64,000 nt of DNA, taken from IMG/VR virus record IMGVR_UViG_3300023184_003849, positions 1-64,000 of that record. The stretch is one strand, 5' to 3'. Under the pieces are notes generated by a model. The model did not search any database, had not been told where the DNA came from, and was given only the letters and a program-made list of their open reading frames with translations. The DNA is from a virus. Made by a program: the position numbers and the translations under genes. Below, piece after piece: positions 1-64,000 of the stretch (position 1 is its first letter; every line of letters starts with the position of its first letter).

Positions 1-889
1 TGTGGGAAAAGCAGTTATATATGGTGACACAGACTCGTGTTATTTCTCCGCGTGGCCAGTCCTCAAGAAAGAAGTTGAAGAAGGCCGGATGGCATGGTCC
101 AAAGAAACTTGTATTCAACTGTACGACAGCCTTGCTGAACAGGTCAACTCGAGTTTTCCCGCCTTCATGGAACAGGCTTTCCATTGTCCCAGAGACATGG
201 GTGAATTGATCAAGTGTGGTCGTGAAACTGTGGCGGACCGTGGTTTGTTTATTACTAAGAAGCGTTATGCTGTCAACGCTATTGACATTGAAGGCAAACG
301 ACTAGACGTAGATGGCAAGATTGGCAAGACCAAGGCCACAGGACTTGACTTAAAACGTAGTGATACGCCAAAAGTAATTCAAGAGTTCTTGCTAGAAATT
401 CTAAATAAACTATTATCTGGTGCTGGCAAGGATGAGATTGTGGAACGTATTCGTGAGTTCAAGTATGAGTTTATGGAACGTCCAGGTTGGGAGAAAGGTA
501 GCCCTAAACGTGTGAATAACTTGACCAAGTATGCGGCAGAAGAAGCCCGACTTGGCAAAGCCAACATGCCAGGACATGTGCGAGCCGCAATGAACTGGAA
601 TCAGATGCGGCTCATGAACGGAGACAACTACTCAATGCAGATTGTGGATGGTATGAAAACTATTGTGTGTAAACTCAAGTCAAATGCCTTGGGTTGGACA
701 TCAATCGGCTATCCTACAGATGAACAACGTCTGCCCACTTGGTTTACTGAATTACCATTTGATGATGGTCTTATGGAAGCCACTGTGGTGGATCAAAAGG
801 TTGACAACTTGTTGGGTGTGTTGGACTGGGATTTAGCGTCAGCAACCAATACAGAAAACACATTTACTAACTTGTTTGAATTTGAATGA
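1..889 (+). CDS. DNA polymerase, family B, C-terminal part (5' truncated by window)
   Basis: The gene begins before the window and the visible part is about 295 residues. It opens with motif C, YGDTDS, the metal-binding catalytic motif of family B polymerases, about residue 7 of the visible part. A little later come an ITKKRY segment and a KATGLDLKRSD segment, which resemble the palm-thumb junction of T4 gp43-type polymerases. Only the end of the palm and the thumb are present; exonuclease and fingers lie upstream. The stop overlaps the next start (ATGA). The clamp gene two genes downstream supports a T4-like replisome. Confidence 0.92.
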   Translation, partial: VGKAVIYGDTDSCYFSAWPVLKKEVEEGRMAWSKETCIQLYDSLAEQVNSSFPAFMEQAFHCPRDMGELIKCGRETVADRGLFITKKRYAVNAIDIEGKRLDVDGKIGKTKATGLDLKRSDTPKVIQEFLLEILNKLLSGAGKDEIVERIREFKYEFMERPGWEKGSPKRVNNLTKYAAEEARLGKANMPGHVRAAMNWNQMRLMNGDNYSMQIVDGMKTIVCKLKSNALGWTSIGYPTDEQRLPTWFTELPFDDGLMEATVVDQKVDNLLGVLDWDLASATNTENTFTNLFEFE

Positions 890-2055
890 AACTTAGTGAG
901 ATAGTCAGTTATAAGAATCTATTGGATAGTCTCAGCAGTAAGCCTGCGGCTCAAGAACTTCTGAATGAAATTTTGAGTATGGTGCATGTGGCCGAGGTCA
1001 GCGGTGTACAGGTTCCGGGTGCTGTGTATCAACTGAATCAAGCACGTGAACAAGTTTCTCAAGCAGTTGAACAGTTTGAAAAACAGTTTGCTCATTTAAA
1101 ACAATCAGTACAAAATCTAATAGAACAACAAGAGCCTGAGTATTTTAGCAACAGTTTAGATCTCTACAACACTGGTTATCGCCACGAATCTCCTGAGCAC
1201 ATTCGCAATAGACACATAGGCCTAGATCCCATAACCTCTGTTGTGATACAACAGCGACTGAAATTGTATACCAGTTGGCAACATCCGGGCATGGTCATAC
1301 GTCCGGCTCATGCTCGTTATGTGGAAGACCTTGTGGCCTGCGATCCCATGTACTTTGTGGATACCAATGCTCAACTGTTAGAAATCACAGAGTCATGGTT
1401 CACACCCGAATATCAACGCAGACTGTGTCGTTATGTAATCGAAGAACACAGTGAACAACCTACGTTTATCAATTTGCCTGCTGGACAATTTGGCCTGATC
1501 TATGCGTTTCATTTTTTGAATTATCGTCCGTGGCCAGTGCTACAGCAGTATCTTCGAGAATGTTTTGATCTACTGAGACCTGGGGGTATCTTGGCCTTTA
1601 CCTACAACAACTGTGACATTGCCGGTCGTGTGGGCAAGGTCGAACACTGTTCGGGCAGTTATACTCCGGGACGTTTGGTTCGAGCCTATGCACAAGAATT
1701 GGGTTATGAAACAGTATTTGATCTGGACGATGACTCAGATACCAGTTGGCTAGAACTGCGCCGACCTGGCGAATACTCCAGCATACGTGGAGGACAAACC
1801 TTGGCAGCCATACACCAAAGATCCACGGAATCAAATGTTACCAATGCTGTTGACAAACCGCCAGACTCTGTGTACAATGAAGTGAATATGCTGTTGAACA
1901 TTGCTCAAAGATTGGGTATTGATCTAAAACAATGCGTTAGCAAAGGACAGTACTCAGCAAAAAAACTAAGACGCTCTATTGAACAGAGTGTGCATCCTCA
2001 GCCACTAACTGAGCAAATGATAAGAGAACTATTTAACCAAAGGAAAAACTCATGA
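886..2055 (+). CDS. SAM-dependent methyltransferase-like protein with N-terminal coiled coil
   Basis: This is a 389-residue protein. Residues about 45-90 are rich in Glu, Gln and hydrophobics and look like a coiled coil. The middle contains a stretch typical of the end of a class I methyltransferase fold: FGLIYAFHFLNY, a helix, then LLRPGGILAFTYNNCD. A clear GxGxG SAM-binding motif is not obvious, so activity is uncertain. It sits between polymerase and clamp genes with 4-base overlaps on both sides. The substrate is unknown; it could act on nucleic acid or on a small molecule. Confidence 0.6.
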   Translation: MKLSEIVSYKNLLDSLSSKPAAQELLNEILSMVHVAEVSGVQVPGAVYQLNQAREQVSQAVEQFEKQFAHLKQSVQNLIEQQEPEYFSNSLDLYNTGYRHESPEHIRNRHIGLDPITSVVIQQRLKLYTSWQHPGMVIRPAHARYVEDLVACDPMYFVDTNAQLLEITESWFTPEYQRRLCRYVIEEHSEQPTFINLPAGQFGLIYAFHFLNYRPWPVLQQYLRECFDLLRPGGILAFTYNNCDIAGRVGKVEHCSGSYTPGRLVRAYAQELGYETVFDLDDDSDTSWLELRRPGEYSSIRGGQTLAAIHQRSTESNVTNAVDKPPDSVYNEVNMLLNIAQRLGIDLKQCVSKGQYSAKKLRRSIEQSVHPQPLTEQMIRELFNQRKNS

Positions 2056-2774
2056 GAGACCATTTATTAGACCTAGTGCAACACACACACGATCTTGGCT
2101 GCATTGACTTGATCAAACTCACTGGCGACGATGCCAGTACTGCCATCAACGGCCTAGCCGAAGACAAGAGTGTGGTGGTAGAAGCCCGGTTCCACAATCC
2201 TGTGGCCGACTTTGCAGGCACATTTGGCATGCCCAACTTGGCCAAACTCAAGATTTTGTTGAACTTGCAAGAGTACAAAGAAAATGCTAAGATTGCACTG
2301 ACTAAAAAATCCACAGGTGCTCCAGATGGCTTGAATTTTGAAAACGCCGACGGCGACTTCAAGAACAACTATAGATTTATGGCCTCAGAGATTGTGAATG
2401 AAAAACTCAAGACCCTTAAATTCAAGACACCCACATGGCACATCGAACTAGAACCCACTGTGGCAGCCATTCAACGTCTACGTATGCAGGCCCAGGCCAA
2501 TGCAGAAGAGACCACATTTACCGCCAAGACCGAAAATGGCGATCTAAAGTTTTTCTTTGGTGATCACTCCACACACGCCGGCAACTTTGTGTTTCATCCA
2601 GGAGTTGCTGGTCAACTCAAACGTGCCTGGGCATGGCCAGTGGCACAGGTGTTGAGCATCATGGGGCTGGTTGGAGACAAAACCATGCGCATCAGTGATG
2701 ATGGTGCCATGCAGATCACTGTAGATTCTGGCCTGGCTGTGTACAACTATATTCTTCCAGCGCAAAGCAAGTGA
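2052..2774 (+). CDS. DNA polymerase sliding clamp, gp45-like
   Basis: This 240-residue protein matches the size of T4-type trimeric clamps. A short segment, FGMPNLAKLKILLNL, resembles the interdomain region seen in T4-like clamps, and the C-terminus ends in an MRISDDGAMQITVDSGLA strand pattern. A clamp tethers the family B polymerase, and the polymerase lies two genes upstream. The assignment rests on remembered family pattern, size and neighbourhood. The stop codon overlaps a GTG start for the next gene (GTGA). Confidence 0.75.
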   Translation: MRDHLLDLVQHTHDLGCIDLIKLTGDDASTAINGLAEDKSVVVEARFHNPVADFAGTFGMPNLAKLKILLNLQEYKENAKIALTKKSTGAPDGLNFENADGDFKNNYRFMASEIVNEKLKTLKFKTPTWHIELEPTVAAIQRLRMQAQANAEETTFTAKTENGDLKFFFGDHSTHAGNFVFHPGVAGQLKRAWAWPVAQVLSIMGLVGDKTMRISDDGAMQITVDSGLAVYNYILPAQSK

Positions 2775-3433
2775 TAGAACAACTGGCATCAAGAGGATAT
2801 GGATATGGTTCTGGTATACTCAGCCCCAATCACAATCGTTTCTTGGTGAACATACCTAAAAATGCCAGTAGTTATATGTTGGATTGGGCCAATCGTCATG
2901 GCTGGACCAGTGCTGTGGTCGCTCAAAACAACAATATCAAAGAAATGGTTGTGTGTGTAAGAGATCCTGTTCAACGTTGGGTGTCAGGCGTAGGTCAATA
3001 TCTAACCAGTTACGTTTTAAACGTTACAGGTGCCTATAGTTGGGCAACCGGACCAGGACCAAATGACCAACAAATGTCAGCAGATAATTTTATCGCTAAT
3101 TATAATCCTGTGGTAGAACGATTATTGTTTGATAATCTTTCAAGGCTGGATGATCATGTTTGGCCACAGATAGAATTTTTTGAAAATCTGTTGCCCGCAG
3201 TTCCTAGAAAGTTTTTCTATATAGATCAAGACTTTGATCAGCGTATTGGCGAGTATCTTGGGTTCACACCAGTAGACAATCTAGATCGCAATCGTGCAGA
3301 TTCCAATCCTGACACACACAAAATTCAAACATTTATTCGTCACCGTCTAAATACCAGACCTGAACTAGAGCAAAGAGTGCGAAAGGCCTATGCTCGTGAC
3401 TATAAACTTATCCAAGAAGTATTCAACCAATGA
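2771..3433 (+). CDS. Sulfotransferase-like protein
   Basis: The GTG start overlaps the clamp stop. Near the N-terminus NIPKNASSYM resembles the 5'-phosphosulfate loop of PAPS-dependent sulfotransferases. VCVRDPVQRWVSGVGQY resembles the 3'-phosphate binding motif (RDPxxRxxS). At 220 residues it is short for the family but in line with sulfotransferase-like proteins on phages. Its acceptor is unknown. Its position directly before the dpdA-type gene makes a role in sugar or nucleic acid decoration possible, though that is inference. Confidence 0.65.
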   Translation: MIEQLASRGYGYGSGILSPNHNRFLVNIPKNASSYMLDWANRHGWTSAVVAQNNNIKEMVVCVRDPVQRWVSGVGQYLTSYVLNVTGAYSWATGPGPNDQQMSADNFIANYNPVVERLLFDNLSRLDDHVWPQIEFFENLLPAVPRKFFYIDQDFDQRIGEYLGFTPVDNLDRNRADSNPDTHKIQTFIRHRLNTRPELEQRVRKAYARDYKLIQEVFNQ

Positions 3434-5007
3434 TTGAACAAGACAACTTGACTAACAAACAACAGGACTATGCTGTGTTCTTACCAGCCATATCGGGATT
3501 CTATGCAACCTTTGTGGGCAAGCAACGTGATCCTGTGAACGGTCCCTATGTGGATCCTGCACGTATGCCTGCTGGTATACAGGACATGGAGATGATGAAT
3601 TGGCTCAACAGTCAAAAGGGCCTGTTTCCATACCGGTGGAGTCTATACTCAGGTGGTCATGCCAACTTGGACTTGACCAAGCAAGACTGGAGCGAAGACA
3701 TGGTTCGCAATAGAGATCCCAACACAGTCATGCTGGGCGACTCAGGTGGTTTCCAGATTGCCAAAGGCCTGTGGGAAGGTGACTGGAAAGCCAATTCAGG
3801 ATGTGCTAAGGCCCAAAAGAAACGTCAAGCAGTACTCACATGGTTGGACTCAATCAGCACATATGGTATGGGTCTTGATATTCCAACCTGGGTCATACAT
3901 GACAAAAAAGCATCTGACGCTTGCCAAATCCGAACACTGGATCAAGCAGTAGAAGCAACCAAATACAACAATGAATATTTTATCCAGCATCGTAAAGGCA
4001 AGGATGCTGGCGGTGCCCGGTTCTTAAATGTACTACAAGGCGACAATCATCCCAATGCCGATGCATGGTATGAAATCATGAAAGAGTATTGTGACCCTGT
4101 GAAGTACCCAGGTCGACACTTTGATGGTTGGGGCATGGGCGGTCAGAACATGTGTGACGTTCACTTGGTACTCAAGCGACTGATAGCACTACGCCATGAC
4201 GGCTTGCTACAACAAGGACTACACGACTGGATGCACTTTTTGGGTACATCAAAGTTGGAATGGGCTGTGCTACTCACCGTGATCCAACGGGCAGTTAGAA
4301 AATACGTTAATCCGTCTTTTACTATTTCCTTTGATTGTGCCAGTCCATTCCTGGCCACTGCCAACGGACAGGTATATCATCACATTGACCTGCCACACAA
4401 CGACAAATGGTGCTATAGAATGAGTCCTATTGTGGATGACAAAAAGTATGCCACAGATACTCGACCCTATGGACAGGCTGTGATAGCAGATGGCTTGATT
4501 GACCACTTTGATGAGTCTCCAATCAGTCGCCATCTACAAATGAAAGACATCTGTATCTATCGACCTGGTGACCTAAACAAGATCGGCAAAGAAGGCAAAA
4601 CATCGTGGGATTCATTCTCATATGCACTGTTAATGGGTCACAATGTTTGGACACATTTGGAAGCGGTACAACGGGCCAATCGAGCATATGACGCAGGTTC
4701 ATGGCCAGCCATGATGTGGAATCAAGGCACCAAAGGTCGCACTGGAGACCATGCACACTTTAGAGACATTGTGGATGCCATTTTTGCCACACCCAACCGA
4801 GAGGAATCCGAAGCCATTATCGAGCACTACAGCCGATATTGGATGGATATTGTGGGCACTAGAGGGTTCAAAGGCGACAAGACCGTCAGCGCCAGACCAC
4901 AGTTCAATATGTTTTTCGAAGAAGTTGAGGTTGCTGACACCCAGGATGATAGTGTAGAATTAGACACATCACGATTGGATCAACTGGAACAGGATCAAGA
5001 AAAATGA
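3430..5007 (+). CDS. dpdA: DpdA-type 7-deazaguanine DNA transglycosylase (TGT-like)
   Basis: The 525-residue protein has the tRNA-guanine transglycosylase barrel signature: GDSGGFQI at residues 103-110 (the TGT DSGGFQ motif with its catalytic Asp), LQGDN near 202, GWGMGG near 233, and ISFDCASPF near 299-307 with the candidate nucleophile Asp302. DpdA enzymes exchange guanine in DNA for preQ0 or related 7-deazaguanines. This fits because folE, queD, a precursor transporter and queE lie 11-20 kb downstream. The long C-terminal extension beyond the barrel is typical of phage DpdA rather than of tRNA TGT. queC is not seen in the window. Confidence 0.88.
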   Translation: MIEQDNLTNKQQDYAVFLPAISGFYATFVGKQRDPVNGPYVDPARMPAGIQDMEMMNWLNSQKGLFPYRWSLYSGGHANLDLTKQDWSEDMVRNRDPNTVMLGDSGGFQIAKGLWEGDWKANSGCAKAQKKRQAVLTWLDSISTYGMGLDIPTWVIHDKKASDACQIRTLDQAVEATKYNNEYFIQHRKGKDAGGARFLNVLQGDNHPNADAWYEIMKEYCDPVKYPGRHFDGWGMGGQNMCDVHLVLKRLIALRHDGLLQQGLHDWMHFLGTSKLEWAVLLTVIQRAVRKYVNPSFTISFDCASPFLATANGQVYHHIDLPHNDKWCYRMSPIVDDKKYATDTRPYGQAVIADGLIDHFDESPISRHLQMKDICIYRPGDLNKIGKEGKTSWDSFSYALLMGHNVWTHLEAVQRANRAYDAGSWPAMMWNQGTKGRTGDHAHFRDIVDAIFATPNREESEAIIEHYSRYWMDIVGTRGFKGDKTVSARPQFNMFFEEVEVADTQDDSVELDTSRLDQLEQDQEK

Positions 5008-5111
5008 ATCGAGACGGACACAAAAATGCCAACTTTTTTGTTGACACACAAGGCTTTAATGCAAAAAACCATGAGTGCTAAAACACAATTTAATTCACTG
5101 TTCGACCTAGG

Positions 5112-6371
5112 ATGAGAGACAAAGTAACAATGAAGGATGTGCAGGCTTTGTTCTCACAGGAACGCCCTGCAAAATTCTGTGTCGCACCCTTTATAAGTAC
5201 AATGCTAACTGCACATGGCAAAGTCAGTTCATGTGCATACGGTGCTCACGATTGGTTGCTTGGCGATATTACACCAAAAGAAAAGTGGGATTCAGATGGT
5301 CTCAATCGATTACGTGCTTGGTTTGCTAAGGGTGGCGAACCTTGTCAAAAATGCATGCACGAAGAGGCCGGGGGGAAAGATAGTTTGCGTATGCGCATGT
5401 TAGCCGAATATCCTACTGCATATGAAGATTCTATTCTAACAAGCAAATGGCAAAATGGTCCTCAACATCTTTGCACTAAGGTTAGTAATATTTGTAATCT
5501 TGCATGTCGTAGTTGCGCAGGATGGGATACAAACAAGTATGCGGACGAAGGCCAATACTATGTAGAAAAATACAATACTAAAATTACAGATCCTAAAACG
5601 CAAGAGATTTTATTTACAAATAGATATGTGCCTCGCGTGGGCCCTAGACATGCTAACTATTCAATGTTTCATGAAGTTGACAGTAATCTAACTAAAATTG
5701 AATTCTACGGTGGCGAAACATTGCTGAACTTAACTCATTTGGATTTCTTGGAGCAACTTGTTAATTCAGGTAGGAATCGAGAAATTACGTTGTTCTATGC
5801 AACCAATTGCACACAGAAATTAAACAAAAGATACCTACATGTTTGGGAAAAATTCAAACGCATTGAATTCAGCATGAGTATTGATCATCTTGGTGACAAA
5901 TTTCATTACCTACGTTGGCCTGGAGACTGGAACGATGTTTCTAAAAATATCGATGAGTTACTGTCTCTTAAAAATATGTTTACTAACACTGAAGTGTACC
6001 ATATAGTGAGCCCTTGTTGCACGATGTACAATGCCTATTATATTGATGAGGTATTGGAATGGGGTCAAAATCACGTTGGCGCTGTGTACATAAACATGGT
6101 TGCTGATCCTGCTCATATTGCCATTAACATTGCGCCAGACGATGTCAAACTTGCTATGCTTGAAAAAATACAATCTCCTGAAGTTAGAGGATTTTTACAA
6201 GTTAAACCTCACGATCCATTGTTATGGAAACAGTTTATTATTTGGGCAAAACGTCAAGATGAATACCGCGGAGAAGATTTTATTAAGACCTTTCCAGAGT
6301 TTGGCAAAATTATCAAATCATATTGGGATGCTGTAAATGATCTGTCTGAAGAAAATTTTTATAAGCAGTAG
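5112..6371 (+). CDS. Radical SAM protein with N-terminal auxiliary-cluster (twitch-like) cysteines
   Basis: The core motif CNLACRSC (Cys128, 132, 135) binds the [4Fe-4S] cluster that cleaves SAM. FYGGETLLN is the GGE motif. Before the core lie Cys23, Cys41 and a CQKC pair at 78-81, so the accessory Fe-S (SPASM/twitch-like) cysteines come at the N-terminus instead of the usual C-terminus. The minus-strand gene at 44445-45578 has the same layout. The substrate is unknown; such proteins often modify peptides or sugars. About 100 bases separate it from dpdA, and no promoter is evident there. Confidence 0.85.
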   Translation: MRDKVTMKDVQALFSQERPAKFCVAPFISTMLTAHGKVSSCAYGAHDWLLGDITPKEKWDSDGLNRLRAWFAKGGEPCQKCMHEEAGGKDSLRMRMLAEYPTAYEDSILTSKWQNGPQHLCTKVSNICNLACRSCAGWDTNKYADEGQYYVEKYNTKITDPKTQEILFTNRYVPRVGPRHANYSMFHEVDSNLTKIEFYGGETLLNLTHLDFLEQLVNSGRNREITLFYATNCTQKLNKRYLHVWEKFKRIEFSMSIDHLGDKFHYLRWPGDWNDVSKNIDELLSLKNMFTNTEVYHIVSPCCTMYNAYYIDEVLEWGQNHVGAVYINMVADPAHIAINIAPDDVKLAMLEKIQSPEVRGFLQVKPHDPLLWKQFIIWAKRQDEYRGEDFIKTFPEFGKIIKSYWDAVNDLSEENFYKQ

Positions 6372-6425
6372 CAGATTTCACCGTATAGGTTGCAATCAAC
6401 TATCAAACTTGTTAAACTATCCACT

Positions 6426-6953
6426 ATGAACAGACCTAAACACGAAAACGTCAACTTTTTTGTAGGAACAGAAGTTGAACGCACTCCCGCATTTGGTCGG
6501 CACACATTGTTTGTAGTGGGCTGGCAACCTATACTTGAAATTGTTCGACTGCTGGCTAAGCACAATTCGTATCTAGACAAGTCCAAGCACATTGGGCACA
6601 TCTTCTTTGGCGCCAATCACAGTTTTCATCCTGCCAACAGACTGGAATGGCAACGCTGGGAAAGCATGATTGAACCATTCTTGCGTGATGGTCACTTGTG
6701 TAGTCTGGACATTCCCATCACACACGTGGAAGAATTCAATGACGGTCCCTTGTGTGACTATAGAAACTTTATTCCACAGATTCGAGTAAGCATACCCTAT
6801 ACAAAACTGTGGAATTATAACACAATGGTAAAAATAGATGACCGAGACTTTGACGCTACCAATCCCGGCGTTTGGTGTCATAATCTACACAGCCTAATGA
6901 GTCGTGACACATTTACATCTTGGGATGACTACCGTGAGGATTTGACAATCTAA
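6426..6953 (+). CDS. Conserved phage protein of unknown function
   Basis: This is a 175-residue protein if the ATG at 6426 is used. An in-frame earlier start at 6390 adds 12 residues of low-complexity sequence and seems less likely. It has motifs such as FFVGTEVERTPAFGR and HTLFVVG near the N-terminus and many aromatic residues and histidines, but no domain I can name. The stop TAA shares a base with the ATG of the next gene, so it belongs to the same transcription unit. Confidence 0.7.
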   Translation: MNRPKHENVNFFVGTEVERTPAFGRHTLFVVGWQPILEIVRLLAKHNSYLDKSKHIGHIFFGANHSFHPANRLEWQRWESMIEPFLRDGHLCSLDIPITHVEEFNDGPLCDYRNFIPQIRVSIPYTKLWNYNTMVKIDDRDFDATNPGVWCHNLHSLMSRDTFTSWDDYREDLTI

Positions 6954-7357
6954 TGGCAACATATCCCGCAATCATGGGTGCCAAGGCCAGTTCCCAACGG
7001 CATAAGATAAACCAAATCTATGGCACTGTGAGCCCCGCCACCACAGTTAAACCAGTGAGAAAATATCAACCAAAAGGACCCAATATGTTTAAACGAATGA
7101 TCAGAGGCTTGGTCACCTGGAGCATGAACGATCGTCATCAAGAAGACATTGTTATATCTGACCGTGAAGAAGTTAGAATCAGTGGCACGGGCATTAGATT
7201 CGAAGTGTATCGTGCCAATGGTGGCACAGTGATCGAAACACGTCGCAATGATCGCCGCACAGGAGACAGCGTTTATGAACTGCATGTGATCTCTGCGGAC
7301 CAAGACATCGGCGAAGAGATTGGCAAAATCATAACCATGGAATCATTAAAAGCATGA
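6953..7357 (+). CDS. Hypothetical protein
   Basis: The 134-residue protein is basic in its first half, with a proline-rich linker (about residues 24-44), and acidic-mixed in the second half. No signal peptide, membrane segment or known motif is visible. It is coupled at both ends: it overlaps the preceding stop by one base and the following ATG by four. Function cannot be inferred. Confidence 0.7.
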   Translation: MATYPAIMGAKASSQRHKINQIYGTVSPATTVKPVRKYQPKGPNMFKRMIRGLVTWSMNDRHQEDIVISDREEVRISGTGIRFEVYRANGGTVIETRRNDRRTGDSVYELHVISADQDIGEEIGKIITMESLKA

Positions 7358-7806
7358 ACCAAAGAGCACAAGCACTAACAGAACAGCGTGAACGAATCAT
7401 GAGTCACGCAGAACGTAAAATCTGGGTCACATTCCGCAAGGAAGGCATACATTGCTATCCTGCGGCTGCCACTGATCCTGCTCTGGCCACTGGCGATGAA
7501 TATGATGTGAGTTTTCTTGGAACCCCACATCGACACATATTCCACTTTAGAGTGTGGATTGATGTGCTACACAACGATCGCGACATTGAGTTTATTCAAT
7601 TCAAACGCTGGTTAGAAAACCTGTACAAGGCAGGCATCTTGCAACTGGACTACAAAAGTTGCGAGATGATGGCCGATGACTTGTACACAGAAATTTCAGG
7701 TCGTTATCCTGACCGTGCTGTATGGATTGAGGTTGCTGAAGACGGTGAGAACGGTGCCTTGATCAAATATGAAATTGCTCGCCCTAGTCTGTCAATTAAA
7801 ATTTAA
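7354..7806 (+). CDS. Conserved T4-like phage protein, unknown function
   Basis: A 150-residue protein with a central stretch HRHIFHFRVWIDVLHNDRD followed by EFIQFKRWLENLY and a C-terminal EVAEDGENGALIKYE. I remember closely similar proteins in T4-like cyanophages, annotated as hypothetical; this cannot be verified here. The paired His residues might bind metal. It starts on an ATGA overlap with the previous gene. Confidence 0.75.
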   Translation: MNQRAQALTEQRERIMSHAERKIWVTFRKEGIHCYPAAATDPALATGDEYDVSFLGTPHRHIFHFRVWIDVLHNDRDIEFIQFKRWLENLYKAGILQLDYKSCEMMADDLYTEISGRYPDRAVWIEVAEDGENGALIKYEIARPSLSIKI

Positions 7807-7815
7807 GGAAAACAA

Positions 7816-8037
7816 ATGGCCAAGCCACTGATCAAACACAATCCTCGTACTCAACAAGTTTGGGAGGATCTGGATCGCTATCGCGAGTTTGTACAAGACT
7901 ATGGGTATCGTTTCAACGAAGCGGACTTGTACAACTTCCGCAGTTATGCGTTCCAGCAGTTCAACAAGTTTGCCCAAGGCAAAACTGCCAAGAACATGTG
8001 GGACGAAGACACCCGCCGCTTTGCATCAAGGTTCTAA
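7816..8037 (+). CDS. Small hypothetical phage protein
   Basis: The 73-residue protein is basic and aromatic, with a predicted helical core (VWEDLDRYREFVQDYGYRF). A Shine-Dalgarno AAGGA lies about 8 bases before the ATG. No known domain is recognised. It sits in a run of co-directional small genes between dpdA and the glycosyltransferase. Confidence 0.7.
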   Translation: MAKPLIKHNPRTQQVWEDLDRYREFVQDYGYRFNEADLYNFRSYAFQQFNKFAQGKTAKNMWDEDTRRFASRF

Positions 8038-8039
8038 TC

Positions 8040-8498
8040 ATGGGGGCCGCAAGAGAAAAAGATCAAGCGGACTTTGACTTAGAACGCTTTGTCAACATGT
8101 TTGACGAAGCCATGACCAGTACTGATCCGCGTGTGATGGAAACACTACGCAGTTTAATGACGATTGTGGCGTTGACTCGCCCGGAATCACGTGACGTCCT
8201 TGACACACGCAAAGGTCCGTTACGCAGAGCGTTTGAAGATATGAATCATCTTTGGAAACGTCTTGAGCAGATGGAAATAGAACTCAAGCAAATGCATCAG
8301 CGCATTAGTCACCATGAAGGACTTAATAACAAGTCGTGGCCTAGACAAGAAACTGCCATGGACAAATATTCCATGGCGGCGGCCGTTAATATGGCTCAAT
8401 CTGTTGATCAAGATGTTATGCGTCAAATTACTCAAAAGATAAACAGTCCAGGTCTAGCAATAAATTCAAAACCATCTAAAGGATTACTGAAAAAATGA
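8040..8498 (+). CDS. Hypothetical helical protein
   Basis: The ATG at 8040 immediately follows the previous stop and gives a 152-residue protein. Upstream in-frame sequence lies inside the preceding gene and is discarded. It is mostly helical, with a coiled-coil-like segment around residues 65-90 (MNHLWKRLEQMEIELKQMHQRI), and contains no recognised motif. The stop overlaps the ATG of the glycosyltransferase gene. Confidence 0.65.
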   Translation: MGAAREKDQADFDLERFVNMFDEAMTSTDPRVMETLRSLMTIVALTRPESRDVLDTRKGPLRRAFEDMNHLWKRLEQMEIELKQMHQRISHHEGLNNKSWPRQETAMDKYSMAAAVNMAQSVDQDVMRQITQKINSPGLAINSKPSKGLLKK

Positions 8499-9694
8499 GA
8501 AAACTATACTACATGGGTCTTGAAAGTTATCAAGGCCGCTACACACTACAACTAACAGAGTGGAACAAAAGGGTTTTTGATCGCAGAGGGCTTGACGTTG
8601 TGTATGTCCCTGGCACAACCATTGACAACACACAGGCCATATCAGTTGGTCAAGTATTGGATGCACATGGTCGCAGTTACTTTGGCATGAGCCAAATGAT
8701 GAATCTTGTTCAACTCATGAAAAATGGAGAAGTCACCCATGAAGACGTTATCTACTTTGAAGACATGTTCCAACCTGGAATCGAGAGTCTACCCTATATT
8801 CTTGATCAAGTTCCTGCTGATCAACGTCCCCGCGTATATGTTAGGTGTCTTGCTCAGTCCATTGATCCTGATGATTTCGTACATGTATGGGGTATGGCAA
8901 AATGGATGGGACTCTACGAACAAATGGTCAATGAGTTTGTTACAGGAGTTCTCGCCACGAACGAAGAGATGGTTGCTCATATGCGCATTGCTGGATGGAG
9001 TGCTCCTATATACAATATTAGTGGCCTAGCATTTGGAAAACAAGAAGTACTGGAGCGTATTGGCTGTGCAGACAACATCAGACCATTCCATGAACGTCAA
9101 TTGCGTGTGGGCTTTGCCGCACGTTTTGACCAAGAAAAGCAACCAGGCTTCTTTATGGACTTGGCCGAACAGTATCAGAAAACTGATCCTAGCGTGAAGT
9201 TTGCTGTGTTTTCGGGTGGTCCATTGAGATCAAACAATCCAGAATATGTGACTCGTGCCAGAGCCTTGGCAGCCGCCGGCTTGTTGGAAATACATGAAAA
9301 TTTAAACAAGAACGATTACTATGCTCTCCTTAACGATACTCGTGTGCTGTTTAATTGTGCTCTTCAAGACTGGGTCTCTAACACAGTTAGTGAAGCAGAT
9401 ACTCTTGGATGTAATGTATTGTATCCAGCATATCGTAGTTTCCCGGAAACCTTTGCCAACGATCCTGACCGCCTTTATGTACCATGGAGCATGACAGATG
9501 CCATGAACAAACTGGATCCATTGTTAGTCTCACCACATACCAGTATGGGACGTATAAGTGACTGGAACGATGGTACAGTAGATCGTATTGTTGATATTAT
9601 CACTGGGCAAGGTGAATCGTGGAATAGAGCGGGCAACCGCTATCGTGACCATGTTTCTCATGAAAAATACCAAATAAGAAAAATCAAAGAATGA
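8495..9694 (+). CDS. Glycosyltransferase, GT-B fold (GT4-like)
   Basis: The 399-residue protein has the layout of a GT-B enzyme. The second domain opens with RVGFAARFDQEKQPGFF, the usual GT4 start (vGRl.xxKgxxxLl), followed by VKFAVFSGGP and, toward the end, NCALQDWVSNTVSEADTLGCNVLYP. That last stretch corresponds to the donor-binding region containing the conserved acidic residue. It probably transfers a nucleotide-activated sugar to a phage or host acceptor. It is coupled to the radical SAM gene by an ATGA overlap. Confidence 0.8.
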   Translation: MRKLYYMGLESYQGRYTLQLTEWNKRVFDRRGLDVVYVPGTTIDNTQAISVGQVLDAHGRSYFGMSQMMNLVQLMKNGEVTHEDVIYFEDMFQPGIESLPYILDQVPADQRPRVYVRCLAQSIDPDDFVHVWGMAKWMGLYEQMVNEFVTGVLATNEEMVAHMRIAGWSAPIYNISGLAFGKQEVLERIGCADNIRPFHERQLRVGFAARFDQEKQPGFFMDLAEQYQKTDPSVKFAVFSGGPLRSNNPEYVTRARALAAAGLLEIHENLNKNDYYALLNDTRVLFNCALQDWVSNTVSEADTLGCNVLYPAYRSFPETFANDPDRLYVPWSMTDAMNKLDPLLVSPHTSMGRISDWNDGTVDRIVDIITGQGESWNRAGNRYRDHVSHEKYQIRKIKE

Positions 9695-10542
9695 TGTTGC
9701 TTGCCCAGGACATCAAATGGTTTCATGTAGAAGCAAGTTCAAAGTGCAATGCATGGTGTCCAGCATGTCCTCGAAACAACCAAGGGTTTGGTTTGATCGA
9801 CGGATTAGTAGAGCAGGATTTAACCCCTGCGATGTTTGAACAAGCATTAGTAAATTTTCCTGCACTAGAATGTGTTCAATTGTGCGGTAACTTAGGTGAT
9901 CCTATTGCGTCCACTCATATTACTGAACTTGTCTCTATTGCTAAAAACTATGTGAAAAAAATACAAATTCATACAAACGGTAGTTTACGGAATAGTGACT
10001 GGTGGCAAGAATTTGCTGGGTGTCTAGAGGACATAGACCATGATGTTTGGTTTGGCATTGATGGGCTCAGAGGCGTTCATGAAATTTATCGTCAAGGCAC
10101 TGACTTTGATAAAATAATGCAGAATGCCACAGCGTTTATTAGTGCAGGCGGTCATGCCACGTGGCAGTTTATACCTTACCAACACAACGAGCATCAGATC
10201 AGAGATTGTTTAAAACTTAGTCAACAAATGAAATTTAAAAAATTCAAAATAGCAAAACTTTATAGAAAACAAATAGTTGCTAGACATTATAAAACTGGTG
10301 TTGAGTTTGACTTATTGCCAGCAGATTCAGTGAAATCACTGACCAATATTGATCGTCCAAATACCACTGTTGAATTTCACAATTGTATGCATTTATCAAT
10401 TCCAAGCGTGTACATGTCAGCCAATGGCACATTCAGCAGGTGTTGTTACTTTAACAAACAAGATAGATTTACAGACTCGAGTGCGTTATTAAGTAAGGTT
10501 ACAGATCTTAACAATCAACTTTGTGTAAAAAATTGTGGATAA
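9691..10542 (+). CDS. Radical SAM protein with C-terminal SPASM-like cysteines
   Basis: The cluster motif CNAWCPAC lies near residue 18 and is followed by LCGNLGDP, in place of the usual GGEP. Near the C-terminus Cys residues (HNCMHL, then FSRCCYF, then VKNCG) form a plausible SPASM-type auxiliary cluster. It is 283 residues long. Neighbours are a glycosyltransferase upstream and sugar epimerases downstream, which suggests a role in making or altering an unusual sugar or peptide. The actual substrate is unknown. Confidence 0.82.
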   Translation: MMLLAQDIKWFHVEASSKCNAWCPACPRNNQGFGLIDGLVEQDLTPAMFEQALVNFPALECVQLCGNLGDPIASTHITELVSIAKNYVKKIQIHTNGSLRNSDWWQEFAGCLEDIDHDVWFGIDGLRGVHEIYRQGTDFDKIMQNATAFISAGGHATWQFIPYQHNEHQIRDCLKLSQQMKFKKFKIAKLYRKQIVARHYKTGVEFDLLPADSVKSLTNIDRPNTTVEFHNCMHLSIPSVYMSANGTFSRCCYFNKQDRFTDSSALLSKVTDLNNQLCVKNCG

Positions 10543-10543
10543 T

Positions 10544-11497
10544 ATGAAAAAAACAATCGTTGTTACCGGATCAGGCGGCTACATTGGTGGCCAAATCATA
10601 CTACAGTTGAAAGATGCAGGACATACAGTGTATGGCATCGATCGACAGCAACCTCCCAAGCACTTGTTGGGAGTATGTGACAAATTCTTGTTTCAAGACT
10701 TTGCGTCAGATGTGGCCTTGAGTTGGATCATTGCCAAACAACCTGATGCTATCATTCACTGTGCTGGTACCAGTCTTGTGGGTCCGAGCATGAAAAATCC
10801 CAGTGACTACTACAACAACAATGTAGTCAAAACTTTGCGATTGCTGGACATTGTCAAAAACAGTCTTCCAAGAACAAGATTTATTTTTAGTTCAAGTGCC
10901 GCCACATATGGAGAACCTATCATGACTCCTTGTCAAGAAGTAGATCCTTGCGAACCTGTTAGTCCCTATGGTCAAAGCAAACTCATGGTGGAACAGATCC
11001 TAGCCAGTTACCACCGAGCATACAATTTAGACTATGTGGCATTTCGTTACTTCAACGCTTGTGGGGCTGACAGTCAAGGCAGACACGGACAGGCACCTGG
11101 TGCTACACACATCATTGCTCGTGTGCTAGAAAGCATTAGAGATCAAAAAGATTTTGTGTTGAACGGCGATGATTTCCCCACAGAAGATGGAACATGTGTG
11201 CGTGACTATGTACATGTACAAGACATTGCCGGCGCTCACATGCTGGCATTAGATCGAAAAATAGAATCTGGTGTTTACAATCTTGGTTCCAACATGGGCA
11301 CGAGCAATCGAGGCATCATTGAAGCCGCACTAGATGAAACACAACAGACATTGAATGTGGTAGTAGGCGTTAGACGTGCAGGAGACCCTGCTATATTAAC
11401 TGCCAGTGATGCAAAGTTTGCCGCTGTTGTGGGCAAGTGGCGACATCATATATTGGATGATATAATTCGTCATACATGGTCATGGTATAATAAATGA
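10544..11497 (+). CDS. NAD-dependent sugar epimerase, UDP-glucose 4-epimerase-like
   Basis: This is an extended short-chain dehydrogenase. The TGSGGYIGG nucleotide-binding loop is at the N-terminus, SSAATYGEP carries the catalytic Ser/Thr, and SPYGQSK carries the YxxxK pair. RYFNACGAD and the CVRDYVHVQD motif are typical of GalE. I chose the ATG at 10544 over the GTG at 10535, nine bases earlier and inside the preceding gene. It likely interconverts UDP-hexoses in the sugar pathway of this block. Confidence 0.88.
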   Translation: MKKTIVVTGSGGYIGGQIILQLKDAGHTVYGIDRQQPPKHLLGVCDKFLFQDFASDVALSWIIAKQPDAIIHCAGTSLVGPSMKNPSDYYNNNVVKTLRLLDIVKNSLPRTRFIFSSSAATYGEPIMTPCQEVDPCEPVSPYGQSKLMVEQILASYHRAYNLDYVAFRYFNACGADSQGRHGQAPGATHIIARVLESIRDQKDFVLNGDDFPTEDGTCVRDYVHVQDIAGAHMLALDRKIESGVYNLGSNMGTSNRGIIEAALDETQQTLNVVVGVRRAGDPAILTASDAKFAAVVGKWRHHILDDIIRHTWSWYNK

Positions 11498-12408
11498 AAA
11501 TTTTTGTAACTGGGTCTTCAGGATTTATTGGTAGTCATCTAACTCCACTGTTATCACAACACGAAATAATAACGTTAAAAGCAGATTTGTTAGATTTTGA
11601 TGCGGTTCGTCAAGAAGTACAAACAGCAAGTCCGGATATTATTGTACACTTGGCCGCTAGAACTGAGGTTGAAAAAAGTTTTTATGAACAAATCAGTTTT
11701 AGTCAGGTAAATTATGTTGGTACAGTCAATCTTATTGAATCAGCATGCTCATTAACGCATAAACCATATTTTGTATTTGCCAGTACCATGGAGGTGTATG
11801 GATGGCAACCAGTTAGTGACGATATACAGGCAGGAAAAATACCAGACCATATTCCTGCATTTGACGAGAATACAATACCAAATCCAAATGCACCTTATGC
11901 AGTGGCCAAACTCGCATGCGAAAAATATTTAGAGTATGCGCATAGAGCACACGGCCTTGACTTTGCAATTGTTAGACAAACCAACAGTTTTGGTCGCAAA
12001 GACAATGACTTTTTTGTAACAGAACAGATTATATCTCAAATGATCACCAATCCAACTGAGTGTAATCTTGGTTATGGTAAACCATTTAGAAATTTTATCT
12101 ACATTGATGATTTGTTAAATGCATGGATAACTGTGATCGAGAACAGAGACACATGTGCCAACAACATTTTTACTATTGGACCAGATCAGCCTATACAAAT
12201 TGTTAAACATGCAGAAAACATCGCCAATCTACTGGATTGGCACGGCACTATTGTTTGGAATACCAAACCCAAACGACATGGTGAAATATTCCTCCTAAAT
12301 AGTGATAGCAAAAAACTTACAGCACTCACAGGGTGGAAACCAAAAACAACATATCTCAGCGGCTTGCAAGTAACCATTGATTTTTGGAAACAAAAACTGA
12401 ATGTTTGA
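11494..12408 (+). CDS. NAD-dependent epimerase/dehydratase
   Basis: A second extended SDR of 304 residues. It has TGSSGFIGSH at the N-terminus, HLAARTEVEKS, FASTMEVYG and the catalytic APYAVAK. Overall it resembles nucleotide-sugar 4-epimerases or 4,6-dehydratases; the precise reaction cannot be fixed. It overlaps GalE-like upstream by four bases and the DegT-like gene downstream by eight, so the three probably act in one sugar pathway. Confidence 0.85.
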   Translation: MKIFVTGSSGFIGSHLTPLLSQHEIITLKADLLDFDAVRQEVQTASPDIIVHLAARTEVEKSFYEQISFSQVNYVGTVNLIESACSLTHKPYFVFASTMEVYGWQPVSDDIQAGKIPDHIPAFDENTIPNPNAPYAVAKLACEKYLEYAHRAHGLDFAIVRQTNSFGRKDNDFFVTEQIISQMITNPTECNLGYGKPFRNFIYIDDLLNAWITVIENRDTCANNIFTIGPDQPIQIVKHAENIANLLDWHGTIVWNTKPKRHGEIFLLNSDSKKLTALTGWKPKTTYLSGLQVTIDFWKQKLNV

Positions 12409-12997
12409 TAAAATTCTAAAGTTTGAACAAGAACTGGCTGAGTTTACAGGAGCACCTTATGCTGTCATGACCGATTGCTGTACCCACGCAATCGAGTTAT
12501 GCCTGCGGTACGATGGTGTTCAAGACTGCAAGTTCACTCCGTACACATATCTAAGTATTCCCATGCTCATGCACAAGTTGAATATCAAATACGAATACCT
12601 TGATCATGAATGGCAACGTTGGGTAGGTGAATATCCATTTTTAAACACACGCATCTGGGATAGTGCTCGTAGATTAGAACGAGACATGTATCGTCCAAAT
12701 ACTATGCAGTGTTTGAGTTTTGGGCACGATAAGCCTTTACACATAGGCCACGGTGGTGCTATCATACTCGATGATAAACAGGCATATGACACAATAATTC
12801 GTATGCGGTATGATGGACGAGATCTCCATATATCACCGTGGCATGAGCAAAAAGAATTTCAAGTTGGATATCATTACAAGCCCAGCATCGAAGACGCAAT
12901 AAAAGGGCTGGCATTGTTGCAAGGAGTTAAAGAACATTGTCCTGTGCCACACTACATTGGCTACCCTGATTTAAGAATCATTACAATCAAAGACTGA
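12401..12997 (+). CDS. Short DegT/DnrJ-like aminotransferase-fold protein
   Basis: This 198-residue protein covers only part of the DegT/DnrJ/EryC1 fold, whose usual length is about 370. The FTGAPYAVMTDCCTHAIEL start and the lysine segment CLSFGHDKPLHIGHGGAII fit the family; the Lys could bind PLP. The C-terminal domain is missing. The reading frame stays open to a clean stop and no frameshift signature was found, so it looks like a naturally short phage form. It may transaminate a keto sugar or be a non-catalytic partner. Confidence 0.65.
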   Translation: MFDKILKFEQELAEFTGAPYAVMTDCCTHAIELCLRYDGVQDCKFTPYTYLSIPMLMHKLNIKYEYLDHEWQRWVGEYPFLNTRIWDSARRLERDMYRPNTMQCLSFGHDKPLHIGHGGAIILDDKQAYDTIIRMRYDGRDLHISPWHEQKEFQVGYHYKPSIEDAIKGLALLQGVKEHCPVPHYIGYPDLRIITIKD

Positions 12998-13058
12998 CAT
13001 ATTATCATCAGTAGGTATTATAACTCGGATGCAATCGCACCACTTGTAGAAAATCAAT

Positions 13059-14015
13059 ATGTTTGATATTCCTGGAATTTTTTATTTTGACCGACCGTTA
13101 GATTTGATATATGATAGTGATTGGAAATTGGATGTTGATAAAATTTGCCATCTCAAAAAACATGCATTGGTGATAGCCAATTTTGCTACCGAAAATTACG
13201 GCAATGATGGACTAGACCATGTTTATCTTGCACTAGAACATAAAAAAATTAATTTTTTATTACTTACGCATAATCCCAATCATCATCAACGTTTTGATAA
13301 AATGTTATTTTATCCGCATTATTATCATTACTCAAGGAAAAATTTTGTAATTGATAATTCACAATCATTTGATAAGACATATAAGTGGAGTTGTCTTAAC
13401 GCGACCCCACGACCACACCGAATACATAATTATTTTGTTTCTTATCATAAAAATTATTTTCAAAATGCTTGTTTCACTTTCCATGATGATGTCTATACAT
13501 CCAGACATGATGACATTGCGTTAGATGATAAGGTTACAAAATTTTGGAATGATATAAAACCATTTGTAAAATCACGGCAAATTTTAATATCTGAAGAAAA
13601 CCCCAGAATAGACACACATTGTAACCATCCGGCCTATAGTGATTCCTATATTCACTTGGTGACAGAAACCACTGTATCTCAAACAATTTTTGTCAGTGAA
13701 AAAACTTGGAAGCCTGTTGCTTCAGGACAATTATTTTTAGTGTTTGGTAATCCTGGAATAATAAGTTACCTTCGTAATCAAGGAGTAGATGTATTTGACG
13801 ATATAATTGATCACAGTTATGATTCCACGTTGGATTGGCAATTGAGATTAGATCAAATACATCAACAGTTAGAACTCTTGATTTCCCAAGATCTTAAAAA
13901 AATTTATATAAATACACATCCAAGACGTCAGGCAAATATTGAAAAATTTTTTTCAGGGTCGTTTGATCAAAAATATAATCAAATCATACAACAATGTATC
14001 AATATGCTGAACTAG
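13059..14015 (+). CDS. GT10-like putative glycosyltransferase, paralog 1
   Basis: The 318-residue protein carries the C-terminal signature TETTVSQTIFVSEKTWKPVA followed by FGNPGIISYLRNQGVDVF. This resembles the nucleotide-sugar binding region of fucosyltransferase-like (GT10) enzymes (E-S/T-E-K motif). Genes at 27098, 58801 and 59901 carry variants of the same signature. The gene is noticeably more AT-rich than its neighbours. Donor and acceptor are unknown. It overlaps the next gene by 22 bases. Confidence 0.6.
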   Translation: MFDIPGIFYFDRPLDLIYDSDWKLDVDKICHLKKHALVIANFATENYGNDGLDHVYLALEHKKINFLLLTHNPNHHQRFDKMLFYPHYYHYSRKNFVIDNSQSFDKTYKWSCLNATPRPHRIHNYFVSYHKNYFQNACFTFHDDVYTSRHDDIALDDKVTKFWNDIKPFVKSRQILISEENPRIDTHCNHPAYSDSYIHLVTETTVSQTIFVSEKTWKPVASGQLFLVFGNPGIISYLRNQGVDVFDDIIDHSYDSTLDWQLRLDQIHQQLELLISQDLKKIYINTHPRRQANIEKFFSGSFDQKYNQIIQQCINMLN

Positions 14016-15022
14016 TACATTGGTTTCAGAACCAAAATAGTAAAAAAATTCTTCCGGCACAAGTTGATATAGATTTAACCAACGTATGTAATCAAGATTG
14101 TTATTATTGCAATAGTGCAGATTTCAGAAAAGAACACCCGGTTCAAAAAAAGTACATAGAATACATTAGGTTGTTAGACAAACTTGCCAACTGGAGAGCG
14201 CATAGTCCTAACAGTTACGGAACAACTCATACTATTACCTATCCCGGCGGGGGCGAGCCTACCGTTCTACCTGGATACGAACATGTGATCGAACATACTA
14301 TCGATTTAGGCTTTCTAACCAGTATTACAACCAATGGCAGCAACTTAGACAAGTTGTTAGATAGTATAGTGGTAGAAAAACTACGCAAGATTGCCTGGAT
14401 CGGTATTGATATTGATGCTGGTACTGAGGATTTGTATGAAAAAATTCGTCGCAGTCTCACCGCAAAAAGTTTGTTTGGTCGTGTGGTTGACAATGCCAGC
14501 CACTTGATCGCTGCCGGAGTAAATGTTGATTTCAAATGCTTGATCAATCCTCTCAATGACAATCCAGATGCCATGAACGACCTATTTCGATTAGTAAAAC
14601 AAATTGGTGGTAGATCCTTGTATTTTAGACCAGTCATTGTGAACAATCGGGCACATCCTATCACTCAAGATACATTAGCAATACTAGGAAAATTTGGAGA
14701 TCAATATCAACTGCCGCACTATGTGAATATCAACAAGACCCTGCCACGCAACTATAAAAAATGCCATCAGATGTTTCACTTTCCTGTATTCTGCGCCGAC
14801 GGTAAGATTTACATCTGCTGTGAAGGTAAAGGCAATCCGCAGTTTGAATTAGGTGCCTGGGATTCTGGAGATTTTAGAGACCTGTGGCTCATTGACCGCC
14901 ACTATGAAATCTACAACAAAACCAGAGTGGAATTCTGCCAACCATGTAGGCCGAACATCAGTAATATTGCCATACAAAATATTATGGACAATCCCAAATT
15001 GATTGAAACACTGTATCTATGA
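13994..15022 (+). CDS. Radical SAM/SPASM-like protein
   Basis: The motif CNQDCYYC lies near residue 33 and YPGGGEPTVLP is the GGE motif. A C-terminal cysteine set (KCHQMF, FCADGKIYICC, FCQPC) has the order of a SPASM auxiliary-cluster domain, with CADGKIYICC typical of that domain. At 342 residues it matches standard SPASM enzymes. These modify peptides, alcohols or sugars; the substrate is unknown. It overlaps the SGNH-like gene downstream. Confidence 0.87.
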   Translation: MYQYAELVHWFQNQNSKKILPAQVDIDLTNVCNQDCYYCNSADFRKEHPVQKKYIEYIRLLDKLANWRAHSPNSYGTTHTITYPGGGEPTVLPGYEHVIEHTIDLGFLTSITTNGSNLDKLLDSIVVEKLRKIAWIGIDIDAGTEDLYEKIRRSLTAKSLFGRVVDNASHLIAAGVNVDFKCLINPLNDNPDAMNDLFRLVKQIGGRSLYFRPVIVNNRAHPITQDTLAILGKFGDQYQLPHYVNINKTLPRNYKKCHQMFHFPVFCADGKIYICCEGKGNPQFELGAWDSGDFRDLWLIDRHYEIYNKTRVEFCQPCRPNISNIAIQNIMDNPKLIETLYL

Positions 15023-15672
15023 AAATTTGGATATTTGGGCAGAGTATGTGTCTGCCACACAGAATCGATGAACAACAGTCTTGGCCATACTTACTCAGTC
15101 AAAAACTCAATGCCGATTATGAAAATTTTTCACAGCATGGTGCTGACAATTTGTTTATCTATCATACCTTTTTGGAAAAATATTCAAAAATTGCCGCAGA
15201 TGATTTGATCATTGTTGGGTGGAGTCATCCCAACAGAAAATCTTTTGTGTTAGACTCTCAAAATATTGCACATCAAAACGTGTTAGATTGCAGTTTAATC
15301 TATGCAACTGGCACACAAACTTTTTTTAGGAATAACAACAATACACCAAGTACACAGTCTAAGTGGTTAACTTTACGGCCTTGCCCATCAGGAACAGAAT
15401 TTTATGACACTTGGTTTAAAAACTATTATTCAGAGCACGAACAACGGTGTAACTTTCAAAGTTACATGGACAGCGTTCAGATGCGGGCACCTGCACAGTA
15501 CATACCGTTTTACTTCAGCCAAGAGAGTGTTGTTCAAATCTCTAGACAAAATGACTATTTTATGTTAGAATTTATAATCAATAATAATTTGGCCATCAGC
15601 AAAAACGATTTACATTTAAACATAACCGGTCATCAAATGTGGGCTGATTTTTTATTCAAACAAATACAATAA
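15019..15672 (+). CDS. SGNH-hydrolase-like protein, paralog 1
   Basis: 217 residues, starting MKIWIFGQSMCLP, where GQS occupies the block I position of SGNH esterases. DDLIIVGWSHPNRKS stands where block III-like strands occur, and LNITGHQMWADFL near the C-terminus has the spacing of the catalytic His block. Related proteins sit at 24078, 25400 and 29024. Typical roles are acyl ester removal from, or transfer to, sugars. It lacks an obvious signal peptide, so it would act in the cytoplasm. Confidence 0.55.
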   Translation: MKIWIFGQSMCLPHRIDEQQSWPYLLSQKLNADYENFSQHGADNLFIYHTFLEKYSKIAADDLIIVGWSHPNRKSFVLDSQNIAHQNVLDCSLIYATGTQTFFRNNNNTPSTQSKWLTLRPCPSGTEFYDTWFKNYYSEHEQRCNFQSYMDSVQMRAPAQYIPFYFSQESVVQISRQNDYFMLEFIINNNLAISKNDLHLNITGHQMWADFLFKQIQ

Positions 15673-16031
15673 TGACTCCTATATTTCCTATTATAGAATT
15701 AGTTGATAGATATGCTATTGCTCTATTAAAACACAACAAAACTCAAGCCAATTTAGAAGAAATGACTTTTTACAAAAATCAATTGAGTGATTATGATTTA
15801 ACAGAGATTGAGTTAGAATTGCAAAATCTTTACCAAATTCACAACCAAATATGGCAGTTAGAATCTGATCTTAAATCCGGAAGAGAGAATCAAGTTCCAT
15901 TAGAAGAAATAGGACGGAGAGCAATTGAGATACGTGATTGGAATCACAAACGGATTGCACTAAAAAATATTATGGCAGAAAAATTAGAGTGCAAAATTAG
16001 AGAAATCAAGCACGATCATTTAAGTCAATAA
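15672..16031 (+). CDS. DUF6165-like small protein
   Basis: The 119-residue helical protein opens with an ELVDRYAIALLK segment and later has NQIWQLESDLKSG and WNHKRIALKNIM. This order resembles what I remember of the DUF6165 family found near surface polysaccharide genes (N..IWDIED and KR.ALK segments). Function is unknown. It closes the first transcription block; a promoter for folE follows after about 90 bases. Confidence 0.5.
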   Translation: MTPIFPIIELVDRYAIALLKHNKTQANLEEMTFYKNQLSDYDLTEIELELQNLYQIHNQIWQLESDLKSGRENQVPLEEIGRRAIEIRDWNHKRIALKNIMAEKLECKIREIKHDHLSQ

Positions 16032-16119
16032 GATTTGTTAAAATTCTCAAGTCCGATCAAGGACTGATCAAAATTCACAATCAAAGTCACTAGTTTGATG
16101 AATAAACTTATAATATTCC

Positions 16120-16148
16120 TTGACAATCATGAGAACAGCCGTTATAAT
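16120..16148 (+). promoter_or_regulatory. Sigma-70-type promoter for folE operon
   Basis: TTGACA at 16120-16125 and TATAAT at 16143-16148 are both perfect consensus, with a 17-base spacer. Transcription would begin near 16155, about 38 bases before the folE start. I saw no riboswitch-like fold in this short leader. Confidence 0.85.
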
Positions 16149-16192
16149 AGTAACAAGACTGGTCATCCTCGACCCTAACTCGGAGAACTAAA

Positions 16193-16939
16193 TTGTCAGA
16201 TAAAAAACAAACAGCAGTAGACGCCATGGCCGGAGACGGTGGCTATGGCCTAGGTAAAGTATGCGACCACCTTCGCTTTCGATTCAAACGCGACGGAAAA
16301 AGATTCTGGGCAGGAGACAACATCAGTGAGTATATCGATGATGCTACAAAACAACAACTGATTGACGAAGCCACAACAGCGTTTGAAGGTGTACTAGACG
16401 CATTATTGATTGACAGAGAAACGGATCCTAACTCCAAAGGCACCGCCCGACGTTTGGCCAAGATGTACTTCAATGAAATAATGGCAGGCAGATATGAACA
16501 GTCACCAAACGCTACGGCTTTCCCAAATGATAGAGACGGTGCATACGAAGGTATGCTGGTCGTTCGTTCAGAACTCAAGAGCATGTGTAGCCATCATCAC
16601 CAGCCTGTGTCGGGTGTGGCTTATATTGGAATTATTGCTGGTCCCAAACTCATTGGACTTAGCAAGTACACTAGAATCGCACAGTGGTGCGCCCGAAGAG
16701 GCACATTACAGGAAGAACTATGCATGGATATTGCTCGAGAGATTGGAACTGCCACTGGATCACGAGATGTCGCGGTTTATATACAGGCTACCCACGGATG
16801 TTGTGAGAATCGCGGTATTATGGCACACAGTAGTCTCACACAAACAACAGTCTTACACGGTGCATTCAAAACCGATCCAAGCGTGAAGAAAGAGTTCTTT
16901 GATAATATCAAACTTCAACAAGAATTTGCACCACGATGA
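16193..16939 (+). CDS. folE: GTP cyclohydrolase I, FolE type
   Basis: A 248-residue FolE. SMCSHHHQPVSG (Cys132, His134-135) and HGCCENRG (about 201-208) supply the zinc ligands and active site, and GLSKYTRIAQW is the conserved core. The enzyme makes dihydroneopterin triphosphate from GTP, the first step toward preQ0. The TTG start is preferred because a GGAG lies seven bases upstream; the next ATG would lose the N-terminus. It has its own consensus promoter and heads the unit leading to queD and the transporter. Confidence 0.93.
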   Translation: MSDKKQTAVDAMAGDGGYGLGKVCDHLRFRFKRDGKRFWAGDNISEYIDDATKQQLIDEATTAFEGVLDALLIDRETDPNSKGTARRLAKMYFNEIMAGRYEQSPNATAFPNDRDGAYEGMLVVRSELKSMCSHHHQPVSGVAYIGIIAGPKLIGLSKYTRIAQWCARRGTLQEELCMDIAREIGTATGSRDVAVYIQATHGCCENRGIMAHSSLTQTTVLHGAFKTDPSVKKEFFDNIKLQQEFAPR

Positions 16940-17049
16940 TAGTCATCGCTGATCGAACTGGCAGTATTCAACTGCCCGTAGAACCAGGTTTGTTAGAATG
17001 GTTGCAACAACACTATCCTTATTCACAATATCACCTGATTGAACTATGA
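16936..17049 (+). CDS. Very small conserved-context protein (37 aa)
   Basis: This is a 37-residue ORF whose ATG overlaps the folE stop and whose stop overlaps the ATG of the HIT gene, both as ATGA. The double coupling argues that it is translated. It begins MIVIADRTG and has an amphipathic LLEWLQQHY segment. No function can be assigned. Confidence 0.55.
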   Translation: MIVIADRTGSIQLPVEPGLLEWLQQHYPYSQYHLIEL

Positions 17050-17447
17050 AGTATGAAACATTAGAATCAGCACAGGCTGCCGGAGTGGCTCCTTGGGATT
17101 TACAAGTAGAAGGACTGTCAGACTTTCATGTCACAGTATTCCGTGATCGCTTTCCGGTCACTCCGGGTCATTTGTTGTTTGTACCCAACTACAATACCAT
17201 CGAAATGATCAATGAAGCATTTTACAGTGCTCAACTGGCCGGGGAGAGCATGGTCAATCTAGGCGAGTGTGACGCTTACAACATTGGCATCAACCAAGGC
17301 GCGGCCGCTGGTCAAACCATAATGTACCCACATATCCATCTTATTCCTCGCAAAACCGGTGATTGTGCGGATCCTATTGGTGGTGTGCGAGGTGTTATTC
17401 CCTCGCAACAGAACTACAAAACCGGTGGCTATCAACAGCCAGCATAA
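17046..17447 (+). CDS. HIT-family protein
   Basis: 133 residues with PHIHLIPR, the histidine triad HxHxh of HIT nucleotide hydrolases and transferases, and a TPGHLLFVP segment upstream typical of the fold. HIT proteins cleave nucleoside phosphoramidates or dinucleotides. It lies between folE and queD, so it may belong to nucleotide or pterin handling, but that is inference. Confidence 0.85.
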   Translation: MKYETLESAQAAGVAPWDLQVEGLSDFHVTVFRDRFPVTPGHLLFVPNYNTIEMINEAFYSAQLAGESMVNLGECDAYNIGINQGAAAGQTIMYPHIHLIPRKTGDCADPIGGVRGVIPSQQNYKTGGYQQPA

Positions 17448-17481
17448 ATATTCTTTTAAGCGGTCTTGGCGTCATTCCCGC

Positions 17482-17510
17482 TCGACAAACTCTGCCGCCT
17501 ATGCTACAAT
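17482..17510 (+). promoter_or_regulatory. Sigma-70-type promoter for queD
   Basis: TCGACA at 17482-17487 and TACAAT at 17505-17510 have a 17-base spacer. The ATAGGAG ribosome site and the queD ATG follow within about 20 bases. The -35 is one base off consensus. Confidence 0.65.
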
Positions 17511-17528
17511 TAACATAGGAGAAACAGC

Positions 17529-18026
17529 ATGATACCCGTAACTTACAAATATACCTCAACCAAAGAGTACCACGACGCATTTCCATGTGCCTACAGACAA
17601 TGGCGAGCCGACAGCCATTGCAATCTCATACACGGCTACAGTTTTTCAATGAAGTTTTACTTTGGCACAGATCATTTGGATGTGCGTAATTGGGCGGCTG
17701 ATTATGGTGGTCTCAAAGAACTAAAACATGTTCTGGAAGAGCAGTTTGATCATACGCTGTTGGTAGCCGAAGATGATCCTGAAATTGAACTCTATCGAGA
17801 AATGCAACGCAGGAACATTGCCAAACTAACTATATTACCCAAGTTGGGATGCGAAGGACTTGCTGACCAACTGTACCGATATGTAAATGGTGTTTACATT
17901 CCTGACTTTTGGGGTCAGGGTGAAGCAGAGCGTCTCTGGTGTTATCGTGTGGAAGTACGAGAAACTCAGAGTAACATGGCTTTTAGAGAAGGCCATAGAG
18001 AATGGAATGAAGATCTATTCGCATAA
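17529..18026 (+). CDS. queD: 6-carboxy-tetrahydropterin synthase, QueD
   Basis: 165 residues. SHCNLIHGYSF (Cys31, His35) corresponds to the QueD catalytic Cys and zinc site; FDHTLL at 73-78 and GCEGLA near 107 are also family features. QueD turns dihydroneopterin triphosphate into carboxy-tetrahydropterin. The zinc motif reads HGY instead of the usual HGH. I recall this variant in a QueD subfamily whose members also have an AYRQWRA start, as here. A strong ribosome site (AGGAG) precedes the ATG. Confidence 0.85.
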   Translation: MIPVTYKYTSTKEYHDAFPCAYRQWRADSHCNLIHGYSFSMKFYFGTDHLDVRNWAADYGGLKELKHVLEEQFDHTLLVAEDDPEIELYREMQRRNIAKLTILPKLGCEGLADQLYRYVNGVYIPDFWGQGEAERLWCYRVEVRETQSNMAFREGHREWNEDLFA

Positions 18027-18041
18027 TAAAAAGGAGAAATT

Positions 18042-18665
18042 ATGTTAGGCAAACTATTTGAAGGCGTAGATAAGGTAATGATGGCCAAACTGGCTTTGTT
18101 GCATTTGGTTATTATTGTTATCTCAAACGCACTTGTTTCAATACCAGTTGAAATCTTGGGCGTTAAATTGACCTGGGCGGCTTTTGTTTACCCAATCGTT
18201 ATCTTGGCCAGTGACTTGACTGTGCGATTAATTGGCAAAGGTATTGCCAGGGCTACTATTGCGGCCGCTTACCCATTGGCCATCATTGGTAGTATAGCAG
18301 TTGTATTGCTAGAAGGTGCACCTACCAGTGTTGCTTTACGCATTGGCTTTGGTAGTGCCACAGCATACCTAATTGGTTGTTTACTTGATGTATATGTATT
18401 CCAATATGTTCGTGAAAAGTTCACACAACAATGGTGGGCCGCCCCTGCACTCAGCATGGTGGTTGCCAACTTCATTGACAGTTATGTGTTCTTTAGTATT
18501 GCTTTCTCGGGCGGTGCAGATGAATACATGGCAGCCAACTGGCCTGAAATTGCACTCAGCCAAAGCGTGTTGAAGATTGTGGTTGGGTTCATCTTGTTCT
18601 TGCCTGCATATGGCGTTTTGTTAAACTACTTGAAGAAACGTTTGGGCAACGAAGAACAAGGTTAA
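18042..18665 (+). CDS. Queuosine-precursor transporter, YhhQ/QueP (VUT) family
   Basis: A 207-residue integral membrane protein with about six hydrophobic segments. Family-like features include FVYPIVILASDLTVRLIG, GSATAYLIGCLLDVYVFQYV and a VVANFIDSYVFFSI helix. YhhQ proteins import preQ0/preQ1. Here it would feed 7-deazaguanine precursors to DpdA, alongside de novo synthesis by the surrounding genes. A good AAGGAG ribosome site precedes the ATG by about seven bases. Confidence 0.88.
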   Translation: MLGKLFEGVDKVMMAKLALLHLVIIVISNALVSIPVEILGVKLTWAAFVYPIVILASDLTVRLIGKGIARATIAAAYPLAIIGSIAVVLLEGAPTSVALRIGFGSATAYLIGCLLDVYVFQYVREKFTQQWWAAPALSMVVANFIDSYVFFSIAFSGGADEYMAANWPEIALSQSVLKIVVGFILFLPAYGVLLNYLKKRLGNEEQG

Positions 18666-18675
18666 TTGTCGATCG

Positions 18676-19500
18676 ATGAGCACAGATATTTCAATTCTGT
18701 TGCCCACTCGTGGTCGGTCAGACATGCTGATGCGTAGTCTGACCAGCCTACATGATCTTGCTAGTGATTTTAGTTCAATAGAAATATTGTTTGGCATGGA
18801 CAATAATGATGCAGTGGGTCTTGACAACATGTTGTATCATGTGATACCATGGATCAAAAAACACAATATCTCACACAAGATTGTGATATTTGAACCCATG
18901 GGCTATCACAATCTACATCGTTATGTAAACGGCCTGGCTGAAAACAGTCAAGGACATTGGTTTTTTTTCTGGAACGATGATGCTATAATGAAAACTCAGG
19001 GTTGGGACACCTACATACGTGCCCGGACCGGGGAATTCAAATTACTGAGTGTGATAACACACAATGAACACCCTTACTCAATCTTTCCTATAATTCCTCG
19101 AGCATGGTTTGACACACTAGGGCATATCAGTCAACACAGTCTCAATGATGCTTGGGTCAGTTGTATTGCCTATGCTTTGGACATTTTTGAACGCTTACCT
19201 GTCTACTGTGATCATGAACGTGCCGATCTCACTGGTACCAATAACGATGCAACTTATCAGGGTAGAACTGTGTTGGAGGGCGACCGATACAATCCTCTAG
19301 ACTTTAATTACCCTGACGTGGTAGAACTAAGGATGCTGGATGCGGCCAAACTGGCCCAGTGGTTGCAGGATGTGAAAAATCAAGACATGACATTTTTTGC
19401 AGAATGCTGTGAAGGCACACGTGATCCCTGGGTCAAAATGCGGGCAAATGATCCCAATCAACAAGTTATCAGTATGACTGTGGATCGATTAAATAAATGA
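18676..19500 (+). CDS. GT-A-like glycosyltransferase, paralog 1 of a pair
   Basis: 274 residues. It starts TDISILLPTRGRSDML, the usual GT2/GT-A nucleotide-binding start, and has WFFFWNDDAIM, a DxD-like metal motif. Later come NDAWVS and DHERADLTG. The gene at 21436-22275 is a clear paralog sharing these motifs in the same order, including FFWNDDA, NDAWVS and LTG. The two flank the B12-binding radical SAM gene, overlapping it at both ends. Donor and acceptor are unknown. Confidence 0.75.
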   Translation: MSTDISILLPTRGRSDMLMRSLTSLHDLASDFSSIEILFGMDNNDAVGLDNMLYHVIPWIKKHNISHKIVIFEPMGYHNLHRYVNGLAENSQGHWFFFWNDDAIMKTQGWDTYIRARTGEFKLLSVITHNEHPYSIFPIIPRAWFDTLGHISQHSLNDAWVSCIAYALDIFERLPVYCDHERADLTGTNNDATYQGRTVLEGDRYNPLDFNYPDVVELRMLDAAKLAQWLQDVKNQDMTFFAECCEGTRDPWVKMRANDPNQQVISMTVDRLNK

Positions 19501-21443
19501 TGACTAAAAGAACAATAAGTTTTGTACAGCCTAACTTTCAACAAGGCCCTAAAGAGTTCAATGCTTACTACCTGCCATATTCAGCAGGAGTCATACTAAG
19601 TTATGCCTTGAGTTTTGAACACATAAGAGCGGCCTGGGAGATAGATCAACTGATTTGGCGCAGAGAAGACATTGAAGAACTTGCACCCCGATTGGCCAAG
19701 AATGATATAGTAGCATTCAGCACCTATGTTTGGAACCACAGATACAACTACAAACTGGCTCAACGCATCAAAGAAATCAATCCTGCTGTGAAGATTATAT
19801 TTGGTGGTCCTGAACCAGCCATTGAAGACCCTCAACTGTTTGAAAAAGAACCTTTCATGGATTTGGTCAGCAAGATGGAAGGTGAAATCACTTTCAAACG
19901 TATACTTGAAGATTTTGATACGGATTTCACTCACATACCCGGCCTGCTGATCAACACTCCTGCTGGCCTAGTCAACACTGGAGATTGTGCCCGAATTGAC
20001 GATCTAGATCAAATTCCCAGTCCTTATCTCACAGGCATATTTGATCAAATCATAGAAGAAAATCCTGATGTGATCTGGAATGCTACACTAGAAACCAATC
20101 GTGGTTGTCCTTATCAGTGTACCTTCTGCGACTGGGGCAGTTTAACCTATAACAAGGTCAAGAAGTTTGAACTCACAAGAGTGTTTCACGAAATGGACTG
20201 GATTGGGGCCAACTGCGGCTTTGTCACTATCACCGATGCCAACTTTGGTATGTTTGTAGAACGTGACAACATGATTGTGGACAAGTTAATTGAAGTGCAG
20301 AAACGCTGGGGCCGCCTGTCATCGTTTTCAATGACCTGGGCCAAGAATCAAAAAAACGAAGTTGTGGACATTGTGAAGAAATTGATCCGAGAAAGTCCCA
20401 ACTTTGGTCAAGGTCTTACTGTTAGTGTGCAATCAATGGATCACGACGTATTGGAAAATATCAAACGTAGAAATCTAGACCAGCACAAGATTGACGAAAT
20501 CTTTGCCTTGTGTGATCGCAACAACATTCCTGTGTATACTGAACTAATATTGGGCTTGCCCGGGGAAACAGTTGAGTCTTGGAAATCAGCATTTTGGAAA
20601 ATCTTCCGTGCCGGCAATCACACAGGCATCAACATTCTACAGGCACAGTTGCTGGAAAATGCCGAAATGAATCTGCTACAAAAACGCATGTGGAAGATAG
20701 AAAGTGTGCCAGTATACGATTACATGGCAGGCAGTTATGGCGATGCTGATCTCAATGAGTGCGTGGATGTGGTTGTGAGTACCAAGGATATTCCCCGTGA
20801 AGAAATGCTGGACACCTTGGTTTGGAATAGTTTTATTCAAACATTCCATATCAATGGATTGACCACATACATTGCTAGATACCTAGACAAAGCACATGGC
20901 ATTGAATACAGCAAGTTCTATGATGATCTCTATCAATGGGTGCAACAAGATGACTGGTTCCGCAAACAGTTTGCTGAAACACGCGACTATTTTGCCAACT
21001 GGACTCGTCACGGATCTATCAACCATCCACCTATTGGAAACATCCAAGTGTTTGGTTGGAACCTAGTACATCGTACCACATTGTATATGCAACAACAAGA
21101 TCAAGTGGCCTATGTGTTTGACAGTGTTGACAGATTCGTAAAAAGCCATTATAATATCAACAAGGACATACTAGATCAACTCATGCGGTTTCAACGAAAC
21201 TACGTGATTGATTATCGTGATCTTAAATCTTTGCCGATCAAACAAGAATTTGATTATGATTTTCTTGGTTATATCTTGGACAATGAACCAATCAAACAAA
21301 CATGTACATACATGTTTGATACTCCAGAAGATCAAGACATGAGTATGGATCGTTTTCTTGAAAACATGTATTTTGCTAGAAAGAGAAACTTTGGAAAAAC
21401 AAATATCACCCGAGATCGCTTCCACAACGTCGAACTTGCCTGA
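19497..21443 (+). CDS. B12-binding-domain radical SAM enzyme
   Basis: 648 residues. The N-terminal part has the layout of a cobalamin-binding domain (VAFSTYVWN, then IFGGPEPAIEDP), followed by the radical SAM motif CPYQCTFC (Cys204, 208, 211) and the strand signatures of the barrel, including TELILGLPGETVESW. The class includes methyltransferases acting on unreactive carbons, plus ring-forming enzymes. It overlaps a GT-A-like paralog at each end, so all three probably act on the same product. A long C-terminal extension (from about residue 430) is unassigned. Confidence 0.87.
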   Translation: MMTKRTISFVQPNFQQGPKEFNAYYLPYSAGVILSYALSFEHIRAAWEIDQLIWRREDIEELAPRLAKNDIVAFSTYVWNHRYNYKLAQRIKEINPAVKIIFGGPEPAIEDPQLFEKEPFMDLVSKMEGEITFKRILEDFDTDFTHIPGLLINTPAGLVNTGDCARIDDLDQIPSPYLTGIFDQIIEENPDVIWNATLETNRGCPYQCTFCDWGSLTYNKVKKFELTRVFHEMDWIGANCGFVTITDANFGMFVERDNMIVDKLIEVQKRWGRLSSFSMTWAKNQKNEVVDIVKKLIRESPNFGQGLTVSVQSMDHDVLENIKRRNLDQHKIDEIFALCDRNNIPVYTELILGLPGETVESWKSAFWKIFRAGNHTGINILQAQLLENAEMNLLQKRMWKIESVPVYDYMAGSYGDADLNECVDVVVSTKDIPREEMLDTLVWNSFIQTFHINGLTTYIARYLDKAHGIEYSKFYDDLYQWVQQDDWFRKQFAETRDYFANWTRHGSINHPPIGNIQVFGWNLVHRTTLYMQQQDQVAYVFDSVDRFVKSHYNINKDILDQLMRFQRNYVIDYRDLKSLPIKQEFDYDFLGYILDNEPIKQTCTYMFDTPEDQDMSMDRFLENMYFARKRNFGKTNITRDRFHNVELA

Positions 21444-22275
21444 ACGCGACCCTACAGTAGATATCAGTATCTTGTTGCCTGTGCGTGGCAGGCCGGAACC
21501 CATGGAAAAGTGTTTGCACACACTGATTGATCGAGCAAAAAATCCCGAGCGCATTGAAGTGTTGATTGCATTTGATGACGATGACACAGACACCGTCAAC
21601 TACTTTGTTGAAAATATTTCGCCTTATCTTGATGACATGGATGTGCGTTATAGTGCAATGCAGTTTCAACGTCTGGGATATATCAGGCTCAATGAGTATC
21701 TTAACGAATTGGCCAGACACAGTGTTGGTGCTTGGATGTTTTTTTGGAATGACGATGCTGTGATGACCACACTAGACTGGGATAAAGCAATAATGCATCA
21801 CGATGGTGAGTTTGCACTGCTACGTGCAGAAACCAATCATGAACATCCTTATGCAATTTTTCCCATTGTTCCACGAAAGTGGGTAGAAATTACCGGACAC
21901 CTAAGTCCACATCAAATAAATGATGCCTGGGTAAGTCAAGTGGCATGGATGTTGGATATTGTTAAAAATATTCCTGTAATGATTGATCATGAGCGTTATG
22001 ATCTTACAGGTCTAAATGGTGATGATGTTTACAAAAATCGTCCCATGTTGGAAGGCAATCCTAAAAACCCTCGAGACTTCAACCATATAACATGGCGAAA
22101 GGCCAGAATTGATGAGTGCATGAAATTGGCACAGCATCTGTTTGCGATAGGTCATGACATGCGTCACTTTAAATGGGGTGTTGAAGGCAAGGACGATGCC
22201 GGAAACGATTACGACATCTGGTGCAAAATGAATCTTGCCGATCCTCACAAACGCTTGAAACAATGGAAAGACTGA
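21436..22275 (+). CDS. GT-A-like glycosyltransferase, paralog 2 of a pair
   Basis: It has VDISILLPVRGRPEPM, WMFFWNDDAVM, HEHPYAIFPIVPR, NDAWVSQ and DHERYDLTG, matching the 18676 protein motif by motif. Start choice is uncertain: the TTG at 21436 overlaps the previous stop and aligns with the paralog's start, giving 279 residues. An upstream ATG at 21358 would add 26 residues encoded inside the radical SAM gene. I prefer the TTG. Confidence 0.72.
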   Translation: MPERDPTVDISILLPVRGRPEPMEKCLHTLIDRAKNPERIEVLIAFDDDDTDTVNYFVENISPYLDDMDVRYSAMQFQRLGYIRLNEYLNELARHSVGAWMFFWNDDAVMTTLDWDKAIMHHDGEFALLRAETNHEHPYAIFPIVPRKWVEITGHLSPHQINDAWVSQVAWMLDIVKNIPVMIDHERYDLTGLNGDDVYKNRPMLEGNPKNPRDFNHITWRKARIDECMKLAQHLFAIGHDMRHFKWGVEGKDDAGNDYDIWCKMNLADPHKRLKQWKD

Positions 22276-22276
22276 C

Positions 22277-23059
22277 GTGAACAATGATCAACTGATCGAT
22301 AGGATCAAAAACTACTGGAATACACAACCATGTAATGTTAAACACAGCCTCAGTGAACCAGGAACAGAACAATATTGGAATGAAATTTCAGAGCGCAGAT
22401 ATTTTGTGGAACCACACTTGCGTGATCTGGCTGGTTTTCATCAGTGGCGAGGTCGTCGTGTGTTGGAAGTTGGTTCGGGCATTGGATCAGATGCTGTGGA
22501 ATTTGTGCGTCATGGTGCTGAATATGTAGGCATTGATTTGTCAGCCGAATCAGTGGCCATGAGCCGTCAACGTTTTGACCTGTTTGATTTACAAGGTAAG
22601 TTTCATGTGATGGATGCCGCTGATACCACGAGCATGGCTGAATTAGGACAGTTTGATCTTGTTTACTCATGTGGCGTACTACATCACTATCCAGATATGA
22701 CCAAGTGTCTTGACAACATTCACAACGCATTAGAACCCGATGGCGAGTTCAGAATGCTAGTATACGCAAAGAACTCCTGGAAGTATGCTATGATTCGAAA
22801 AGGTCTGGATCAGTTTGAAGCACAAGCCGGATGTCCTTATGCTCAGGCCTATTCAAATCAAGACATATACGATCTCTTGAATGGCAAATTTGAGGTCCTA
22901 AGGATTAGACAAGCACATTGTTTCATGTATAATGTACCCAAGTACCGTCAAGGTATCTACGAACTTGAACCTTGGTTTGCAGCCATGCCAGAAGAAATGC
23001 GCGAGGCTGTAAAAGAATACCTAGGTTGGCATCTACTAGTCAAAGCAAAAAAAATATGA
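22277..23059 (+). CDS. Class I SAM-dependent methyltransferase
   Basis: 260 residues with a textbook SAM site: VLEVGSGIGSDAVEF (motif I), YVGIDLS (acidic end of strand 2), FHVMDAAD and FDLVYSCGVLHHYPD. It resembles UbiE/small-molecule methyltransferases. The GTG start lies one base past the preceding stop, and its own stop overlaps queE. The substrate is unknown; it may finish the product of the adjacent B12 radical SAM and GT-A-like genes. Confidence 0.87.
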   Translation: MNNDQLIDRIKNYWNTQPCNVKHSLSEPGTEQYWNEISERRYFVEPHLRDLAGFHQWRGRRVLEVGSGIGSDAVEFVRHGAEYVGIDLSAESVAMSRQRFDLFDLQGKFHVMDAADTTSMAELGQFDLVYSCGVLHHYPDMTKCLDNIHNALEPDGEFRMLVYAKNSWKYAMIRKGLDQFEAQAGCPYAQAYSNQDIYDLLNGKFEVLRIRQAHCFMYNVPKYRQGIYELEPWFAAMPEEMREAVKEYLGWHLLVKAKKI

Positions 23060-23904
23060 GTAAACTCAAAATAGCAGAATTATTTTACAGCATCCAAGGA
23101 GAGGGTAGGTACATGGGTGTGCCCAGTGTGTTCTTGCGTACATTTGGCTGTAACTTCACTTGTGGCGGTTTTGGTATGCCACGTGGTGAGATGAGTACCG
23201 AACGCGATGCCATTGCAGAACGCATGATTGAGTTCAAAGACTACAACGAACTACCACTGGTATCCACAGGCTGTGACAGTTACGCATCATGGGATCCGCG
23301 ATTCAAAGATCTCAGTCCTGTACTAGAAAGCAATGCTATTGTGCATCGCATCATGGAAATCTTGCCCCACCGTCGCTGGGAAGATGAACATCTAGTGATC
23401 ACCGGAGGCGAACCATTGCTGGGTTGGCAACGTGCGTACCCTGACTTGCTTGATCACCCCAGCATGGAAAGACTGCAAGAAATCACGTTTGAAACCAACG
23501 GCACTCAAGAACTCAGTTTAGACTTTAAAAGTTATCTAAACAAATGGATAGAACAAGATCTGCGTAGAGAAATCACATTCTCAGTCAGTGCCAAACTTCC
23601 TGGGTCAGGCGAGCGTTGGGAAGAGGCCATACGTCCAGAAATAGTATGTGATTATCAGAACGTTGGTTATACCTATTTGAAACTGGTGGTAGCAACAGCA
23701 CAGGATCTAGCAGATGCAGAACAAGCAGTATTGGAATATCGCACAGCAGGTTTTACGGGTCCTGTGTACGTCATGCCTGTTGGTGGCGTTGAGCGGGTGT
23801 ATACCCTTAACAATCGTGCAGTGGCAGAAATGGCAATGCGAAAAGGCTGGCGGTACAGTGATCGACTACAAGTGCCACTCTTTAAAAACGAGTGGGGAAC
23901 TTGA
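23056..23904 (+). CDS. queE: 7-carboxy-7-deazaguanine synthase, QueE
   Basis: 282 residues from the ATG at 23056, which overlaps the previous stop. AELFYSIQGEGRYMGVPSVF is the QueE signature; the Fe-S cysteines are Cys32, Cys36 and probably Cys73 (STGCDSYASWD), with an insertion between the second and third. VITGGEPLLGWQ binds SAM. QueE converts carboxy-tetrahydropterin into CDG, the precursor of preQ0. With FolE and QueD it completes three of four preQ0 steps; QueC is not in this window. Confidence 0.92.
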   Translation: MSKLKIAELFYSIQGEGRYMGVPSVFLRTFGCNFTCGGFGMPRGEMSTERDAIAERMIEFKDYNELPLVSTGCDSYASWDPRFKDLSPVLESNAIVHRIMEILPHRRWEDEHLVITGGEPLLGWQRAYPDLLDHPSMERLQEITFETNGTQELSLDFKSYLNKWIEQDLRREITFSVSAKLPGSGERWEEAIRPEIVCDYQNVGYTYLKLVVATAQDLADAEQAVLEYRTAGFTGPVYVMPVGGVERVYTLNNRAVAEMAMRKGWRYSDRLQVPLFKNEWGT

Positions 23905-24074
23905 TGGAGACAAAACAAAGGACAGTAGTACGAACAATTAGTTATAGAATAGTCGCATTATTGATTACTGCAATTTGGACTGGTCTAAGTGATGCTGTTC
24001 TTATTCACGTTATCTTAACAGGTGTTCATTACATTATGGAACGTATTTGGCTTGAAATTAATTGGGGAACCTAA
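23904..24074 (+). CDS. DUF2061-like small membrane protein
   Basis: 56 residues: TVVRTISYRIVALLITAIW at the N-terminus and HYIMERIWLEINWG at the end, the order seen in the DUF2061 family. One or two membrane spans are likely. The ATG overlaps the queE stop by one base. Function is unknown. Confidence 0.65.
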   Translation: METKQRTVVRTISYRIVALLITAIWTGLSDAVLIHVILTGVHYIMERIWLEINWGT

Positions 24075-24077
24075 TTA

Positions 24078-24971
24078 GTGGCGCTGTTTACTTTTGGTTG
24101 TAGTTTCACAAGATACAGTTGGCCAACTTGGGCAGACATTGTTGGCAGAGAATTTGAAGTTCATGAAAATTGGGGGCAAGTAGGCGGAGGGAATCAATTT
24201 ATTTTTAATTCATTGATAGAGTGCATAGTTAAAAACAAAATTACCAAAGATGACACTGTTATTATTATGTGGACCAATATTTCTAGAGAAGATAGATACA
24301 TAAAAAATAAATGGGTGTTGCCTGGTAATATTTTTACTCAGAGTACTTACAGTCAAGATTTTGTAAAAGAGTTCGCCGACATTAGAGGTTATTTTATTCG
24401 AGATTTGAATACCATATTTGCTACCGAAAATATTTTAGAGAATCTGGGTTGCAAATTTTATTTTTTGTCCATGGTTCCAATATCTAATGCCTATCAATAC
24501 CACCGTGAAGATAATAACACTTCGATCCAAGATTTGTACGACTCTTTTAAATTTGTTTTGGATTCAATAAGATCCAGTATATACGAAGTAGTGTTTAATT
24601 TTGACTGGACCAGTAGACCTTTTACTGTTGATAACAAAATTACCGAACGGGGACTCCATTACAATAAAATTAGAGCACCAAATTGGCCCATTTGGGACGA
24701 TCAAGATGAAACAACTTTCATTGCCAATTTATCAGATGAAATAAAAAGAGAGTGTTTTGAGATTTTTCAATTAGATTTTTATCACAACAATAAACCTATT
24801 TTTAAAAGAATAGATATGCACCCAACTCCGCTTGAACACTTAGAATACATATCAAAAGTGTTGCCCGAAATAAAGATATCTCAGGCAACAGCAGATTGGG
24901 CATTATCAATGGACACCGATGTAAAACTAGACCGGTGTAATTGGAATTCACAATCCCCCTCAAGATGGTAA
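24078..24971 (+). CDS. SGNH-hydrolase-like protein, paralog 2
   Basis: 297 residues with a GTG start just after the previous stop. FGCSFTRYSWPTW gives the block I nucleophile Ser (GCSFT), VIIMWTNISR sits mid-protein and DMHPTPLEHLEYI gives the Asp-x-x-His pattern near the C-terminus, here reading DMHPT. It shares SWPTW/CWPTW and MHPTPL with the 29024 protein. Its sequence is markedly AT-rich. The likely chemistry is acyl ester hydrolysis or transfer. Confidence 0.65.
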   Translation: MALFTFGCSFTRYSWPTWADIVGREFEVHENWGQVGGGNQFIFNSLIECIVKNKITKDDTVIIMWTNISREDRYIKNKWVLPGNIFTQSTYSQDFVKEFADIRGYFIRDLNTIFATENILENLGCKFYFLSMVPISNAYQYHREDNNTSIQDLYDSFKFVLDSIRSSIYEVVFNFDWTSRPFTVDNKITERGLHYNKIRAPNWPIWDDQDETTFIANLSDEIKRECFEIFQLDFYHNNKPIFKRIDMHPTPLEHLEYISKVLPEIKISQATADWALSMDTDVKLDRCNWNSQSPSRW

Positions 24972-24980
24972 GCAACAATT

Positions 24981-25403
24981 ATGAATATAGTCAAGAATTG
25001 GTTAAACAGAGTCAAAAAGAAAAAAAATACACAAAAACAAGACTCTGAAAATAGGATCAAAGACTCAAATAAGTCTAGTGCTGATCCTGTCAAAACAGAA
25101 AAACAACTGGCTACCGAACGTGGAGAACCTTGGGTTGCCATTCTCAGTATGGACATTGATCCCAACAACCTGCATCAAGGTGCATTTGAACTAGACTGGA
25201 ACGACAAGTTCATATTCAATCTTATTCGTGCAGGATACCAACTCAAAAAAGAAGATACCGATGCAGAGATTGTGGATCGCTGGTTCCAAAACGTGTGCCG
25301 TCATGTTGTGATGGAAACATATGAGCAAGAAGAAGCAATGAAGAAGTCAGGCATTTATGTTCGATCAACAGATCTTGGTGACGGGCGCACAGAGGTCTCG
25401 TGA
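24981..25403 (+). CDS. Conserved phage protein, unknown function
   Basis: 140 residues. A very basic N-terminus (NRVKKKKNTQKQ) is followed by GEPWVAILSMDIDPNN and GAFELDWNDKFI. I recall similar proteins in T4-like and pelagiphage genomes with no known function. The stop overlaps a GTG start of the next gene. Confidence 0.7.
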   Translation: MNIVKNWLNRVKKKKNTQKQDSENRIKDSNKSSADPVKTEKQLATERGEPWVAILSMDIDPNNLHQGAFELDWNDKFIFNLIRAGYQLKKEDTDAEIVDRWFQNVCRHVVMETYEQEEAMKKSGIYVRSTDLGDGRTEVS

Positions 25404-26101
25404 TACTGTACGTCAATGGAGACAGTCATACTGCCGCTGCCGAAGCAGTAAACCCTTATGCTTTTGCCGAGGATGATGGCTTGTATTATGGACTGGGTCG
25501 TAGACCGCATCCTGATAATGAGCGTGTGAGTTGGGGTTGCGAACTGGCCAATCATCTCCGAGCCATCTTGTGTTGTGATGCAGAAAGTGCTTCCAGCAAT
25601 GCCCGTATCATGCGCACTACACGAGCATGGTTACAACAGCAAAACAGTTTTGAAGACACTCTAGTGATTATACAATGGTCAACTTGGGAACGACAAGAGT
25701 GGTTGCATGAAAACATCTGGTATCAAGTAAACGCATCAGGTATAGATCATGTGCCTGACGCATTACAAGATCGATATCGAAGATTCATTGCTGACGTTGA
25801 CTGGGCCGAGGCTAGACAACATGCACACAGCGAAATATGGCAGTTTCATAGAGAACTACACCTTAATGGTGTTCGTCATATATTCTTCAATGGTAACTCA
25901 GATTTCTCAGGTGTACCAAACCGCCACGATTGGGGGGTAAACTACATGGCACCTTATGATCCGGAAAATACTTATAACAAAGTATTAAGAAATAGCGGTT
26001 TTGCTACGGTACGCCCAGATTCCTGGCATTTTGGTGAGGCGGCCCATTGCTTTTGGGCAGAACATGTGTTAAACTACATCAAACTCAACAACTTGGTTTG
26101 A
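25400..26101 (+). CDS. SGNH-hydrolase-like protein, paralog 3
   Basis: 233 residues. YVNGDSHTAAAEAV provides the GDS nucleophile block, SWGCELANHL and TLVIIQWSTWER resemble the other SGNH-like proteins here, and FGEAAHCFWAEHVL carries the C-terminal His. It starts at GTG on the GTGA overlap. No signal peptide is seen. Confidence 0.6.
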   Translation: MILYVNGDSHTAAAEAVNPYAFAEDDGLYYGLGRRPHPDNERVSWGCELANHLRAILCCDAESASSNARIMRTTRAWLQQQNSFEDTLVIIQWSTWERQEWLHENIWYQVNASGIDHVPDALQDRYRRFIADVDWAEARQHAHSEIWQFHRELHLNGVRHIFFNGNSDFSGVPNRHDWGVNYMAPYDPENTYNKVLRNSGFATVRPDSWHFGEAAHCFWAEHVLNYIKLNNLV

Positions 26102-26103
26102 AC

Positions 26104-27108
26104 ATGCGATACTTACTGATTGACACTGCTAACACATTTTTTCGTGCCCGCCATTCGGCTTTTAGGGCCGCAGATCCTTGGGAAAAGGTAGGCTATGCTC
26201 TACACATTGTGATGAGCAGTATCAACAAGGTGCATCGCAAATTCTCTGCAGATCATGTGGTATTCGCACTAGAGGGTCGCTCGTGGCGCAAGGATTTCTA
26301 CGAGCCCTACAAGAAAAATCGCGCTGTGGCCCGTGCAGCCTTGACAGAAACTGAACGAGAAGAAGATCAGTTGTTCTGGGAAACGTTTGATAGCCTGACT
26401 AAATATCTAAGTGACAACACAAACTGTAGCGTGATTCGCCACCCAGAGGCTGAAGCAGATGATGTGATTGCTCGCTGGATTGCATTGCATCCTGAGGATG
26501 AACACTACATCATCAGTTCAGACACAGATTTCATACAATTGCTTGCTCCCAATGTCAGTCAATACAATGGTATAACTGACGAACTTCACACCTTGGAAGG
26601 AATCTTCGATGCCAAAGGTCGACAGGTCATTGATAAAAAAACTAAACAGCCAAAAACGGTGCCGGATCCAGCCTGGCTGTTATTTGAGAAGTGTATGCGT
26701 GGGGACGCCTCCGACAATGTTTTTAGTGCGTATCCGGGAGTACGTGAGAAAGGCACAAAGAATAAAGTTGGTCTCCGTGAAGCCTACGCGGATCGCAATG
26801 ATAAAGGCTATGCGTGGAACAATCTAATGTTGCAACGTTGGTCCGACCACAATGGTCAAGAACATCGTGTGAAAGACGACTACGAACGCAACTGTACCTT
26901 GGTGGATCTCACAGCACAACCTGCAGAGATCAAACTTAAAGTAGACACAGCCATTCTGGAACAGATTTCGCACAAGGACGTGGGACAGGTTGGAGTCAGA
27001 TTTATGAAATTTTGTGGTAAGTACGAGTTGAACAAACTTTCAGAGTCAGCCGAACAGTATGCTCGCTGGCTCAACGAAACATACAAAGGACACCTAGATG
27101 ACCAGTGA
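26104..27108 (+). CDS. 5'-3' exonuclease, T4 RNase H-like (FEN family)
   Basis: 334 residues from the ATG at 26104, which follows the previous stop. MRYLLIDTANTFFRARH carries the first acidic metal ligand; AEADDVIARW and YIISSDTDFIQLL carry further conserved Asp/Glu residues; MRGDASDNV is the helix-hairpin region. In T4-like replication this nuclease removes RNA primers behind the fork. It belongs functionally with the polymerase and clamp at the window start. Confidence 0.9.
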   Translation: MRYLLIDTANTFFRARHSAFRAADPWEKVGYALHIVMSSINKVHRKFSADHVVFALEGRSWRKDFYEPYKKNRAVARAALTETEREEDQLFWETFDSLTKYLSDNTNCSVIRHPEAEADDVIARWIALHPEDEHYIISSDTDFIQLLAPNVSQYNGITDELHTLEGIFDAKGRQVIDKKTKQPKTVPDPAWLLFEKCMRGDASDNVFSAYPGVREKGTKNKVGLREAYADRNDKGYAWNNLMLQRWSDHNGQEHRVKDDYERNCTLVDLTAQPAEIKLKVDTAILEQISHKDVGQVGVRFMKFCGKYELNKLSESAEQYARWLNETYKGHLDDQ

Positions 27109-28195
27109 ATTTCCTGCTTATCATGAATTGGATATTACAAAATATCAATTAATTGCTGGAGTTTACACGTTGGGGCTGATAGATAAACATCGTCCAGATA
27201 TTGAAATAATTCATCCAGAAATGTGGCCACCACCGGAGGTCTATAATCTGGATTATTCATGGCTAGATAAAAAAATTGTGTCTGCGCTAGATCGTGGGAA
27301 AACAGTGTGTTTGTTTATATGGGACGAGGATATTTCATTTATTTCATCCTTTATTGAGTGTGTTGTAAAATATCAATCTGACCCTGTGTATGTGATAACT
27401 CAACTGGATGATTTTTGCATGCTTAGATATCGAGATCAAGGCATTCAAAATATAATTGAAATTCCATGGTGGTTACTCAATGATTGTTTGTGTTACTACC
27501 AGGTGTGCAACAAAAATTTGTTGATTGATAAATTTGATCCTGACTATAATTTTTTATGCATGATCGGTCGAAGTCAATATCACAAAATCGAACTGATAAA
27601 AGAACTAGGCTACGCCGGACTGCACCAATTTGGACGCATTACTGTTATGAGTTCAATGATAGATGCAGATATTCAAAATTTTTGTCAACCCTCTGATTTA
27701 CCTCCTTGGCCTAACATAAATCATCCGCTTGGAAAGACCAGAGCCAATTCTATAATAGGTGGTATACATGTGTCTGGATGTGTTGAAAATTTTTTACAGA
27801 TAGAAAAACATTTAAGTCATATTCCATTGATTATTAATCCAGAATCAAGTTGCGGAACTTTTCTCACTACTGAAAAAAGTCTTTGGCCGTTGCTGTTGGG
27901 TAGATTGTGTTTGATCTCAGGACGATGGAGAATAATGCGTTACATACAAAGATTCTATGACATTGATTTTTCTTCCTATATCAATTTAGAATTTGACGAA
28001 ATACATGGGTGGACTGATGACTATCATCAAAATCGCGTTCATACAATGATTTCTCACAACAAAGATCTAGTTAAAGATAGCAAAGACATTTACAAAACCC
28101 TACAATATGATCTAGAGCAAGCAAGATGGACCATTGGAAAAAACATGTATGAATTTTTTGTGCAACAACTGTTTAAGATTCCAAAAATAAATTAA
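27098..28195 (+). CDS. GT10-like putative glycosyltransferase, paralog 4 (divergent)
   Basis: 365 residues, AT-rich. NPESSCGTFLTTEKSLWPLLLG matches the ExxxxxxxTEK signature of the proteins at 13059, 58801 and 59901, followed by a short LISG loop. The N-terminal half has no recognised motif. It overlaps the nuclease gene by 11 bases. This is the most divergent member, so the function is tentative. Confidence 0.5.
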   Translation: MTSEFPAYHELDITKYQLIAGVYTLGLIDKHRPDIEIIHPEMWPPPEVYNLDYSWLDKKIVSALDRGKTVCLFIWDEDISFISSFIECVVKYQSDPVYVITQLDDFCMLRYRDQGIQNIIEIPWWLLNDCLCYYQVCNKNLLIDKFDPDYNFLCMIGRSQYHKIELIKELGYAGLHQFGRITVMSSMIDADIQNFCQPSDLPPWPNINHPLGKTRANSIIGGIHVSGCVENFLQIEKHLSHIPLIINPESSCGTFLTTEKSLWPLLLGRLCLISGRWRIMRYIQRFYDIDFSSYINLEFDEIHGWTDDYHQNRVHTMISHNKDLVKDSKDIYKTLQYDLEQARWTIGKNMYEFFVQQLFKIPKIN

Positions 28196-28204
28196 AGGAC
28201 CAAG

Positions 28205-28663
28205 ATGAATATTATAGCAAAACCGGTAGTTGACAATCAGTTCTGGATCTTGAAACAGGACGATCGCAAGGTCGGCAACATAGAAGCCACCGATGATGGC
28301 TACGCTGTGAAAATTGACAACAAGGTCACCAGTTTCAAGACCATCAATATGATTCGGCAACGAGTGAACATTGAGTTTGAAGCCATTGGCAACCGGCCCA
28401 ACAAGGAGCCAGCCAGTTATCAAGTACAGGGCTATCCGTCAGGCAGTCGAGTATACAATCCTGTATGGGACGTACAGCAAGGACTGCCTTTGTTTACCAA
28501 GAAACGCAAATCAAAGTCATGGTTTGCGGCTGGCTGGTATCAAGTGCGCCAACGCAAGACCTGGTCAGTGACTCAGAGTCCCAAACTTATTACCTTGGAG
28601 CGTTATGCTTACCAAGGTCCGTTCCATACCGAAGACGAGGCACGCAATGAACCCCTTCCGTGA
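28205..28663 (+). CDS. Conserved phage protein, unknown function
   Basis: 152 residues starting MNIIAKPVVDNQFWILKQDDRK, followed by a VGNIEATDDGY strand-rich region. I remember similar openings in large-phage hypothetical proteins. AAGGA stands about eight bases before the ATG. The 3' end overlaps the MazG-like gene by 17 bases in another frame. Confidence 0.65.
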   Translation: MNIIAKPVVDNQFWILKQDDRKVGNIEATDDGYAVKIDNKVTSFKTINMIRQRVNIEFEAIGNRPNKEPASYQVQGYPSGSRVYNPVWDVQQGLPLFTKKRKSKSWFAAGWYQVRQRKTWSVTQSPKLITLERYAYQGPFHTEDEARNEPLP

Positions 28664-29018
28664 TCAAGAAAAATTCATGCGGGCCTGTGATCAAACGGTC
28701 AACGGACCACCTGGTGCTCAGTTTGACATGTACTGCAATCTCATAGAAGAAGAACACAAAGAACTACTATCGGCATTGGCAGCCAACAACGATGTTGAGG
28801 CATTGGATGCCTTGATAGATATTCTTGTTGTCACAATTGGTGCCATACACTCAGCAGGCTTTGATGCCGAAGGCGCCTGGAAGGAAGTTATGAAAACTAA
28901 CTTTGCCAAAATCGATCGGGAAACAGGTAAAGTTCGTAAGCGTGAAGATGGTAAGGTGTTAAAGCCACTGGGTTGGGAACCACCTGATCTAAAACCTTTT
29001 TTGAGACGAGACACGTAG
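28647..29018 (+). CDS. MazG-like nucleoside triphosphate pyrophosphohydrolase
   Basis: 123 residues from ATG 28647. EEEHKEL (about residue 34) and EALDALIDILVVTIGAI supply the EExxE...ExxD metal-binding pattern of all-alpha NTP pyrophosphatases. The end, GKVLKPLGWEPPDLKPFL, is typical of phage members of this group. It probably hydrolyses dNTPs or an alarmone and so tunes nucleotide pools during replication. Confidence 0.8.
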   Translation: MNPFRDQEKFMRACDQTVNGPPGAQFDMYCNLIEEEHKELLSALAANNDVEALDALIDILVVTIGAIHSAGFDAEGAWKEVMKTNFAKIDRETGKVRKREDGKVLKPLGWEPPDLKPFLRRDT

Positions 29019-29023
29019 CAACT

Positions 29024-29761
29024 ATGAATATTCTAAGTAGTAGACTATTAACAAGCGGATGTAGTTTTACAGATTATTGTTGGCCAACTTGGAGCGATTA
29101 TCTCGGAGCCTGTTTTAATGTATATTTAAATTGCGGCCAAGCCGGTAGCGACAATGCTAATATTGCAAGAAGTATATTATCTAATTCAAAAACAGGAGAT
29201 ATTGTAGTAATTTTGTGGTCTGGTTGGAATCGTCATTTAATGTGGGACGTCGAAGGACACCCTGTTCAAAAAAACGATAAAAATCAATGGATATACAATT
29301 ATGAAAGATGGAATAAAAATTGGCTGGTAAATTTTTATAATCCTGAAGAGAGATTATTTTCTAGTATGGATTACATAAAGATGGTAGATTTAGATAGTCA
29401 GGCTAAAGGATATACCGCCTACCATTTTAGTGCATTCCCGTGGCAACTAGGCGAAATAGAAAAAAATATCTCTAAAGATTTTGATAAGATTTTTAGTCAA
29501 TATCATATACAAAATAACTTTCTATTAGACACCAGCCTTGAAGAATATCAAAAAATCTATAAATTTGATCAACCGGTTAGTAACAAATACAACCAAGGTG
29601 ACATGCATCCTACACCCTTATGTCAATATCAATATTTATTAAATGTTATTAAGCCTCGACTTGAATTTGACTTTGAATTAGACATTTACGAAGGTGTAAT
29701 TGTACACGAACAACTGGTCAGAGACGGAAACATAATTGATGATAAACGCATATTACGATAA
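29024..29761 (+). CDS. SGNH-hydrolase-like protein, paralog 4
   Basis: 245 residues, AT-rich. TSGCSFTDYCWPTWSDYLG (nucleophile block), NCGQAGSDN (block II-like Gly/Asn), VVILWSGWNRH and DMHPTPLCQYQYL match the 24078 protein in order. Three of four SGNH landmarks are readable, so the fold call is fair. The gene lies alone between MazG-like and small phage genes. Confidence 0.65.
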   Translation: MNILSSRLLTSGCSFTDYCWPTWSDYLGACFNVYLNCGQAGSDNANIARSILSNSKTGDIVVILWSGWNRHLMWDVEGHPVQKNDKNQWIYNYERWNKNWLVNFYNPEERLFSSMDYIKMVDLDSQAKGYTAYHFSAFPWQLGEIEKNISKDFDKIFSQYHIQNNFLLDTSLEEYQKIYKFDQPVSNKYNQGDMHPTPLCQYQYLLNVIKPRLEFDFELDIYEGVIVHEQLVRDGNIIDDKRILR

Positions 29762-29766
29762 GATTT

Positions 29767-29976
29767 ATGAGTTTACACATAAACCGATTCATTGATAACA
29801 TCAAAGCACATGAAAGTCGCAACGCAAAGGACTTCATGTGCCCTATGCGAGATGCCAAAGATCTACATGCTGATATAACCAAATTGTTGTTGGTTGTTGC
29901 TGACTTGCAGTCACGACTTCAGGCTCTGCAACAAGAGTCGGTAATCACTGTGGAAGTGGCTGGACGAGACTTCTAA
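29767..29976 (+). CDS. Small conserved phage protein
   Basis: 69 residues. MRDAKDLHADITKLLLVVADL in the middle suggests an amphipathic, possibly coiled-coil helix. No domain is recognised. It starts five bases after the preceding stop. Confidence 0.6.
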   Translation: MSLHINRFIDNIKAHESRNAKDFMCPMRDAKDLHADITKLLLVVADLQSRLQALQQESVITVEVAGRDF

Positions 29977-30019
29977 AACTACGTATATTTTGTGATAAAT
30001 AAATGTAGGAGTTTTATGA

Positions 30020-30316
30020 ATGAGCAGGCCAAAACCACAAGTGCTGATTGAGCACACCAACAAGCAAACCTATAAGACTGAGCAGGTGCTTGCGGCCGAA
30101 GGCATCTGGGCGGTGTTCTTTGACAATCAACCCATCAACCTCAAAACTGCCAATCTGTTGACTCAATATCCTGGTCCCAAATACAAAAAGGTCAGTTTCT
30201 CCAACAGTGGCCATGCCATCAATTTGGCTCGCAAACTCAACGCACAGTTCCGGACCGACAAGTTTACTGTGGTGTTGCTCCGCAGTGGGGATAAGATCTA
30301 TCCCAATGCGAGATAA
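30020..30316 (+). CDS. Hypothetical phage protein
   Basis: 98 residues, basic. The ATG at 30020 is chosen; the ATG four bases earlier opens a 10-codon frame only. TAGGAG lies about ten bases upstream. The pattern SNSGHAINLARKLNAQF looks like a helix packed on strands. Function is unknown. Confidence 0.6.
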   Translation: MSRPKPQVLIEHTNKQTYKTEQVLAAEGIWAVFFDNQPINLKTANLLTQYPGPKYKKVSFSNSGHAINLARKLNAQFRTDKFTVVLLRSGDKIYPNAR

Positions 30317-30665
30317 ACTTGCTGTTACTCAAGCCCTAATTGCGCAACTCAAACCTGATGACCGTCCTGGTATCAATTCAGCCATGCGTGACTGGTGGCA
30401 GAATCTCAGAGATGGTTCTGGCCTACGATTGACAGCAGAAGGTTATGCCGTTATGCGGCAGTTGGGTGTGGAGAGTTATCACTTTGATATACGACCGGAC
30501 CAAATGACTCCTCGACTACTGGTGCAGTTGGACAAGAGATTACAAGATCCATATTTTCTCAAAGCAGATAGACGCAAGCCCTGGATTGAATTCTACGGCA
30601 GTCGAGAGGCCTTGTTGGCCAACTTGTATGGGGACTTGAGTCGTTTCCTGGAAAATTACAATTAA
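30306..30665 (+). CDS. Conserved phage protein, unknown function
   Basis: 119 residues from the ATG at 30306, which overlaps the previous gene by 11 bases. RDWWQNLRDGSGLRLTAEGY and a C-terminal REALLANLYGDLSRFLENY are conserved-looking, and I recall similar proteins in large myophages. A winged-helix-like shape is possible but not shown. It is followed by a repeat-rich regulatory gap. Confidence 0.65.
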   Translation: MRDKLAVTQALIAQLKPDDRPGINSAMRDWWQNLRDGSGLRLTAEGYAVMRQLGVESYHFDIRPDQMTPRLLVQLDKRLQDPYFLKADRRKPWIEFYGSREALLANLYGDLSRFLENYN

Positions 30666-30669
30666 ACCC

Positions 30670-30744
30670 AAAGTATTACTTTTTGAGGCGTGCAAAAATG
30701 TAACCCAAAGTATTACTTTTAGGGGTTAGAAAAAGTAGTACTTT
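30670..30744. repeat. Three copies of a 13-base palindrome AAAGTA-N-TACTTT
   Basis: Perfect copies lie at 30670-30682, 30707-30719 (both with centre T) and 30732-30744 (centre G). They are spaced 37 and 25 bases apart, just upstream of the promoter at 30763. The first two sit in a longer direct repeat that starts with ACCC. They are candidate repressor or activator sites. Another perfect copy is at 48701-48713, and near matches precede the promoters at 36258 and 51104. Confidence 0.6.
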
Positions 30745-30762
30745 TGTAGTACTAGATTTTGG

Positions 30763-30791
30763 TTGACCCAAAATGCCCTTTTTGCTATAAT
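30763..30791 (+). promoter_or_regulatory. Sigma-70-type promoter, near-leaderless
   Basis: TTGACC at 30763-30768, a 17-base spacer and TATAAT at 30786-30791. The ATG of the downstream gene begins seven bases after the -10, where the transcript itself would start. The -10 flank TTTGCTATAATACTTGTAT recurs almost unchanged at 31135 and 48782. Confidence 0.8.
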
Positions 30792-30797
30792 ACTTGT

Positions 30798-31145
30798 ATG
30801 GAAGCAAAAAAGCAATCACGCAAAAAACGAGTAGATCGTACCCATATTGTATACTTCATCCAAATTGGTTTGGAGTACTACATCGGTATCACTGCAAAGA
30901 CTCAGCGTACAATCACGATGAGCCTTCGTAGCCGCATCAACAAGCACATTTATCGTAGCCGCACTGAAGACAAGTCTTGGAACCTGTACGAAGCAATTCG
31001 TGCTGGTGGAGAAGCCTCTGTCAACTATGCCGTCATCGACGTGGTGCGTGGCAAGGATGCGGCTCACAAGTTAGAACGCGAACTTATCCGCCAGTACATG
31101 CCCTCACTCAACACTGACGTTCGCGTCAAAGCGGTTGACCAATAA
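30798..31145 (+). CDS. GIY-YIG-like nuclease-domain protein
   Basis: 115 residues. [20 protein letters not shown] resembles the GIY-YIG opening (here VYFI and YIGIT), followed by LRSRINKHI, which supplies the Arg helix, and [13 protein letters not shown], which supplies the Glu. Phage members are homing-type nucleases or accessory proteins. The basic N-terminus ([11 protein letters not shown]) suits nucleic acid binding. The start codon coincides with the predicted transcription start, so the mRNA may be leaderless. Confidence 0.6.
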
Positions 31146-31163
31146 TTCCCGTTTTGCTAAAAT
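31135..31163 (+). promoter_or_regulatory. Sigma-70-type promoter for the small-gene cluster
   Basis: TTGACC at 31135-31140 and TAAAAT at 31158-31163 with a 17-base spacer. The -35 lies in the last codons of the preceding gene. The flanks closely match those of the promoters at 30763 and 48782, including the leader AGAAACTAAAAAGGAG shared with 48782. Confidence 0.75.
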
Positions 31164-31193
31164 ACTTGTATAGAAACTAAAAAGGAGCCTGAC

Positions 31194-31376
31194 ATGAACA
31201 TCACGACAGCAATCGCCCAACTCAAACGAGAACAAGAGTTCTTGGGCTTGGGCCTGTTGGAACTTTTGGCAGACATTCAAGCAAATGGTAGCATGGTCTA
31301 CAATGAACGTACCATGCAGGCCTTTCGTGTGTTTATGGCGGAAGGTGCCAGAATGTTTGCACCCGTGGAGGCCTAA
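31194..31376 (+). CDS. Small hypothetical protein
   Basis: 60 residues, mostly helical and hydrophobic in the middle (FLGLGLLELLADI). A strong AAGGAG site precedes the ATG, and a dedicated promoter lies just upstream. Function is unknown. Confidence 0.65.
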   Translation: MNITTAIAQLKREQEFLGLGLLELLADIQANGSMVYNERTMQAFRVFMAEGARMFAPVEA

Positions 31377-31377
31377 A

Positions 31378-31563
31378 ATGAAATTTTATTCACCACTTGA
31401 CGAGCGTATGAACGCAGACATTGATGCTATTATTGAGAAACTGCAAGCGGCCAAAACCAGTAGAACCTATCTACAACGTGCCGCATTGGTGGGCAAAGTT
31501 GCCGAACAGTGCCAAATGTTTGAGTTTTATTGGGAAGATAGACTTTACAATTTAATGGATTAA
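31378..31563 (+). CDS. Small hypothetical protein
   Basis: 61 residues from the ATG at 31378, one base after the previous stop. Helical, with NADIDAIIEKLQAAKTSRTYL. No motif is recognised. The next gene starts directly after its stop. Confidence 0.6.
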   Translation: MKFYSPLDERMNADIDAIIEKLQAAKTSRTYLQRAALVGKVAEQCQMFEFYWEDRLYNLMD

Positions 31564-31767
31564 ATGTTTAATGTAAAAACACCCACTGACGAACATGAGT
31601 TTGAGTCCTTGGACCAGGCCATGGCCCATGCCCGAACACTGGGTGAGTTTGTTACTATCACAGGCAACGGTATGGAGATTGTGGGTGTGTTTGGTACTGA
31701 CTCAGTTGAAAACGGCCGGTGCCCCAACGGTGAGGCATACACATGGATGAAGCGGAGATCACAGTGA
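31564..31767 (+). CDS. Small hypothetical protein
   Basis: 67 residues. ESLDQAMAHARTLGEFVTITG and a GVFGTDSVENGRCPNGE end suggest a small alpha/beta fold. I recall similar short phage proteins, none characterised. Its stop overlaps a GTG start. Confidence 0.6.
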   Translation: MFNVKTPTDEHEFESLDQAMAHARTLGEFVTITGNGMEIVGVFGTDSVENGRCPNGEAYTWMKRRSQ

Positions 31768-31988
31768 ACCAGCAGATCAAAAAACTAATGGGGCAGACGC
31801 TAGATGACAAGTTCAAGGAAACTTGGAGCACCATGACGCCCGAGGACTTGGAAAAATTTGTAAAACACTTTGCTGAACTGCTGGTCCGCGACTGTGCTGA
31901 CGTTGCCTATCGCTTTGATGGTCTTACACTGGGACAAGGCTACACCATTGCCAAGCACATCAAAAAGAACTATGAGATTGAACTATGA
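31764..31988 (+). CDS. Small phage protein of the MNEQIRKLA-like family, paralog 1
   Basis: 74 residues from the GTG at 31764, which overlaps the previous stop (GTGA); an ATG at 31743 is possible but would overlap the previous gene by 25 bases. The LEKFVKHFAELLVRDCADVA core matches the proteins at 31985 and 52602 (FAELIVRECAQVA, FAGLIINECTEVT). This is a common tiny phage family with no known role. Confidence 0.6.
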   Translation: MNQQIKKLMGQTLDDKFKETWSTMTPEDLEKFVKHFAELLVRDCADVAYRFDGLTLGQGYTIAKHIKKNYEIEL

Positions 31989-32188
31989 ACGAACAAATTC
32001 GAAAACTTGCTCACGAGGCTGGATTGCCTACATACAATCCAGAAGGTATTCCAACTAAGTTAGAAAAGTTCGCCGAGTTGATTGTTCGGGAATGTGCTCA
32101 GGTCGCGGACCAATGGGTCAATGACGAAGACAATGGCCACAACTTGGTCAGTGACCGATTGCGACAACATTTCGGAGTTGAAGAATGA
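31985..32188 (+). CDS. Small phage protein of the MNEQIRKLA-like family, paralog 2
   Basis: 67 residues, starting MNEQIRKLAHEAGL and containing KFAELIVRECAQVADQW, ending in HFGVEE. It is the archetype of the three-member family in this window. It overlaps both neighbours by four bases. Confidence 0.65.
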   Translation: MNEQIRKLAHEAGLPTYNPEGIPTKLEKFAELIVRECAQVADQWVNDEDNGHNLVSDRLRQHFGVEE

Positions 32189-32421
32189 ATAAGATTAGTC
32201 AATATCTGATGAGCATCAATCGTCCGCCTTATGTGGCTGGTCGGCGGGTAGGGCAGGCCACGCCCTGTCAAAGTTATAGCGAGCCTGCTTGGTTTATCTC
32301 GTTCCTGGATGGCTATACTCATATCAACAACCCTGTGTTCACAGATGAAGATGGTCTGAACTCGGCACCCACTATTCACGAATACGCAACAAATTTAGGA
32401 TATGAACCATGTATGAACTGA
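32185..32421 (+). CDS. Small hypothetical protein
   Basis: 78 residues, rich in Tyr, Pro and Ser, with no clear domain. ATGA overlap upstream and a 13-base overlap with the next gene support translation within the cluster. Confidence 0.55.
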   Translation: MNKISQYLMSINRPPYVAGRRVGQATPCQSYSEPAWFISFLDGYTHINNPVFTDEDGLNSAPTIHEYATNLGYEPCMN

Positions 32422-32606
32422 TATTTACATTTTTGGTTGTGACCAAGGCCGGGCTTCCTGGCTTTCACATAGAGTACATGGGTCAATTTAGAGCCATAGA
32501 GGATTGTGAAAAAACTCGAGTGGTCATGATCGAATACACAGACCGATTGGTACGAGAAAATAGAATGTTTCCCGGTGTGTTTGAATGCAGAAAGGTTCAA
32601 CGATGA
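32409..32606 (+). CDS. Small protein with hydrophobic start and paired cysteines
   Basis: 65 residues. MYELIFTFLVVT could be a short membrane or export segment; it is followed by FRAIEDCEKT and VFECRKV, two cysteines about 45 residues after the start. The proteins at 46076 and, on the minus strand, 36162 have the same shape (hydrophobic start, Cys, then Cys near the end). Function is unknown. Confidence 0.55.
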   Translation: MYELIFTFLVVTKAGLPGFHIEYMGQFRAIEDCEKTRVVMIEYTDRLVRENRMFPGVFECRKVQR

Positions 32607-32743
32607 ACCGAGAAATTACACTAACACCTGAGGGTGGCCGATTCTATCGCGCCATGGCATTCCATTGGGTCACAGTGGCCTTATGTTTGCCGCCCTTGAT
32701 GGCACTACATGATTGTAGCAATATTGAATCCATTTTGGTTTAG
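32603..32743 (+). CDS. Very small ORF (46 aa), possibly membrane-associated
   Basis: 46 residues starting on an ATGA overlap. The middle, MAFHWVTVALCLPPLMAL, is hydrophobic enough for one membrane span. Support is limited to gene coupling and position. Confidence 0.45.
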   Translation: MNREITLTPEGGRFYRAMAFHWVTVALCLPPLMALHDCSNIESILV

Positions 32744-32750
32744 AGATTCA

Positions 32751-32873
32751 ATGTTTAACTGGGTAGAACGACGAGTCAACTCATTCACACGTTGGCGTAA
32801 TAATGTGAAATACCGGATCTATCTCAACTGTGATCCTGTTGTTTGGCACACCCTTCGAGGAGATTTAAAATGA
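32751..32873 (+). CDS. Very small ORF (40 aa)
   Basis: 40 residues, basic and aromatic (MFNWVERRVNSFTRWRN). Its stop overlaps the ATG of the next gene, and its last codons contain that gene's ribosome site (GAGGAG). The coupling suggests translation. Confidence 0.45.
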   Translation: MFNWVERRVNSFTRWRNNVKYRIYLNCDPVVWHTLRGDLK

Positions 32874-33271
32874 CCATGCCCGCTGGCCGATACTACATCG
32901 GCGATCTTTGTTACGTAATGCACGACGTCTGGGACGAGGTTTGTAATTTGTTCTTCCCGCCTCACGAGCCCGCAGGACGTGGCCATGAAGGTGAGTTCGT
33001 TCTGAAGGACGGTCGACGCTTTGCCAGTTTTGGCACTGCCTATGGCGATGGCACATATCGTTCCAGTATCAGCACTGAACACTCGGTAGACTCTGGCTCT
33101 ATTGGTTGTATCCGTGTTGAAGACATTCGCGATGATGCATATGATGATATAGAACGCCTGGGTGCCATTATTGATTTCGCTGAGTCATTTGAAGTTGACA
33201 GCGATGCTGGCCTACTTAAATTTGGGCATGTGTCGATTGAAACCAACAACGACTACGAATTTGAAGAATGA
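32870..33271 (+). CDS. Conserved phage protein, unknown function
   Basis: 133 residues from ATG 32870. PAGRYYIGDLCYVMHDVWDEV and YGDGTYRS followed by VDSGSIGCI are segments I remember from hypothetical proteins of many large phages. It is acidic overall. GAGGAG lies eight bases upstream. The role is unknown. Confidence 0.7.
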   Translation: MTMPAGRYYIGDLCYVMHDVWDEVCNLFFPPHEPAGRGHEGEFVLKDGRRFASFGTAYGDGTYRSSISTEHSVDSGSIGCIRVEDIRDDAYDDIERLGAIIDFAESFEVDSDAGLLKFGHVSIETNNDYEFEE

Positions 33272-33576
33272 ACAAAGTTGTTCGTGACGGTCTGGTAGCG
33301 GTACTGTATTCGCCCCAATTTGGTGGCGGTTGGTATACCTGGAATCCCGGCCATCCCGAAATCTTGTTTGATCCTGCCATAGTTGAATTTGTAGAACAGG
33401 GAAAGACCGAAGAACTACAGGTGTATGTCACGCTGAAATATCCTGACATCTACACTGGTGGCATGGAAGGCTTGACCATTGAATGGATTCCGCAAGGTGT
33501 GCGTTTTAGAGTAAACGAATATGACGGCAGTGAAAGCATTGAAATACAGGATCATGTGAACTGGCTTGAGGCTTGA
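33268..33576 (+). CDS. Conserved phage protein, unknown function
   Basis: 102 residues. VAVLYSPQFGGGWYTWN followed by EILFDPAIVEFVE is a recurring phage pattern. It typically accompanies the preceding gene type in my memory. The ATGA overlap links them. The promoter for the tRNA at 33611 lies at its 3' end. Confidence 0.65.
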   Translation: MNKVVRDGLVAVLYSPQFGGGWYTWNPGHPEILFDPAIVEFVEQGKTEELQVYVTLKYPDIYTGGMEGLTIEWIPQGVRFRVNEYDGSESIEIQDHVNWLEA

Positions 33577-33601
33577 CACTAAATAGTTTTCCTAGTATAG
33601 T
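33573..33601 (+). promoter_or_regulatory. Sigma-70-type promoter for tRNA at 33611
   Basis: TTGACA at 33573-33578 and TATAGT at 33596-33601, spacer 17. Transcription would begin within a few bases of the mature tRNA 5' end. The -35 overlaps the stop of the preceding CDS. Confidence 0.75.
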
Positions 33602-33610
33602 ATTTGACAC

Positions 33611-33696
33611 ACAACGGACGCCGTATTGGTCGCAGGCCCTAGACTCATAATCTAGTTCGAAAGACACTGTGGGTTCGAATCCCACCCGTTGTACCA
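33611..33696 (+). tRNA. Class II-type tRNA with CAU anticodon, identity uncertain
   Basis: The acceptor stem ACAACGG/CCGTTGT pairs fully; the anticodon stem CTAGA/TCTAG encloses CTCATAA, giving CAU. The T-arm is canonical, with A73 and an encoded CCA. The variable region is 13 bases, as in Leu, Ser or Tyr tRNAs, yet CAU normally belongs to Met or Ile2 class I tRNAs. A leucine-type body is possible. Confidence 0.85.
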
Positions 33697-33704
33697 ACAC
33701 AACC

Positions 33705-34184
33705 ATGACCAAAGTAAATTCTAGTCCCCAACGTCACACATTCCAACACGGCAAAATTGAGTTGGAAACCGTGCTGAAAGATATCCGCAATCAGGATCGC
33801 CTAAAACTGGCTGATCCAGAGTGGCAAAAAGACAATCTAGAGTACGACTTGCGTAGTACCAAATGGATCTGCGACAAGACCAAAAGTACCAAGACCTATG
33901 CTCAAAACTTGTATGCGGCCCTGTGCAACAATGACTTTCAAAAGAACGCGGTATGGACCAGGCTTGAAGACAAAGTATGGAGTTGTAGTTGGCGTCATGC
34001 CGGGGGTATTGTGGCTGACATGCGTGAAGAGGGTGACTACATTGACTGGTACTGCTCGGGCATACAGGGCGAGCCTGATGAGTCATGGATAGACTTGGGC
34101 CATATTCCTGAAGGCACTGTAACAGATCAAATCCGTGAAGACTTGTTTCGCCTGGGCTGGCTGGTGCTTGAGTCTAAGAACTAA
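33705..34184 (+). CDS. Conserved phage protein, unknown function
   Basis: 159 residues from ATG 33705. YAQNLYAALCNNDFQKN and SWRHAGGIVADMREEGDYIDWYCSG (shortened here) are segments I have met in many large-phage hypothetical proteins. It is Trp- and Asp-rich. It could ride on transcripts passing the tRNA at 33611. No function can be given. Confidence 0.7.
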   Translation: MTKVNSSPQRHTFQHGKIELETVLKDIRNQDRLKLADPEWQKDNLEYDLRSTKWICDKTKSTKTYAQNLYAALCNNDFQKNAVWTRLEDKVWSCSWRHAGGIVADMREEGDYIDWYCSGIQGEPDESWIDLGHIPEGTVTDQIREDLFRLGWLVLESKN

Positions 34185-34236
34185 AATTTTCTATAATCCA
34201 CATAGAAAAATACAATAGCAAAAATCTTGTTTTTGC

Positions 34237-34265
34237 TTGATTTCATTGATATATACTATTACAAT
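34237..34265 (+). promoter_or_regulatory. Sigma-70-type promoter of the ahpC operon
   Basis: TTGATT at 34237-34242 and TACAAT at 34260-34265, spacer 17. The predicted start near 34272 falls inside the inverted repeat described next. Confidence 0.7.
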
Positions 34266-34269
34266 ATAT

Positions 34270-34289
34270 ACTCAGTGCAAATACTGAGT
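34270..34289. promoter_or_regulatory. Inverted repeat at the ahpC transcription start
   Basis: ACTCAGT and ACTGAGT form perfect 7-base arms around a 6-base loop, five bases after the -10. It could be an operator for a redox or other regulator, or an mRNA 5' hairpin that stabilises the message. Confidence 0.55.
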
Positions 34290-34313
34290 TTCATTTCAAC
34301 AAGGAGATTATCA

Positions 34314-34853
34314 ATGAAAACTGTAGGCGATCGTTTGACCCCATTTGCCATCACCGGCGTAAAACCCGGACAACCTGATGACGCTTTCTATACCATCACT
34401 GACGAATCATTTGAAGGCAAGTGGAAAGTGATTGTGTACTATCCAAAAGATTTTACATTTGTGTGCCCCACAGAAATTGTAGCATACGATAAACTGGCTC
34501 AAGACTTTGAAGACCGTGATGCAGTATTGCTAACAGGTTCAACAGACAACGAGTTCTGCAAAGTGGCATGGCAAAAGAGCCACGATGACTTGCGTAAGAT
34601 CACGCATCATCAATTTGCTGACACACAGCGCGGTGAGTTGAGCCTGATTGAGCAGTTAGGTGTATTCTACGCTCCAGCAGGTGCGGCACTTCGCGCAACA
34701 TTCATCATTGACCCTAACAACGAAATTCAACACGTCTCTGTCAACAACCTGAATGTTGGTCGTAGCCCAGAAGAAACCTTGCGTGTTCTTGATGCCCTTC
34801 AAACAGGCGAACTGTGTGCATGTAACCGTACCATCGGCGGCGAGACTCTGTAA
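34314..34853 (+). CDS. ahpC: Peroxiredoxin, AhpC type
   Basis: 179 residues from the ATG at 34314 (AAGGAG ten bases upstream). The peroxidatic cysteine is in FTFVCPTE (Cys51). The end reads GELCACNRT with Cys168 and Cys170, the arrangement seen in AhpC proteins reduced by AhpD. AhpC reduces hydrogen peroxide and organic hydroperoxides. AhpD is encoded two genes downstream, so the phage carries a complete reductant pair. An earlier in-frame start at 34227 lies upstream of the promoter and is rejected. Confidence 0.9.
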   Translation: MKTVGDRLTPFAITGVKPGQPDDAFYTITDESFEGKWKVIVYYPKDFTFVCPTEIVAYDKLAQDFEDRDAVLLTGSTDNEFCKVAWQKSHDDLRKITHHQFADTQRGELSLIEQLGVFYAPAGAALRATFIIDPNNEIQHVSVNNLNVGRSPEETLRVLDALQTGELCACNRTIGGETL

Positions 34854-35506
34854 TGTTAGAAACCATCTGCGAAACACTGGTAGAAGCCTATCGTAGAAAC
34901 TGGATTACCAGTCGCGATGGTAATGTCAGCATACGCCACCATGACCGTGATCATTTTTATATCACACCGTCGGGTGTGCGTAAGCAAACACTACAACCAG
35001 ATCAGTTTAAAAAAATCCGGCTGATCAACAGTATCAGTGCCGCACCACCATTTTTGACCCAGACATGGCAAGAGGATGATTACACAGACATCAGCAGTAA
35101 TCTCAGACCCAGTGGTGAGATACCCTTGCACTTTGGTTTACAACGGCAAATGGGCCAACATGCCACGGATGTGCGTGTGGTTGTGCATTTACATCCTACC
35201 TATTGTGTTGCGGCCATGCATGCGGGTATTGACTTGAGTACTATTGTCACGGACTTTCCAGAACTGAGTCGTTACACCAAGGTTGCACCTAATGTAGGCG
35301 ATGTCAAACCCATCAGTCAAGAACTTGCAGACTGTTGTCATCACAATTTGAAATTAGATTCTGATGGCACGATTGCCTATGACATTGTGGGCATCAAAGG
35401 ACATGGTGTTGTGGCTATTGATACCTCACCATGGCGGGCTTTTGAGCATATTGAGAGATTGGAACATATTTGTAAAATTGTATTATCATCAAGGAGATTT
35501 CAATGA
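34853..35506 (+). CDS. Class II aldolase/adducin-family protein
   Basis: 217 residues. SRDGNVSIR, FYITPSG, RPSGEIPLH and VVVHLHPTYCVA (zinc His112 and His114) follow the order of L-fuculose/L-ribulose phosphate aldolases and epimerases, and KGHGVVAI supplies the third His. Members act on sugar or methylthioribulose phosphates. It sits between ahpC and ahpD with one- and four-base overlaps. A link to peroxide defence is not obvious. Confidence 0.85.
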   Translation: MLETICETLVEAYRRNWITSRDGNVSIRHHDRDHFYITPSGVRKQTLQPDQFKKIRLINSISAAPPFLTQTWQEDDYTDISSNLRPSGEIPLHFGLQRQMGQHATDVRVVVHLHPTYCVAAMHAGIDLSTIVTDFPELSRYTKVAPNVGDVKPISQELADCCHHNLKLDSDGTIAYDIVGIKGHGVVAIDTSPWRAFEHIERLEHICKIVLSSRRFQ

Positions 35507-36018
35507 CAGCATGGGTTGATCAACTCAAAGAAGGCTTGCCCGAGTATGCCAAGGACACAAAGTTAAACTTGGACGCAGTGATCAAGCGTGGCACCATTGA
35601 TCCAGAGCAAGCAGAAGCCATTGCCTTGGCGGCCGCCTTTGCCACAGGCAATGGTAAATTGGTATCATTCATCCAAAGCAACATTGCCAACACAGTGGAA
35701 CGTGATGCGGCACTTACAGCCGGTTCAATCATGTCAATGAACAATACTTGGTATCCTTACGTTGAAATGGCGGAAGATCCTGCACTCAAAGGCTTGCCAG
35801 CACAACTTAGAATGAATGCCATTGCCACACACGGTGGAACTACCAAGGCTCGCTTCGAAGCCTACAGTCTGGCCGCTTCAATAGTAGGCAAGTGCCATTT
35901 TTGTGTGCGGGCTCACTACGAAACCTTGAAAAAGGAAGGCTACTCAGTTGAACAACTGAGAGATATTGGTCGTATTGCGTCTGTAATTGCCAGCGTTGCT
36001 CGTGTGCTGAACAGTTGA
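35503..36018 (+). CDS. ahpD: Alkylhydroperoxidase AhpD
   Basis: 171 residues. CHFCVRAHYE holds the redox Cys131 and Cys134 plus His138, the AhpD active site. AhpD passes electrons to AhpC, typically from a lipoylated protein. The overall helical pattern (residues 35-80 and 115-170) is as expected. It overlaps the aldolase gene by four bases and has an AAGGAG site. A hairpin lies 60 bases after its stop. Confidence 0.9.
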   Translation: MTAWVDQLKEGLPEYAKDTKLNLDAVIKRGTIDPEQAEAIALAAAFATGNGKLVSFIQSNIANTVERDAALTAGSIMSMNNTWYPYVEMAEDPALKGLPAQLRMNAIATHGGTTKARFEAYSLAASIVGKCHFCVRAHYETLKKEGYSVEQLRDIGRIASVIASVARVLNS

Positions 36019-36162
36019 GCAAGAAGCAAAACCAGTTGACCGGTGTTGGTCATTGAAACTGTTGCGAAGCACTTCACATTGAGTCAAGGTCTCAACAGGC
36101 CTTGACTCTTTGATCAAGGTATGATCGGCAGTGAAAATAAACAAAGTCAAAATGTATTCCAT
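35944..36162 (-). CDS. Possible small minus-strand protein, Cys-pair type
   Basis: 72 residues. MEYILTLFIFTADHT is a hydrophobic start, followed by TLTQCEVL and GFASCSTVQ, like the 32409 and 46076 proteins. The last third is antisense to the end of ahpD. An AGGA lies eleven bases before the ATG. The inverted repeat at 36081 falls inside it, so either the gene or the terminator reading may be wrong. Confidence 0.35.
   Translation of the reverse strand: MEYILTLFIFTADHTLIKESRPVETLTQCEVLRNSFNDQHRSTGFASCSTVQHTSNAGNYRRNTTNISQLFN
36081..36111 (+). terminator. Candidate terminator after ahpD
   Basis: GAGTCAAGG and CCTTGACTC form a perfect 9-base stem with a 10-base loop, followed by only TTTG. The short U-run makes it a weak intrinsic terminator. 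It may instead serve as an mRNA 3' end hairpin. Confidence 0.45.
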
Positions 36163-36257
36163 ATGATTATATATCCTACTAAACGTTGGAAAATGCCTGG
36201 TTTGTTATACAGAGTTTTTGGATTAATATAACCTGCAAAACTAATACTTTTGTATTA

Positions 36258-36286
36258 TTGACCAAAATCTCCATCTGTGTTATAAT
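36258..36286 (+). promoter_or_regulatory. Sigma-70-type promoter with adjacent palindrome
   Basis: TTGACC at 36258-36263 and TATAAT at 36281-36286, spacer 17. AAACTAATACTTT (36238-36250) matches the AAAGTANTACTTT palindrome at 12 of 13 positions and ends eight bases before the -35. Confidence 0.8.
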
Positions 36287-36306
36287 TACACACTAAGGAG
36301 AAAAAA

Positions 36307-36774
36307 ATGCCATGGATTGAAAACGTAGCCGCCGCAGATGTACCCATGAGGTTTCATCACGAGGCTGGTGAAAATTCCATGTTGATTCAGATCATGGATC
36401 CGTGCCCTACATGGTGGCCCAATCCTGCGCATAACTTTCGAGAAACACATCGTTTTGAATTTTTGGATGCCGAAGACAAGGACGGCTTTCCAGACGAGAC
36501 AAAGATCAGCGATGTCCAGGCTCAAGAGATTGTGCGCCTGTTGCAACATGCACTGGCCAATCACATGAACGTGGTTGTGCATTGTATGGCAGGACTTTGC
36601 CGTTCAGGTGCAGTGGCCGAGGTTGGTGTGATGATGGGCTTTGATGATTGTGAACGCACTCGTATACCTAACATTCGCGTCAAGCATCGCTTGATGAAGG
36701 CCTTGGGATGGACATACGACAAAAACGAACAGCCAGACGAAGCAGCCTGGCGCCGAATGAAACTAGATTATTAA
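36307..36774 (+). CDS. Protein tyrosine phosphatase-like protein
   Basis: 155 residues. VVVHCMAGLCRSGA is the CX5R phosphatase loop (HCxxGxxRS) of tyrosine and dual-specificity phosphatases; a following helix and the QAQEIVRLLQHAL segment before it fit the fold. A candidate general acid Asp lies upstream (PDETKISD). It has its own promoter and an AAGGAG site. The target may be a host signalling phosphotyrosine or an RNA 5' phosphate. Confidence 0.75.
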   Translation: MPWIENVAAADVPMRFHHEAGENSMLIQIMDPCPTWWPNPAHNFRETHRFEFLDAEDKDGFPDETKISDVQAQEIVRLLQHALANHMNVVVHCMAGLCRSGAVAEVGVMMGFDDCERTRIPNIRVKHRLMKALGWTYDKNEQPDEAAWRRMKLDY

Positions 36775-36784
36775 GGAGGCAACG

Positions 36785-37390
36785 ATGCCCGCAGTATTTT
36801 TGACAAGCGACACACACTTTGGACACGCAGGTGTATGTCGTTTCACGCACCCAGATGATCCTGAAGTGAAATTGCGTCCCTGGACTGATCCAGACGAGAT
36901 GGATGAAGCCATGATCAAGAACTGGAACGAACGTGTTCGCCCCAGCGACAAGGTCTACCACTTGGGTGATGTGGTGATCAACCGTAGAGCCTTGAAGACA
37001 TTGAGTCGTTTAAACGGCGACAAGGTTTTGATCCGTGGCAACCACGACATCTTCCGCGATGACGAGTACCGCGAGTACTTTCGTGAATTGCGGGCGTATC
37101 ATGTGTTGAACGGCATGATCTTGAGTCATATCCCTGTGCATGAAGCAAGTTTGGGTCGCTTTGGTGTAAACATTCACGGCCACTTGCATGCTACTCGTGT
37201 TAAGCGAGCACGTGGAGTTGACGCAAAGACTGGGACTGTGTTATACTCTACTGAGATTGATCCACGCTATCATTGTGTTTGTGTGGAACAAACTGACTTT
37301 GCACCTATCTTGTTTGAAGACGTGATCCGGCGTATTGAAGCAGAAGGTGGTGTAGTTGGGTTTAAATCCGGCAACGGCCCTACAATGTAA
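36785..37390 (+). CDS. Calcineurin-like metallophosphoesterase
   Basis: 201 residues. Metal motifs appear in order: SDTHFGH at 9-15, HLGDVV, RGNHD, ILSHIP and NIHGHLHA. This is the compact bacteriophage form of the metallophosphatase fold. Possible substrates are nucleic acid ends, cyclic nucleotides or small phosphoesters. It follows the phosphatase gene by ten bases, with AAGGAGG in the gap. Confidence 0.88.
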   Translation: MPAVFLTSDTHFGHAGVCRFTHPDDPEVKLRPWTDPDEMDEAMIKNWNERVRPSDKVYHLGDVVINRRALKTLSRLNGDKVLIRGNHDIFRDDEYREYFRELRAYHVLNGMILSHIPVHEASLGRFGVNIHGHLHATRVKRARGVDAKTGTVLYSTEIDPRYHCVCVEQTDFAPILFEDVIRRIEAEGGVVGFKSGNGPTM

Positions 37391-37427
37391 ATTTTTACAA
37401 AAGGTAAATAAAAGTTCACACAAGGGG

Positions 37428-37456
37428 TTGACAAGGTATAAATAAACCTATACAAT
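37428..37456 (+). promoter_or_regulatory. Sigma-70-type promoter
   Basis: TTGACA at 37428-37433 and TACAAT at 37451-37456, spacer 17. It drives a transcript of about 200 bases that ends at the terminator at 37636. The short ORF at 37463 begins right at the expected transcription start. Confidence 0.75.
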
Positions 37457-37462
37457 AAGCAC

Positions 37463-37609
37463 ATGATGAAACATTCCGCACATTATTCAAGACCAGTTTA
37501 TCAGAAGACGCTAAGTCTGGGCACATGCCCCGCCTTGTGGTCGGCAATTGAGAACATGAATAATGGTCGTGAATCAGACAACAATAGGGTCCAAGGAGAC
37601 AGAGTATAA
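37463..37609 (+). CDS. Short ORF (48 aa) or part of a small RNA
   Basis: 48 residues beginning MMKHSAHYSRPVYQKTLSLG. The ATG lies seven bases after the -10, so there is no leader for a ribosome site. The whole promoter-to-terminator unit is about 200 bases, so a regulatory RNA is an equal alternative. No homology is recognised. Confidence 0.35.
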   Translation: MMKHSAHYSRPVYQKTLSLGTCPALWSAIENMNNGRESDNNRVQGDRV

Positions 37610-37635
37610 TTTAATACATACTCATACTTCAAAGA

Positions 37636-37662
37636 CCCTGGATTAAAAACCCAGGGTTTTTT
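37636..37662 (+). terminator. Rho-independent terminator
   Basis: CCCTGG and CCAGGG enclose an A-rich loop and are followed directly by TTTTTTG and more T. It ends the short unit starting at 37428. Confidence 0.85.
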
Positions 37663-37681
37663 GTTTTTGATAAAGGAAAAA

Positions 37682-37837
37682 ATGACAGATACAAAATCTA
37701 AACGTCAGGCAGAATACACGCGACAGCACACACTAACCGAAGCAGATCTTCGCAAGATGATGGCAGAAAAGTTAGAACGTGCTCGAGCGTGGCATAATGC
37801 CCTTATCAAACGACGAGTTCTACAAGAGAACCGTTGA
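37682..37837 (+). CDS. Small basic hypothetical protein (51 aa)
   Basis: 51 residues, highly charged and helical (DLRKMMAEKLERARAWHNAL). AAAGGA precedes the ATG by about six bases. No function is known. Confidence 0.5.
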   Translation: MTDTKSKRQAEYTRQHTLTEADLRKMMAEKLERARAWHNALIKRRVLQENR

Positions 37838-37942
37838 TTCACCTAGTGGTGACAGGAAACGCGATCCCGCAACACACTCTAAACAGTTGCAAATGGGCGG
37901 CCTCGGGGATGGAGTTCTTCTTGTAGAACAAAAAATCCGAGC

Positions 37943-38021
37943 GTATCGAAGCATATCAGTTGCCAAAGGCATCGTGCGGCCATTCAAGGTCGGGGTTTGT
38001 GATCTTGGTGTGCTTCGATAC
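37943..38021 (+). ncRNA. Candidate structured RNA A, upstream of tRNA-Leu
   Basis: GTATCGAAGCA (37943-37953) pairs perfectly with TGCTTCGATAC (38011-38021), an 11-base closing stem around 57 bases. Inside, TGCC/GGCA and GGCC/GGTC can form small hairpins. It is the first of a series of such elements between tRNAs. No promoter is seen next to it. Confidence 0.5.
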
Positions 38022-38045
38022 ACACATTTGCAAGAGTGTGTTCAT

Positions 38046-38136
38046 ACCCTGGTGGCGAAATTGGCAGACGCACTTCTCTCAAAAGGAAGAAGGAAAAACA
38101 CCTAAGTTGTGAGTTCGAATCTCATCCAGGGTACCA
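38046..38136 (+). tRNA. tRNA-Leu(CAA)
   Basis: Acceptor ACCCTGG/CCAGGGT, anticodon loop CTCAAAA (CAA), long variable arm, canonical TTCGAAT T-loop, A73 and encoded CCA. Confidence 0.95.
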
Positions 38137-38140
38137 TGTT

Positions 38141-38232
38141 GGAAGATAATGCAGGTGCGTTGGTGCGCCGACTGGCCTTGAAAACCAGGTTCCGAGAAAT
38201 CGGATGGGGTTCGACTCCTCTGTCTTCCGCCA
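38141..38232 (+). tRNA. tRNA-Ser(TGA)
   Basis: Acceptor GGAAGAT/GTCTTCC, loop CTTGAAA (TGA), long variable arm, G73 and encoded CCA. The pair closing the anticodon loop is C-A, a mismatch. Confidence 0.93.
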
Positions 38233-38238
38233 AGTTGT

Positions 38239-38312
38239 TCGGGAATAGTGTAATGGTAACACCACAGACTTTGACTCTGTTATTCTAGGTTCGAGCCCTA
38301 GTTCCCGTGCCA
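38239..38312 (+). tRNA. tRNA-Gln(TTG)
   Basis: Acceptor CGGGAA/TTCCCG with an unpaired T1-T72, which suits Gln tRNAs that favour a weak first pair. Loop CTTTGAC (TTG), G73 and encoded CCA. Confidence 0.92.
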
Positions 38313-38344
38313 AAACAACTGTTGTAAAAACGCAACAGCCAGCA

Positions 38345-38373
38345 TTGACCAATAATCCAGTTGATGCTACAAT
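38345..38373 (+). promoter_or_regulatory. Sigma-70-type promoter inside the tRNA array
   Basis: TTGACC at 38345-38350 and TACAAT at 38368-38373, spacer 17. It would serve the ORF at 38410 and tRNAs from Glu onward. Confidence 0.7.
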
Positions 38374-38409
38374 AGAACTTAACAAAGCAACAAAGTAGAT
38401 CGCGACTGG

Positions 38410-38634
38410 TTGCACAAGATCTTTAAAATCAACAAAGAGGTTACCAGACCCGTTAGTGGCGTTGGTAGAGGTTGTGAGTGTACCGGCGGGTACACGCCTA
38501 CTACCAGTCATGAAGCCGGCTCTCCCCCTGGCGGGGTGATCCAGAAAAGCGGCGGATCGTCTGGCAGTAATGACCGTGGTGACTTGGCCTCGCAAGCCAA
38601 GCAGAACGAGATCCACAACGGTTCCTCAATGTAA
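38410..38634 (+). CDS. Possible Gly/Ser-rich small protein
   Basis: 74 residues from a TTG start; no ATG or GTG start is available in frame and no clear ribosome site is seen. The sequence is Gly/Ser/Thr-rich (RGCECTGGYTPTTSHEAG, then PPGGVIQKSGGSSGSNDRG), with a CxC pair. A promoter lies just upstream. It fills most of a 330-base gap between tRNA-Gln and tRNA-Glu that otherwise shows nothing. Confidence 0.4.
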   Translation: MHKIFKINKEVTRPVSGVGRGCECTGGYTPTTSHEAGSPPGGVIQKSGGSSGSNDRGDLASQAKQNEIHNGSSM

Positions 38635-38642
38635 AACTACAT

Positions 38643-38718
38643 GCTCGGTTCATCTAGTGGCCCAGGATAGTGCCCTTTCACGGCATTCACACCGGTTCGA
38701 ATCCGGTACCGAGTACCA
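38643..38718 (+). tRNA. tRNA-Glu(TTC)
   Basis: Acceptor GCTCGGT/ACCGAGT (first pair G-T), loop CTTTCAC (TTC), canonical T-arm, encoded CCA. Confidence 0.95.
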
Positions 38719-38724
38719 AGGTTT

Positions 38725-38871
38725 TTATAGTCAAGCATCGATAAGGTATCGTGGCAGGACGCTGTCACTATGCGGGCCCAACCGGCCGGGAACGGGTCCT
38801 AATATAACTGCATCGGCTGTGGAACGGAAGCACCGGACTCCTAAATTGGCATTCTCGGTGCTTGACTATAA
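38725..38871 (+). ncRNA. Candidate structured RNA B between tRNA-Glu and tRNA-Asp
   Basis: TTATAGTCAAGCA (38725-38737) pairs perfectly with TGCTTGACTATAA (38859-38871); the stem extends four more pairs inward with one G-T. Inside, GTGGCAG/CTGTCAC and GC-rich GGGCCC and CCGGCCGG segments can form further hairpins. It fills the whole gap between two tRNAs. Confidence 0.6.
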
Positions 38872-38877
38872 GAATTT

Positions 38878-38952
38878 GGTCTCAAAGTGTTCATGGACGC
38901 ACACGAGCCTGTCACGCTCGAAGAAGGGGATCGTTACCCCTTGAGACCGCCA
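38878..38952 (+). tRNA. tRNA-Asp(GTC)
   Basis: Acceptor GGTCTCA/TGAGACC pairs fully; stem CGAGC/GCTCG around CTGTCAC (GTC); G73 and encoded CCA. The T-stem AGGGG/CCCCT encloses ATCGTTA in place of a normal TTCGANN loop. Confidence 0.88.
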
Positions 38953-38957
38953 AGTTT

Positions 38958-39020
38958 GAAGCCACACCGCCTGGGCACTTCTCTCAGCAATGAGACACTA
39001 GGTCCTGCAACCGTGGCTTC
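38958..39020 (+). ncRNA. Candidate structured RNA F after tRNA-Asp
   Basis: GAAGCCAC (38958-38965) pairs with GTGGCTTC (39013-39020). Inside, CCT/AGG and TCTCA-GCAA-TGAGA form a stem with a GCAA tetraloop. It ends eight bases before the ATG of the FeoA-like gene, so it may instead be a 5' leader fold controlling that gene. Confidence 0.5.
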
Positions 39021-39027
39021 TCCCTTT

Positions 39028-39294
39028 ATGGAGTTGACCGTGACTGATACATTACGAGACTTGTTGTCAGGTGCCTCAGCCATCATTGACCATGTTGCAG
39101 GCAATCACAGTTATAGCACAAGATTGCAGTCCATGGGATTTCAATCAGGACAAACTATTCGGGTTCTCAGAAGAACCGCTCATGTCATGCATGTTCGCGT
39201 GGGTAGTACTGAGTGGGCCATACGTGATCAAGATGCAGAATTAGTAAAAATTATTCCGGAAAACCCGAGCAAGGTGCATGGGCGTGACTGTTAA
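39028..39294 (+). CDS. FeoA/SH3-like domain protein ending inside tRNA-Asn
   Basis: 88 residues from ATG 39028. TRLQSMGFQSGQTIRVLRR and MHVRVGSTEWAIRDQDAELV match the FeoA core (small SH3-like barrel). FeoA assists ferrous iron transport, but no FeoB is present here, so the role is unclear. The last 13 codons and the stop lie within the tRNA-Asn gene; the TAA is in its anticodon loop. No clear ribosome site precedes the ATG. Confidence 0.65.
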   Translation: MELTVTDTLRDLLSGASAIIDHVAGNHSYSTRLQSMGFQSGQTIRVLRRTAHVMHVRVGSTEWAIRDQDAELVKIIPENPSKVHGRDC

Positions 39295-39333
39295 TCACTG
39301 GTTAGAAGGGTTCGATTCCCTTATCCGGAGCCA
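39255..39333 (+). tRNA. tRNA-Asn(GTT), overlapped by upstream CDS
   Basis: Acceptor TCCGGAA/ATCCGGA (last pair A-A mismatch), loop CTGTTAA (GTT), canonical T-arm, G73 and encoded CCA. Its first 40 bases also encode the end of the FeoA-like protein. Confidence 0.9.
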
Positions 39334-39337
39334 AATT

Positions 39338-39412
39338 GCCTCTGTAGTATAATGGATAATACACTGGTCTACGAAGCCGGGAATTGTGGTTCAATTCCAT
39401 ACAGAGGCTCCA
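39338..39412 (+). tRNA. tRNA-Arg(ACG)
   Basis: Acceptor GCCTCTG/CAGAGGC, loop CTACGAA (ACG, wobble inosine expected), T73 and encoded CCA. Confidence 0.93.
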
Positions 39413-39417
39413 TTCAT

Positions 39418-39491
39418 GCCCCTTTAGTTTAAAAGTAAAACAGACGCTTGATAAGCGTCAGTCGGAGGAGCGTTACCTCCCGGGGGTACCA
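39418..39491 (+). tRNA. tRNA-Ile(GAT) with variant T-loop
   Basis: Stem GACGC/GCGTC around TTGATAA (GAT); D-stem GTTT/AAAC; T-stem GGAGG/CCTCC encloses AGCGTTA instead of TTCGANN. The acceptor GCCCCTT/CGGGGGT has wobble pairs and one mismatch. A73 and encoded CCA. Confidence 0.85.
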
Positions 39492-39511
39492 GTTTTTAAA
39501 AGGAGAATGCG

Positions 39512-39640
39512 ATGAAACGCAAGATGACCGTCAGGCAACGTAACCCCTTCGTTGCATTGGCTATGAAAAGAAAAGCGGGTAGCCATCGAAAAACCAACAA
39601 AGAGGTTCGTCGATTAGATAAAATGCGAGGCTATAGTTAA
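39512..39640 (+). CDS. Small basic phage protein (42 aa) ending inside tRNA-Lys
   Basis: 42 residues, very basic: MTVRQRNPFVALAMKRKAG followed by SHRKTNKEVRRLDK. I remember near-identical small proteins in many phages; function unknown, nucleic acid binding likely. AAAAGGAG precedes the ATG well. The final codons and stop lie in the 5' end of tRNA-Lys (14-base overlap). Confidence 0.75.
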   Translation: MKRKMTVRQRNPFVALAMKRKAGSHRKTNKEVRRLDKMRGYS

Positions 39641-39702
39641 GCGGTTATAACATCACCCTTTTAAGGTGTAAGACCTCGGTTCGAATCCGAGTGGCCCTAC
39701 CA
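39627..39702 (+). tRNA. tRNA-Lys(TTT), overlapped by upstream CDS
   Basis: Acceptor GAGGCTA/TGGCCCT with one A-C mismatch, D-stem GTT/AAC, loop CTTTTAA (TTT), canonical T-arm, A73 and encoded CCA. The stop codon of the small basic protein lies in the D-arm. Confidence 0.9.
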
Positions 39703-39804
39703 TATGAAAACACATTGTGGCGAGTTTATGAGTAGCCTGGGAACACGGCAGTAGACCCAATATGTCATAACGTTAGCCTGATATCAGCAATGTGTTTCCA
39801 TATG
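39701..39804 (+). ncRNA. Candidate structured RNA C between tRNA-Lys and tRNA-His
   Basis: CATATGAAAACACATTG (39701-39717) pairs with CAATGTGTTTCCATATG (39788-39804) over 17 bases with one mismatch. The stem includes the last two bases of tRNA-Lys and the G-1 of tRNA-His, so it physically brackets the gap. The interior holds a GGG/CCC pairing and a CTGATATCAG palindrome. Confidence 0.6.
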
Positions 39805-39878
39805 GTGTCCATAGTTTAGTGGCAAAACCGCGGGTTGTGATTCCGCTATCATGAGTTCGATTCTCATTGGATACCCCA
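39804..39878 (+). tRNA. tRNA-His(GTG)
   Basis: Encoded G-1 pairs with C73; acceptor GTGTCCA/TGGATAC; loop TTGTGAT (GTG); encoded CCA. Confidence 0.95.
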
Positions 39879-39879
39879 A

Positions 39880-39954
39880 GGATGAGTAGCATAATGGCAG
39901 TGCGCCTCCTTCATACGGAGTAAGGTGGTAGTTCGACTCTACCTTCATCCACCA
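39880..39954 (+). tRNA. tRNA-Met(CAT), elongator or Ile2-type
   Basis: Acceptor GGATGAG/TTCATCC, loop TTCATAC (CAT), class I variable loop, A73 and encoded CCA. It lacks the C1-A72 mismatch of initiators. Whether C34 becomes lysidine (Ile2) cannot be read here. Confidence 0.9.
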
Positions 39955-39964
39955 AAATAGTTTT

Positions 39965-40041
39965 GCCCTGGTAACCGAATTGGTATAGGTACTGGTCTTA
40001 GAAACCAGGTTCTGAGAGTTCGAGTCTCTCCTAGGGCACCA
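39965..40041 (+). tRNA. tRNA with TAG anticodon (Leu-type codon) and short variable loop
   Basis: Acceptor GCCCTGG/CTAGGGC, D-stem ACC/GGT, stem CTGGT/ACCAG around CTTAGAA (TAG), canonical T-arm, A73 and encoded CCA. The variable loop is only five bases, whereas bacterial Leu tRNAs are normally class II. Confidence 0.88.
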
Positions 40042-40051
40042 CGTAGTTTAT

Positions 40052-40125
40052 GTCTTGTAAGTGTTACGGTAGCACATCAGTCTCCAAAACTGAGGGCTGG
40101 GGTTCGACTCCCTAACGAGACGCCA
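40052..40125 (+). tRNA. tRNA-Trp(CCA)
   Basis: Acceptor GTCTTGT/ACGAGAC, loop CTCCAAA (CCA), G73 and encoded CCA end. Confidence 0.95.
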
Positions 40126-40130
40126 AATCG

Positions 40131-40204
40131 GGGCTGGTAGTTAAATGGGATAACGGTGGCTTTGCAAGCCTCAGTTGGGAGTTCGATTCTCCCTCGGTCC
40201 ACCA
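40131..40204 (+). tRNA. tRNA-Ala(TGC)
   Basis: Acceptor GGGCTGG/TCGGTCC contains the G3-U70 identity pair of alanine. Loop TTTGCAA (TGC), A73 and encoded CCA. Confidence 0.94.
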
Positions 40205-40211
40205 AAAATTC

Positions 40212-40299
40212 GGAGGTATCGCATAGCGGTCGATTGCACGGGACTGTAAATCCTGCGCCCTACGGGGCCTCGGTGGTTCAAATCCATCTACCTCCACCA
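40212..40299 (+). tRNA. tRNA-Tyr(GTA)
   Basis: Acceptor GGAGGTA/TACCTCC, loop CTGTAAA (GTA), long variable arm, A73 and encoded CCA. Confidence 0.96.
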
Positions 40300-40302
40300 C
40301 TT

Positions 40303-40376
40303 GCCTCGTTCGTCTAATGGTAGGGCCGCGTGTTTACACCGCGCAGACGGCAGTTCGATTCTGTCACGAGGTACCA
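40303..40376 (+). tRNA. tRNA-Val(TAC)
   Basis: Acceptor GCCTCGT/ACGAGGT, stem GCGTG/CGCGC around TTTACAC (TAC), A73 and encoded CCA. Confidence 0.94.
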
Positions 40377-40405
40377 TTGACACACAATAGATAATTGTGT
40401 ATAAT
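40377..40405 (+). promoter_or_regulatory. Sigma-70-type promoter with dyad in spacer, for tRNA-Cys
   Basis: TTGACA at 40377-40382 and TATAAT at 40400-40405, spacer 17. ACACAAT and ATTGTGT form a 7-base inverted repeat exactly between the two boxes. That placement would suit a repressor site, but it may be chance. Confidence 0.8.
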
Positions 40406-40424
40406 ACATGTAAATAGAAACAAC

Positions 40425-40502
40425 GCAACGGTGGCAGAGTGGTCCAATGCATGGGATTGCAAATCCCAAAAGCCGCTGGTTCAAATCCAGCCCGTTGCTC
40501 CA
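40425..40502 (+). tRNA. tRNA-Cys(GCA)
   Basis: Acceptor GCAACGG/CCGTTGC, loop TTGCAAA (GCA), U73 as usual for Cys, encoded CCA. Confidence 0.95.
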
Positions 40503-40754
40503 AACGTTCCAGCGTCACTGGATACTCTGGTCCCAGAGGATGAGAAGTGTGATGACACACACGGGCGGTTCTGAAGAGTCAAATCTTCACAGTAGAGATA
40601 CTGCGGTCTAGCCTCAACCGGCGTTGGCAATACGAGAACTGATCCCTGTCGAGAAGCGGGTGGAGGCCGTGTGTGATGGTATATGAGAAAGACGGCGTAA
40701 TGGCACGAAAACTTGTATGCTTGATGCGGTATAATTACCGCCGGGGGACGCAGA
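40503..40754 (+). ncRNA. Candidate structured RNA D, multi-hairpin
   Basis: About 250 bases without a convincing ORF. Hairpins readable by eye: CTCTG-GTCC-CAGAG (40525-40538), GTGTG-ATGA-CACAC (40547-40560), GAAGA/TCTTC (40573-40588), CAGTA-GAGA-TACTG (40590-40603) and GCGGTA-TAAT-TACCGC (40726-40741). GCGTC and GACGC near the ends could close it. It does not match RNase P, 6S or SRP RNA as I know them. Confidence 0.5.
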
Positions 40755-40778
40755 GCATATATTAGGAGAATTATATGC
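40755..40778 (+). promoter_or_regulatory. Hairpin enclosing the ribosome site and start codon
   Basis: GCATATA (40755-40761) and TATATGC (40772-40778) pair perfectly around TTAGGAGAAT, which holds the AGGAG site. The ATG of the next gene lies in the 3' arm. The fold would hide the start and could act as a translation switch. Confidence 0.5.
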
Positions 40779-40927
40779 CAATGTATGAAACAACTGTGAG
40801 AACACCACAAGGTGAAGAAAAGAAAAAAATCTATGCGGACACACCGCAAGAGGCTAAGAAACTTTTTGAACAACTGTACGGTGGTCCAAGAGCAGTTCCG
40901 TATATTCCACATATTATTCCAAGTTAA
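40775..40927 (+). CDS. Small hypothetical protein (50 aa)
   Basis: 50 residues starting MPMYETTVRTPQGEEKKKI, then EAKKLFEQLYGG and a proline-rich end. AGGAG lies six bases upstream, and a second ATG two codons in is possible. I recall small phage proteins with an MPMY start; function unknown. Confidence 0.6.
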   Translation: MPMYETTVRTPQGEEKKKIYADTPQEAKKLFEQLYGGPRAVPYIPHIIPS

Positions 40928-40931
40928 TTAC

Positions 40932-41006
40932 CGCGGGGTGGAGAAGTAGTATCTCACTAGGCTCATAACCTAGAGATCGGCGGTGCGATTCCGCCTCCCG
41001 CAACCA
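40932..41006 (+). tRNA. Initiator tRNA-fMet(CAT)
   Basis: CGCGGGGTGGAG start with a C1-A72 mismatch, the initiator hallmark; loop CTCATAA (CAT), A73, encoded CCA. The anticodon stem is AGG/CCT next to the loop rather than the usual three G-C pairs. T-loop TGCGATT. Confidence 0.93.
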
Positions 41007-41010
41007 ATCA

Positions 41011-41084
41011 GCCCCTATAGTTAAATGGCAGAACATCGGTTTTGTAATCCGAGGACGGGAGTTCGATTCTCTCTAGGGGCACCA
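41011..41084 (+). tRNA. tRNA-Thr(TGT)
   Basis: Acceptor GCCCCTA/TAGGGGC, loop TTTGTAA (TGT), T-T mismatch closing the anticodon loop, A73 and encoded CCA. Confidence 0.93.
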
Positions 41085-41107
41085 ATTTGAATAAGGAATT
41101 TTTCATT

Positions 41108-41812
41108 ATGAGATGTTTGGAAGAAATTCAAAAAGATAATTTACCAATAATTGTATTAGGGTCTTGTTTGAGTTTGCCCACTATAATCGAATCATGTGAG
41201 GCTTCTGGAAGAAAAATCATTGCAATAATTGATAATGATTATGTTGATCAAACAAACATGTATGGATTTCCAGTTTTTCAGGAATCTTGGCTTGATTCTA
41301 TAGAAACAACTCATTATGAATTTTTTATTGCTTCAGTTTGGACCCCAGGAAATCATGTTGTTACAAAACGTAGCAATAATAAAAGAGATCATTATATCAA
41401 TTTAATGCAAATTAAAAAATTAACAGGAGCAACAATAATTCATCCTAGTTGTGTGATTTCACCAAATGCATTGATCGGGAGGAATGTAAGAATTGGAGCA
41501 ATGACTGTGGTAGTTCATGGGACAGAAATCCATGATCACGTGCTGATCAAAGAACAGTGTTATATAAGTCACGACGTGAAAATTGGAAAAAATTCAGTAA
41601 TACAAATCAAAGCCTGCATCACTGGCCATGTACACATTGGAGCAAATACCTATATTGGAGTAGGCTCTACAATAATGCATCGCGTTCAATCAGCCGCCCC
41701 GACAATCATTGGTGACAATGTACTTGTTCATCCGAAATTGTTGGTCATTCAAGATTTGCCTAATGATTCTGTTGCCAGTTTGAAAAATAAAAAATATTCA
41801 AGAATCTTTTAA
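41108..41812 (+). CDS. NeuD-like sugar O-acyltransferase (left-handed beta-helix)
   Basis: 234 residues from ATG 41108 with AAGGAA nine bases upstream; a TTG at 41087 is the alternative. The N-terminus (PIIVLGSCLSLPTII) resembles the small Rossmann-like domain of NeuD/PglD. The second half shows hexapeptide repeats (VISPNALIGRNVRIGAMTVV, KIGKNSVIQ, HIGANTYIGVGS) of acyl-CoA-dependent acetyltransferases, with a His (SHDVKIG) placed like the catalytic one. It probably acetylates a sugar made by the phage pathways. The gene is AT-rich. Confidence 0.8.
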   Translation: MRCLEEIQKDNLPIIVLGSCLSLPTIIESCEASGRKIIAIIDNDYVDQTNMYGFPVFQESWLDSIETTHYEFFIASVWTPGNHVVTKRSNNKRDHYINLMQIKKLTGATIIHPSCVISPNALIGRNVRIGAMTVVVHGTEIHDHVLIKEQCYISHDVKIGKNSVIQIKACITGHVHIGANTYIGVGSTIMHRVQSAAPTIIGDNVLVHPKLLVIQDLPNDSVASLKNKKYSRIF

Positions 41813-42031
41813 ATCGTTTTGCAATTTTTTTAAATGAGAGAATCTTTTCATACGATTATAAATTTTGATTACGCCACGAGCGGCATGTTCCGGAAAAAAA
41901 ATAGGAAAAATTGCATGGATAAAACTACTCAATGACAAAAATAAAAGATGACCGCTATTGGTCAAACTATGTTTTAAATGATACCAATATGTCATTCGAC
42001 TATTTTCAAGATGAATTTTTGTGCTAATCAT
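41798..42031 (-). CDS. DUF6356-like small protein
   Basis: 77 residues if ATG 42031 is used; an ATG at 41995 (MTYWYH) would give 65. MTYWYHLKHSLTNSGHLLF and SFIHAIFPIFFPEHAARGVI resemble DUF6356 proteins near polysaccharide genes. It converges on and overlaps the acetyltransferase gene by 15 bases. One hydrophobic segment could sit in a membrane. Confidence 0.55.
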   Translation of the reverse strand: MISTKIHLENSRMTYWYHLKHSLTNSGHLLFLSLSSFIHAIFPIFFPEHAARGVIKIYNRMKRFSHLKKLQNDLKDS

Positions 42032-42092
42032 TGTATAATATTTATTTGATTTTTTGTACAATACAAAAATTAACTTTTTAATAGGAGTGTAA

Positions 42093-42341
42093 ATGCTAGA
42101 TTATATCATTACTTTTATTGCAGTATTTGCCACTGATTTGATCTACATTCTTTTTGTAAAATCAATTCAAGACAATCAGCCTTGGCGTGCCGCATGGTGG
42201 TCAATGGTTTGTACGCTCACAGCCTCAGTGGCTGTAATCAACTACACTGAAAATCACTTGGCCTTGATTCCAGCCCTGGCAGGTGCCTTCTTTGGTGCCT
42301 ATGTAGGCATGAAATACAAGAAAAAAATCATCTCCGATTAG
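42093..42341 (+). CDS. Small membrane protein ending inside tRNA-Pro
   Basis: 82 residues with three hydrophobic segments (LDYIITFIAVFATDLIYILFV, SMVCTLTASVAVI without the charged turn, LALIPALAGAFFGAYVGM) and a basic end. TAGGAG precedes the ATG by six bases. I recall similar small phage membrane proteins with no known role. The stop TAG lies at bases 8-10 of tRNA-Pro. Confidence 0.75.
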   Translation: MLDYIITFIAVFATDLIYILFVKSIQDNQPWRAAWWSMVCTLTASVAVINYTENHLALIPALAGAFFGAYVGMKYKKKIISD

Positions 42342-42564
42342 TATAGCCTGGTAGTACCCGTGGTTTGGGACCATGAAGCGGGAGTTCAAATCTCTCATCG
42401 GAGACCATAAGCGTTGTATCAAGCACAAACTCACGTGGAGGATTTATCAGTTGAGGATCTGGTACAAAGTCTCTGCGCACAGTAAAATACCCATGCTCTT
42501 GATAAACGCCTTCGGCAGCCACACGATACAATGCTTCAATGCCATGCTCGTTGTCATATTTCAT
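42328..42564 (-). CDS. Possible minus-strand CDS running antisense through tRNA-Pro
   Basis: 78 residues from ATG 42564. The first 55 (MKYDNEHGIEALYRVAAEG, then YFTVRRDFVPDPQL and FVLDTTLMVSDE) look like real protein. The rest is read antisense through tRNA-Pro and resembles the spurious peptides such reading produces. It may be a gene whose end was replaced by the tRNA. Confidence 0.4.
   Translation of the reverse strand: MKYDNEHGIEALYRVAAEGVYQEHGYFTVRRDFVPDPQLINPPREFVLDTTLMVSDERFELPLHGPKPRVLPGYTNRR
42332..42407 (+). tRNA. tRNA-Pro(TGG), overlapped by upstream CDS
   Basis: Acceptor CTCCGAT/ATCGGAG pairs fully, stem CGTGG/CCATG around TTTGGGA (TGG), A73 and encoded CCA. Its first ten bases carry the end of the membrane protein gene. 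Confidence 0.93.
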
Positions 42565-42577
42565 AGACCTATTTATT

Positions 42578-42653
42578 CTGGCGTTAGTATAATGGATCAA
42601 TACAGCGGGCTTCTACCCCGCGAATGTGGGTTCGATTCCTGCACGCCGGACCA
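42578..42653 (+). tRNA. tRNA-Arg(TCT)
   Basis: Acceptor CTGGCGT/ACGCCGG, stem GCGGG/CCCGC around CTTCTAC (TCT), A73 and encoded CCA. Confidence 0.94.
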
Positions 42654-42676
42654 CAGTTAAATAAAAGAAAGCACTT

Positions 42677-43150
42677 ATGAAGAAGATCAATCTAGACGAA
42701 GTAAAAGCGTTTATTGAAAAGCAAACTCCAGAGACCAAAATCTACTTGGGTTGCGACTCTGAACGTCTCAAAATCAACGGTGTCTGGCATGCTGATTATG
42801 TGCTGGCCATTGTGGTTCACATCAACGGCAACAACGGTTGCAAACTGTTTGGAGAAATTCAACGTGAACGAGACTGGGATCAAAAAGCCAGCCGGCCATC
42901 TATGCGACTAATGAATGAAGTGTACAAAATCAGCGAATTGTATCTAAAACTTCATGAAGTGTTAGAGGGTAGAGATGTCGAAGTTCATTTGGACATCAAC
43001 CCCGACGAACATCACGGATCAAGTTGTGTTATCAGCCAGGCTGTGGGTTACATCAAAGGTACCTGCAATGTCATACCTTTTGTCAAGCCTGATGCTTTTG
43101 CAGCCAGTTACGCCGCAGATCGTTTCAAAGGTCTCTCAAAAGTTGCATAG
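42677..43150 (+). CDS. RNase H-like nuclease fold protein (DUF458-like)
   Basis: 157 residues. IYLGCDSERLKI supplies the first Asp of an RNase H-like fold, VEVHLDINPDEHHGSS a later Asp, and VIPFVKPDAFAASYAADRF the end; this order matches the DUF458/YkuK group. It might process tRNA or other RNA, and it is placed among tRNA genes, but that is inference. Confidence 0.75.
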   Translation: MKKINLDEVKAFIEKQTPETKIYLGCDSERLKINGVWHADYVLAIVVHINGNNGCKLFGEIQRERDWDQKASRPSMRLMNEVYKISELYLKLHEVLEGRDVEVHLDINPDEHHGSSCVISQAVGYIKGTCNVIPFVKPDAFAASYAADRFKGLSKVA

Positions 43151-43157
43151 AACAACC

Positions 43158-43233
43158 GCGGATGAAGTGTTTTGGGTTACACGTCAGTCTTCCAAACTGA
43201 AATAGACGAGTTCGAATCTCGCCTTCCGCTCCA
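43158..43233 (+). tRNA. tRNA-Gly(TCC)
   Basis: Acceptor GCGGATG/CTTCCGC (one T-T mismatch), loop CTTCCAA (TCC), U73 and encoded CCA. Confidence 0.93.
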
Positions 43234-43236
43234 GAA

Positions 43237-43265
43237 TTGACAACACACTGAGTTTGTTGTATAAT
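43237..43265 (+). promoter_or_regulatory. Sigma-70-type promoter for tRNA-Ser(GCT)
   Basis: TTGACA at 43237-43242 and TATAAT at 43260-43265, spacer 17. ACAACA and TGTTGT form an inverted repeat within the spacer region, similar in placement to the 40377 promoter. Confidence 0.8.
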
Positions 43266-43274
43266 TACATTGAA

Positions 43275-43364
43275 GGAACGGTCCCATAATGGTATTGGAG
43301 CAGATTGCTAATCTGTCGGCTGGTTTAATCCGGCTTCGGGGTTCAAGTCCCCGTCGTTCCGCCA
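43275..43364 (+). tRNA. tRNA-Ser(GCT)
   Basis: Acceptor GGAACGG/TCGTTCC, loop TTGCTAA (GCT), long variable arm, G73 and encoded CCA. Confidence 0.95.
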
Positions 43365-43370
43365 GACAAT

Positions 43371-43445
43371 GCGGCTATGGCGTAGTAGGAAACGCATGTG
43401 CTTGCCAAGCATAAGTCACGAGTTCGACCCTCGTTAGCCGCTCCA
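43371..43445 (+). tRNA. tRNA-Gly(GCC)
   Basis: Acceptor GCGGCTA/TAGCCGC, loop TTGCCAA (GCC), U73 and encoded CCA. Confidence 0.95.
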
Positions 43446-43452
43446 GGTTGAG

Positions 43453-43637
43453 TAAAGAAAGCGTGTTAGAAACTCATTGACGATGGGCCCAACTATCAGG
43501 GACACTACGTTAATCCAGAGCCGCTGAACGGGCGAGAGCCGCGGTAGACTGCCAGTCACAGTCGTGTCATGCTTCTGGAGGGACGGGAGTGCAGAGATGT
43601 ATTCCGCACCCTTAAACACAAGATAGTGCTTTCTTTA
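43453..43637 (+). ncRNA. Candidate structured RNA E between tRNA-Gly and tRNA-Thr
   Basis: TAAAGAAAGC (43453-43462) pairs perfectly with GCTTTCTTTA (43628-43637), closing about 165 bases. Inner hairpins include GACTG/CAGTC, CCAGA/TCTGG and GTGC/GCAC. The string GGGCCCAAC is shared with element B. There is no ORF here. Confidence 0.6.
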
Positions 43638-43644
43638 TTTCATT

Positions 43645-43718
43645 GCTCTTGTAGTTAAGTGGCATAACGAATCCATGGTAAGGATTAATCGACAGTTCGA
43701 TTCTGTACTAGAGCACCA
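43645..43718 (+). tRNA. tRNA-Thr(GGT)
   Basis: Acceptor GCTCTTG/CTAGAGC (one T-T mismatch), stem AATCC/GGATT around ATGGTAA (GGT), A73 and encoded CCA. Confidence 0.94.
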
Positions 43719-43719
43719 T

Positions 43720-44421
43720 TTATTTCACAGTGGCTAGACGCAGAGTCTTGAGGATGCAGATGTACATCCAGCCTATGTCAAATTCAAACCAGCGTTGACT
43801 TAGACGAGGGCTTGCTGGGTCTAAGTGATGATTGTTGTGCAGTTCTTCCCCGCCAATCACAACGCCCCAGGGAATGATGTTTCTACTGAGGTCTCGAGTT
43901 TCGCCATTGCGATAGCCCCACCAGTGTGCTAGACCGTTGATCACACCAGCGGCCCAGAATGGAATCCATATCATCTGTATGCCCCAGATTATGGCGCCAA
44001 CCCAACCAAAGAGCCAGAGGTTGAGCACAAGGAAAATGCCAATGCCAAATCTACTGTGAGGAGTGTATATGTTGCGCTCCAGCCAATCAGCAGGAGTGCC
44101 GCGACCATATGTGCTAACCATATCTTTATCTTTTGATGCTTCATGATACAATATTGCTCCTTGAAATAACACTTGCCAGATTCCATACACATAAGGGCTA
44201 TGCGGATCACCTGCACAGTCACTGTATCTATGATGCTTGCGGTGTATGGCCACCCACTGACGTGTGATCATGCCTGTGGTGAGCCATAACCAAAATCGCA
44301 TGAAGTGTTCTATTAGGGGATGAAATGTTACAGATCGATGTGCTTGTGATCTATGCAGATACAGCGTGACGCAGGCTATGGTGATATGTGTTACTGTTAA
44401 AGTGTATAAGATTTCTGTCAT
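43720..44421 (-). CDS. Fatty acid desaturase (acyl-CoA delta-9 type)
   Basis: 233 residues with the three histidine boxes of membrane di-iron desaturases: HRSQAH, HRKHHRYSD and HNNHHLD, separated by hydrophobic segments. Its closest remembered type is the stearoyl-CoA/DesC delta-9 desaturase. It would insert a double bond into acyl chains of host lipids. It is on the minus strand between tRNA-Thr and tRNA-Arg, ending two bases from tRNA-Thr. This looks like acquired cargo. Confidence 0.9.
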   Translation of the reverse strand: MTEILYTLTVTHITIACVTLYLHRSQAHRSVTFHPLIEHFMRFWLWLTTGMITRQWVAIHRKHHRYSDCAGDPHSPYVYGIWQVLFQGAILYHEASKDKDMVSTYGRGTPADWLERNIYTPHSRFGIGIFLVLNLWLFGWVGAIIWGIQMIWIPFWAAGVINGLAHWWGYRNGETRDLSRNIIPWGVVIGGEELHNNHHLDPASPRLSQRWFEFDIGWMYICILKTLRLATVK

Positions 44422-44438
44422 TGCTTACTTATCCACAG

Positions 44439-44513
44439 CGGCCCTTAGTTCAATGGATAGAATACGTGGCTTCGAACCATGTGGTGGGAGTTCGATTCTC
44501 TCAGGGCCGGCCA
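44439..44513 (+). tRNA. tRNA-Arg(TCG)
   Basis: Acceptor CGGCCCT/AGGGCCG pairs fully, stem CGTGG/CCATG around CTTCGAA (TCG), G73 and encoded CCA. The 3' end of the minus-strand radical SAM gene reads antisense across it. Confidence 0.94.
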
Positions 44514-45578
44514 TCTATGTTTGTATATGTTTCCTACAACTGATTCAAATTCAAGTCTGTCTGCAGGGTCGTGTACTGACTCAAGTATTGTTTTGCTCAA
44601 AGTTTTTACAAATTCCTTTTGAGTCTTAGTAATTTTGTAATGTTGGCTTTGGTGTTGTAGGGACTCAACAATCTCTTGTTTTTCAGAGTCACGAAACACA
44701 GACCAACCAAGGTAACGTGGTTGCACCAAATTGGTCACTCGTGTTGATCTAAGTTGTCTATTACACCAGTCTAATGTAGGCACCAGTTGCTGGACATTCA
44801 GTACCTGTGCTACAAAATGAAAATTTATTTTGGCATCTGGCAATTGTTTCAGCAACAAAGATACATTTTTTGTAAATGTTTCCCATTCTGCTGGGTACCT
44901 CATGATTTCATAACCTTGTTCATACCCATCTATACTGATCTGTAATTCCAATTTGGACATTTTTTTTAATTTTTCTATATGAGAATCTAACAGCACTGTG
45001 GCATTGGTCACCACTCTAAATGGTATGTTTTTTTCAATTACAAAATCCATTATTTGTAGATTGTTTTTGGTCAGGAAAAATTCTCCGCCAATAACACTTA
45101 TACTTTCAATATCGCCAACTTTGTGCAATATTTCTAACTGTTTGTCGCTGGTATTTGTTTCTCTGCTAAAGTTGATTGCTTCAATACCGATACTGTGCCT
45201 TTCTTTGGCCAATGCTGTGCTATAGGAAGGCCCGCACATGACACATTTTAGATTGCACACATTACTGGGCATGATTTCGTATCTCACACCTGATAGATTA
45301 TTCAATGCCTGGTTGGCATGATGCCTATAACTGGTTTGTCCTTGTTCTTCTTGTTGCCTACAAGTTTGACACCCAGTGGGCCATGTTGTTGCTGTTTTTA
45401 ATTCCTGAATTTCTGCACTAGAATAATATTGTTCAAGAGTGCTGTAATGGTTACTTGTCTTGTATATGCAACAAGGCAAAACTTTTACTTGCGAGTCAGG
45501 AGTTGTGTCAAGTCGTATATTATGATGTATGGCAGCACAGTAGAAATTGTTCATAGAGTATTTAATTTGCGTATCCAA
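44445..45578 (-). CDS. Radical SAM protein with N-terminal auxiliary-cluster cysteines; 3' end antisense to tRNA-Arg
   Basis: 377 residues; start at 45578 or the ATG eight codons later. CNLKCVMC (Cys108, 112, 115) is the radical SAM core and SVIGGEFF the GGE motif. Before it lie Cys14, Cys36-37 and CQTC at 70-73, the same order as in the 5112 protein, suggesting paralogs with an N-terminal auxiliary cluster. The last 23 codons are antisense to tRNA-Arg, so the original C-terminus may have been replaced. Substrate unknown. Confidence 0.85.
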   Translation of the reverse strand: MDTQIKYSMNNFYCAAIHHNIRLDTTPDSQVKVLPCCIYKTSNHYSTLEQYYSSAEIQELKTATTWPTGCQTCRQQEEQGQTSYRHHANQALNNLSGVRYEIMPSNVCNLKCVMCGPSYSTALAKERHSIGIEAINFSRETNTSDKQLEILHKVGDIESISVIGGEFFLTKNNLQIMDFVIEKNIPFRVVTNATVLLDSHIEKLKKMSKLELQISIDGYEQGYEIMRYPAEWETFTKNVSLLLKQLPDAKINFHFVAQVLNVQQLVPTLDWCNRQLRSTRVTNLVQPRYLGWSVFRDSEKQEIVESLQHQSQHYKITKTQKEFVKTLSKTILESVHDPADRLEFESVVGNIYKHRWPALRESNSHHMVRSHVFYPLN

Positions 45579-45593
45579 TGACTGTAGTAATTT

Positions 45594-45669
45594 GCCCCTT
45601 AAACTAATCTAGTGAAAGTGCAGGACTGAAAATCCTGAAAGCCAGGAGCGTAACCTGGAGGGGGCACCA
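45594..45669 (+). tRNA. tRNA-Phe(GAA) with variant T-loop
   Basis: Acceptor GCCCCTT/AGGGGGC, loop CTGAAAA (GAA), A73 and encoded CCA. The T-stem CCAGG/CCTGG encloses AGCGTAA rather than TTCGANN, nearly the same as in tRNA-Ile(GAT). Confidence 0.88.
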
Positions 45670-45681
45670 ACTAAATATCAT

Positions 45682-46065
45682 ATGTCTTACAAAACTTACT
45701 ACTGCGAGCACTGTAGATCCCCTTATGGCTGGGTGCAACAACAACAAACACCGGGATATTGCAGTGCTCGATGCCGCAGTGCAGACGCCAGTCGCCAGGC
45801 CAAGAAATCATTTGATCAAATACAACTGGATCGAATAGCCAGTAGAATTCCAACAAGTGCAAAAAATTCAGATACTCTCGCACCACGGCAAGATCGTGAG
45901 CCAACACAATTACGCGAACAACGTTGTGAATGTTGTGGCATTACAGAATACAATGGCCTACCTATTAAGTTCAAGTGGTTCCGTATTGATGGCAATGAGA
46001 ACAATGACAACCCGCCTAATTTAAGATTGTTGTGCCCCAACTGCTTGAGTCAACAGACTACATAG
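45682..46065 (+). CDS. Zinc-finger/HNH-like protein lacking catalytic histidines
   Basis: 127 residues. An N-terminal zinc ribbon (CEHC, then CSARC) is followed by CECCGITEYNGLPI and LRLLCPNCLSQ, the Cys pairs of an HNH fold. The usual His residues are replaced (FRIDGN instead of a HIDG type, CPNC followed by L instead of H), so nuclease activity is doubtful. It may be a degraded or DNA-binding-only HNH protein. Confidence 0.65.
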   Translation: MSYKTYYCEHCRSPYGWVQQQQTPGYCSARCRSADASRQAKKSFDQIQLDRIASRIPTSAKNSDTLAPRQDREPTQLREQRCECCGITEYNGLPIKFKWFRIDGNENNDNPPNLRLLCPNCLSQQTT

Positions 46066-46075
46066 GATTTTTGTC

Positions 46076-46291
46076 ATGCGACCAGCAATGATTTGGATTT
46101 TGAGTTTCAGCGTATTGGGTCCTGAGCCGCACTATCAAGAAATACCCAAGTTCACCAGTCGCGAACAATGTGAAGCGGCCCTGCAACAAAAACGTGAAGA
46201 GTATCGTGCCCAGCGTAAACAGATTGCGGGCACTTGTACACAAAGCACTCAAAGTGCGCCCAAACAAACGCCAAGCATGCCGGCTCATTAA
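46076..46291 (+). CDS. Small protein with hydrophobic start and cysteines
   Basis: 71 residues. MIWILSFSVLG is hydrophobic, followed by FTSREQCEAALQQKREEY and IAGTCTQ. It has the same design as the 32409 protein. It may be exported or membrane-anchored. Function unknown. Confidence 0.5.
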   Translation: MRPAMIWILSFSVLGPEPHYQEIPKFTSREQCEAALQQKREEYRAQRKQIAGTCTQSTQSAPKQTPSMPAH

Positions 46292-46294
46292 TGG

Positions 46295-46323
46295 TTGACA
46301 AATAACTAAAATGAATATATAAT
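46295..46323 (+). promoter_or_regulatory. Sigma-70-type promoter of the tmRNA gene
   Basis: TTGACA at 46295-46300 and TATAAT at 46318-46323, both perfect, spacer 17. Transcription would start near 46330, just before the acceptor piece. Confidence 0.88.
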
Positions 46324-46405
46324 AACGAGAACAGCGTAAACTGTTATTGAGAAAAGGATTCTGGACGCGGGTGCGAATCCCGCCAGGTCCACCAAAAGAA
46401 TATTT

Positions 46406-46486
46406 ATGATTGAAGCAATTGGATTTTTTGTTACATTGTTAGTTTTAATGTGGATAGCAACAATCTTGGGTGAAATATTTTTTTGA
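46406..46486 (+). CDS. 26-residue transmembrane ORF inside the tmRNA intervening segment
   Basis: ATG 46406 to TGA 46486 reads MIEAIGFFVTLLVLMWIATI and six more residues, a single membrane span. It fills almost all of the segment between the tmRNA pieces and ends one base before the 5' piece starts. No strong ribosome site is seen (AAAAGAA upstream). Whether it is translated is unknown. Confidence 0.45.
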   Translation: MIEAIGFFVTLLVLMWIATILGEIFF

Positions 46487-46668
46487 TGGGCCTGATATAG
46501 ATTCGACAGGGTCAAGAGTAAAAGTAATGGCGCTCGGCAATGTAGAAGCCGTTAGGGTTGGGGATTCCCGGCCGAAGACACAAAAAACGTAAATGCAAAC
46601 GACGAACAGTTCGCTTTGGCAGCCTAAACACTGCCTAGGGTAGGAAATACCTCGTAACAGAAACCACC

Positions 46669-46692
46669 AAGCCCACTTCGGTGGGCTTTTTC
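46669..46692 (+). terminator. Rho-independent terminator of the tmRNA gene
   Basis: AAGCCCAC-TTCG-GTGGGCTT, an 8-base stem with a UUCG tetraloop, followed by TTTC. Confidence 0.9.
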
Positions 46693-46708
46693 TTGGCTAA
46701 ATATCGGC

Positions 46709-47293
46709 ATGATAGTTTATATTCACGGTGCCAGTGCCACCGCCGAAAGTTTCACACACATAAGAGAATACGTCAGAGAGCATACAGAACTGCCAGATAC
46801 TGCCTTGGAATACAAAAGCGATGATGGGTTTGATAACAATCTTGGTCGCATGATGGGTCAACTGGATGAGGCCGAACGGCTGTTCTTTGTAAGTCACAGC
46901 CTGGGTGGTATCTATGCCTTGTACTTGGCCAATCACTATCGTGACCGCACCCTGGGTGGTGTGAGCCTAAGCACACCCTATGGCGGAAGCAAACAGGCTG
47001 ACTTTGCCAGATACTTTTTGCCATTCAATCAACTCATGAAAGACGTGGGCACTATGAGTGAGCCCATGGCAGAATCTCGTAGACTGCCAGCACCACCTAA
47101 CTGGACCAATGTTGTGACCACTGTGGGCGACAGTCCTTGGATTGTTGAACCCAATGACGGGGTAGTGACCTTGGCCAGCATGAGATATCGCAAAGACTTT
47201 GAACTGGTAGAATTGCCACTCAATCACTATGAAGTTGTGCTGAGCAATCAAGTGGTGCGACTGATCTTGGACCGGATTCAGCAGGCCTTATGA
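46709..47293 (+). CDS. Alpha/beta hydrolase (lipase/esterase-like)
   Basis: 194 residues. VYIHGASATAESF is the HG oxyanion region, FFVSHSLGGIYAL the nucleophile elbow (Ser in SHSLGG), EPNDGVVTLASM carries the Asp and LNHYEVVLS the His. All four landmarks are in order. It may cleave a lipid or another ester. It begins 17 bases after the tmRNA terminator and overlaps the next gene. Confidence 0.85.
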   Translation: MIVYIHGASATAESFTHIREYVREHTELPDTALEYKSDDGFDNNLGRMMGQLDEAERLFFVSHSLGGIYALYLANHYRDRTLGGVSLSTPYGGSKQADFARYFLPFNQLMKDVGTMSEPMAESRRLPAPPNWTNVVTTVGDSPWIVEPNDGVVTLASMRYRKDFELVELPLNHYEVVLSNQVVRLILDRIQQAL

Positions 47294-48012
47294 AACCAGT
47301 GTTAATCCTACAACACCAAACGCCCGAACGTCCGGCCTATCTTGTGACATGGTTGGCCCAGCACAATATCGAATATGAAACTCGCTGTGCAGGTGCTGGG
47401 CAAGAATTTCCCCAATCAATAGAACCTTATTCAGCCCTGGCTATCATGGGCGGTGGCATGAGTGCTAACGACCCGTTGTTATCAAATCGTCAAGCAGAAA
47501 TTTTAATACTACAAGCCATGCGCCAGGATCGTCCAGTTGTAGGGCATTGTTTGGGTGGGCAACTCATGAGTCGGGCCTTGGGCGGTACTATTGGTCCGTC
47601 ACCGCAACCTGAGATAGGATGGCAGCCCATTGAGTATACAGATGACCCTGCTGTTGAGGCATGGTTCGGTCCCACACCCACTGACACTGTGATCCAGTGG
47701 CACTATGAAACCTTTAGCATACCTGCGGGCGCCACACGTCTAGCAGGGTCAGCGGCCTGTCCAAACCAAGCCTGGGCCATGGGTCCACACCTGGCCATGC
47801 AGTTTCACATAGAAATGGATGCTGATAAAGCCCGTGAATGGGCCAACGACGAAGATCCCAAATGGGCCGCGGCCCGAGCACAATATGTTACTGTGCAGGA
47901 TCGAGATGCTATTTTGAGTGGGATTGAGCCACATTTGGCACAACATCAAGCCACTGCTGATCACATTTACCAAACTTGGTTAAAACCTACACTTTGGGCT
48001 AAAAACCTGTAA
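47290..48012 (+). CDS. Class I glutamine amidotransferase, stand-alone
   Basis: 240 residues. GHCLGGQLMSRALGG holds the nucleophilic Cys (about residue 85), and LAMQFHIEMD the His and Glu of the triad. It resembles GMP synthase-like amidotransferase domains such as GuaA-N/YfeJ-like proteins. Such enzymes supply ammonia or cleave gamma-glutamyl amides. A role with the 7-deazaguanine pathway (amidation of CDG derivatives) is conceivable but unsupported. Confidence 0.85.
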   Translation: MKPVLILQHQTPERPAYLVTWLAQHNIEYETRCAGAGQEFPQSIEPYSALAIMGGGMSANDPLLSNRQAEILILQAMRQDRPVVGHCLGGQLMSRALGGTIGPSPQPEIGWQPIEYTDDPAVEAWFGPTPTDTVIQWHYETFSIPAGATRLAGSAACPNQAWAMGPHLAMQFHIEMDADKAREWANDEDPKWAAARAQYVTVQDRDAILSGIEPHLAQHQATADHIYQTWLKPTLWAKNL

Positions 48013-48060
48013 ACCGATCCTGAGTCGCAGGCGTTGTATATGTATGTCAAGGAGACATCA

Positions 48061-48222
48061 ATGACTTATGCCAAATGCCTAAACTGGGACAAACCAGGAA
48101 AAAATGAAATACCCCGATTCATGCCTGTCAATCTAGCACGATTTAGCCGTTGTCCAGATTGCGATATCAAGCGTAGTGCCGCATGCAAGGATCCTGTTTG
48201 CAGTCGAACCAAAAATCCTTAA
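48061..48222 (+). CDS. Small Cys-rich protein (53 aa)
   Basis: 53 residues with AAGGAG before the ATG. Cysteines at CLNW, CPDC, ACK and CSR suggest a small zinc-binding fold. No family recognised. Confidence 0.55.
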   Translation: MTYAKCLNWDKPGKNEIPRFMPVNLARFSRCPDCDIKRSAACKDPVCSRTKNP

Positions 48223-48257
48223 TACTTATTTGTTGGTGAGTTTATAACCAAAACACA

Positions 48258-48286
48258 TTGCTTGTGCTTGACAACTGTGTTACAAT
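48258..48286 (+). promoter_or_regulatory. Sigma-70-type promoter of the omega-like gene
   Basis: TTGCTT at 48258-48263 and TACAAT at 48281-48286, spacer 17. The leader is short and contains AAAGGAG. Confidence 0.6.
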
Positions 48287-48309
48287 TGTTGATAAACAAA
48301 GGAGAACCC

Positions 48310-48546
48310 ATGTCAAGACTCAGCAGTGAACTAGCAGTAGAACGAATTGGCAATCGTTACGATTTAATTTTGGTGGCCAGCCGACGTGCCCGAGAACTCA
48401 GCCGTGGCGATCGACCACGGGTAGATCCGGGCAAGAGCAACATCAGCACCGCCCTGTTGGAAATCGAAGCAGGTGCTGTGGATCGCAGTTATCTCTACAA
48501 GAAACAAGATCTATCAACTCAAAGTCACCATAGGAAATACGCATGA
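48310..48546 (+). CDS. rpoZ: RNA polymerase omega subunit homolog
   Basis: 78 residues from ATG 48310. RIGNRYDLILVASRRARELS at residues 12-31 and STALLEIEAGAV at 46-57 match the omega core (NRFDLVLVAAxRARxL ... ALxEI). Omega binds the beta-prime subunit, aids polymerase assembly and in many proteobacteria forms part of a ppGpp site. A phage copy could replace the host subunit. It is coupled to the next small gene by an ATGA overlap. Confidence 0.85.
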   Translation: MSRLSSELAVERIGNRYDLILVASRRARELSRGDRPRVDPGKSNISTALLEIEAGAVDRSYLYKKQDLSTQSHHRKYA

Positions 48547-48707
48547 TCAAACCCGGACCAAGTTATCGAATGAGTCGTTCCAACAAAGTGCTTTTGGCTT
48601 CTTACATTGATCGCCACAAGCGTGGCGAGATCAAACGCACCGTGATTCAAGCCGACTTGTATGGTCGTACGCATGTGCCACGCAATCGAGACAATAATCA
48701 AAAGTAA
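48543..48707 (+). CDS. Small basic phage protein (54 aa)
   Basis: 54 residues starting MIKPGPSYRMSRSNKVLLAS, basic throughout. I recall similar MIKPGPxYRM small phage proteins. It is translationally coupled to the omega homolog, so it might also interact with RNA polymerase or nucleic acid. That is inference. Confidence 0.6.
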   Translation: MIKPGPSYRMSRSNKVLLASYIDRHKRGEIKRTVIQADLYGRTHVPRNRDNNQK

Positions 48708-48713
48708 TACTTT
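48701..48713. repeat. Palindrome AAAGTA-A-TACTTT
   Basis: A perfect copy of the 13-base palindrome seen three times at 30670-30744. It overlaps the stop of the preceding small gene and lies about 70 bases before the promoter at 48782, with a terminator between. Confidence 0.5.
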
Positions 48714-48747
48714 AGTATTATCTAAAAAAGTTGTATCCTGATACTAC

Positions 48748-48778
48748 AAAAGCCCTACTTGTGCTAGGGCTTTTCTTT
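48748..48778 (+). terminator. Rho-independent terminator
   Basis: AAAAGCCCTA and TAGGGCTTTT form a perfect 10-base stem with a 7-base loop; the T-run continues as TTTTCTTTT. It ends the omega unit. Confidence 0.9.
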
Positions 48779-48781
48779 TGG

Positions 48782-48810
48782 TTGACCAAATATTACCATT
48801 TTGCTATAAT
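48782..48810 (+). promoter_or_regulatory. Sigma-70-type promoter, third copy of a repeated cassette
   Basis: TTGACC at 48782-48787 and TATAAT at 48805-48810, spacer 17. The region from the -10 through the AAGGAG site is almost identical to that at 31135. Confidence 0.85.
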
Positions 48811-48841
48811 ACTTGTATAGAAACTAAAAAGGAGTTCCAAA

Positions 48842-49306
48842 ATGGGTACACGCAGTCGGATTGGTGTCATGCATGGTGACGTGGTAAAAAGTGTTTACTG
48901 TCACTGGGATGGCTATCTTGAGCACAACGGTGCCATACTGCAGGAACATTATGATTCCAGCCGAGCCAACAACCTTGTGGCCCTAGGTGACTTGAGTAGC
49001 CTGCGTCCTGCAATTGGCGTTGAGCATCCTTTCTCTAGCATTGGTATCATGGAGCATGAAGACTATGAAAAAGCCTACGGCGATATGTGTACCTTCTACG
49101 GACGCGATCGCGGCGAAACCGGCACTGAGTGGAAAGTGGCCCACTCGTTTGCCCAGTTTTATGAACAATGCGACAACTGTGGTGCCGAGTACTACTATAT
49201 CATGCGGGATGGCGTTTGGTACTGTGGCGATACTTACACGTCTAGCCCATTAAGTAAGAAGTTAACACCACTTGCAGAGGCTTTGCAGGCTGTAGAAACT
49301 GTTTGA
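48842..49306 (+). CDS. Conserved phage protein, unknown function
   Basis: 154 residues. MGTRSRIGVMHGDVV, SVYCHWDGYLEHNG and LGDLSSLRPAIG are segments I remember from many phage hypothetical proteins. CDNCGAEYYY may bind metal. It has its own strong promoter and ribosome site, suggesting substantial expression. Confidence 0.75.
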   Translation: MGTRSRIGVMHGDVVKSVYCHWDGYLEHNGAILQEHYDSSRANNLVALGDLSSLRPAIGVEHPFSSIGIMEHEDYEKAYGDMCTFYGRDRGETGTEWKVAHSFAQFYEQCDNCGAEYYYIMRDGVWYCGDTYTSSPLSKKLTPLAEALQAVETV

Positions 49307-49331
49307 CACAAAATTGCATTTCGTATACAAT
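49303..49331 (+). promoter_or_regulatory. Sigma-70-type promoter of the MoxR-like gene
   Basis: TTGACA at 49303-49308 and TACAAT at 49326-49331, spacer 17. It overlaps the stop of the previous CDS. Confidence 0.75.
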
Positions 49332-49361
49332 TGACTTATCTTAACCAGCAAAGGAAACACA

Positions 49362-50444
49362 ATGTCAGATTCACGTACCGTCACCGCTGTCCAGGCTCGC
49401 AAAAGTTTGCTCCGTGCATTCCGAGTTCAACGCCCGTTGTTCTTGTGGGGTCCTCCCGGCATTGGCAAGAGTGAATTAGTAGAAGGCATTACCCGGGAAC
49501 TTGGCGGTCTCATGATTGACCTGCGTTTGGGTCAGATGGAGCCTACAGACATACGTGGTATTCCTTTCTACAACAAAGACATTGGCAAGATGGACTGGGC
49601 AGAGCCTGTGGAACTGCCCGACGAGACCATTGCCAGCAAGTATCCTATTGTTGTGTTGTTCTTGGACGAACTCAACTCAGCCGCACCAAGTGTTCAGAGT
49701 GCCGCTTATCAACTAATTTTGAATCGACGAATTGGCAAGTATCGACTGCCCGACAATGTTGTGATGGTGGCCGCAGGTAATCGTGAGTCAGACAAAGGTG
49801 TTACTTACCGTATGCCAACTCCGCTGGCAAACCGCTTTATCCACCAAGAGATGAAAGTGGACTTTCCTTCCTGGCAAGAGTGGGCTGTGAACAACAACAT
49901 TCACAAGGACGTGGTTGGTTACTTGAGTTTTGCCAAGCAGGACTTGTACGACTTTGACGCCAAGAGTGCCAGTCGTGCATTTGCCACACCACGCTCGTGG
50001 ACCTTTGTGAGTCAATTGTTGGATGACGAAGATGACACAGACACCATTACCAACTTGATTGCAGGTACCGTGGGCGAAGGTCTTGCTGTGAAGTTTATGG
50101 CTCACCGCAAGGTAGCAAGCAAGATGCCCAACCCAACTGACATCTTGAGTGGCAAGGTCAAGGACTTGAATGTTAAAGAAGTAAGTGCCATGTATTCATT
50201 GGTTATCTCCATGTGCTATGAACTCAAAGGTGCAGTGGAGGCCAAGATAGATGATAAAAAGTTTCACGAAATGAGTGACAACTTCTTTGGCTACATGATG
50301 AAGAACTTTGAGACAGAGTTGGTTGTGATGGGTGCCAGAATTGCACTTACTACATACAACTTGCCGTTCCAACCCAGTAAGTTGAAGAACTTTGACGAGT
50401 TCCATCAACGTTACGGCAAGTATATTTTGCAGGCATCAGCCTAA
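49362..50444 (+). CDS. MoxR-like AAA+ ATPase
   Basis: 360 residues. Walker A WGPPGIGKSE at about 30-39, Walker B VVLFLDELNSA near 95, sensor VMVAAGNRE and arginine-finger-like PLANRFIHQ. MoxR ATPases usually work with a VWA-domain partner to remodel or mature targets. The metallopeptidase/VWA gene at 51159 is the obvious partner. An AAGGAAA site precedes the ATG. Confidence 0.9.
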   Translation: MSDSRTVTAVQARKSLLRAFRVQRPLFLWGPPGIGKSELVEGITRELGGLMIDLRLGQMEPTDIRGIPFYNKDIGKMDWAEPVELPDETIASKYPIVVLFLDELNSAAPSVQSAAYQLILNRRIGKYRLPDNVVMVAAGNRESDKGVTYRMPTPLANRFIHQEMKVDFPSWQEWAVNNNIHKDVVGYLSFAKQDLYDFDAKSASRAFATPRSWTFVSQLLDDEDDTDTITNLIAGTVGEGLAVKFMAHRKVASKMPNPTDILSGKVKDLNVKEVSAMYSLVISMCYELKGAVEAKIDDKKFHEMSDNFFGYMMKNFETELVVMGARIALTTYNLPFQPSKLKNFDEFHQRYGKYILQASA

Positions 50445-50449
50445 CCTGG

Positions 50450-50474
50450 ATAGGGCCTCCGGGCCCTATTTTTG
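50450..50474 (+). terminator. Rho-independent terminator after moxR-like gene
   Basis: ATAGGGC and GCCCTAT stem, CTCCGG loop, then TTTTTG. It lies six bases after the stop codon. Confidence 0.88.
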
Positions 50475-50478
50475 ATTT

Positions 50479-50796
50479 ATGGATAGTGTAAAAGTCAAAG
50501 TCACCAAACTGGATGGTAGACACAGTCATACTGGTTTGTTCAGTCACATGTTGCAATTTAGACATTTGGTAGGATACCAACCTTATCAGCAAGCCCTGCA
50601 CTATTGCAACACTCAATGGGGACCTAGTGTAGATGTTGAAACCTACAGCAAAATATATTGGGATGCCATCAAAAGAAACTATCAATTCAACTTCAATCCT
50701 ACCTGGAGTTATCTTGCACGGTATGGTGATCATCGTATCTACCTAACAGAAGATGCCACTGCCTGGATCCAACTTGCAGAACCTTGGAACACATGA
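50479..50796 (+). CDS. Hypothetical protein
   Basis: 105 residues, Tyr- and His-rich, with no recognised motif. It begins four bases after the T-run of the terminator, so it needs read-through or an unseen promoter. Coupled to the next gene by an ATGA overlap. Confidence 0.6.
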   Translation: MDSVKVKVTKLDGRHSHTGLFSHMLQFRHLVGYQPYQQALHYCNTQWGPSVDVETYSKIYWDAIKRNYQFNFNPTWSYLARYGDHRIYLTEDATAWIQLAEPWNT

Positions 50797-51080
50797 GTGC
50801 CAAAATTGTGGTCAAAAAGAATCTCATCATCTTTCGCGACCCAGAGAAGGACTGGATGCCAATTCGCCGACGACTGGTTGCAGAATACGGTCAGAGCATT
50901 GTGCTCACGTATGCCATGCGAGAGCGACTGGGCTTTAGTACAAGGTACCACACAGCCTGGTTAACCAGTGGCACGGGTGACAACGAACTGGAATGGAAGT
51001 ATCCTGAGGAACAGATACACTTGGATTTTTACAACGAAGCCGCCCAAAGTTGGTTCCAACTCCGGTACTTAAATGTGTAA
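50793..51080 (+). CDS. Hypothetical protein
   Basis: 95 residues from ATG 50793. KIVVKKNLIIFRDPEKDWMP suggests strands followed by a basic helix (RRRLVAEYG). Function unknown. Confidence 0.6.
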   Translation: MSAKIVVKKNLIIFRDPEKDWMPIRRRLVAEYGQSIVLTYAMRERLGFSTRYHTAWLTSGTGDNELEWKYPEEQIHLDFYNEAAQSWFQLRYLNV

Positions 51081-51103
51081 TACTTGAGTAATACTTTTTA
51101 AAT

Positions 51104-51132
51104 TTGACTGAATATTCATGAAATGTTATAAT
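51104..51132 (+). promoter_or_regulatory. Sigma-70-type promoter of the VWA/metallopeptidase gene
   Basis: TTGACT at 51104-51109 and TATAAT at 51127-51132, spacer 17. TGAGTAATACTTT (51085-51097) matches the palindrome motif at 11 of 13 positions, directly upstream. Confidence 0.8.
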
Positions 51133-51158
51133 ACATACATAAACAACAGAGGACACAA

Positions 51159-52430
51159 ATGACCACAACCACTGCCACAAAAGAAGACGCTAAAAAATTC
51201 GCCAATCTTATTGGTCCAACCGACGCCCGACTAGACCGAGAAGTGCGTGAGATTTTGATCACTGCTCGTGTGGGTTTGTTGTTAAAGGCTTCATTCTTTG
51301 GCAACCTTGCTACTCGTTTGAAACTGGTCAATGCCGACGAGTGGTGTGCCACTGCCGCAACAGACGGTCGCAATTTCTACTACAATTGCCGCTTTATCAA
51401 AATGCTCAAGCCCAAAGAAGTTGAATTCTTGTTTGGTCATGAAGTGTTGCATTGTGTATATGATCACTTTGGGCGGCGTGGAGATCGCAATCCACAGTTG
51501 TGGAATATTGCTGATGACTTCTGTGTCAACGCAGACTTGAAGAAGCATCACGTGGGTGAGTTTATTACTTCAGTACCATGTTTATATGATCACAAGTATG
51601 ATGGCATGAGTGCTGAAGAAGTGTATGATATCTTGTACGAAAAAGCAGACAAGATTGACATCAATGACTTGTTGAATCGAATGATCGACGACCATTTGGA
51701 TGGTGACGACGAGCAAGATGGCAGTGGTGGCGATGGTGATGAGCAAGGTAAAGGTCGTCCCCGACTCACTAAAGAAGAGCGTCAGCAGATCAAGGACGAG
51801 ATCAAAGAAGCCATGTTGGCGGCTGCCAGTGCCAGCGATGCAGGCAATATTCCAGCAGGTGTAAAACGCCTAATACAAGAGTTGACTGAGCCCAAGATGA
51901 ACTGGCGTGAACTGTTGCGTATGCAATTGGAGTCAACTATCAAGAGTGACTTTACTTGGATGCGAGCCAGCCGCAAAGGTTGGCACATGGATGCTGTGAT
52001 GCCTGGCATGAAGGTGGACCCAATGATTGATATTGCTATTGCTATTGACGCATCAGGGTCAATTGGTGAGGCTATGCTCAAAGACTTCCTAGGCGAAGTA
52101 CAAGGTATCATGGATTCGTTCCCAGCATACCGAATTCACATCATCACGTTTGATACTGATGCATATAATCCTGCACAATACGACTCAGACAACCTGGACG
52201 ACATCTGTGACTACGAAGTTGCAGGTGGTGGTGGCACCGACTTCGATTGTATCTTTAAGTATTTGAAAGACAACGAGATCGAACCCAAGCGTTTGGTTGT
52301 GTTCACAGACGGCTACCCGTTTGGTTCATGGGGTGACGAGAACTATGCAGACACTGTTTGGATCTTGCACGGAACCACCAGCATTGTGCCACCTTGGGGT
52401 CAATATGCCTACTACGACGAGGCTGAGTAA
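51159..52430 (+). CDS. Putative metallopeptidase with VWA-like domain (DUF2201-like)
   Basis: 423 residues. FGHEVLHCVYDHFGRR contains the zinc HExxH (His94, His98). An acidic, Gly/Asp-rich linker (about 175-195) follows. IAIAIDASGSIGE opens a VWA-like domain with the MIDAS DxSxS pattern, and VVFTDGYPFG supplies another metal residue. Together with the MoxR-like ATPase it forms a MoxR-VWA pair as found in huge phages. The target is unknown. Confidence 0.87.
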   Translation: MTTTTATKEDAKKFANLIGPTDARLDREVREILITARVGLLLKASFFGNLATRLKLVNADEWCATAATDGRNFYYNCRFIKMLKPKEVEFLFGHEVLHCVYDHFGRRGDRNPQLWNIADDFCVNADLKKHHVGEFITSVPCLYDHKYDGMSAEEVYDILYEKADKIDINDLLNRMIDDHLDGDDEQDGSGGDGDEQGKGRPRLTKEERQQIKDEIKEAMLAAASASDAGNIPAGVKRLIQELTEPKMNWRELLRMQLESTIKSDFTWMRASRKGWHMDAVMPGMKVDPMIDIAIAIDASGSIGEAMLKDFLGEVQGIMDSFPAYRIHIITFDTDAYNPAQYDSDNLDDICDYEVAGGGGTDFDCIFKYLKDNEIEPKRLVVFTDGYPFGSWGDENYADTVWILHGTTSIVPPWGQYAYYDEAE

Positions 52431-52618
52431 TGCTTGCACTAACTGCCTTGATGGTTGCATTGTTGGGTTACCAGGTCACCATGCCTGCTGTGGACAATGC
52501 CAAGTACTCCATGACAGTATATAACGGTCAGGTTATTAGAATGAATACCCAAAATGGTCAATTTGAACGATGTGATGAAAAATTTGTATGTAAGACTGTA
52601 GATGAATCCAAAAATTGA
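52430..52618 (+). CDS. Small membrane-anchored protein
   Basis: 62 residues. MLALTALMVALLGYQVTMP is a membrane anchor or signal; the remainder is polar with two cysteines (RCDEKFVCK). It starts on a TAATG overlap with the VWA gene. Confidence 0.55.
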   Translation: MLALTALMVALLGYQVTMPAVDNAKYSMTVYNGQVIRMNTQNGQFERCDEKFVCKTVDESKN

Positions 52619-52823
52619 ACAACTTGCACGTGAGTGTGGTGCCTGGAATCAGGTGTATGGCAACAGGACATTCATGATCGACGAGCATTTTGACATTGAG
52701 AAGTTTGCAGGCTTGATTATCAATGAATGTACCGAGGTCACTGCTGACTGGTATAAAAATCATAACCAATATCATATGCCCCCTGATGAACACATTAAGG
52801 CGCATTTTGGACTCTTAGATTAG
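52602..52823 (+). CDS. Small phage protein of the MNEQIRKLA-like family, paralog 3
   Basis: 73 residues: MNPKIEQLARECGAW, KFAGLIINECTEVTADW and a C-terminal KAHFGL match the proteins at 31764 and 31985. It overlaps the previous gene by 17 bases. Confidence 0.6.
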   Translation: MNPKIEQLARECGAWNQVYGNRTFMIDEHFDIEKFAGLIINECTEVTADWYKNHNQYHMPPDEHIKAHFGLLD

Positions 52824-52839
52824 GAGTGCCAATTTTGCC

Positions 52840-52874
52840 AAAATCCCCAAGAAAATACAACCTTGGGGATTTTC
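52840..52874 (+). terminator. Rho-independent terminator
   Basis: AAAATCCCCAAG and CTTGGGGATTTT form a perfect 12-base stem with a 10-base loop, followed by C-T-rich sequence. It ends the unit from 51104. Confidence 0.85.
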
Positions 52875-52890
52875 TGTTGTAAATATCTAC

Positions 52891-53133
52891 ATGAACGACA
52901 CAACTGAATCGACACAATTCACTATTGCTGATCTTGCTGGAATACGCAACATCATCGACCTGGCTTGCCAGCGTGGCGCTTTTCGTGGGGAAGAGATGAA
53001 GGATGTGGGGCTGATATTTGAACGCCTTACCAACTTTATTATCAGTGCCCAGGAAGCCGCCGAAGCACAAGCCCAGGCTCCGGACGCTGAACAAGAGCCT
53101 ACTGAGCCAGCCACATCAACTCAAGGAGAATAG
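52891..53133 (+). CDS. Conserved phage protein, unknown function
   Basis: 80 residues. FTIADLAGIRNIIDLACQRG and EEMKDVGLIFERL recall a small phage family of unknown role. The C-terminal third is Ala/Glu/Pro-rich and probably disordered. It starts 17 bases after the terminator. Confidence 0.65.
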   Translation: MNDTTESTQFTIADLAGIRNIIDLACQRGAFRGEEMKDVGLIFERLTNFIISAQEAAEAQAQAPDAEQEPTEPATSTQGE

Positions 53134-53134
53134 C

Positions 53135-53872
53135 ATGGCATTTTTAAAACACATAGGCAAACATGGCGATCGCAAGATTGTTGTTGTTTTTAGACAGATT
53201 CCAGGTGACGAGCACATGTGCTTGTGCATCTATCCAGACTTGTTGGCCACACACTGGCACGATACCATTATGAAGGTATTAGAAAGCCCTGTGGGTCAAG
53301 CCGCAGAAGAATTTGCTGACGCACTCAATCGTAACTTGTTACCTGATGGTCGCAACATCCTGGGCGCATTACATGCTGAACGCATGATGAAGCGTGTGAA
53401 TACTGAACAAGTGTTGATGACACCTACTATCAACAGCAATGTCAAACTCAGTGAACTCAACAAGATCCTTAATGAAATGAAAAAGGGCGAGGACGCTGTG
53501 CGCAAGATGGCCGAGATTGACGGAGCAAGAGGCTTGGTTGATCCCAAACAGAAACGTGCCGCTGAAGCACAATACAAAGCCGAACAAACGGCACCCAAGG
53601 CACAGTCAGGTTATACTGCCGCGCCAACAGATGGTGCATTAGATGACAAGAGTCTGGCAGCCAACATGCTGACGCAGGCTGTTCGCATGCACAACGAAGC
53701 CACCAGCATGATCAACGAAGCCGCACGTATGCGCAAAGAAGCAGAGAAAATGTTTCCTGGTGTGAAGATGATGGACCTACCCAAGATGGCACCAATCCCC
53801 ACAGTAGAAACAGAAACACCTGCGCCTCGAAAGCGTGGACGTAAACCTGCTGTGGCTCATGCAACTCAGTGA
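53135..53872 (+). CDS. Conserved phage protein, unknown function
   Basis: 245 residues from ATG 53135 (AAGGAG upstream). The N-terminal domain (KIVVVFRQIPGDEHMCLCIY) is beta-rich; the middle is helical (MLTQAVRMHNEATSMI); the end is Lys/Pro-rich (PRKRGRKPA, an AT-hook-like tail). I recall it as a common T4-like phage hypothetical protein. DNA contact through the tail is possible. Confidence 0.7.
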   Translation: MAFLKHIGKHGDRKIVVVFRQIPGDEHMCLCIYPDLLATHWHDTIMKVLESPVGQAAEEFADALNRNLLPDGRNILGALHAERMMKRVNTEQVLMTPTINSNVKLSELNKILNEMKKGEDAVRKMAEIDGARGLVDPKQKRAAEAQYKAEQTAPKAQSGYTAAPTDGALDDKSLAANMLTQAVRMHNEATSMINEAARMRKEAEKMFPGVKMMDLPKMAPIPTVETETPAPRKRGRKPAVAHATQ

Positions 53873-54161
53873 TGAATTTCTTGAACAGTGGGATCATATA
53901 ATTTCCGGTGTAGACAAAACCGAAGTTCCGTTAGAGTGCATCAACAAAATTGTTATTCGCTTGCAAGGTGGTCGTCAGAAGACTATCAACCTTGCTCGAC
54001 TCAAACGTGATGGTTTTGATCTTGAAGAAATTGAATCGTATCTCACTAGAAATCTGCTTGAACTCGGAGACCTAGTGCGTGACATAGACTTTTTAGTAGA
54101 TGTAAACGCTGTGGCTCAACTGGTACAACCCGAAACCGATAAACTCTTAAAAGATCTATGA
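53859..54161 (+). CDS. Conserved phage protein, unknown function
   Basis: 100 residues from ATG 53859. CINKIVIRLQGGRQKTIN and LKRDGFDLEEIESYL resemble a small T4-like phage family as I remember it. Acidic and helical at the end. It is coupled to thyX by an ATGA overlap. Confidence 0.65.
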   Translation: MQLSDEFLEQWDHIISGVDKTEVPLECINKIVIRLQGGRQKTINLARLKRDGFDLEEIESYLTRNLLELGDLVRDIDFLVDVNAVAQLVQPETDKLLKDL

Positions 54162-54829
54162 ATGTCAAACTTGTATCCTATTCACAACCAACAGAAGAAT
54201 TTAGAAACCAGGGCATTGACGATGCTCAAGAACTTATCGCTTTCTGCGCACGAGTATCCAATCCCTCCAACCAGTTCAACAATGACACAAGTGAAAAACT
54301 CATCCGATACCTTGTCAGACATCAACACTGGAGTCCACTTGAAATGGTCAGTGCTTGCATGGAAATTACGACAACACGAGATATTGCACGGCAAATCCTC
54401 AGACACCGAAGTTTCAGTTTCCAAGAATTCAGTCAACGATATGCTGACCCGACAAAAGATCTTGAGTTTGTTACCCGCAGTGGAAGACTTCAAGACCCAA
54501 AGAATCGACAAAACAGCATAGAGCATGACGACCACTTGTTGGAGAACGAGTGGTATCGTGCGCAACAACGAGTGATCTATGCGGCCCGGCGTGAATACGA
54601 ATGGGCTATCAAGAACGGTATTGCCAAGGAACAGGCCCGTACCGTGTTACCAGAAGGCTTGATACAAAGCCGGCTATACATGAATGGTACCTTGCGATCA
54701 TGGATTCACTTTATTGAGTTGAGGAGTGCCAACGGCACACAATTAGAGCACCAACAAGTGGCTGTAGCCTGTGCTCAAGCCATTGCCGCAATCTTTCCAA
54801 TGGCCACCGATCTAGTTGCAAAAACTTGA
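54158..54829 (+). CDS. thyX: Flavin-dependent thymidylate synthase ThyX
   Basis: 223 residues. RHRSFSFQEFSQRY near residue 86 is the ThyX signature (RHRxxSxxExSxRY); LPEGLIQSRLYMNGTLRSW is the conserved C-terminal segment. ThyX makes dTMP from dUMP using FAD and methylene-THF, supporting phage DNA synthesis. It follows two phage genes without a promoter of its own. Confidence 0.95.
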   Translation: MNVKLVSYSQPTEEFRNQGIDDAQELIAFCARVSNPSNQFNNDTSEKLIRYLVRHQHWSPLEMVSACMEITTTRDIARQILRHRSFSFQEFSQRYADPTKDLEFVTRSGRLQDPKNRQNSIEHDDHLLENEWYRAQQRVIYAARREYEWAIKNGIAKEQARTVLPEGLIQSRLYMNGTLRSWIHFIELRSANGTQLEHQQVAVACAQAIAAIFPMATDLVAKT

Positions 54830-54844
54830 TTGATCTGCTATACT
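54816..54844 (+). promoter_or_regulatory. Possible sigma-70-type promoter, near-leaderless
   Basis: TTGCAA at 54816-54821 and TATACT at 54839-54844, spacer 17. The next ATG lies six bases after the -10, so the message would have no leader. Confidence 0.5.
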
Positions 54845-54849
54845 AAGGT

Positions 54850-55176
54850 ATGGCCAACTACCAGCCCCAACATTCTGATCTTTCTCAATCCCGCGAAGTC
54901 AAAATAATTGACGGCGTACCAATTGCGTTTAGCGACGTGGTTGTGCATCACTTTCCCATGGGCGATGTAGAAGATCCAGACTTGTATGCGGCCGACCCTT
55001 TGTACAAATGGCAACAAAGCGAAGCCGGTACCTGGGTCATGGCTCATGCTGTGGAACCACCGTTTTGGGTTAGACAACCGGATATCGAGTCATACGGATA
55101 TCGCTACTATATTGTGGCCAGGTTGAAAGAGCAAGATCAAACTTATTTTAAACTAAAGTGGGGAAGCATCAAATGA
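54850..55176 (+). CDS. Conserved phage protein, unknown function
   Basis: 108 residues, rich in aromatic residues: GVPIAFSDVVVHHFPMGD and DPLYKWQQSEAGTWVM. I recall similar short phage proteins, uncharacterised. The start is close to a possible promoter, with AAGG just before the ATG. Coupled to the epimerase gene by ATGA. Confidence 0.65.
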   Translation: MANYQPQHSDLSQSREVKIIDGVPIAFSDVVVHHFPMGDVEDPDLYAADPLYKWQQSEAGTWVMAHAVEPPFWVRQPDIESYGYRYYIVARLKEQDQTYFKLKWGSIK

Positions 55177-56132
55177 AATTTTTAGTAACAGGCGGCTTGG
55201 GTCTCATTGGACACAACGTAGTGCAACGTCTACAAAAGCGTGGCGAAGAAGTTGTTATTGTAGACAATCGCACCACGTATGGTATTATACCACAAGACGA
55301 ACTAGACTATCTAATGGCAGAACGTTGGAAAAAGATTGACCAGACAGATGTATACTACACAGACATTGCTGATGGTGCCAAGTTTGATCAAATTGTAAAG
55401 AATCACAAACCCGAAGTGATCATACACATGGCATCATTTCCTAGACAGAAAGTTGTCAACGCTAATCCTGCTCAGGGTGCTAGGGTCATGATGGAAGGTT
55501 TAATGAACATTTGTGAGAGTGCCAAATCGCATGGTGTGGAGCGTGTGGTATATATAAGTTCAAGCATGGTGTACGGGGACTTTGAAGACCAAGTGACGGA
55601 AGAAGCCGAGTGCCGGCCTATTGGTCAATACGGAATTATGAAACTCTCAGGAGAAGACATTGTCAAAGACTACCATAGACGCGGCTGTTTTGACTACGCT
55701 ATTGTTCGGCCTAGTGCTGTATACGGGCCACTTGATGTGGAGGACAGGGTGGTTGCAAAATTTATGCTCCAGGCCATGCGTGGTGATGTTCTCCGAGTTA
55801 ATGGAGCCTCGGAAACACTTGATTTCACGTATGTCGATGATGCGGCAGATGGTATTGTGGCGGCGGCAACAAGAATTATGGCGGCAAATCGTACATATAA
55901 TATTACCAAATCGCATTCGGTAAGTTTGTTAGAGGCAGCAGAAATGATTGTTAAGATTGTGGGCAAGGGCACCATTGAAGTACGCGATAAAGATGCAGAC
56001 TTCCCTAGTCGTGGTGCGTTGTGTATTGATCGCGCACGAGTGATCCTGGGCTTTGATCCCCGAGTAGATGTAGAACAAGGATTCCAAAATTACTACAAGT
56101 GGTTGAGTGAATCGCCTTACTGGAACAAATGA
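55173..56132 (+). CDS. NAD-dependent epimerase/dehydratase
   Basis: 319 residues from ATG 55173. TGGLGLIGHNVVQ binds NAD; SSSMVYGD and IGQYGIMKLSGE give the Ser and YxxxK catalytic residues; FTYVDDAADGI is the usual VDD motif. It belongs to the extended SDR sugar-modifying group; exact reaction unknown. It is directly followed by an aminotransferase, a common pair for amino-sugar synthesis. Confidence 0.87.
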   Translation: MKFLVTGGLGLIGHNVVQRLQKRGEEVVIVDNRTTYGIIPQDELDYLMAERWKKIDQTDVYYTDIADGAKFDQIVKNHKPEVIIHMASFPRQKVVNANPAQGARVMMEGLMNICESAKSHGVERVVYISSSMVYGDFEDQVTEEAECRPIGQYGIMKLSGEDIVKDYHRRGCFDYAIVRPSAVYGPLDVEDRVVAKFMLQAMRGDVLRVNGASETLDFTYVDDAADGIVAAATRIMAANRTYNITKSHSVSLLEAAEMIVKIVGKGTIEVRDKDADFPSRGALCIDRARVILGFDPRVDVEQGFQNYYKWLSESPYWNK

Positions 56133-57223
56133 CCACTACCGGCCTTACTATCCCGTTTACTGGTCTAAGAAAACAGTATAATACCCTAAGAACAGAAATT
56201 CTGGATGTGACCGATGAAGTATTGCGTTCAGGCGTTCTCATGGGAGGCAACTATACTGCTGAATTTGAAAACTGGCTAGCACGAAAGAATCGTGTGAGTT
56301 ATGCTGTGACCTGCCACTCGGGCACACAAGCACTTGAAATCATAGCCGGATTCTACCGCGATCTGGACTTGGCCTTTGTCAATCCTCCCACAGTGATTGT
56401 TCCTGCCTTGACATACCCAGCCACTGCTAATGCTTTTTTACGTGCAGGTTGGTCGGTCATAATTGGAGATACTGACTACTATGGTCAGATTGACGTAAGA
56501 AAGATGGTCAATGATTTGGACACACACTATCATGCTGTGTGTGCTGTGGGCTTGTATGGCGCGGCCCTGCGTGACATGCCACCAGTTGAAAATCGAGCCT
56601 TGCTGATCGAAGATGCGGCCCAACACTGGTTAAGCAACGACTGCAAAAGACAAGGTGGGGCCGCGGCCATCAGTTTTGACCCTACCAAGAACTTGGCCAA
56701 CTATGGCAATGGTGGTGCCATAGTATCTGATGATAGAAACTTGCTGGACTATGCAAGAAACTGGGTAAACAACGGCAAGCATACCCGACATGACCAAACT
56801 GGGTCAAATTCAAGAATGAGTGAAACAGATTGTGCTCAAATGATGATCAAGACACGTTATATAGATGTCTGGCAGAAGCGCAGGGCTGAGATTGCCCGTC
56901 ACTGGATTGAACGATTAAAGAACACAGGCATACGTACACTAATCGACGATACTAACTTTTCAACGCATTGTTATCATAAGTTTGTGATCGATGTGGATTC
57001 CAGAGATGTTGTGCAACGCAATCTTGCTATACGCAAGATCGAAACCAAAGTTCACTATGCTGAGCCTTTGCACGAACTACCCGCGTATCGAAATCTTACT
57101 GGCCCGGATCTCCTGAGTCCAGCAAGTGCGTTGAGCCGACGCTGTTTAAGTTTACCTATCTACCCCGAGTTATCAGATCTCGAGGTAGAATACGTTATCG
57201 ATCAGTTGTTAGACCTCGTTTGA
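56129..57223 (+). CDS. DegT/DnrJ/EryC1 sugar aminotransferase
   Basis: 364 residues, full family length. IPFTGLRKQYNTL start, CHSGTQALEII, PTVIVPALTYPATANA, the Asp of LLIEDAAQ that contacts PLP, and the Lys segment ISFDPTKNLANYGNGGAIV. It transfers an amino group to a keto-sugar nucleotide, probably the product of the adjacent epimerase. It converges with the minus-strand gene, overlapping by 29 bases. Confidence 0.92.
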   Translation: MTTTGLTIPFTGLRKQYNTLRTEILDVTDEVLRSGVLMGGNYTAEFENWLARKNRVSYAVTCHSGTQALEIIAGFYRDLDLAFVNPPTVIVPALTYPATANAFLRAGWSVIIGDTDYYGQIDVRKMVNDLDTHYHAVCAVGLYGAALRDMPPVENRALLIEDAAQHWLSNDCKRQGGAAAISFDPTKNLANYGNGGAIVSDDRNLLDYARNWVNNGKHTRHDQTGSNSRMSETDCAQMMIKTRYIDVWQKRRAEIARHWIERLKNTGIRTLIDDTNFSTHCYHKFVIDVDSRDVVQRNLAIRKIETKVHYAEPLHELPAYRNLTGPDLLSPASALSRRCLSLPIYPELSDLEVEYVIDQLLDLV

Positions 57224-58802
57224 TCAAGGCATAAGTGGCCAACCAAGACCACTCATAACTTTTTCTCAGTTGTTCAAAGTCTCCACTTACTGATTCATAG
57301 TATTCTATAGCATCCTGGGCCCCTTTAATACTCCACTGGTTTGGAGTATTGTCTTTGGTCAACCATTGATTCAATCTATATTCGTTTTCTACATCAGGCA
57401 AACTGGCTCGTAATTTCAACACCTCTCGAAACGCTGTGCGCCAACACATCCATGAACTTGTGTAGTAGTTGGCCGTGCCTGACACAATGGGCACAACTTC
57501 GTGTGGATCATCAAGAGTAAAGTCTAGTCCGTGTCCTGTGTTGGCCAGAGTCAAGCGACGATTGTAGGCAATCATGGCTTGGTGTCCATACACTAAACCA
57601 TTCACAGGATTCTTGGCATGAAAGATATAGTGCTTGGCTTGTTGCATACGATCTGGCTGCCACGACCAATCAAAGTTCTGGTCAACTTGAAGTTTGGCAA
57701 ACACAGCAAAGAACCACGGAGTTGTGCTGACTTCAGCAGCCGCATGATAGGCTGCCACACGACCATTGACATTTTGCACTTGATGTATTTTATTAAGACT
57801 ACTGTTGTACCAGGCTTTGGTGCTTTGCATGAGTCGTTGATAGTTAGTTTCAGCCTCGTTTTCACCATTAGATATAAACACAATATCAATTGGAGTTTCG
57901 TTTAAGGTAATTTTGGTTTTGTTGATGTGTGGGTAATCATACACCTGTATTTTAATATAATTTTTACACTCTCTAGGCACCACAGCAGTGGCATTTCCTT
58001 GACTGAGAGGCATCACTGTTTTAGTACTCTCTTGCCATAGGCTTATTGTAGGCACGTTATTGCCCAGTGCTATAGTTTGATAGAACTCAACCAATGGAGT
58101 GTCAAATTCATGATTCCATACGGCTGTAGCAAGACTGTCATCGGTGTACTTGACCTGAGTCAAAGGCAGTCTTGGTATTGGTCGATCCTCAATAAAGTTT
58201 AGAGTTTCAAACCATTCTAATACTTTTAAATTCTTGGTCTTTTCCAAAAAACTAGACACATGTACATAAAACGTATCTCCAAACTTTTGTTCATTGCTTG
58301 CAAACACATGTAACATTTCCTGTTGCCATTCGTTAGGGTGCCAAGAGAAATCAAAGTTAACATAATCACAAACATCACTAGTAACCCAACAGTATTCCCA
58401 TTTGACTTTACTCAAGGCTCTACGCATGGTGCCCAAGTAATCTGAAACGTACCGAACATTAACATCACCTGCATTTTGGCTACTTAGGGCATGTTTGATA
58501 TGCAAGCGTGGCACACTGAGTCGTCGTGGCACTATAGGGTGTGATCTATTCACCTGCTCATACTCACGCGGTACCAGTGCGGTTCCACCATTTGCCTGAT
58601 GCTGACTAGGCCACACATGCATTTGATTGCGTTCCCAAGGCACAGGTTCCCAAAGAAAATCAAACCCAGAATAGTCCGATAAGTAATTTATCCACCAAAA
58701 ATATCTCGTGCGACTTTGCTTTTGTGCTTGCTCGATCGATTGCACTTGCTTCTCATGTGGAAATACATTGGGCTTGGTGCCAGTATAAAATACATCAAAC
58801 AT
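57195..58802 (-). CDS. Large phage protein with three internal repeats, glycosyltransferase-like context
   Basis: 535 residues. A roughly 30-residue motif occurs three times: FDFLWEPVPWERNQMHVW near 48, FDFSWHPNEWQQEMLHVF near 150 and FDWSWQPDRMQQAKHYIF near 380, with consensus FDxxWxPxxWxxxxxHxF. Before the third repeat, PIDIVFISNGENEAETNYQR looks like a GT-A start. I remember similar proteins in marine phages near glycosyltransferases. Its ATG overlaps the divergent ATG at 58801 in the palindrome CATG. Confidence 0.6.
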   Translation of the reverse strand: MFDVFYTGTKPNVFPHEKQVQSIEQAQKQSRTRYFWWINYLSDYSGFDFLWEPVPWERNQMHVWPSQHQANGGTALVPREYEQVNRSHPIVPRRLSVPRLHIKHALSSQNAGDVNVRYVSDYLGTMRRALSKVKWEYCWVTSDVCDYVNFDFSWHPNEWQQEMLHVFASNEQKFGDTFYVHVSSFLEKTKNLKVLEWFETLNFIEDRPIPRLPLTQVKYTDDSLATAVWNHEFDTPLVEFYQTIALGNNVPTISLWQESTKTVMPLSQGNATAVVPRECKNYIKIQVYDYPHINKTKITLNETPIDIVFISNGENEAETNYQRLMQSTKAWYNSSLNKIHQVQNVNGRVAAYHAAAEVSTTPWFFAVFAKLQVDQNFDWSWQPDRMQQAKHYIFHAKNPVNGLVYGHQAMIAYNRRLTLANTGHGLDFTLDDPHEVVPIVSGTANYYTSSWMCWRTAFREVLKLRASLPDVENEYRLNQWLTKDNTPNQWSIKGAQDAIEYYESVSGDFEQLRKSYEWSWLATYALIKRGLTTDR

Positions 58803-59913
58803 GATTAGAATAGACGAAATTTATGACAATATTTTTTGGGCTTGGATCAATAAACATCACCCTGGTTATAAAATGTTTTTTTGTGACCCTTTTGGTCGTA
58901 GTGACCCTGAAAGTATTTCGAATTACGGAAGAGAAGATATACATGAACATAATTATATATTCTTTTTTGACCAAGAGCCAATACATTTAGACATACATCT
59001 CTCAACATTTAATCATATTATTTGGTCTACTTTGTCTATTTACGAAAGCATGCCAGGTGATATTGGGTATCTAGTGACTAGTGAAAAGAACAGTGAGACA
59101 GTGGAACGTGTTTGTAAACATTACAATTGGAAATCTTTGTATTATTTTTTTCATGGTTGGGCCGCATTAGATTGGTATCGCGGATACGATAGAACATTTT
59201 TGATTACTCCTTGGACCGAACGGAAAATTAAAAAGACATTTTTCAGTGCCAATCGAATCATTGGGGGCAAAAGACAACATCGAGTACTGATGCTATACCA
59301 CTTTCAACGTCTAGGGCTCATGAACAATTGGATCAGTGCCAGTGCAGTATGCCCTGTAGAGAATACATCCATTATTGATATTGCAAAATATTATGAACAA
59401 CAATATCCTGACATTGTAGATGTAATCAGTGGTATAGAATTGCCTAAACATTTTCCTAATGAAGATTCTCCACGGATGAGTAGTTGTTGGTTGGATCAAT
59501 TTGACATCTGTGCCGAAAGTCTTATCTATCACGTGAGCGAAACTGTTTATGTAGGACGTAGACTACATCTAACTGAAAAAACATTTAAACCAATTGCACT
59601 GGGCATGCCCTTTGTATTATCAGGTACTGCAGGAAGTTTGGAATACTTGCGCAGTTACGGATTTAAAACTTTTGGCAACATCTGGGACGAAAGTTATGAT
59701 AAGGAAACAGATGATATTCGTCGGGCAGAAAAAGTCGCTGATTTATTAAAGAGCATAGATCAGTTGTCAGAAAAACAAAAACAAGAGTTATTCGAACAAA
59801 CATGGCCAATTATAGAACACAACTGGAATCATTTTTATCGTGGAAATTTTGCCGATGTACTTTGGAAAGAACTTGTAAACATGTTGGAACAAATTAAAAC
59901 ATGGTGTGCATAG
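58801..59913 (+). CDS. GT10-like putative glycosyltransferase, paralog 2
   Basis: 370 residues. SETVYVGRRLHLTEKTFKPI, then GTAGSLEYLRSYGFKTF and WDESYD, share the order of the 13059 and 59901 proteins and resemble the GT10 donor site. YIFFFDQEPIHLD near residue 52 is another conserved-looking element. The start codon overlaps the minus-strand start. It overlaps the next gene by 13 bases. Confidence 0.65.
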   Translation: MIRIDEIYDNIFWAWINKHHPGYKMFFCDPFGRSDPESISNYGREDIHEHNYIFFFDQEPIHLDIHLSTFNHIIWSTLSIYESMPGDIGYLVTSEKNSETVERVCKHYNWKSLYYFFHGWAALDWYRGYDRTFLITPWTERKIKKTFFSANRIIGGKRQHRVLMLYHFQRLGLMNNWISASAVCPVENTSIIDIAKYYEQQYPDIVDVISGIELPKHFPNEDSPRMSSCWLDQFDICAESLIYHVSETVYVGRRLHLTEKTFKPIALGMPFVLSGTAGSLEYLRSYGFKTFGNIWDESYDKETDDIRRAEKVADLLKSIDQLSEKQKQELFEQTWPIIEHNWNHFYRGNFADVLWKELVNMLEQIKTWCA

Positions 59914-61133
59914 CAATTGATCATAGAGACCCTGTGTCAGGTAGACCCATGCCCAATGGCATTCCATTGGAGCAACATCATTCAATTGAACAAATGGATG
60001 GTTATAGGTTAGACTATCCTAGAATCATCTATTATCTGCATGAGTGCGGAATACCTATGCAGGTGGCAGCCACTGCCGATGCACCCTTAGGCGCCTGGTA
60101 CCCAGTGGTACTAGGTTGGTTTGATTTTTCAGTAGACTATATAGGCAGGATAAGTCCTGCCGCATACACACGCATACAACAAAAACACATGTTGTTGGTG
60201 TTTACATATCACGAAGGCGATAATCCTGCCAAGATAAGAGCAAGAATCAATCAACTGTGTGCTGACCATGCAATAGAACCTGACATGGTTTGGCTGATTA
60301 GTGGCAATAGTTCTGCAGATTCAATACAGGGATGCGTTTATTGGCCTGAACTGGAATTTATGTATTGGCGTACTGTAAATTTATCAGCAGGCGCCAAATA
60401 TCATCTGCGGCCTAGATCACGTGCATTTACTGGACTGTGTAGAATAGACAAACTTTGGCGTAAGGTATTCATGAGCGAACTATGGGCAGATGGGTTACAC
60501 AAGAATGGTTACTTCAGTTATACTCAGTATTTGCTAGGCGGCGAAGACGATTATTTTAATTGTGCATTACGCAATAGTTATCTTGCTCATAAACAACATC
60601 AAGTTAATCAATTTATAGCAGCCGGACCATTTCATGCGGATGAACTAGATTTAGATGCACACAACAACTATGCCGTCAACATGACCAACCTTTATGAAGA
60701 CAGTTACTTCAATATTGTGTTAGAAACCATGATTGATGTTGATGATTCAGGCGGACAGTTTATAACAGAAAAAACATTCAAACCCATATTCAACAATCAA
60801 TTTTTTATTGTGGTTAGTAGTAGTCACCACATGGCACACTTGCGTGAACTAGGGTACCAGACATTTGGGCGTGTGATAGATGAACACTATGATTCGATAG
60901 AAAACAATCAAGAAAGATTTGAGGCTGTGTTGGCGATGACAAAGAGTTTGTGCACCAAGCCTTTGTCAGAATTACACTCAATCTATCAACAACTTGAACC
61001 TGAGATTGTTCATAACTATCAAGTTTTTGTAGCAGGCATGCGACACAGGCTTAAAGTAGTGGTTGATCGTATTAACTACAAACCTTTACACCATATAATT
61101 TTTCAAAACGATCAGCGTCTGCTCGATCATTGA
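59901..61133 (+). CDS. GT10-like putative glycosyltransferase, paralog 3
   Basis: 410 residues. VLETMIDVDDSGGQFITEKT then FKPIFNNQFFIVVSSSHHM and GYQTFGRVIDEHYDS mark the same signature. MVWLISGN in the middle corresponds to a strand before the donor site. Its 3' end overlaps the convergent carbamoyltransferase gene by 62 bases. Confidence 0.65.
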   Translation: MVCIAIDHRDPVSGRPMPNGIPLEQHHSIEQMDGYRLDYPRIIYYLHECGIPMQVAATADAPLGAWYPVVLGWFDFSVDYIGRISPAAYTRIQQKHMLLVFTYHEGDNPAKIRARINQLCADHAIEPDMVWLISGNSSADSIQGCVYWPELEFMYWRTVNLSAGAKYHLRPRSRAFTGLCRIDKLWRKVFMSELWADGLHKNGYFSYTQYLLGGEDDYFNCALRNSYLAHKQHQVNQFIAAGPFHADELDLDAHNNYAVNMTNLYEDSYFNIVLETMIDVDDSGGQFITEKTFKPIFNNQFFIVVSSSHHMAHLRELGYQTFGRVIDEHYDSIENNQERFEAVLAMTKSLCTKPLSELHSIYQQLEPEIVHNYQVFVAGMRHRLKVVVDRINYKPLHHIIFQNDQRLLDH

Positions 61134-62553
61134 CCATGGGTTCGCCGCGTATGTTTAGCGAAGTGTTCAGCAACATGGGACAGCCAGTCAACACGTACCA
61201 CTTTTCAAGCAGTTGTCGGATTCCTGAACCGTCCTGCGCCACAGTTTGTACTCGGCTGGTGCCATCAACATGACATACAGCAGGAGTAAGGCTAGGCTGG
61301 CGACAACGAGCGACTGACTGCATATAAGGACTATGATGCCAACCGGCTGGCATATCAAAATAGTCATCAGCCACCTCAGCCAGTATGACCGGGGCAAAAG
61401 GTCTAAACTGTTGTCTGCGTTTGATTTCATTTACTTTCTCCTTGATCTCGCGGCCTCTAGGGTCTGCAAGGAGGCTACGGTTTCCGAGTGCGCGGGGGCC
61501 GAACTCGGCACGTCCTGAGGCGACTCCCACAATTCGTTCAGTAAGAAGCCGATCCAAAAGGCCATTAACGGGATAAGGGCCAGGAATGTCATACCCCAAA
61601 AAAGCGTTTGTCCAGTTAATTCTATATCCAAGAGCCAAAGCGGCAGCACCAAGGCTACTACCAGCATCACCAGGGCAAGGCATAATCCAAATATTCTCAA
61701 AGTACTCTCCCAAAAAACGATTTGCAGTGCAGTTCAAAGCCACTCCACCCATATATACCAAGTTTGCACTAAAATCTAATTTTCTAGCACGAATCATGAC
61801 CTGACGTATAAGATCTTCTGCGACCAACTGTGCCGCTGCCGCAATATTTTCTTCACTGGAATGCTGTAAAAATTCAGGGTCCATGCCTGTGTGAAAATTC
61901 TTTTTTAATTGTAAATTACGCTCGTCCTCAATCACGTGTTCACGCATGTCTTGGTACCACGTGTTACGGCCAAAGGCAGCCATGCCCATGGTGATGTACT
62001 CTTCATCCATTGGATGCAGACCAATACGCTTAGTCACTGCACTGTAAAACAAACCAATTGAATGTGGATAAACTTGCCGCCATAATCTACGATACTGCGC
62101 ACGGCCCGACTGATTGTATTCGGCACCCCATATACTTATAGTGTCCCATTCACCAATGGCGTCAACCACTACTACAGTGGCACGTTCAAACGGCGAAGTT
62201 TGAAAACCTGCGGCTGCATGGCTTAGATGATGATTGTAGTTTTTTATTTTCTTATCACAAGTGACCAATCCAGGCAATTGTTTTTTTAATATTGATGTGA
62301 CTGACAGTTTATCCCAGTCAATGTTTTGACCTGCATACAGTTGTCGCAGTTGTTTTGACCAAGGGCGCTCATAGTAGGCAATTGTGTCTATTTCTCGTCC
62401 GTATAAGTCTATTACTAATTCAGATGCAATTTCAGCATCGTTTTTTATTTTACTATACCGTTCTGAATGCGCGGCAAATAAGATCTCACCATTGGGACTT
62501 ATGACCGTGGCGGCTGCATCGTGAAAGCCTGCCGAAATACCCAGGATATTCAT
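61072..62553 (-). CDS. Carbamoyltransferase, NodU/CmcH/TobZ type
   Basis: 493 residues. NILGISAGFHDAAATV and NHHLSHAAAGF (paired His) belong to the N-terminal Kae1-like domain; YMGGVALNCTANR is the phosphate/ATP region; AEFGPRALGNRSLLADPR and RPFAPVIL are the C-terminal YrdC-like signatures. These enzymes transfer a carbamoyl group to a hydroxyl on a sugar or antibiotic. Here it could decorate a phage-made glycan or a modified base. Confidence 0.9.
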   Translation of the reverse strand: MNILGISAGFHDAAATVISPNGEILFAAHSERYSKIKNDAEIASELVIDLYGREIDTIAYYERPWSKQLRQLYAGQNIDWDKLSVTSILKKQLPGLVTCDKKIKNYNHHLSHAAAGFQTSPFERATVVVVDAIGEWDTISIWGAEYNQSGRAQYRRLWRQVYPHSIGLFYSAVTKRIGLHPMDEEYITMGMAAFGRNTWYQDMREHVIEDERNLQLKKNFHTGMDPEFLQHSSEENIAAAAQLVAEDLIRQVMIRARKLDFSANLVYMGGVALNCTANRFLGEYFENIWIMPCPGDAGSSLGAAALALGYRINWTNAFLGYDIPGPYPVNGLLDRLLTERIVGVASGRAEFGPRALGNRSLLADPRGREIKEKVNEIKRRQQFRPFAPVILAEVADDYFDMPAGWHHSPYMQSVARCRQPSLTPAVCHVDGTSRVQTVAQDGSGIRQLLEKWYVLTGCPMLLNTSLNIRGEPMVNDRADADRFEKLYGVKVCS

Positions 62554-62651
62554 TTGTAGATAAATGGATCGCGTTTGCGGAGTTCTTTTAATTTTTTTCT
62601 ATACCGTATTTCTAGTGTAATACGATTCCAAAGTCTTTGAATCCAATTCAT
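62550..62651 (-). CDS. Tiny basic phage protein (33 aa)
   Basis: 33 residues, MNWIQRLWNRITLEIRYRKK followed by LKELRKRDPFIYK. I recall tiny phage proteins ending in RDPFIY; function unknown. Both ends overlap neighbours by four bases, which supports translation. Confidence 0.65.
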   Translation of the reverse strand: MNWIQRLWNRITLEIRYRKKLKELRKRDPFIYK

Positions 62652-63685
62652 GTTAAATTCCTAATTTGAAGTATATCATAGTCTGGATCACTCCAGCGAT
62701 AGTCATATGTAGCCCTGGTTGTGCCGGTACGCACTTTATACACATCCTGGTGCTGACTCAATTGCGAATATATTATTTGCCAGTCTTCTGTACCAAACGT
62801 CCTTTTGAGATCAACTTGCCCGATTTGAGGGTGGCCGATTGTAAGACCTGGGTCATCTGGGTTGAATCCATTCCGTTCAAGCCACGTTCGAAATTCGGCC
62901 AACTGTCGGATTTGCCAGGAGTAAGCACCGGGATCACGGGCCCATTCAATATCAAAATCAGCAGCCGCTTGAGTCTGAGTACGTAATCCTGAGGTAACCA
63001 ATTCTGAAATCCTTGAGTCCCTGCCCTCATCTTGAAATACCTCCCAATGGTGCTTGCCCACTGCTTTATTTACACCTACATATACACCACCCAATTTTCT
63101 ATTGATTGTTTCTATACCAAACAATTCTAAATCTGATTCTTCCAACTCAAATCGTGGAGCATTAAGCCAGCACATGAGTTGACTAGGTCTACGCCATTCG
63201 GGTGCTGTTTGTGCCTTACGTATACTGAGTACCAGGCTTTCAAACTCGTGGCATAACAAATTCAATTGTCTAATGTGCCAGCGTGTGGAATCATCTGCTT
63301 GAGAATAATAAGGACTCATAGCCCCTGCTGTGCCTTGTAAATCTTCAAAATAACGATGTAGTTGATTAAGATGTTGGTGGTTGGTTCTGCCTTGACTGTC
63401 TATGCTGTTGGCAGGTGAGAAGAAATCTTGTATTTTATAATTTAAGTTGCTTGAATTTATAGCATGGATTGATCTATTGATTTGAGTACACAAATATTCT
63501 GGATTGCGAGCACTTTCGGCCCAGCCCAACCAACAGTAATTTTTTTCTAGGTGTAATTGTTGATCAATAATATTATTCAATGCCGCAAGCCATTTACGGC
63601 TGAGACTGTTGTCTTCAACATTTATGTATACCGTAAAAATTTGATTTTCGGCACTCCGTAGGTCTATTTCAATCAAATCAAGCAA
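62648..63685 (-). CDS. Conserved phage protein, unknown function
   Basis: 345 residues. Landmarks: NYCWLGWAESARN near 50, a DFFSPANSIDSQGRTNHQHL and HRYFEDLQG region, and a repeated xxWEVFQDEG/FDIEWARDP type pattern. I have a memory of similar proteins in large marine phages but no function. It overlaps both neighbouring minus-strand genes. Confidence 0.65.
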   Translation of the reverse strand: MLDLIEIDLRSAENQIFTVYINVEDNSLSRKWLAALNNIIDQQLHLEKNYCWLGWAESARNPEYLCTQINRSIHAINSSNLNYKIQDFFSPANSIDSQGRTNHQHLNQLHRYFEDLQGTAGAMSPYYSQADDSTRWHIRQLNLLCHEFESLVLSIRKAQTAPEWRRPSQLMCWLNAPRFELEESDLELFGIETINRKLGGVYVGVNKAVGKHHWEVFQDEGRDSRISELVTSGLRTQTQAAADFDIEWARDPGAYSWQIRQLAEFRTWLERNGFNPDDPGLTIGHPQIGQVDLKRTFGTEDWQIIYSQLSQHQDVYKVRTGTTRATYDYRWSDPDYDILQIRNLT

Positions 63686-64000
63686 TTTTCATCCACCACT
63701 CTGCCACTTCAGGGCGTTGACTTAATATATCTGTCAAGGTCACTGATTGTGTTCTTATTTGTTCTAGTTTGAGCACACGAGCCTTGCCTCGACGCAGTCC
63801 CTCCTGATATTGATCAGGCCACTGTTCCGCAAACGTGGGCCGGGTTTTTAATTGTAGCAGTACATCACGCATGGCACCTGCGGAGCGGCCTGCTAGTTCG
63901 TCAATCCAAGGGTCCAACAAATGCCTAGGCAGTGCCAAAGGACTCAAGATTATATCTGGGGAGAAACTGAATATGACCTTGGCCAACAGTTGTACCCCAT
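63678..64000 (-). CDS. Partial hypothetical protein (5' end beyond window)
   Basis: The frame stays open to the window edge, so the N-terminus is missing; a TTG at 63986 is the only in-window start and is unlikely. The visible part (KVIFSFSPDIILSPLALPRH, then a helical DELAGRSAGAMRDVLLQL) has no recognised domain. It belongs to the same minus-strand unit as the next two genes. Confidence 0.55.
   Translation of the reverse strand, partial: GVQLLAKVIFSFSPDIILSPLALPRHLLDPWIDELAGRSAGAMRDVLLQLKTRPTFAEQWPDQYQEGLRRGKARVLKLEQIRTQSVTLTDILSQRPEVAEWWMKIA

Follow-up and report, generated by a model that had tools for sequence, protein, structure and literature searches.

The window analyzed here comprises 64,000 nucleotides, positions 1 to 64,000 of the viral record IMGVR_UViG_3300023184_003849. 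By its gene content, the 121.8-kb record belongs to a T4-like tailed phage infecting bacteria: it encodes a T4-type portal protein (Pfam, 4e-101), baseplate wedge and hub proteins, a late sigma factor, SbcCD, a thymidylate synthase and a DNA polymerase. On the plus strand of the window, an array of about 25 tRNA genes (38046–45666, from tRNA/RNA gene predictions) precedes a tmRNA gene, which is flanked by two open reading frames (ORFs) in the same orientation. The upstream one encodes 71 amino acids (46076–46291; termed family X below) and ends four bases 5′ of the tmRNA promoter; the downstream one (46709–47293), weakly similar to α/β-hydrolases, serves as the syntenic anchor in 62 related viral loci. 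In other parts (5112–11497, 44445–45578 and 54850–63986), the window also encodes several radical-SAM proteins, two nucleotide-sugar epimerases, an aminotransferase and a NolO-like carbamoyltransferase, a set that suggests a glycan or nucleotide-modification cluster of the phage.

The tmRNA gene itself is a complete beta-type permuted (two-piece) tmRNA located at 46281–46693, as identified by Rfam models and ARAGORN. The beta_tmRNA model (RF01850) matches this interval over its full length (model positions 1–331) with 119.2 bits (cut-off 84, E=1.1e-35), which is the only match to this model in the 121,846-bp record. The merged model tmRNA_permuted (RF04321) is likewise fully matched (positions 1–213) at 46332–46627 with 120.8 bits (cut-off 47). 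A search of the locus with the permuted models had been proposed as a check in a first-pass annotation made from the letters alone, and both models score above their cut-offs. ARAGORN classified the tmRNA as permuted and reported the tag ANDEQFALAA with the label “Uncultured U02”.

A sigma-70-type promoter (46295–46323) lies within the promoter region covered by the RF01850 model and agrees with the consensus at 12 of 12 positions: TTGACA (46295–46300) and TATAAT (46318–46323), spaced by 17 nt. It is followed by the acceptor piece (46330–46394, with the start deduced from the –10 box), which represents the 3′ part of the tRNA-like domain including the T arm and ends with the acceptor strand CAGGTCC (46384–46390) and ACCA (46391–46394). 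After an intervening segment (IVS, or spacer) of 93 nt (46395–46487), the 5′ or coding piece (46488–46668) starts with the acceptor strand GGGCCTG (46488–46494) and contains the tag reading frame ANDEQFALAA-stop (46595–46627) and the pseudoknot region; its 3′ end was placed just before the terminator stem. The gene ends with an intrinsic terminator, AAGCCCAC-TTCG-GTGGGCTT plus a T run (46669–46692), in which the stem-loop of 8 bp occupies 46669–46688. The essential points of this architecture had been recognized by the first-pass annotation and hold up: the CCA-bearing piece ending at 46394 precedes the 5′ piece starting at 46488, as borne out by the sequence and Rfam, the acceptor stem forms in the permuted order only, with 46384–46390 pairing with 46488–46494, the tag is read in the same frame by ARAGORN, and the gene possesses a perfect promoter and a terminator of its own. 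The match to the Rfam model further indicates an uninterrupted T loop with no group I intron; the insert is the permutation spacer.

The G3-U70 pair in the acceptor stem is the recognition signal for alanyl-tRNA synthetase, and in the window it is formed by G46490 and U46388. No smpB gene or SmpB protein was detected in the phage record, and a working tmRNA would therefore have to use host SmpB. Taken together, the locus is, judging from its sequence, a beta-type permuted tmRNA gene that looks functional, carried by a large aquatic phage of the T4-like type. That such a tmRNA could control ribosome rescue in the host, as the first-pass annotation had suggested, is a reasonable inference.

We next consider how the tag is distributed. 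ANDEQFALAA gave 17 matches in 84,980 species genomes, all of them in one-piece tmRNAs with the exception of a 3-kb contig (L007) that is dense in tRNAs and phage-like in appearance. At least 119 viral contigs contain the same tag, in most cases as part of a permuted gene, and many of them preserve it with synonymous codon changes. Among 300 Burkholderiales genomes, 12 showed a beta-type permuted match above cut-off; the tag was readable in 11 of these and was ANDEQFALAA in none, all 11 having other tags. A strict phage-specific signature was nevertheless dropped as an interpretation, since viral permuted tmRNAs also use ANDERFALAA, ANDELFALAA, ANDSQFALAA, ANESRFALAA and further tags. The use of ANDEQFALAA in phage permuted tmRNAs is a preference and no rule.

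Two additional observations concern tags in other contexts. In three viral loci (L139, minus strand, 2904; L154, minus strand, 5354; L161, minus strand, 583), related phage proteins of about 90–100 amino acids have an exact ANDERFALAA-stop as their C-terminus, and this genome-encoded copy of an ssrA tag at the end of ordinary ORFs is possibly a built-in degron. A Pseudomonadota genome (L468, 1450–1900) contains a permuted tmRNA with an apparently doubled tag, ANDNVAFVAANDNTVVEVAVAA, and an unusually long spacer with tRNA-like stretches inside.

tmRNA genes are common integration sites, and the gene in the window could thus be a functionless remnant of a host gene, left behind by imprecise excision or copied as an attachment site. 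Such an origin has been proposed for the tmRNA of phage Melnitz (PMC9004378). For the window, we regard this explanation as extremely improbable: the gene is complete, with promoter, terminator and intact tag, the tag is conserved in many contigs despite synonymous codon changes and is found in just 17 of the 84,980 genomes, nearly always in a one-piece gene there, and the phage resembles a T4-type virus. Alternatively, the phage RNA could act as a decoy or inhibitor of host trans-translation and not as a working tmRNA, for which the tag-less tmRNA-like RNA of phage DS6A sets a precedent, as it inhibits the cell's own tmRNA in E. coli (cited in PMC11915505). This also seems very unlikely here, as the tag frame is complete and ends in ALAA, the alanine identity pair is kept, and no defect is apparent against the covariance models.

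Carriage of a tmRNA by a phage has precedents. A survey detected tmRNAs in 402 of 18,146 phage genomes, with 133 unique structures, 53 of which were two-piece forms, and 50 of these 53 came from marine or aquatic phages (PMC9004378). The tmRNA database of 2025 lists 79 phage sequences (PMC11915505), and huge phages with tmRNA and SmpB genes have been reported (PMC7162821). Permuted tmRNAs are also found in the sequenced isolates Marzo, XacN1, PA_L9 and Melnitz. The one of Marzo (L439) is annotated, with the tag VAANDDSYTVRIAA, while the beta-type genes of XacN1 (L440, 949–1368, tag ANANTFDYALAA) and PA_L9 (L441, 965–1349, tag ANDTSFDVRLAA) are absent from the deposited annotations. Because Marzo, XacN1 and PA_L9, which infect Stenotrophomonas, Xanthomonas and Pseudomonas, respectively, all possess the beta type, we rejected the use of this type as a predictor of the host. 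The first-pass description of the locus as a phage-encoded two-piece tmRNA is therefore confirmed with respect to the phage, given the T4-type portal, baseplate wedge, late sigma factor and SbcCD, but its assessment as unusual is overstated in view of the 53 published cases (PMC9004378) and the at least 119 viral contigs with the same tag. While phage carriage of two-piece tmRNAs is known, the protein-coding potential of their spacers, described in the following, is the newer part and appears to be undescribed.

Spacers were extracted from all fetched phage permuted tmRNAs, with boundaries defined by ARAGORN and Rfam where available, resulting in 174 distinct sequences. In 71 of them, a Shine-Dalgarno (SD) sequence just after the CCA is followed by an ORF filling the spacer, according to a stricter definition that allows read-through into the 5′ piece; these ORFs have lengths of 21–122 codons, and up to 151 codons in the wider set. 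Of the 85 SD-bearing spacers with a minimum length of 75 nt, 58 contained an ORF that occupies 75% or more of the IVS, compared with 4.0 on average and 9 at most after dinucleotide shuffling; when the minimum length was set to 180 nt, the fraction was 27 of 31. In spacers of at least 75 nt without an SD, such ORFs occurred in 4 of 47 vs. 4.4 expected. Two scans that were defined by the tag, and hence provide an estimate free of bias from selecting for the SD, revealed a cargo ORF in 26 of 116 distinct spacers, about one-fifth, and no SD-led ORF in the other 90.

The position of these ORFs relative to the tmRNA pieces is well defined. The start codon of the 71 ORFs is located 9–15 nt after the CCA, with a mode of 11 nt. 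A conserved TGAT immediately precedes the first nucleotide (G1) of the 5′ piece, and its TGA is the most frequent stop codon, used by 35 of the 71 ORFs; in 19, the frame runs on into the 5′ piece. The spacers of 40 bacterial permuted tmRNAs, by comparison, are 5–55 nt long (median 30.5) with complementary ends, and none of these 40 contains an ORF of more than nine codons. For the class as a whole, we regard the comparative evidence as secure that the spacer of phage permuted tmRNAs can serve as a protein-coding cargo slot. About 27 of 137 listed viral loci with tag or spacer (L021–L136) were missed by ARAGORN, and some of the missed loci, for example L022 (spacer of 342 nt) and L094 (284 nt), are genuine permuted tmRNAs, indicating that those with long spacers are likely under-annotated.

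A number of the cargo proteins could be assigned to known families: an 84-amino-acid thioredoxin with an intact CGPC motif (L321; PF00085, 4.1e-21), a DUF2061 membrane protein (L035/L051; Pfam 3.5e-20), a CxxCxxCC protein (L033/L081/L251; Pfam 1e-5, above cut-off) and an Oxidored-like domain (L028/L052/L119; Pfam 3.3e-12). The remaining cargo consists mostly of short membrane peptides or unknowns, with a membrane-like segment predicted in 33 of 71, and no endonuclease was found among the Pfam matches of the cargo. The carrier genes score as permuted tmRNAs against Rfam, with 136 bits for L321, 114 for L256, 115 for L037, 104 for L035, 97 for L348, 100 for L333, 79 for L282 and 129 for L094. 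The Oxidored-like ORF has a different layout: it lacks a start codon in the spacer (L028, L052, L119, L301 and, by sequence, L247 and L310), and in L028, L052 and L119 its frame opens at an ATG within the acceptor piece, crosses the tRNA-like domain, the CCA and the spacer, and terminates in the 5′ piece.

For 14 families, pairwise comparisons gave pN/pS values of 0.01–0.51 in the frame of the ORF and mostly higher values in the other two frames. Within this data set, the L096 entry of family F5 and the frame of F16 are unreliable because of mis-framing, F9 (0.51) is weak, and F17 has too few differences to be informative. In the oxidoreductase-like family, the changes are almost exclusively synonymous. 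The isolate Melnitz likewise contains an SD-led spacer ORF, which is absent from its deposited annotation; it has 18 marine relatives in viral contigs, a family pN/pS of 0.32 (six distinct sequences parsed) and an in-frame indel of eight codons. Where testable, the spacer-encoded proteins thus appear mostly to be under purifying selection. Assembly chimeras as a source of the spacer ORFs were rejected, since the same cargo is found repeatedly, in numerous independent contigs as well as in the genomes of four Melnitz isolates.

Cargo genes are not restricted to spacers. The family X protein encoded directly upstream of the tmRNA gene in the window is homologous to the IVS ORF of L037 (BLASTP, 42% identity, E=4e-21); members of this family reside inside the tmRNA IVS in L037/L351 and L096/L353 and are free-standing in L350 and L352. 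A second family, Y, comprises the IVS ORFs of L242/L260/L338/L341 and their homolog CDS 85 of Melnitz, a free-standing gene directly upstream of the Melnitz tmRNA. Two cargo families therefore also occur as free-standing genes directly 5′ of a tmRNA, one in the window and one in Melnitz. At the locus upstream of the anchor ORF, the content of the tmRNA spacer differs among relatives, from a hairpin of 23–25 nt to an Oxidored-like, 34-amino-acid, membrane, zinc-ribbon-like or 56-amino-acid ORF. This syntenic locus shows the spacer cargo to be diverse and exchangeable. One relative (L376) encodes an anchor protein with 89% identity and has no tmRNA immediately upstream; an alkylhydroperoxidase-like ORF (1900–2560) is found in its place, indicating that this locus does not always hold the tmRNA cassette.

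The spacer of the window contains a probable small gene, which was omitted from the first-pass annotation together with the kinship of the upstream gene to spacer-encoded proteins. This ORF (46406–46486) encodes MIEAIGFFVTLLVLMWIATILGEIFF-stop, a peptide of 26 amino acids with one membrane segment (Kyte-Doolittle maximum 2.6). Its ATG follows the CCA at a distance of 11 nt, and a single base separates its TGA from G1 of the 5′ piece, so that both start (11 nt) and stop (TGA|T) represent the modes of the class. No close relatives were found via the upstream ORF, the downstream ORF or the spacer start. The SD-like sequence AAAGA (46395–46399) is weak, one mismatch from AAGGA, and the window was classified as no-SD; in this group of spacers, the frequency of ORFs does not exceed that expected by chance.

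One could accordingly read the locus as an ordinary phage permuted tmRNA with a non-coding, helix-forming spacer, in which the 26-codon ORF arose by chance even though other phages carry cargo. The weak SD and the 90 of 116 phage IVSs without an SD-led ORF in the tag-defined scans are compatible with this reading, and in 12% of the shuffled window IVSs, an ORF spans 75% or more of the segment. The full start/stop signature, however, is present in just 0.9% of the shuffles, the modal start and modal stop coincide with a strong membrane segment, and the adjacent upstream gene is a member of family X, which other phages carry as IVS cargo. We therefore consider a chance ORF possible but rather unlikely, and favor the view that the spacer of the window probably encodes a single-pass membrane peptide of 26 amino acids.

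The ends of the spacers offer a possible link between cargo and tmRNA. In silico, the SD core is base-paired (probability >0.5) to the terminal 22 nt of the spacer in 81 of 82 precursors, compared with 26 of 82 after shuffling of the tail, and the SD strand forms the 5′ side of a helix that extends the acceptor stem in cargo-bearing genes. A corresponding helix of 11 bp is present in the window, where 46395–46405 pairs with 46473–46483 and continues the acceptor stem. Because the SD pairs with the 3′ end of the spacer, the last cargo codons double as the anti-SD strand. This dual use of the last codons explains why -Ser-Leu is the C-terminus of 19 of the 35 ORFs with their stop at the junction TGA, irrespective of the protein family. 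The excised IVS still forms the SD helix in silico (0.83 vs. 0.93), and the release of the SD by processing alone is thus not assured.

Maturation of permuted tmRNAs in bacteria involves cleavage at G1 by RNase P and trimming of the acceptor piece to its CCA by tRNA 3′ processing. We propose that the strong promoter would give rise to a single transcript that yields both the tmRNA and a small mRNA. Cleavage by RNase P directly in front of the coding piece, together with 3′ processing behind the CCA, would excise the tmRNA pieces and free a mini-mRNA consisting of SD, ORF and stop; alternatively, ribosomes could translate the ORF prior to processing. The shared helix could serve processing, hold back translation and thereby couple both. 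In infected cells, the tmRNA would then act together with host SmpB, AlaRS, EF-Tu and proteases to recycle ribosomes that have stalled on mRNAs undergoing decay. For the 19 ORFs that read into the 5′ piece, one may speculate that cleavage would leave a non-stop mRNA, that is, a substrate for the same tmRNA.

An alternative is that the spacer ORFs are real genes for which the tmRNA is merely a neutral landing site or source of a promoter, with the cargo translated from the unprocessed transcript and no regulatory coupling. The functionally unrelated cargo, swapped at one locus, is what such a slot would predict, but the pairing of the SD with the IVS end in nearly all precursors and in less than one-third of the shuffled controls argues against neutrality, since translation and the extended acceptor helix would then be physically linked. 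We rate this alternative as a serious contender of somewhat less than even probability. The overall explanation that we prefer, and which we hold to be quite probable on the available sequences, combines a functional-looking phage permuted tmRNA, a spacer that serves as a cargo slot, a probable peptide gene in the window and the one-transcript mechanism outlined above. More tentatively, in a model that we put forward as possible without expecting it to hold in full, the spacer would be an exchangeable expression slot in which tmRNA maturation and cargo translation are coupled through one helix comprising both the processing sites and the SD, and stop-less cargo would give rise to non-stop mRNAs that are rescued and tagged by their own tmRNA, resulting in an autoregulatory loop.

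A structural RNA gene whose discarded spacer recurrently holds unrelated, selected protein genes is apparently undescribed. Within the open-access journal literature searched, we found no published account of protein cargo in permuted tmRNA spacers and no paper that joins the term “intervening segment” with permuted tmRNA; the database paper of 2025 mentions spacers with a tRNA gene and a repeat, and does not mention protein cargo. Such cargo would add a hidden class of small phage genes that are passed over by both gene callers and tmRNA annotation, as in the case of the Melnitz spacer ORF, and would provide a natural example in which the same transcript is both ribosome-rescue RNA and mRNA. 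It also makes the role of the two-piece form testable, namely whether this form is kept because its spacer can hold genes, and Melnitz and its host are a cultured pair in which the cargo slot could be examined.

Compared with known systems, the gene in the window resembles the betaproteobacterial permuted tmRNAs (RF01850/RF04321), with which it shares the order of the pieces, the acceptor pairing, the tag frame and the placement of promoter and terminator. It differs in being phage-borne, in its tag, which is found in none of the 11 readable Burkholderiales genes, and in its spacer of 93 nt as opposed to 25–43 nt in the permuted tmRNAs of Burkholderiales. With Melnitz, a phage of Methylophilales (PMC9004378), it has in common a phage-encoded permuted tmRNA with a cargo-type gene just upstream, and Melnitz likewise has an ORF in its spacer, which is SD-led and selected; the Melnitz tmRNA, however, is of the alpha type, carries the tag ANDNYVPVDYALAA and is followed by a glutamine riboswitch. 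Nesting of a gene in a precursor segment that is removed is also known from tmRNA genes with homing-endonuclease genes in group I introns (PMC11915505), but here the segment is the spacer of a permuted gene, which would be removed by tRNA-type processing and not by self-splicing, and the cargo proteins are not endonucleases. Finally, a tRNA-Ala gene has been described inside one permuted tmRNA spacer (PMC11915505). This is likewise a gene nested in a spacer, but an RNA gene from a single metagenome bin, whereas the phage spacers described here hold recurrent protein cargo with its own SD.
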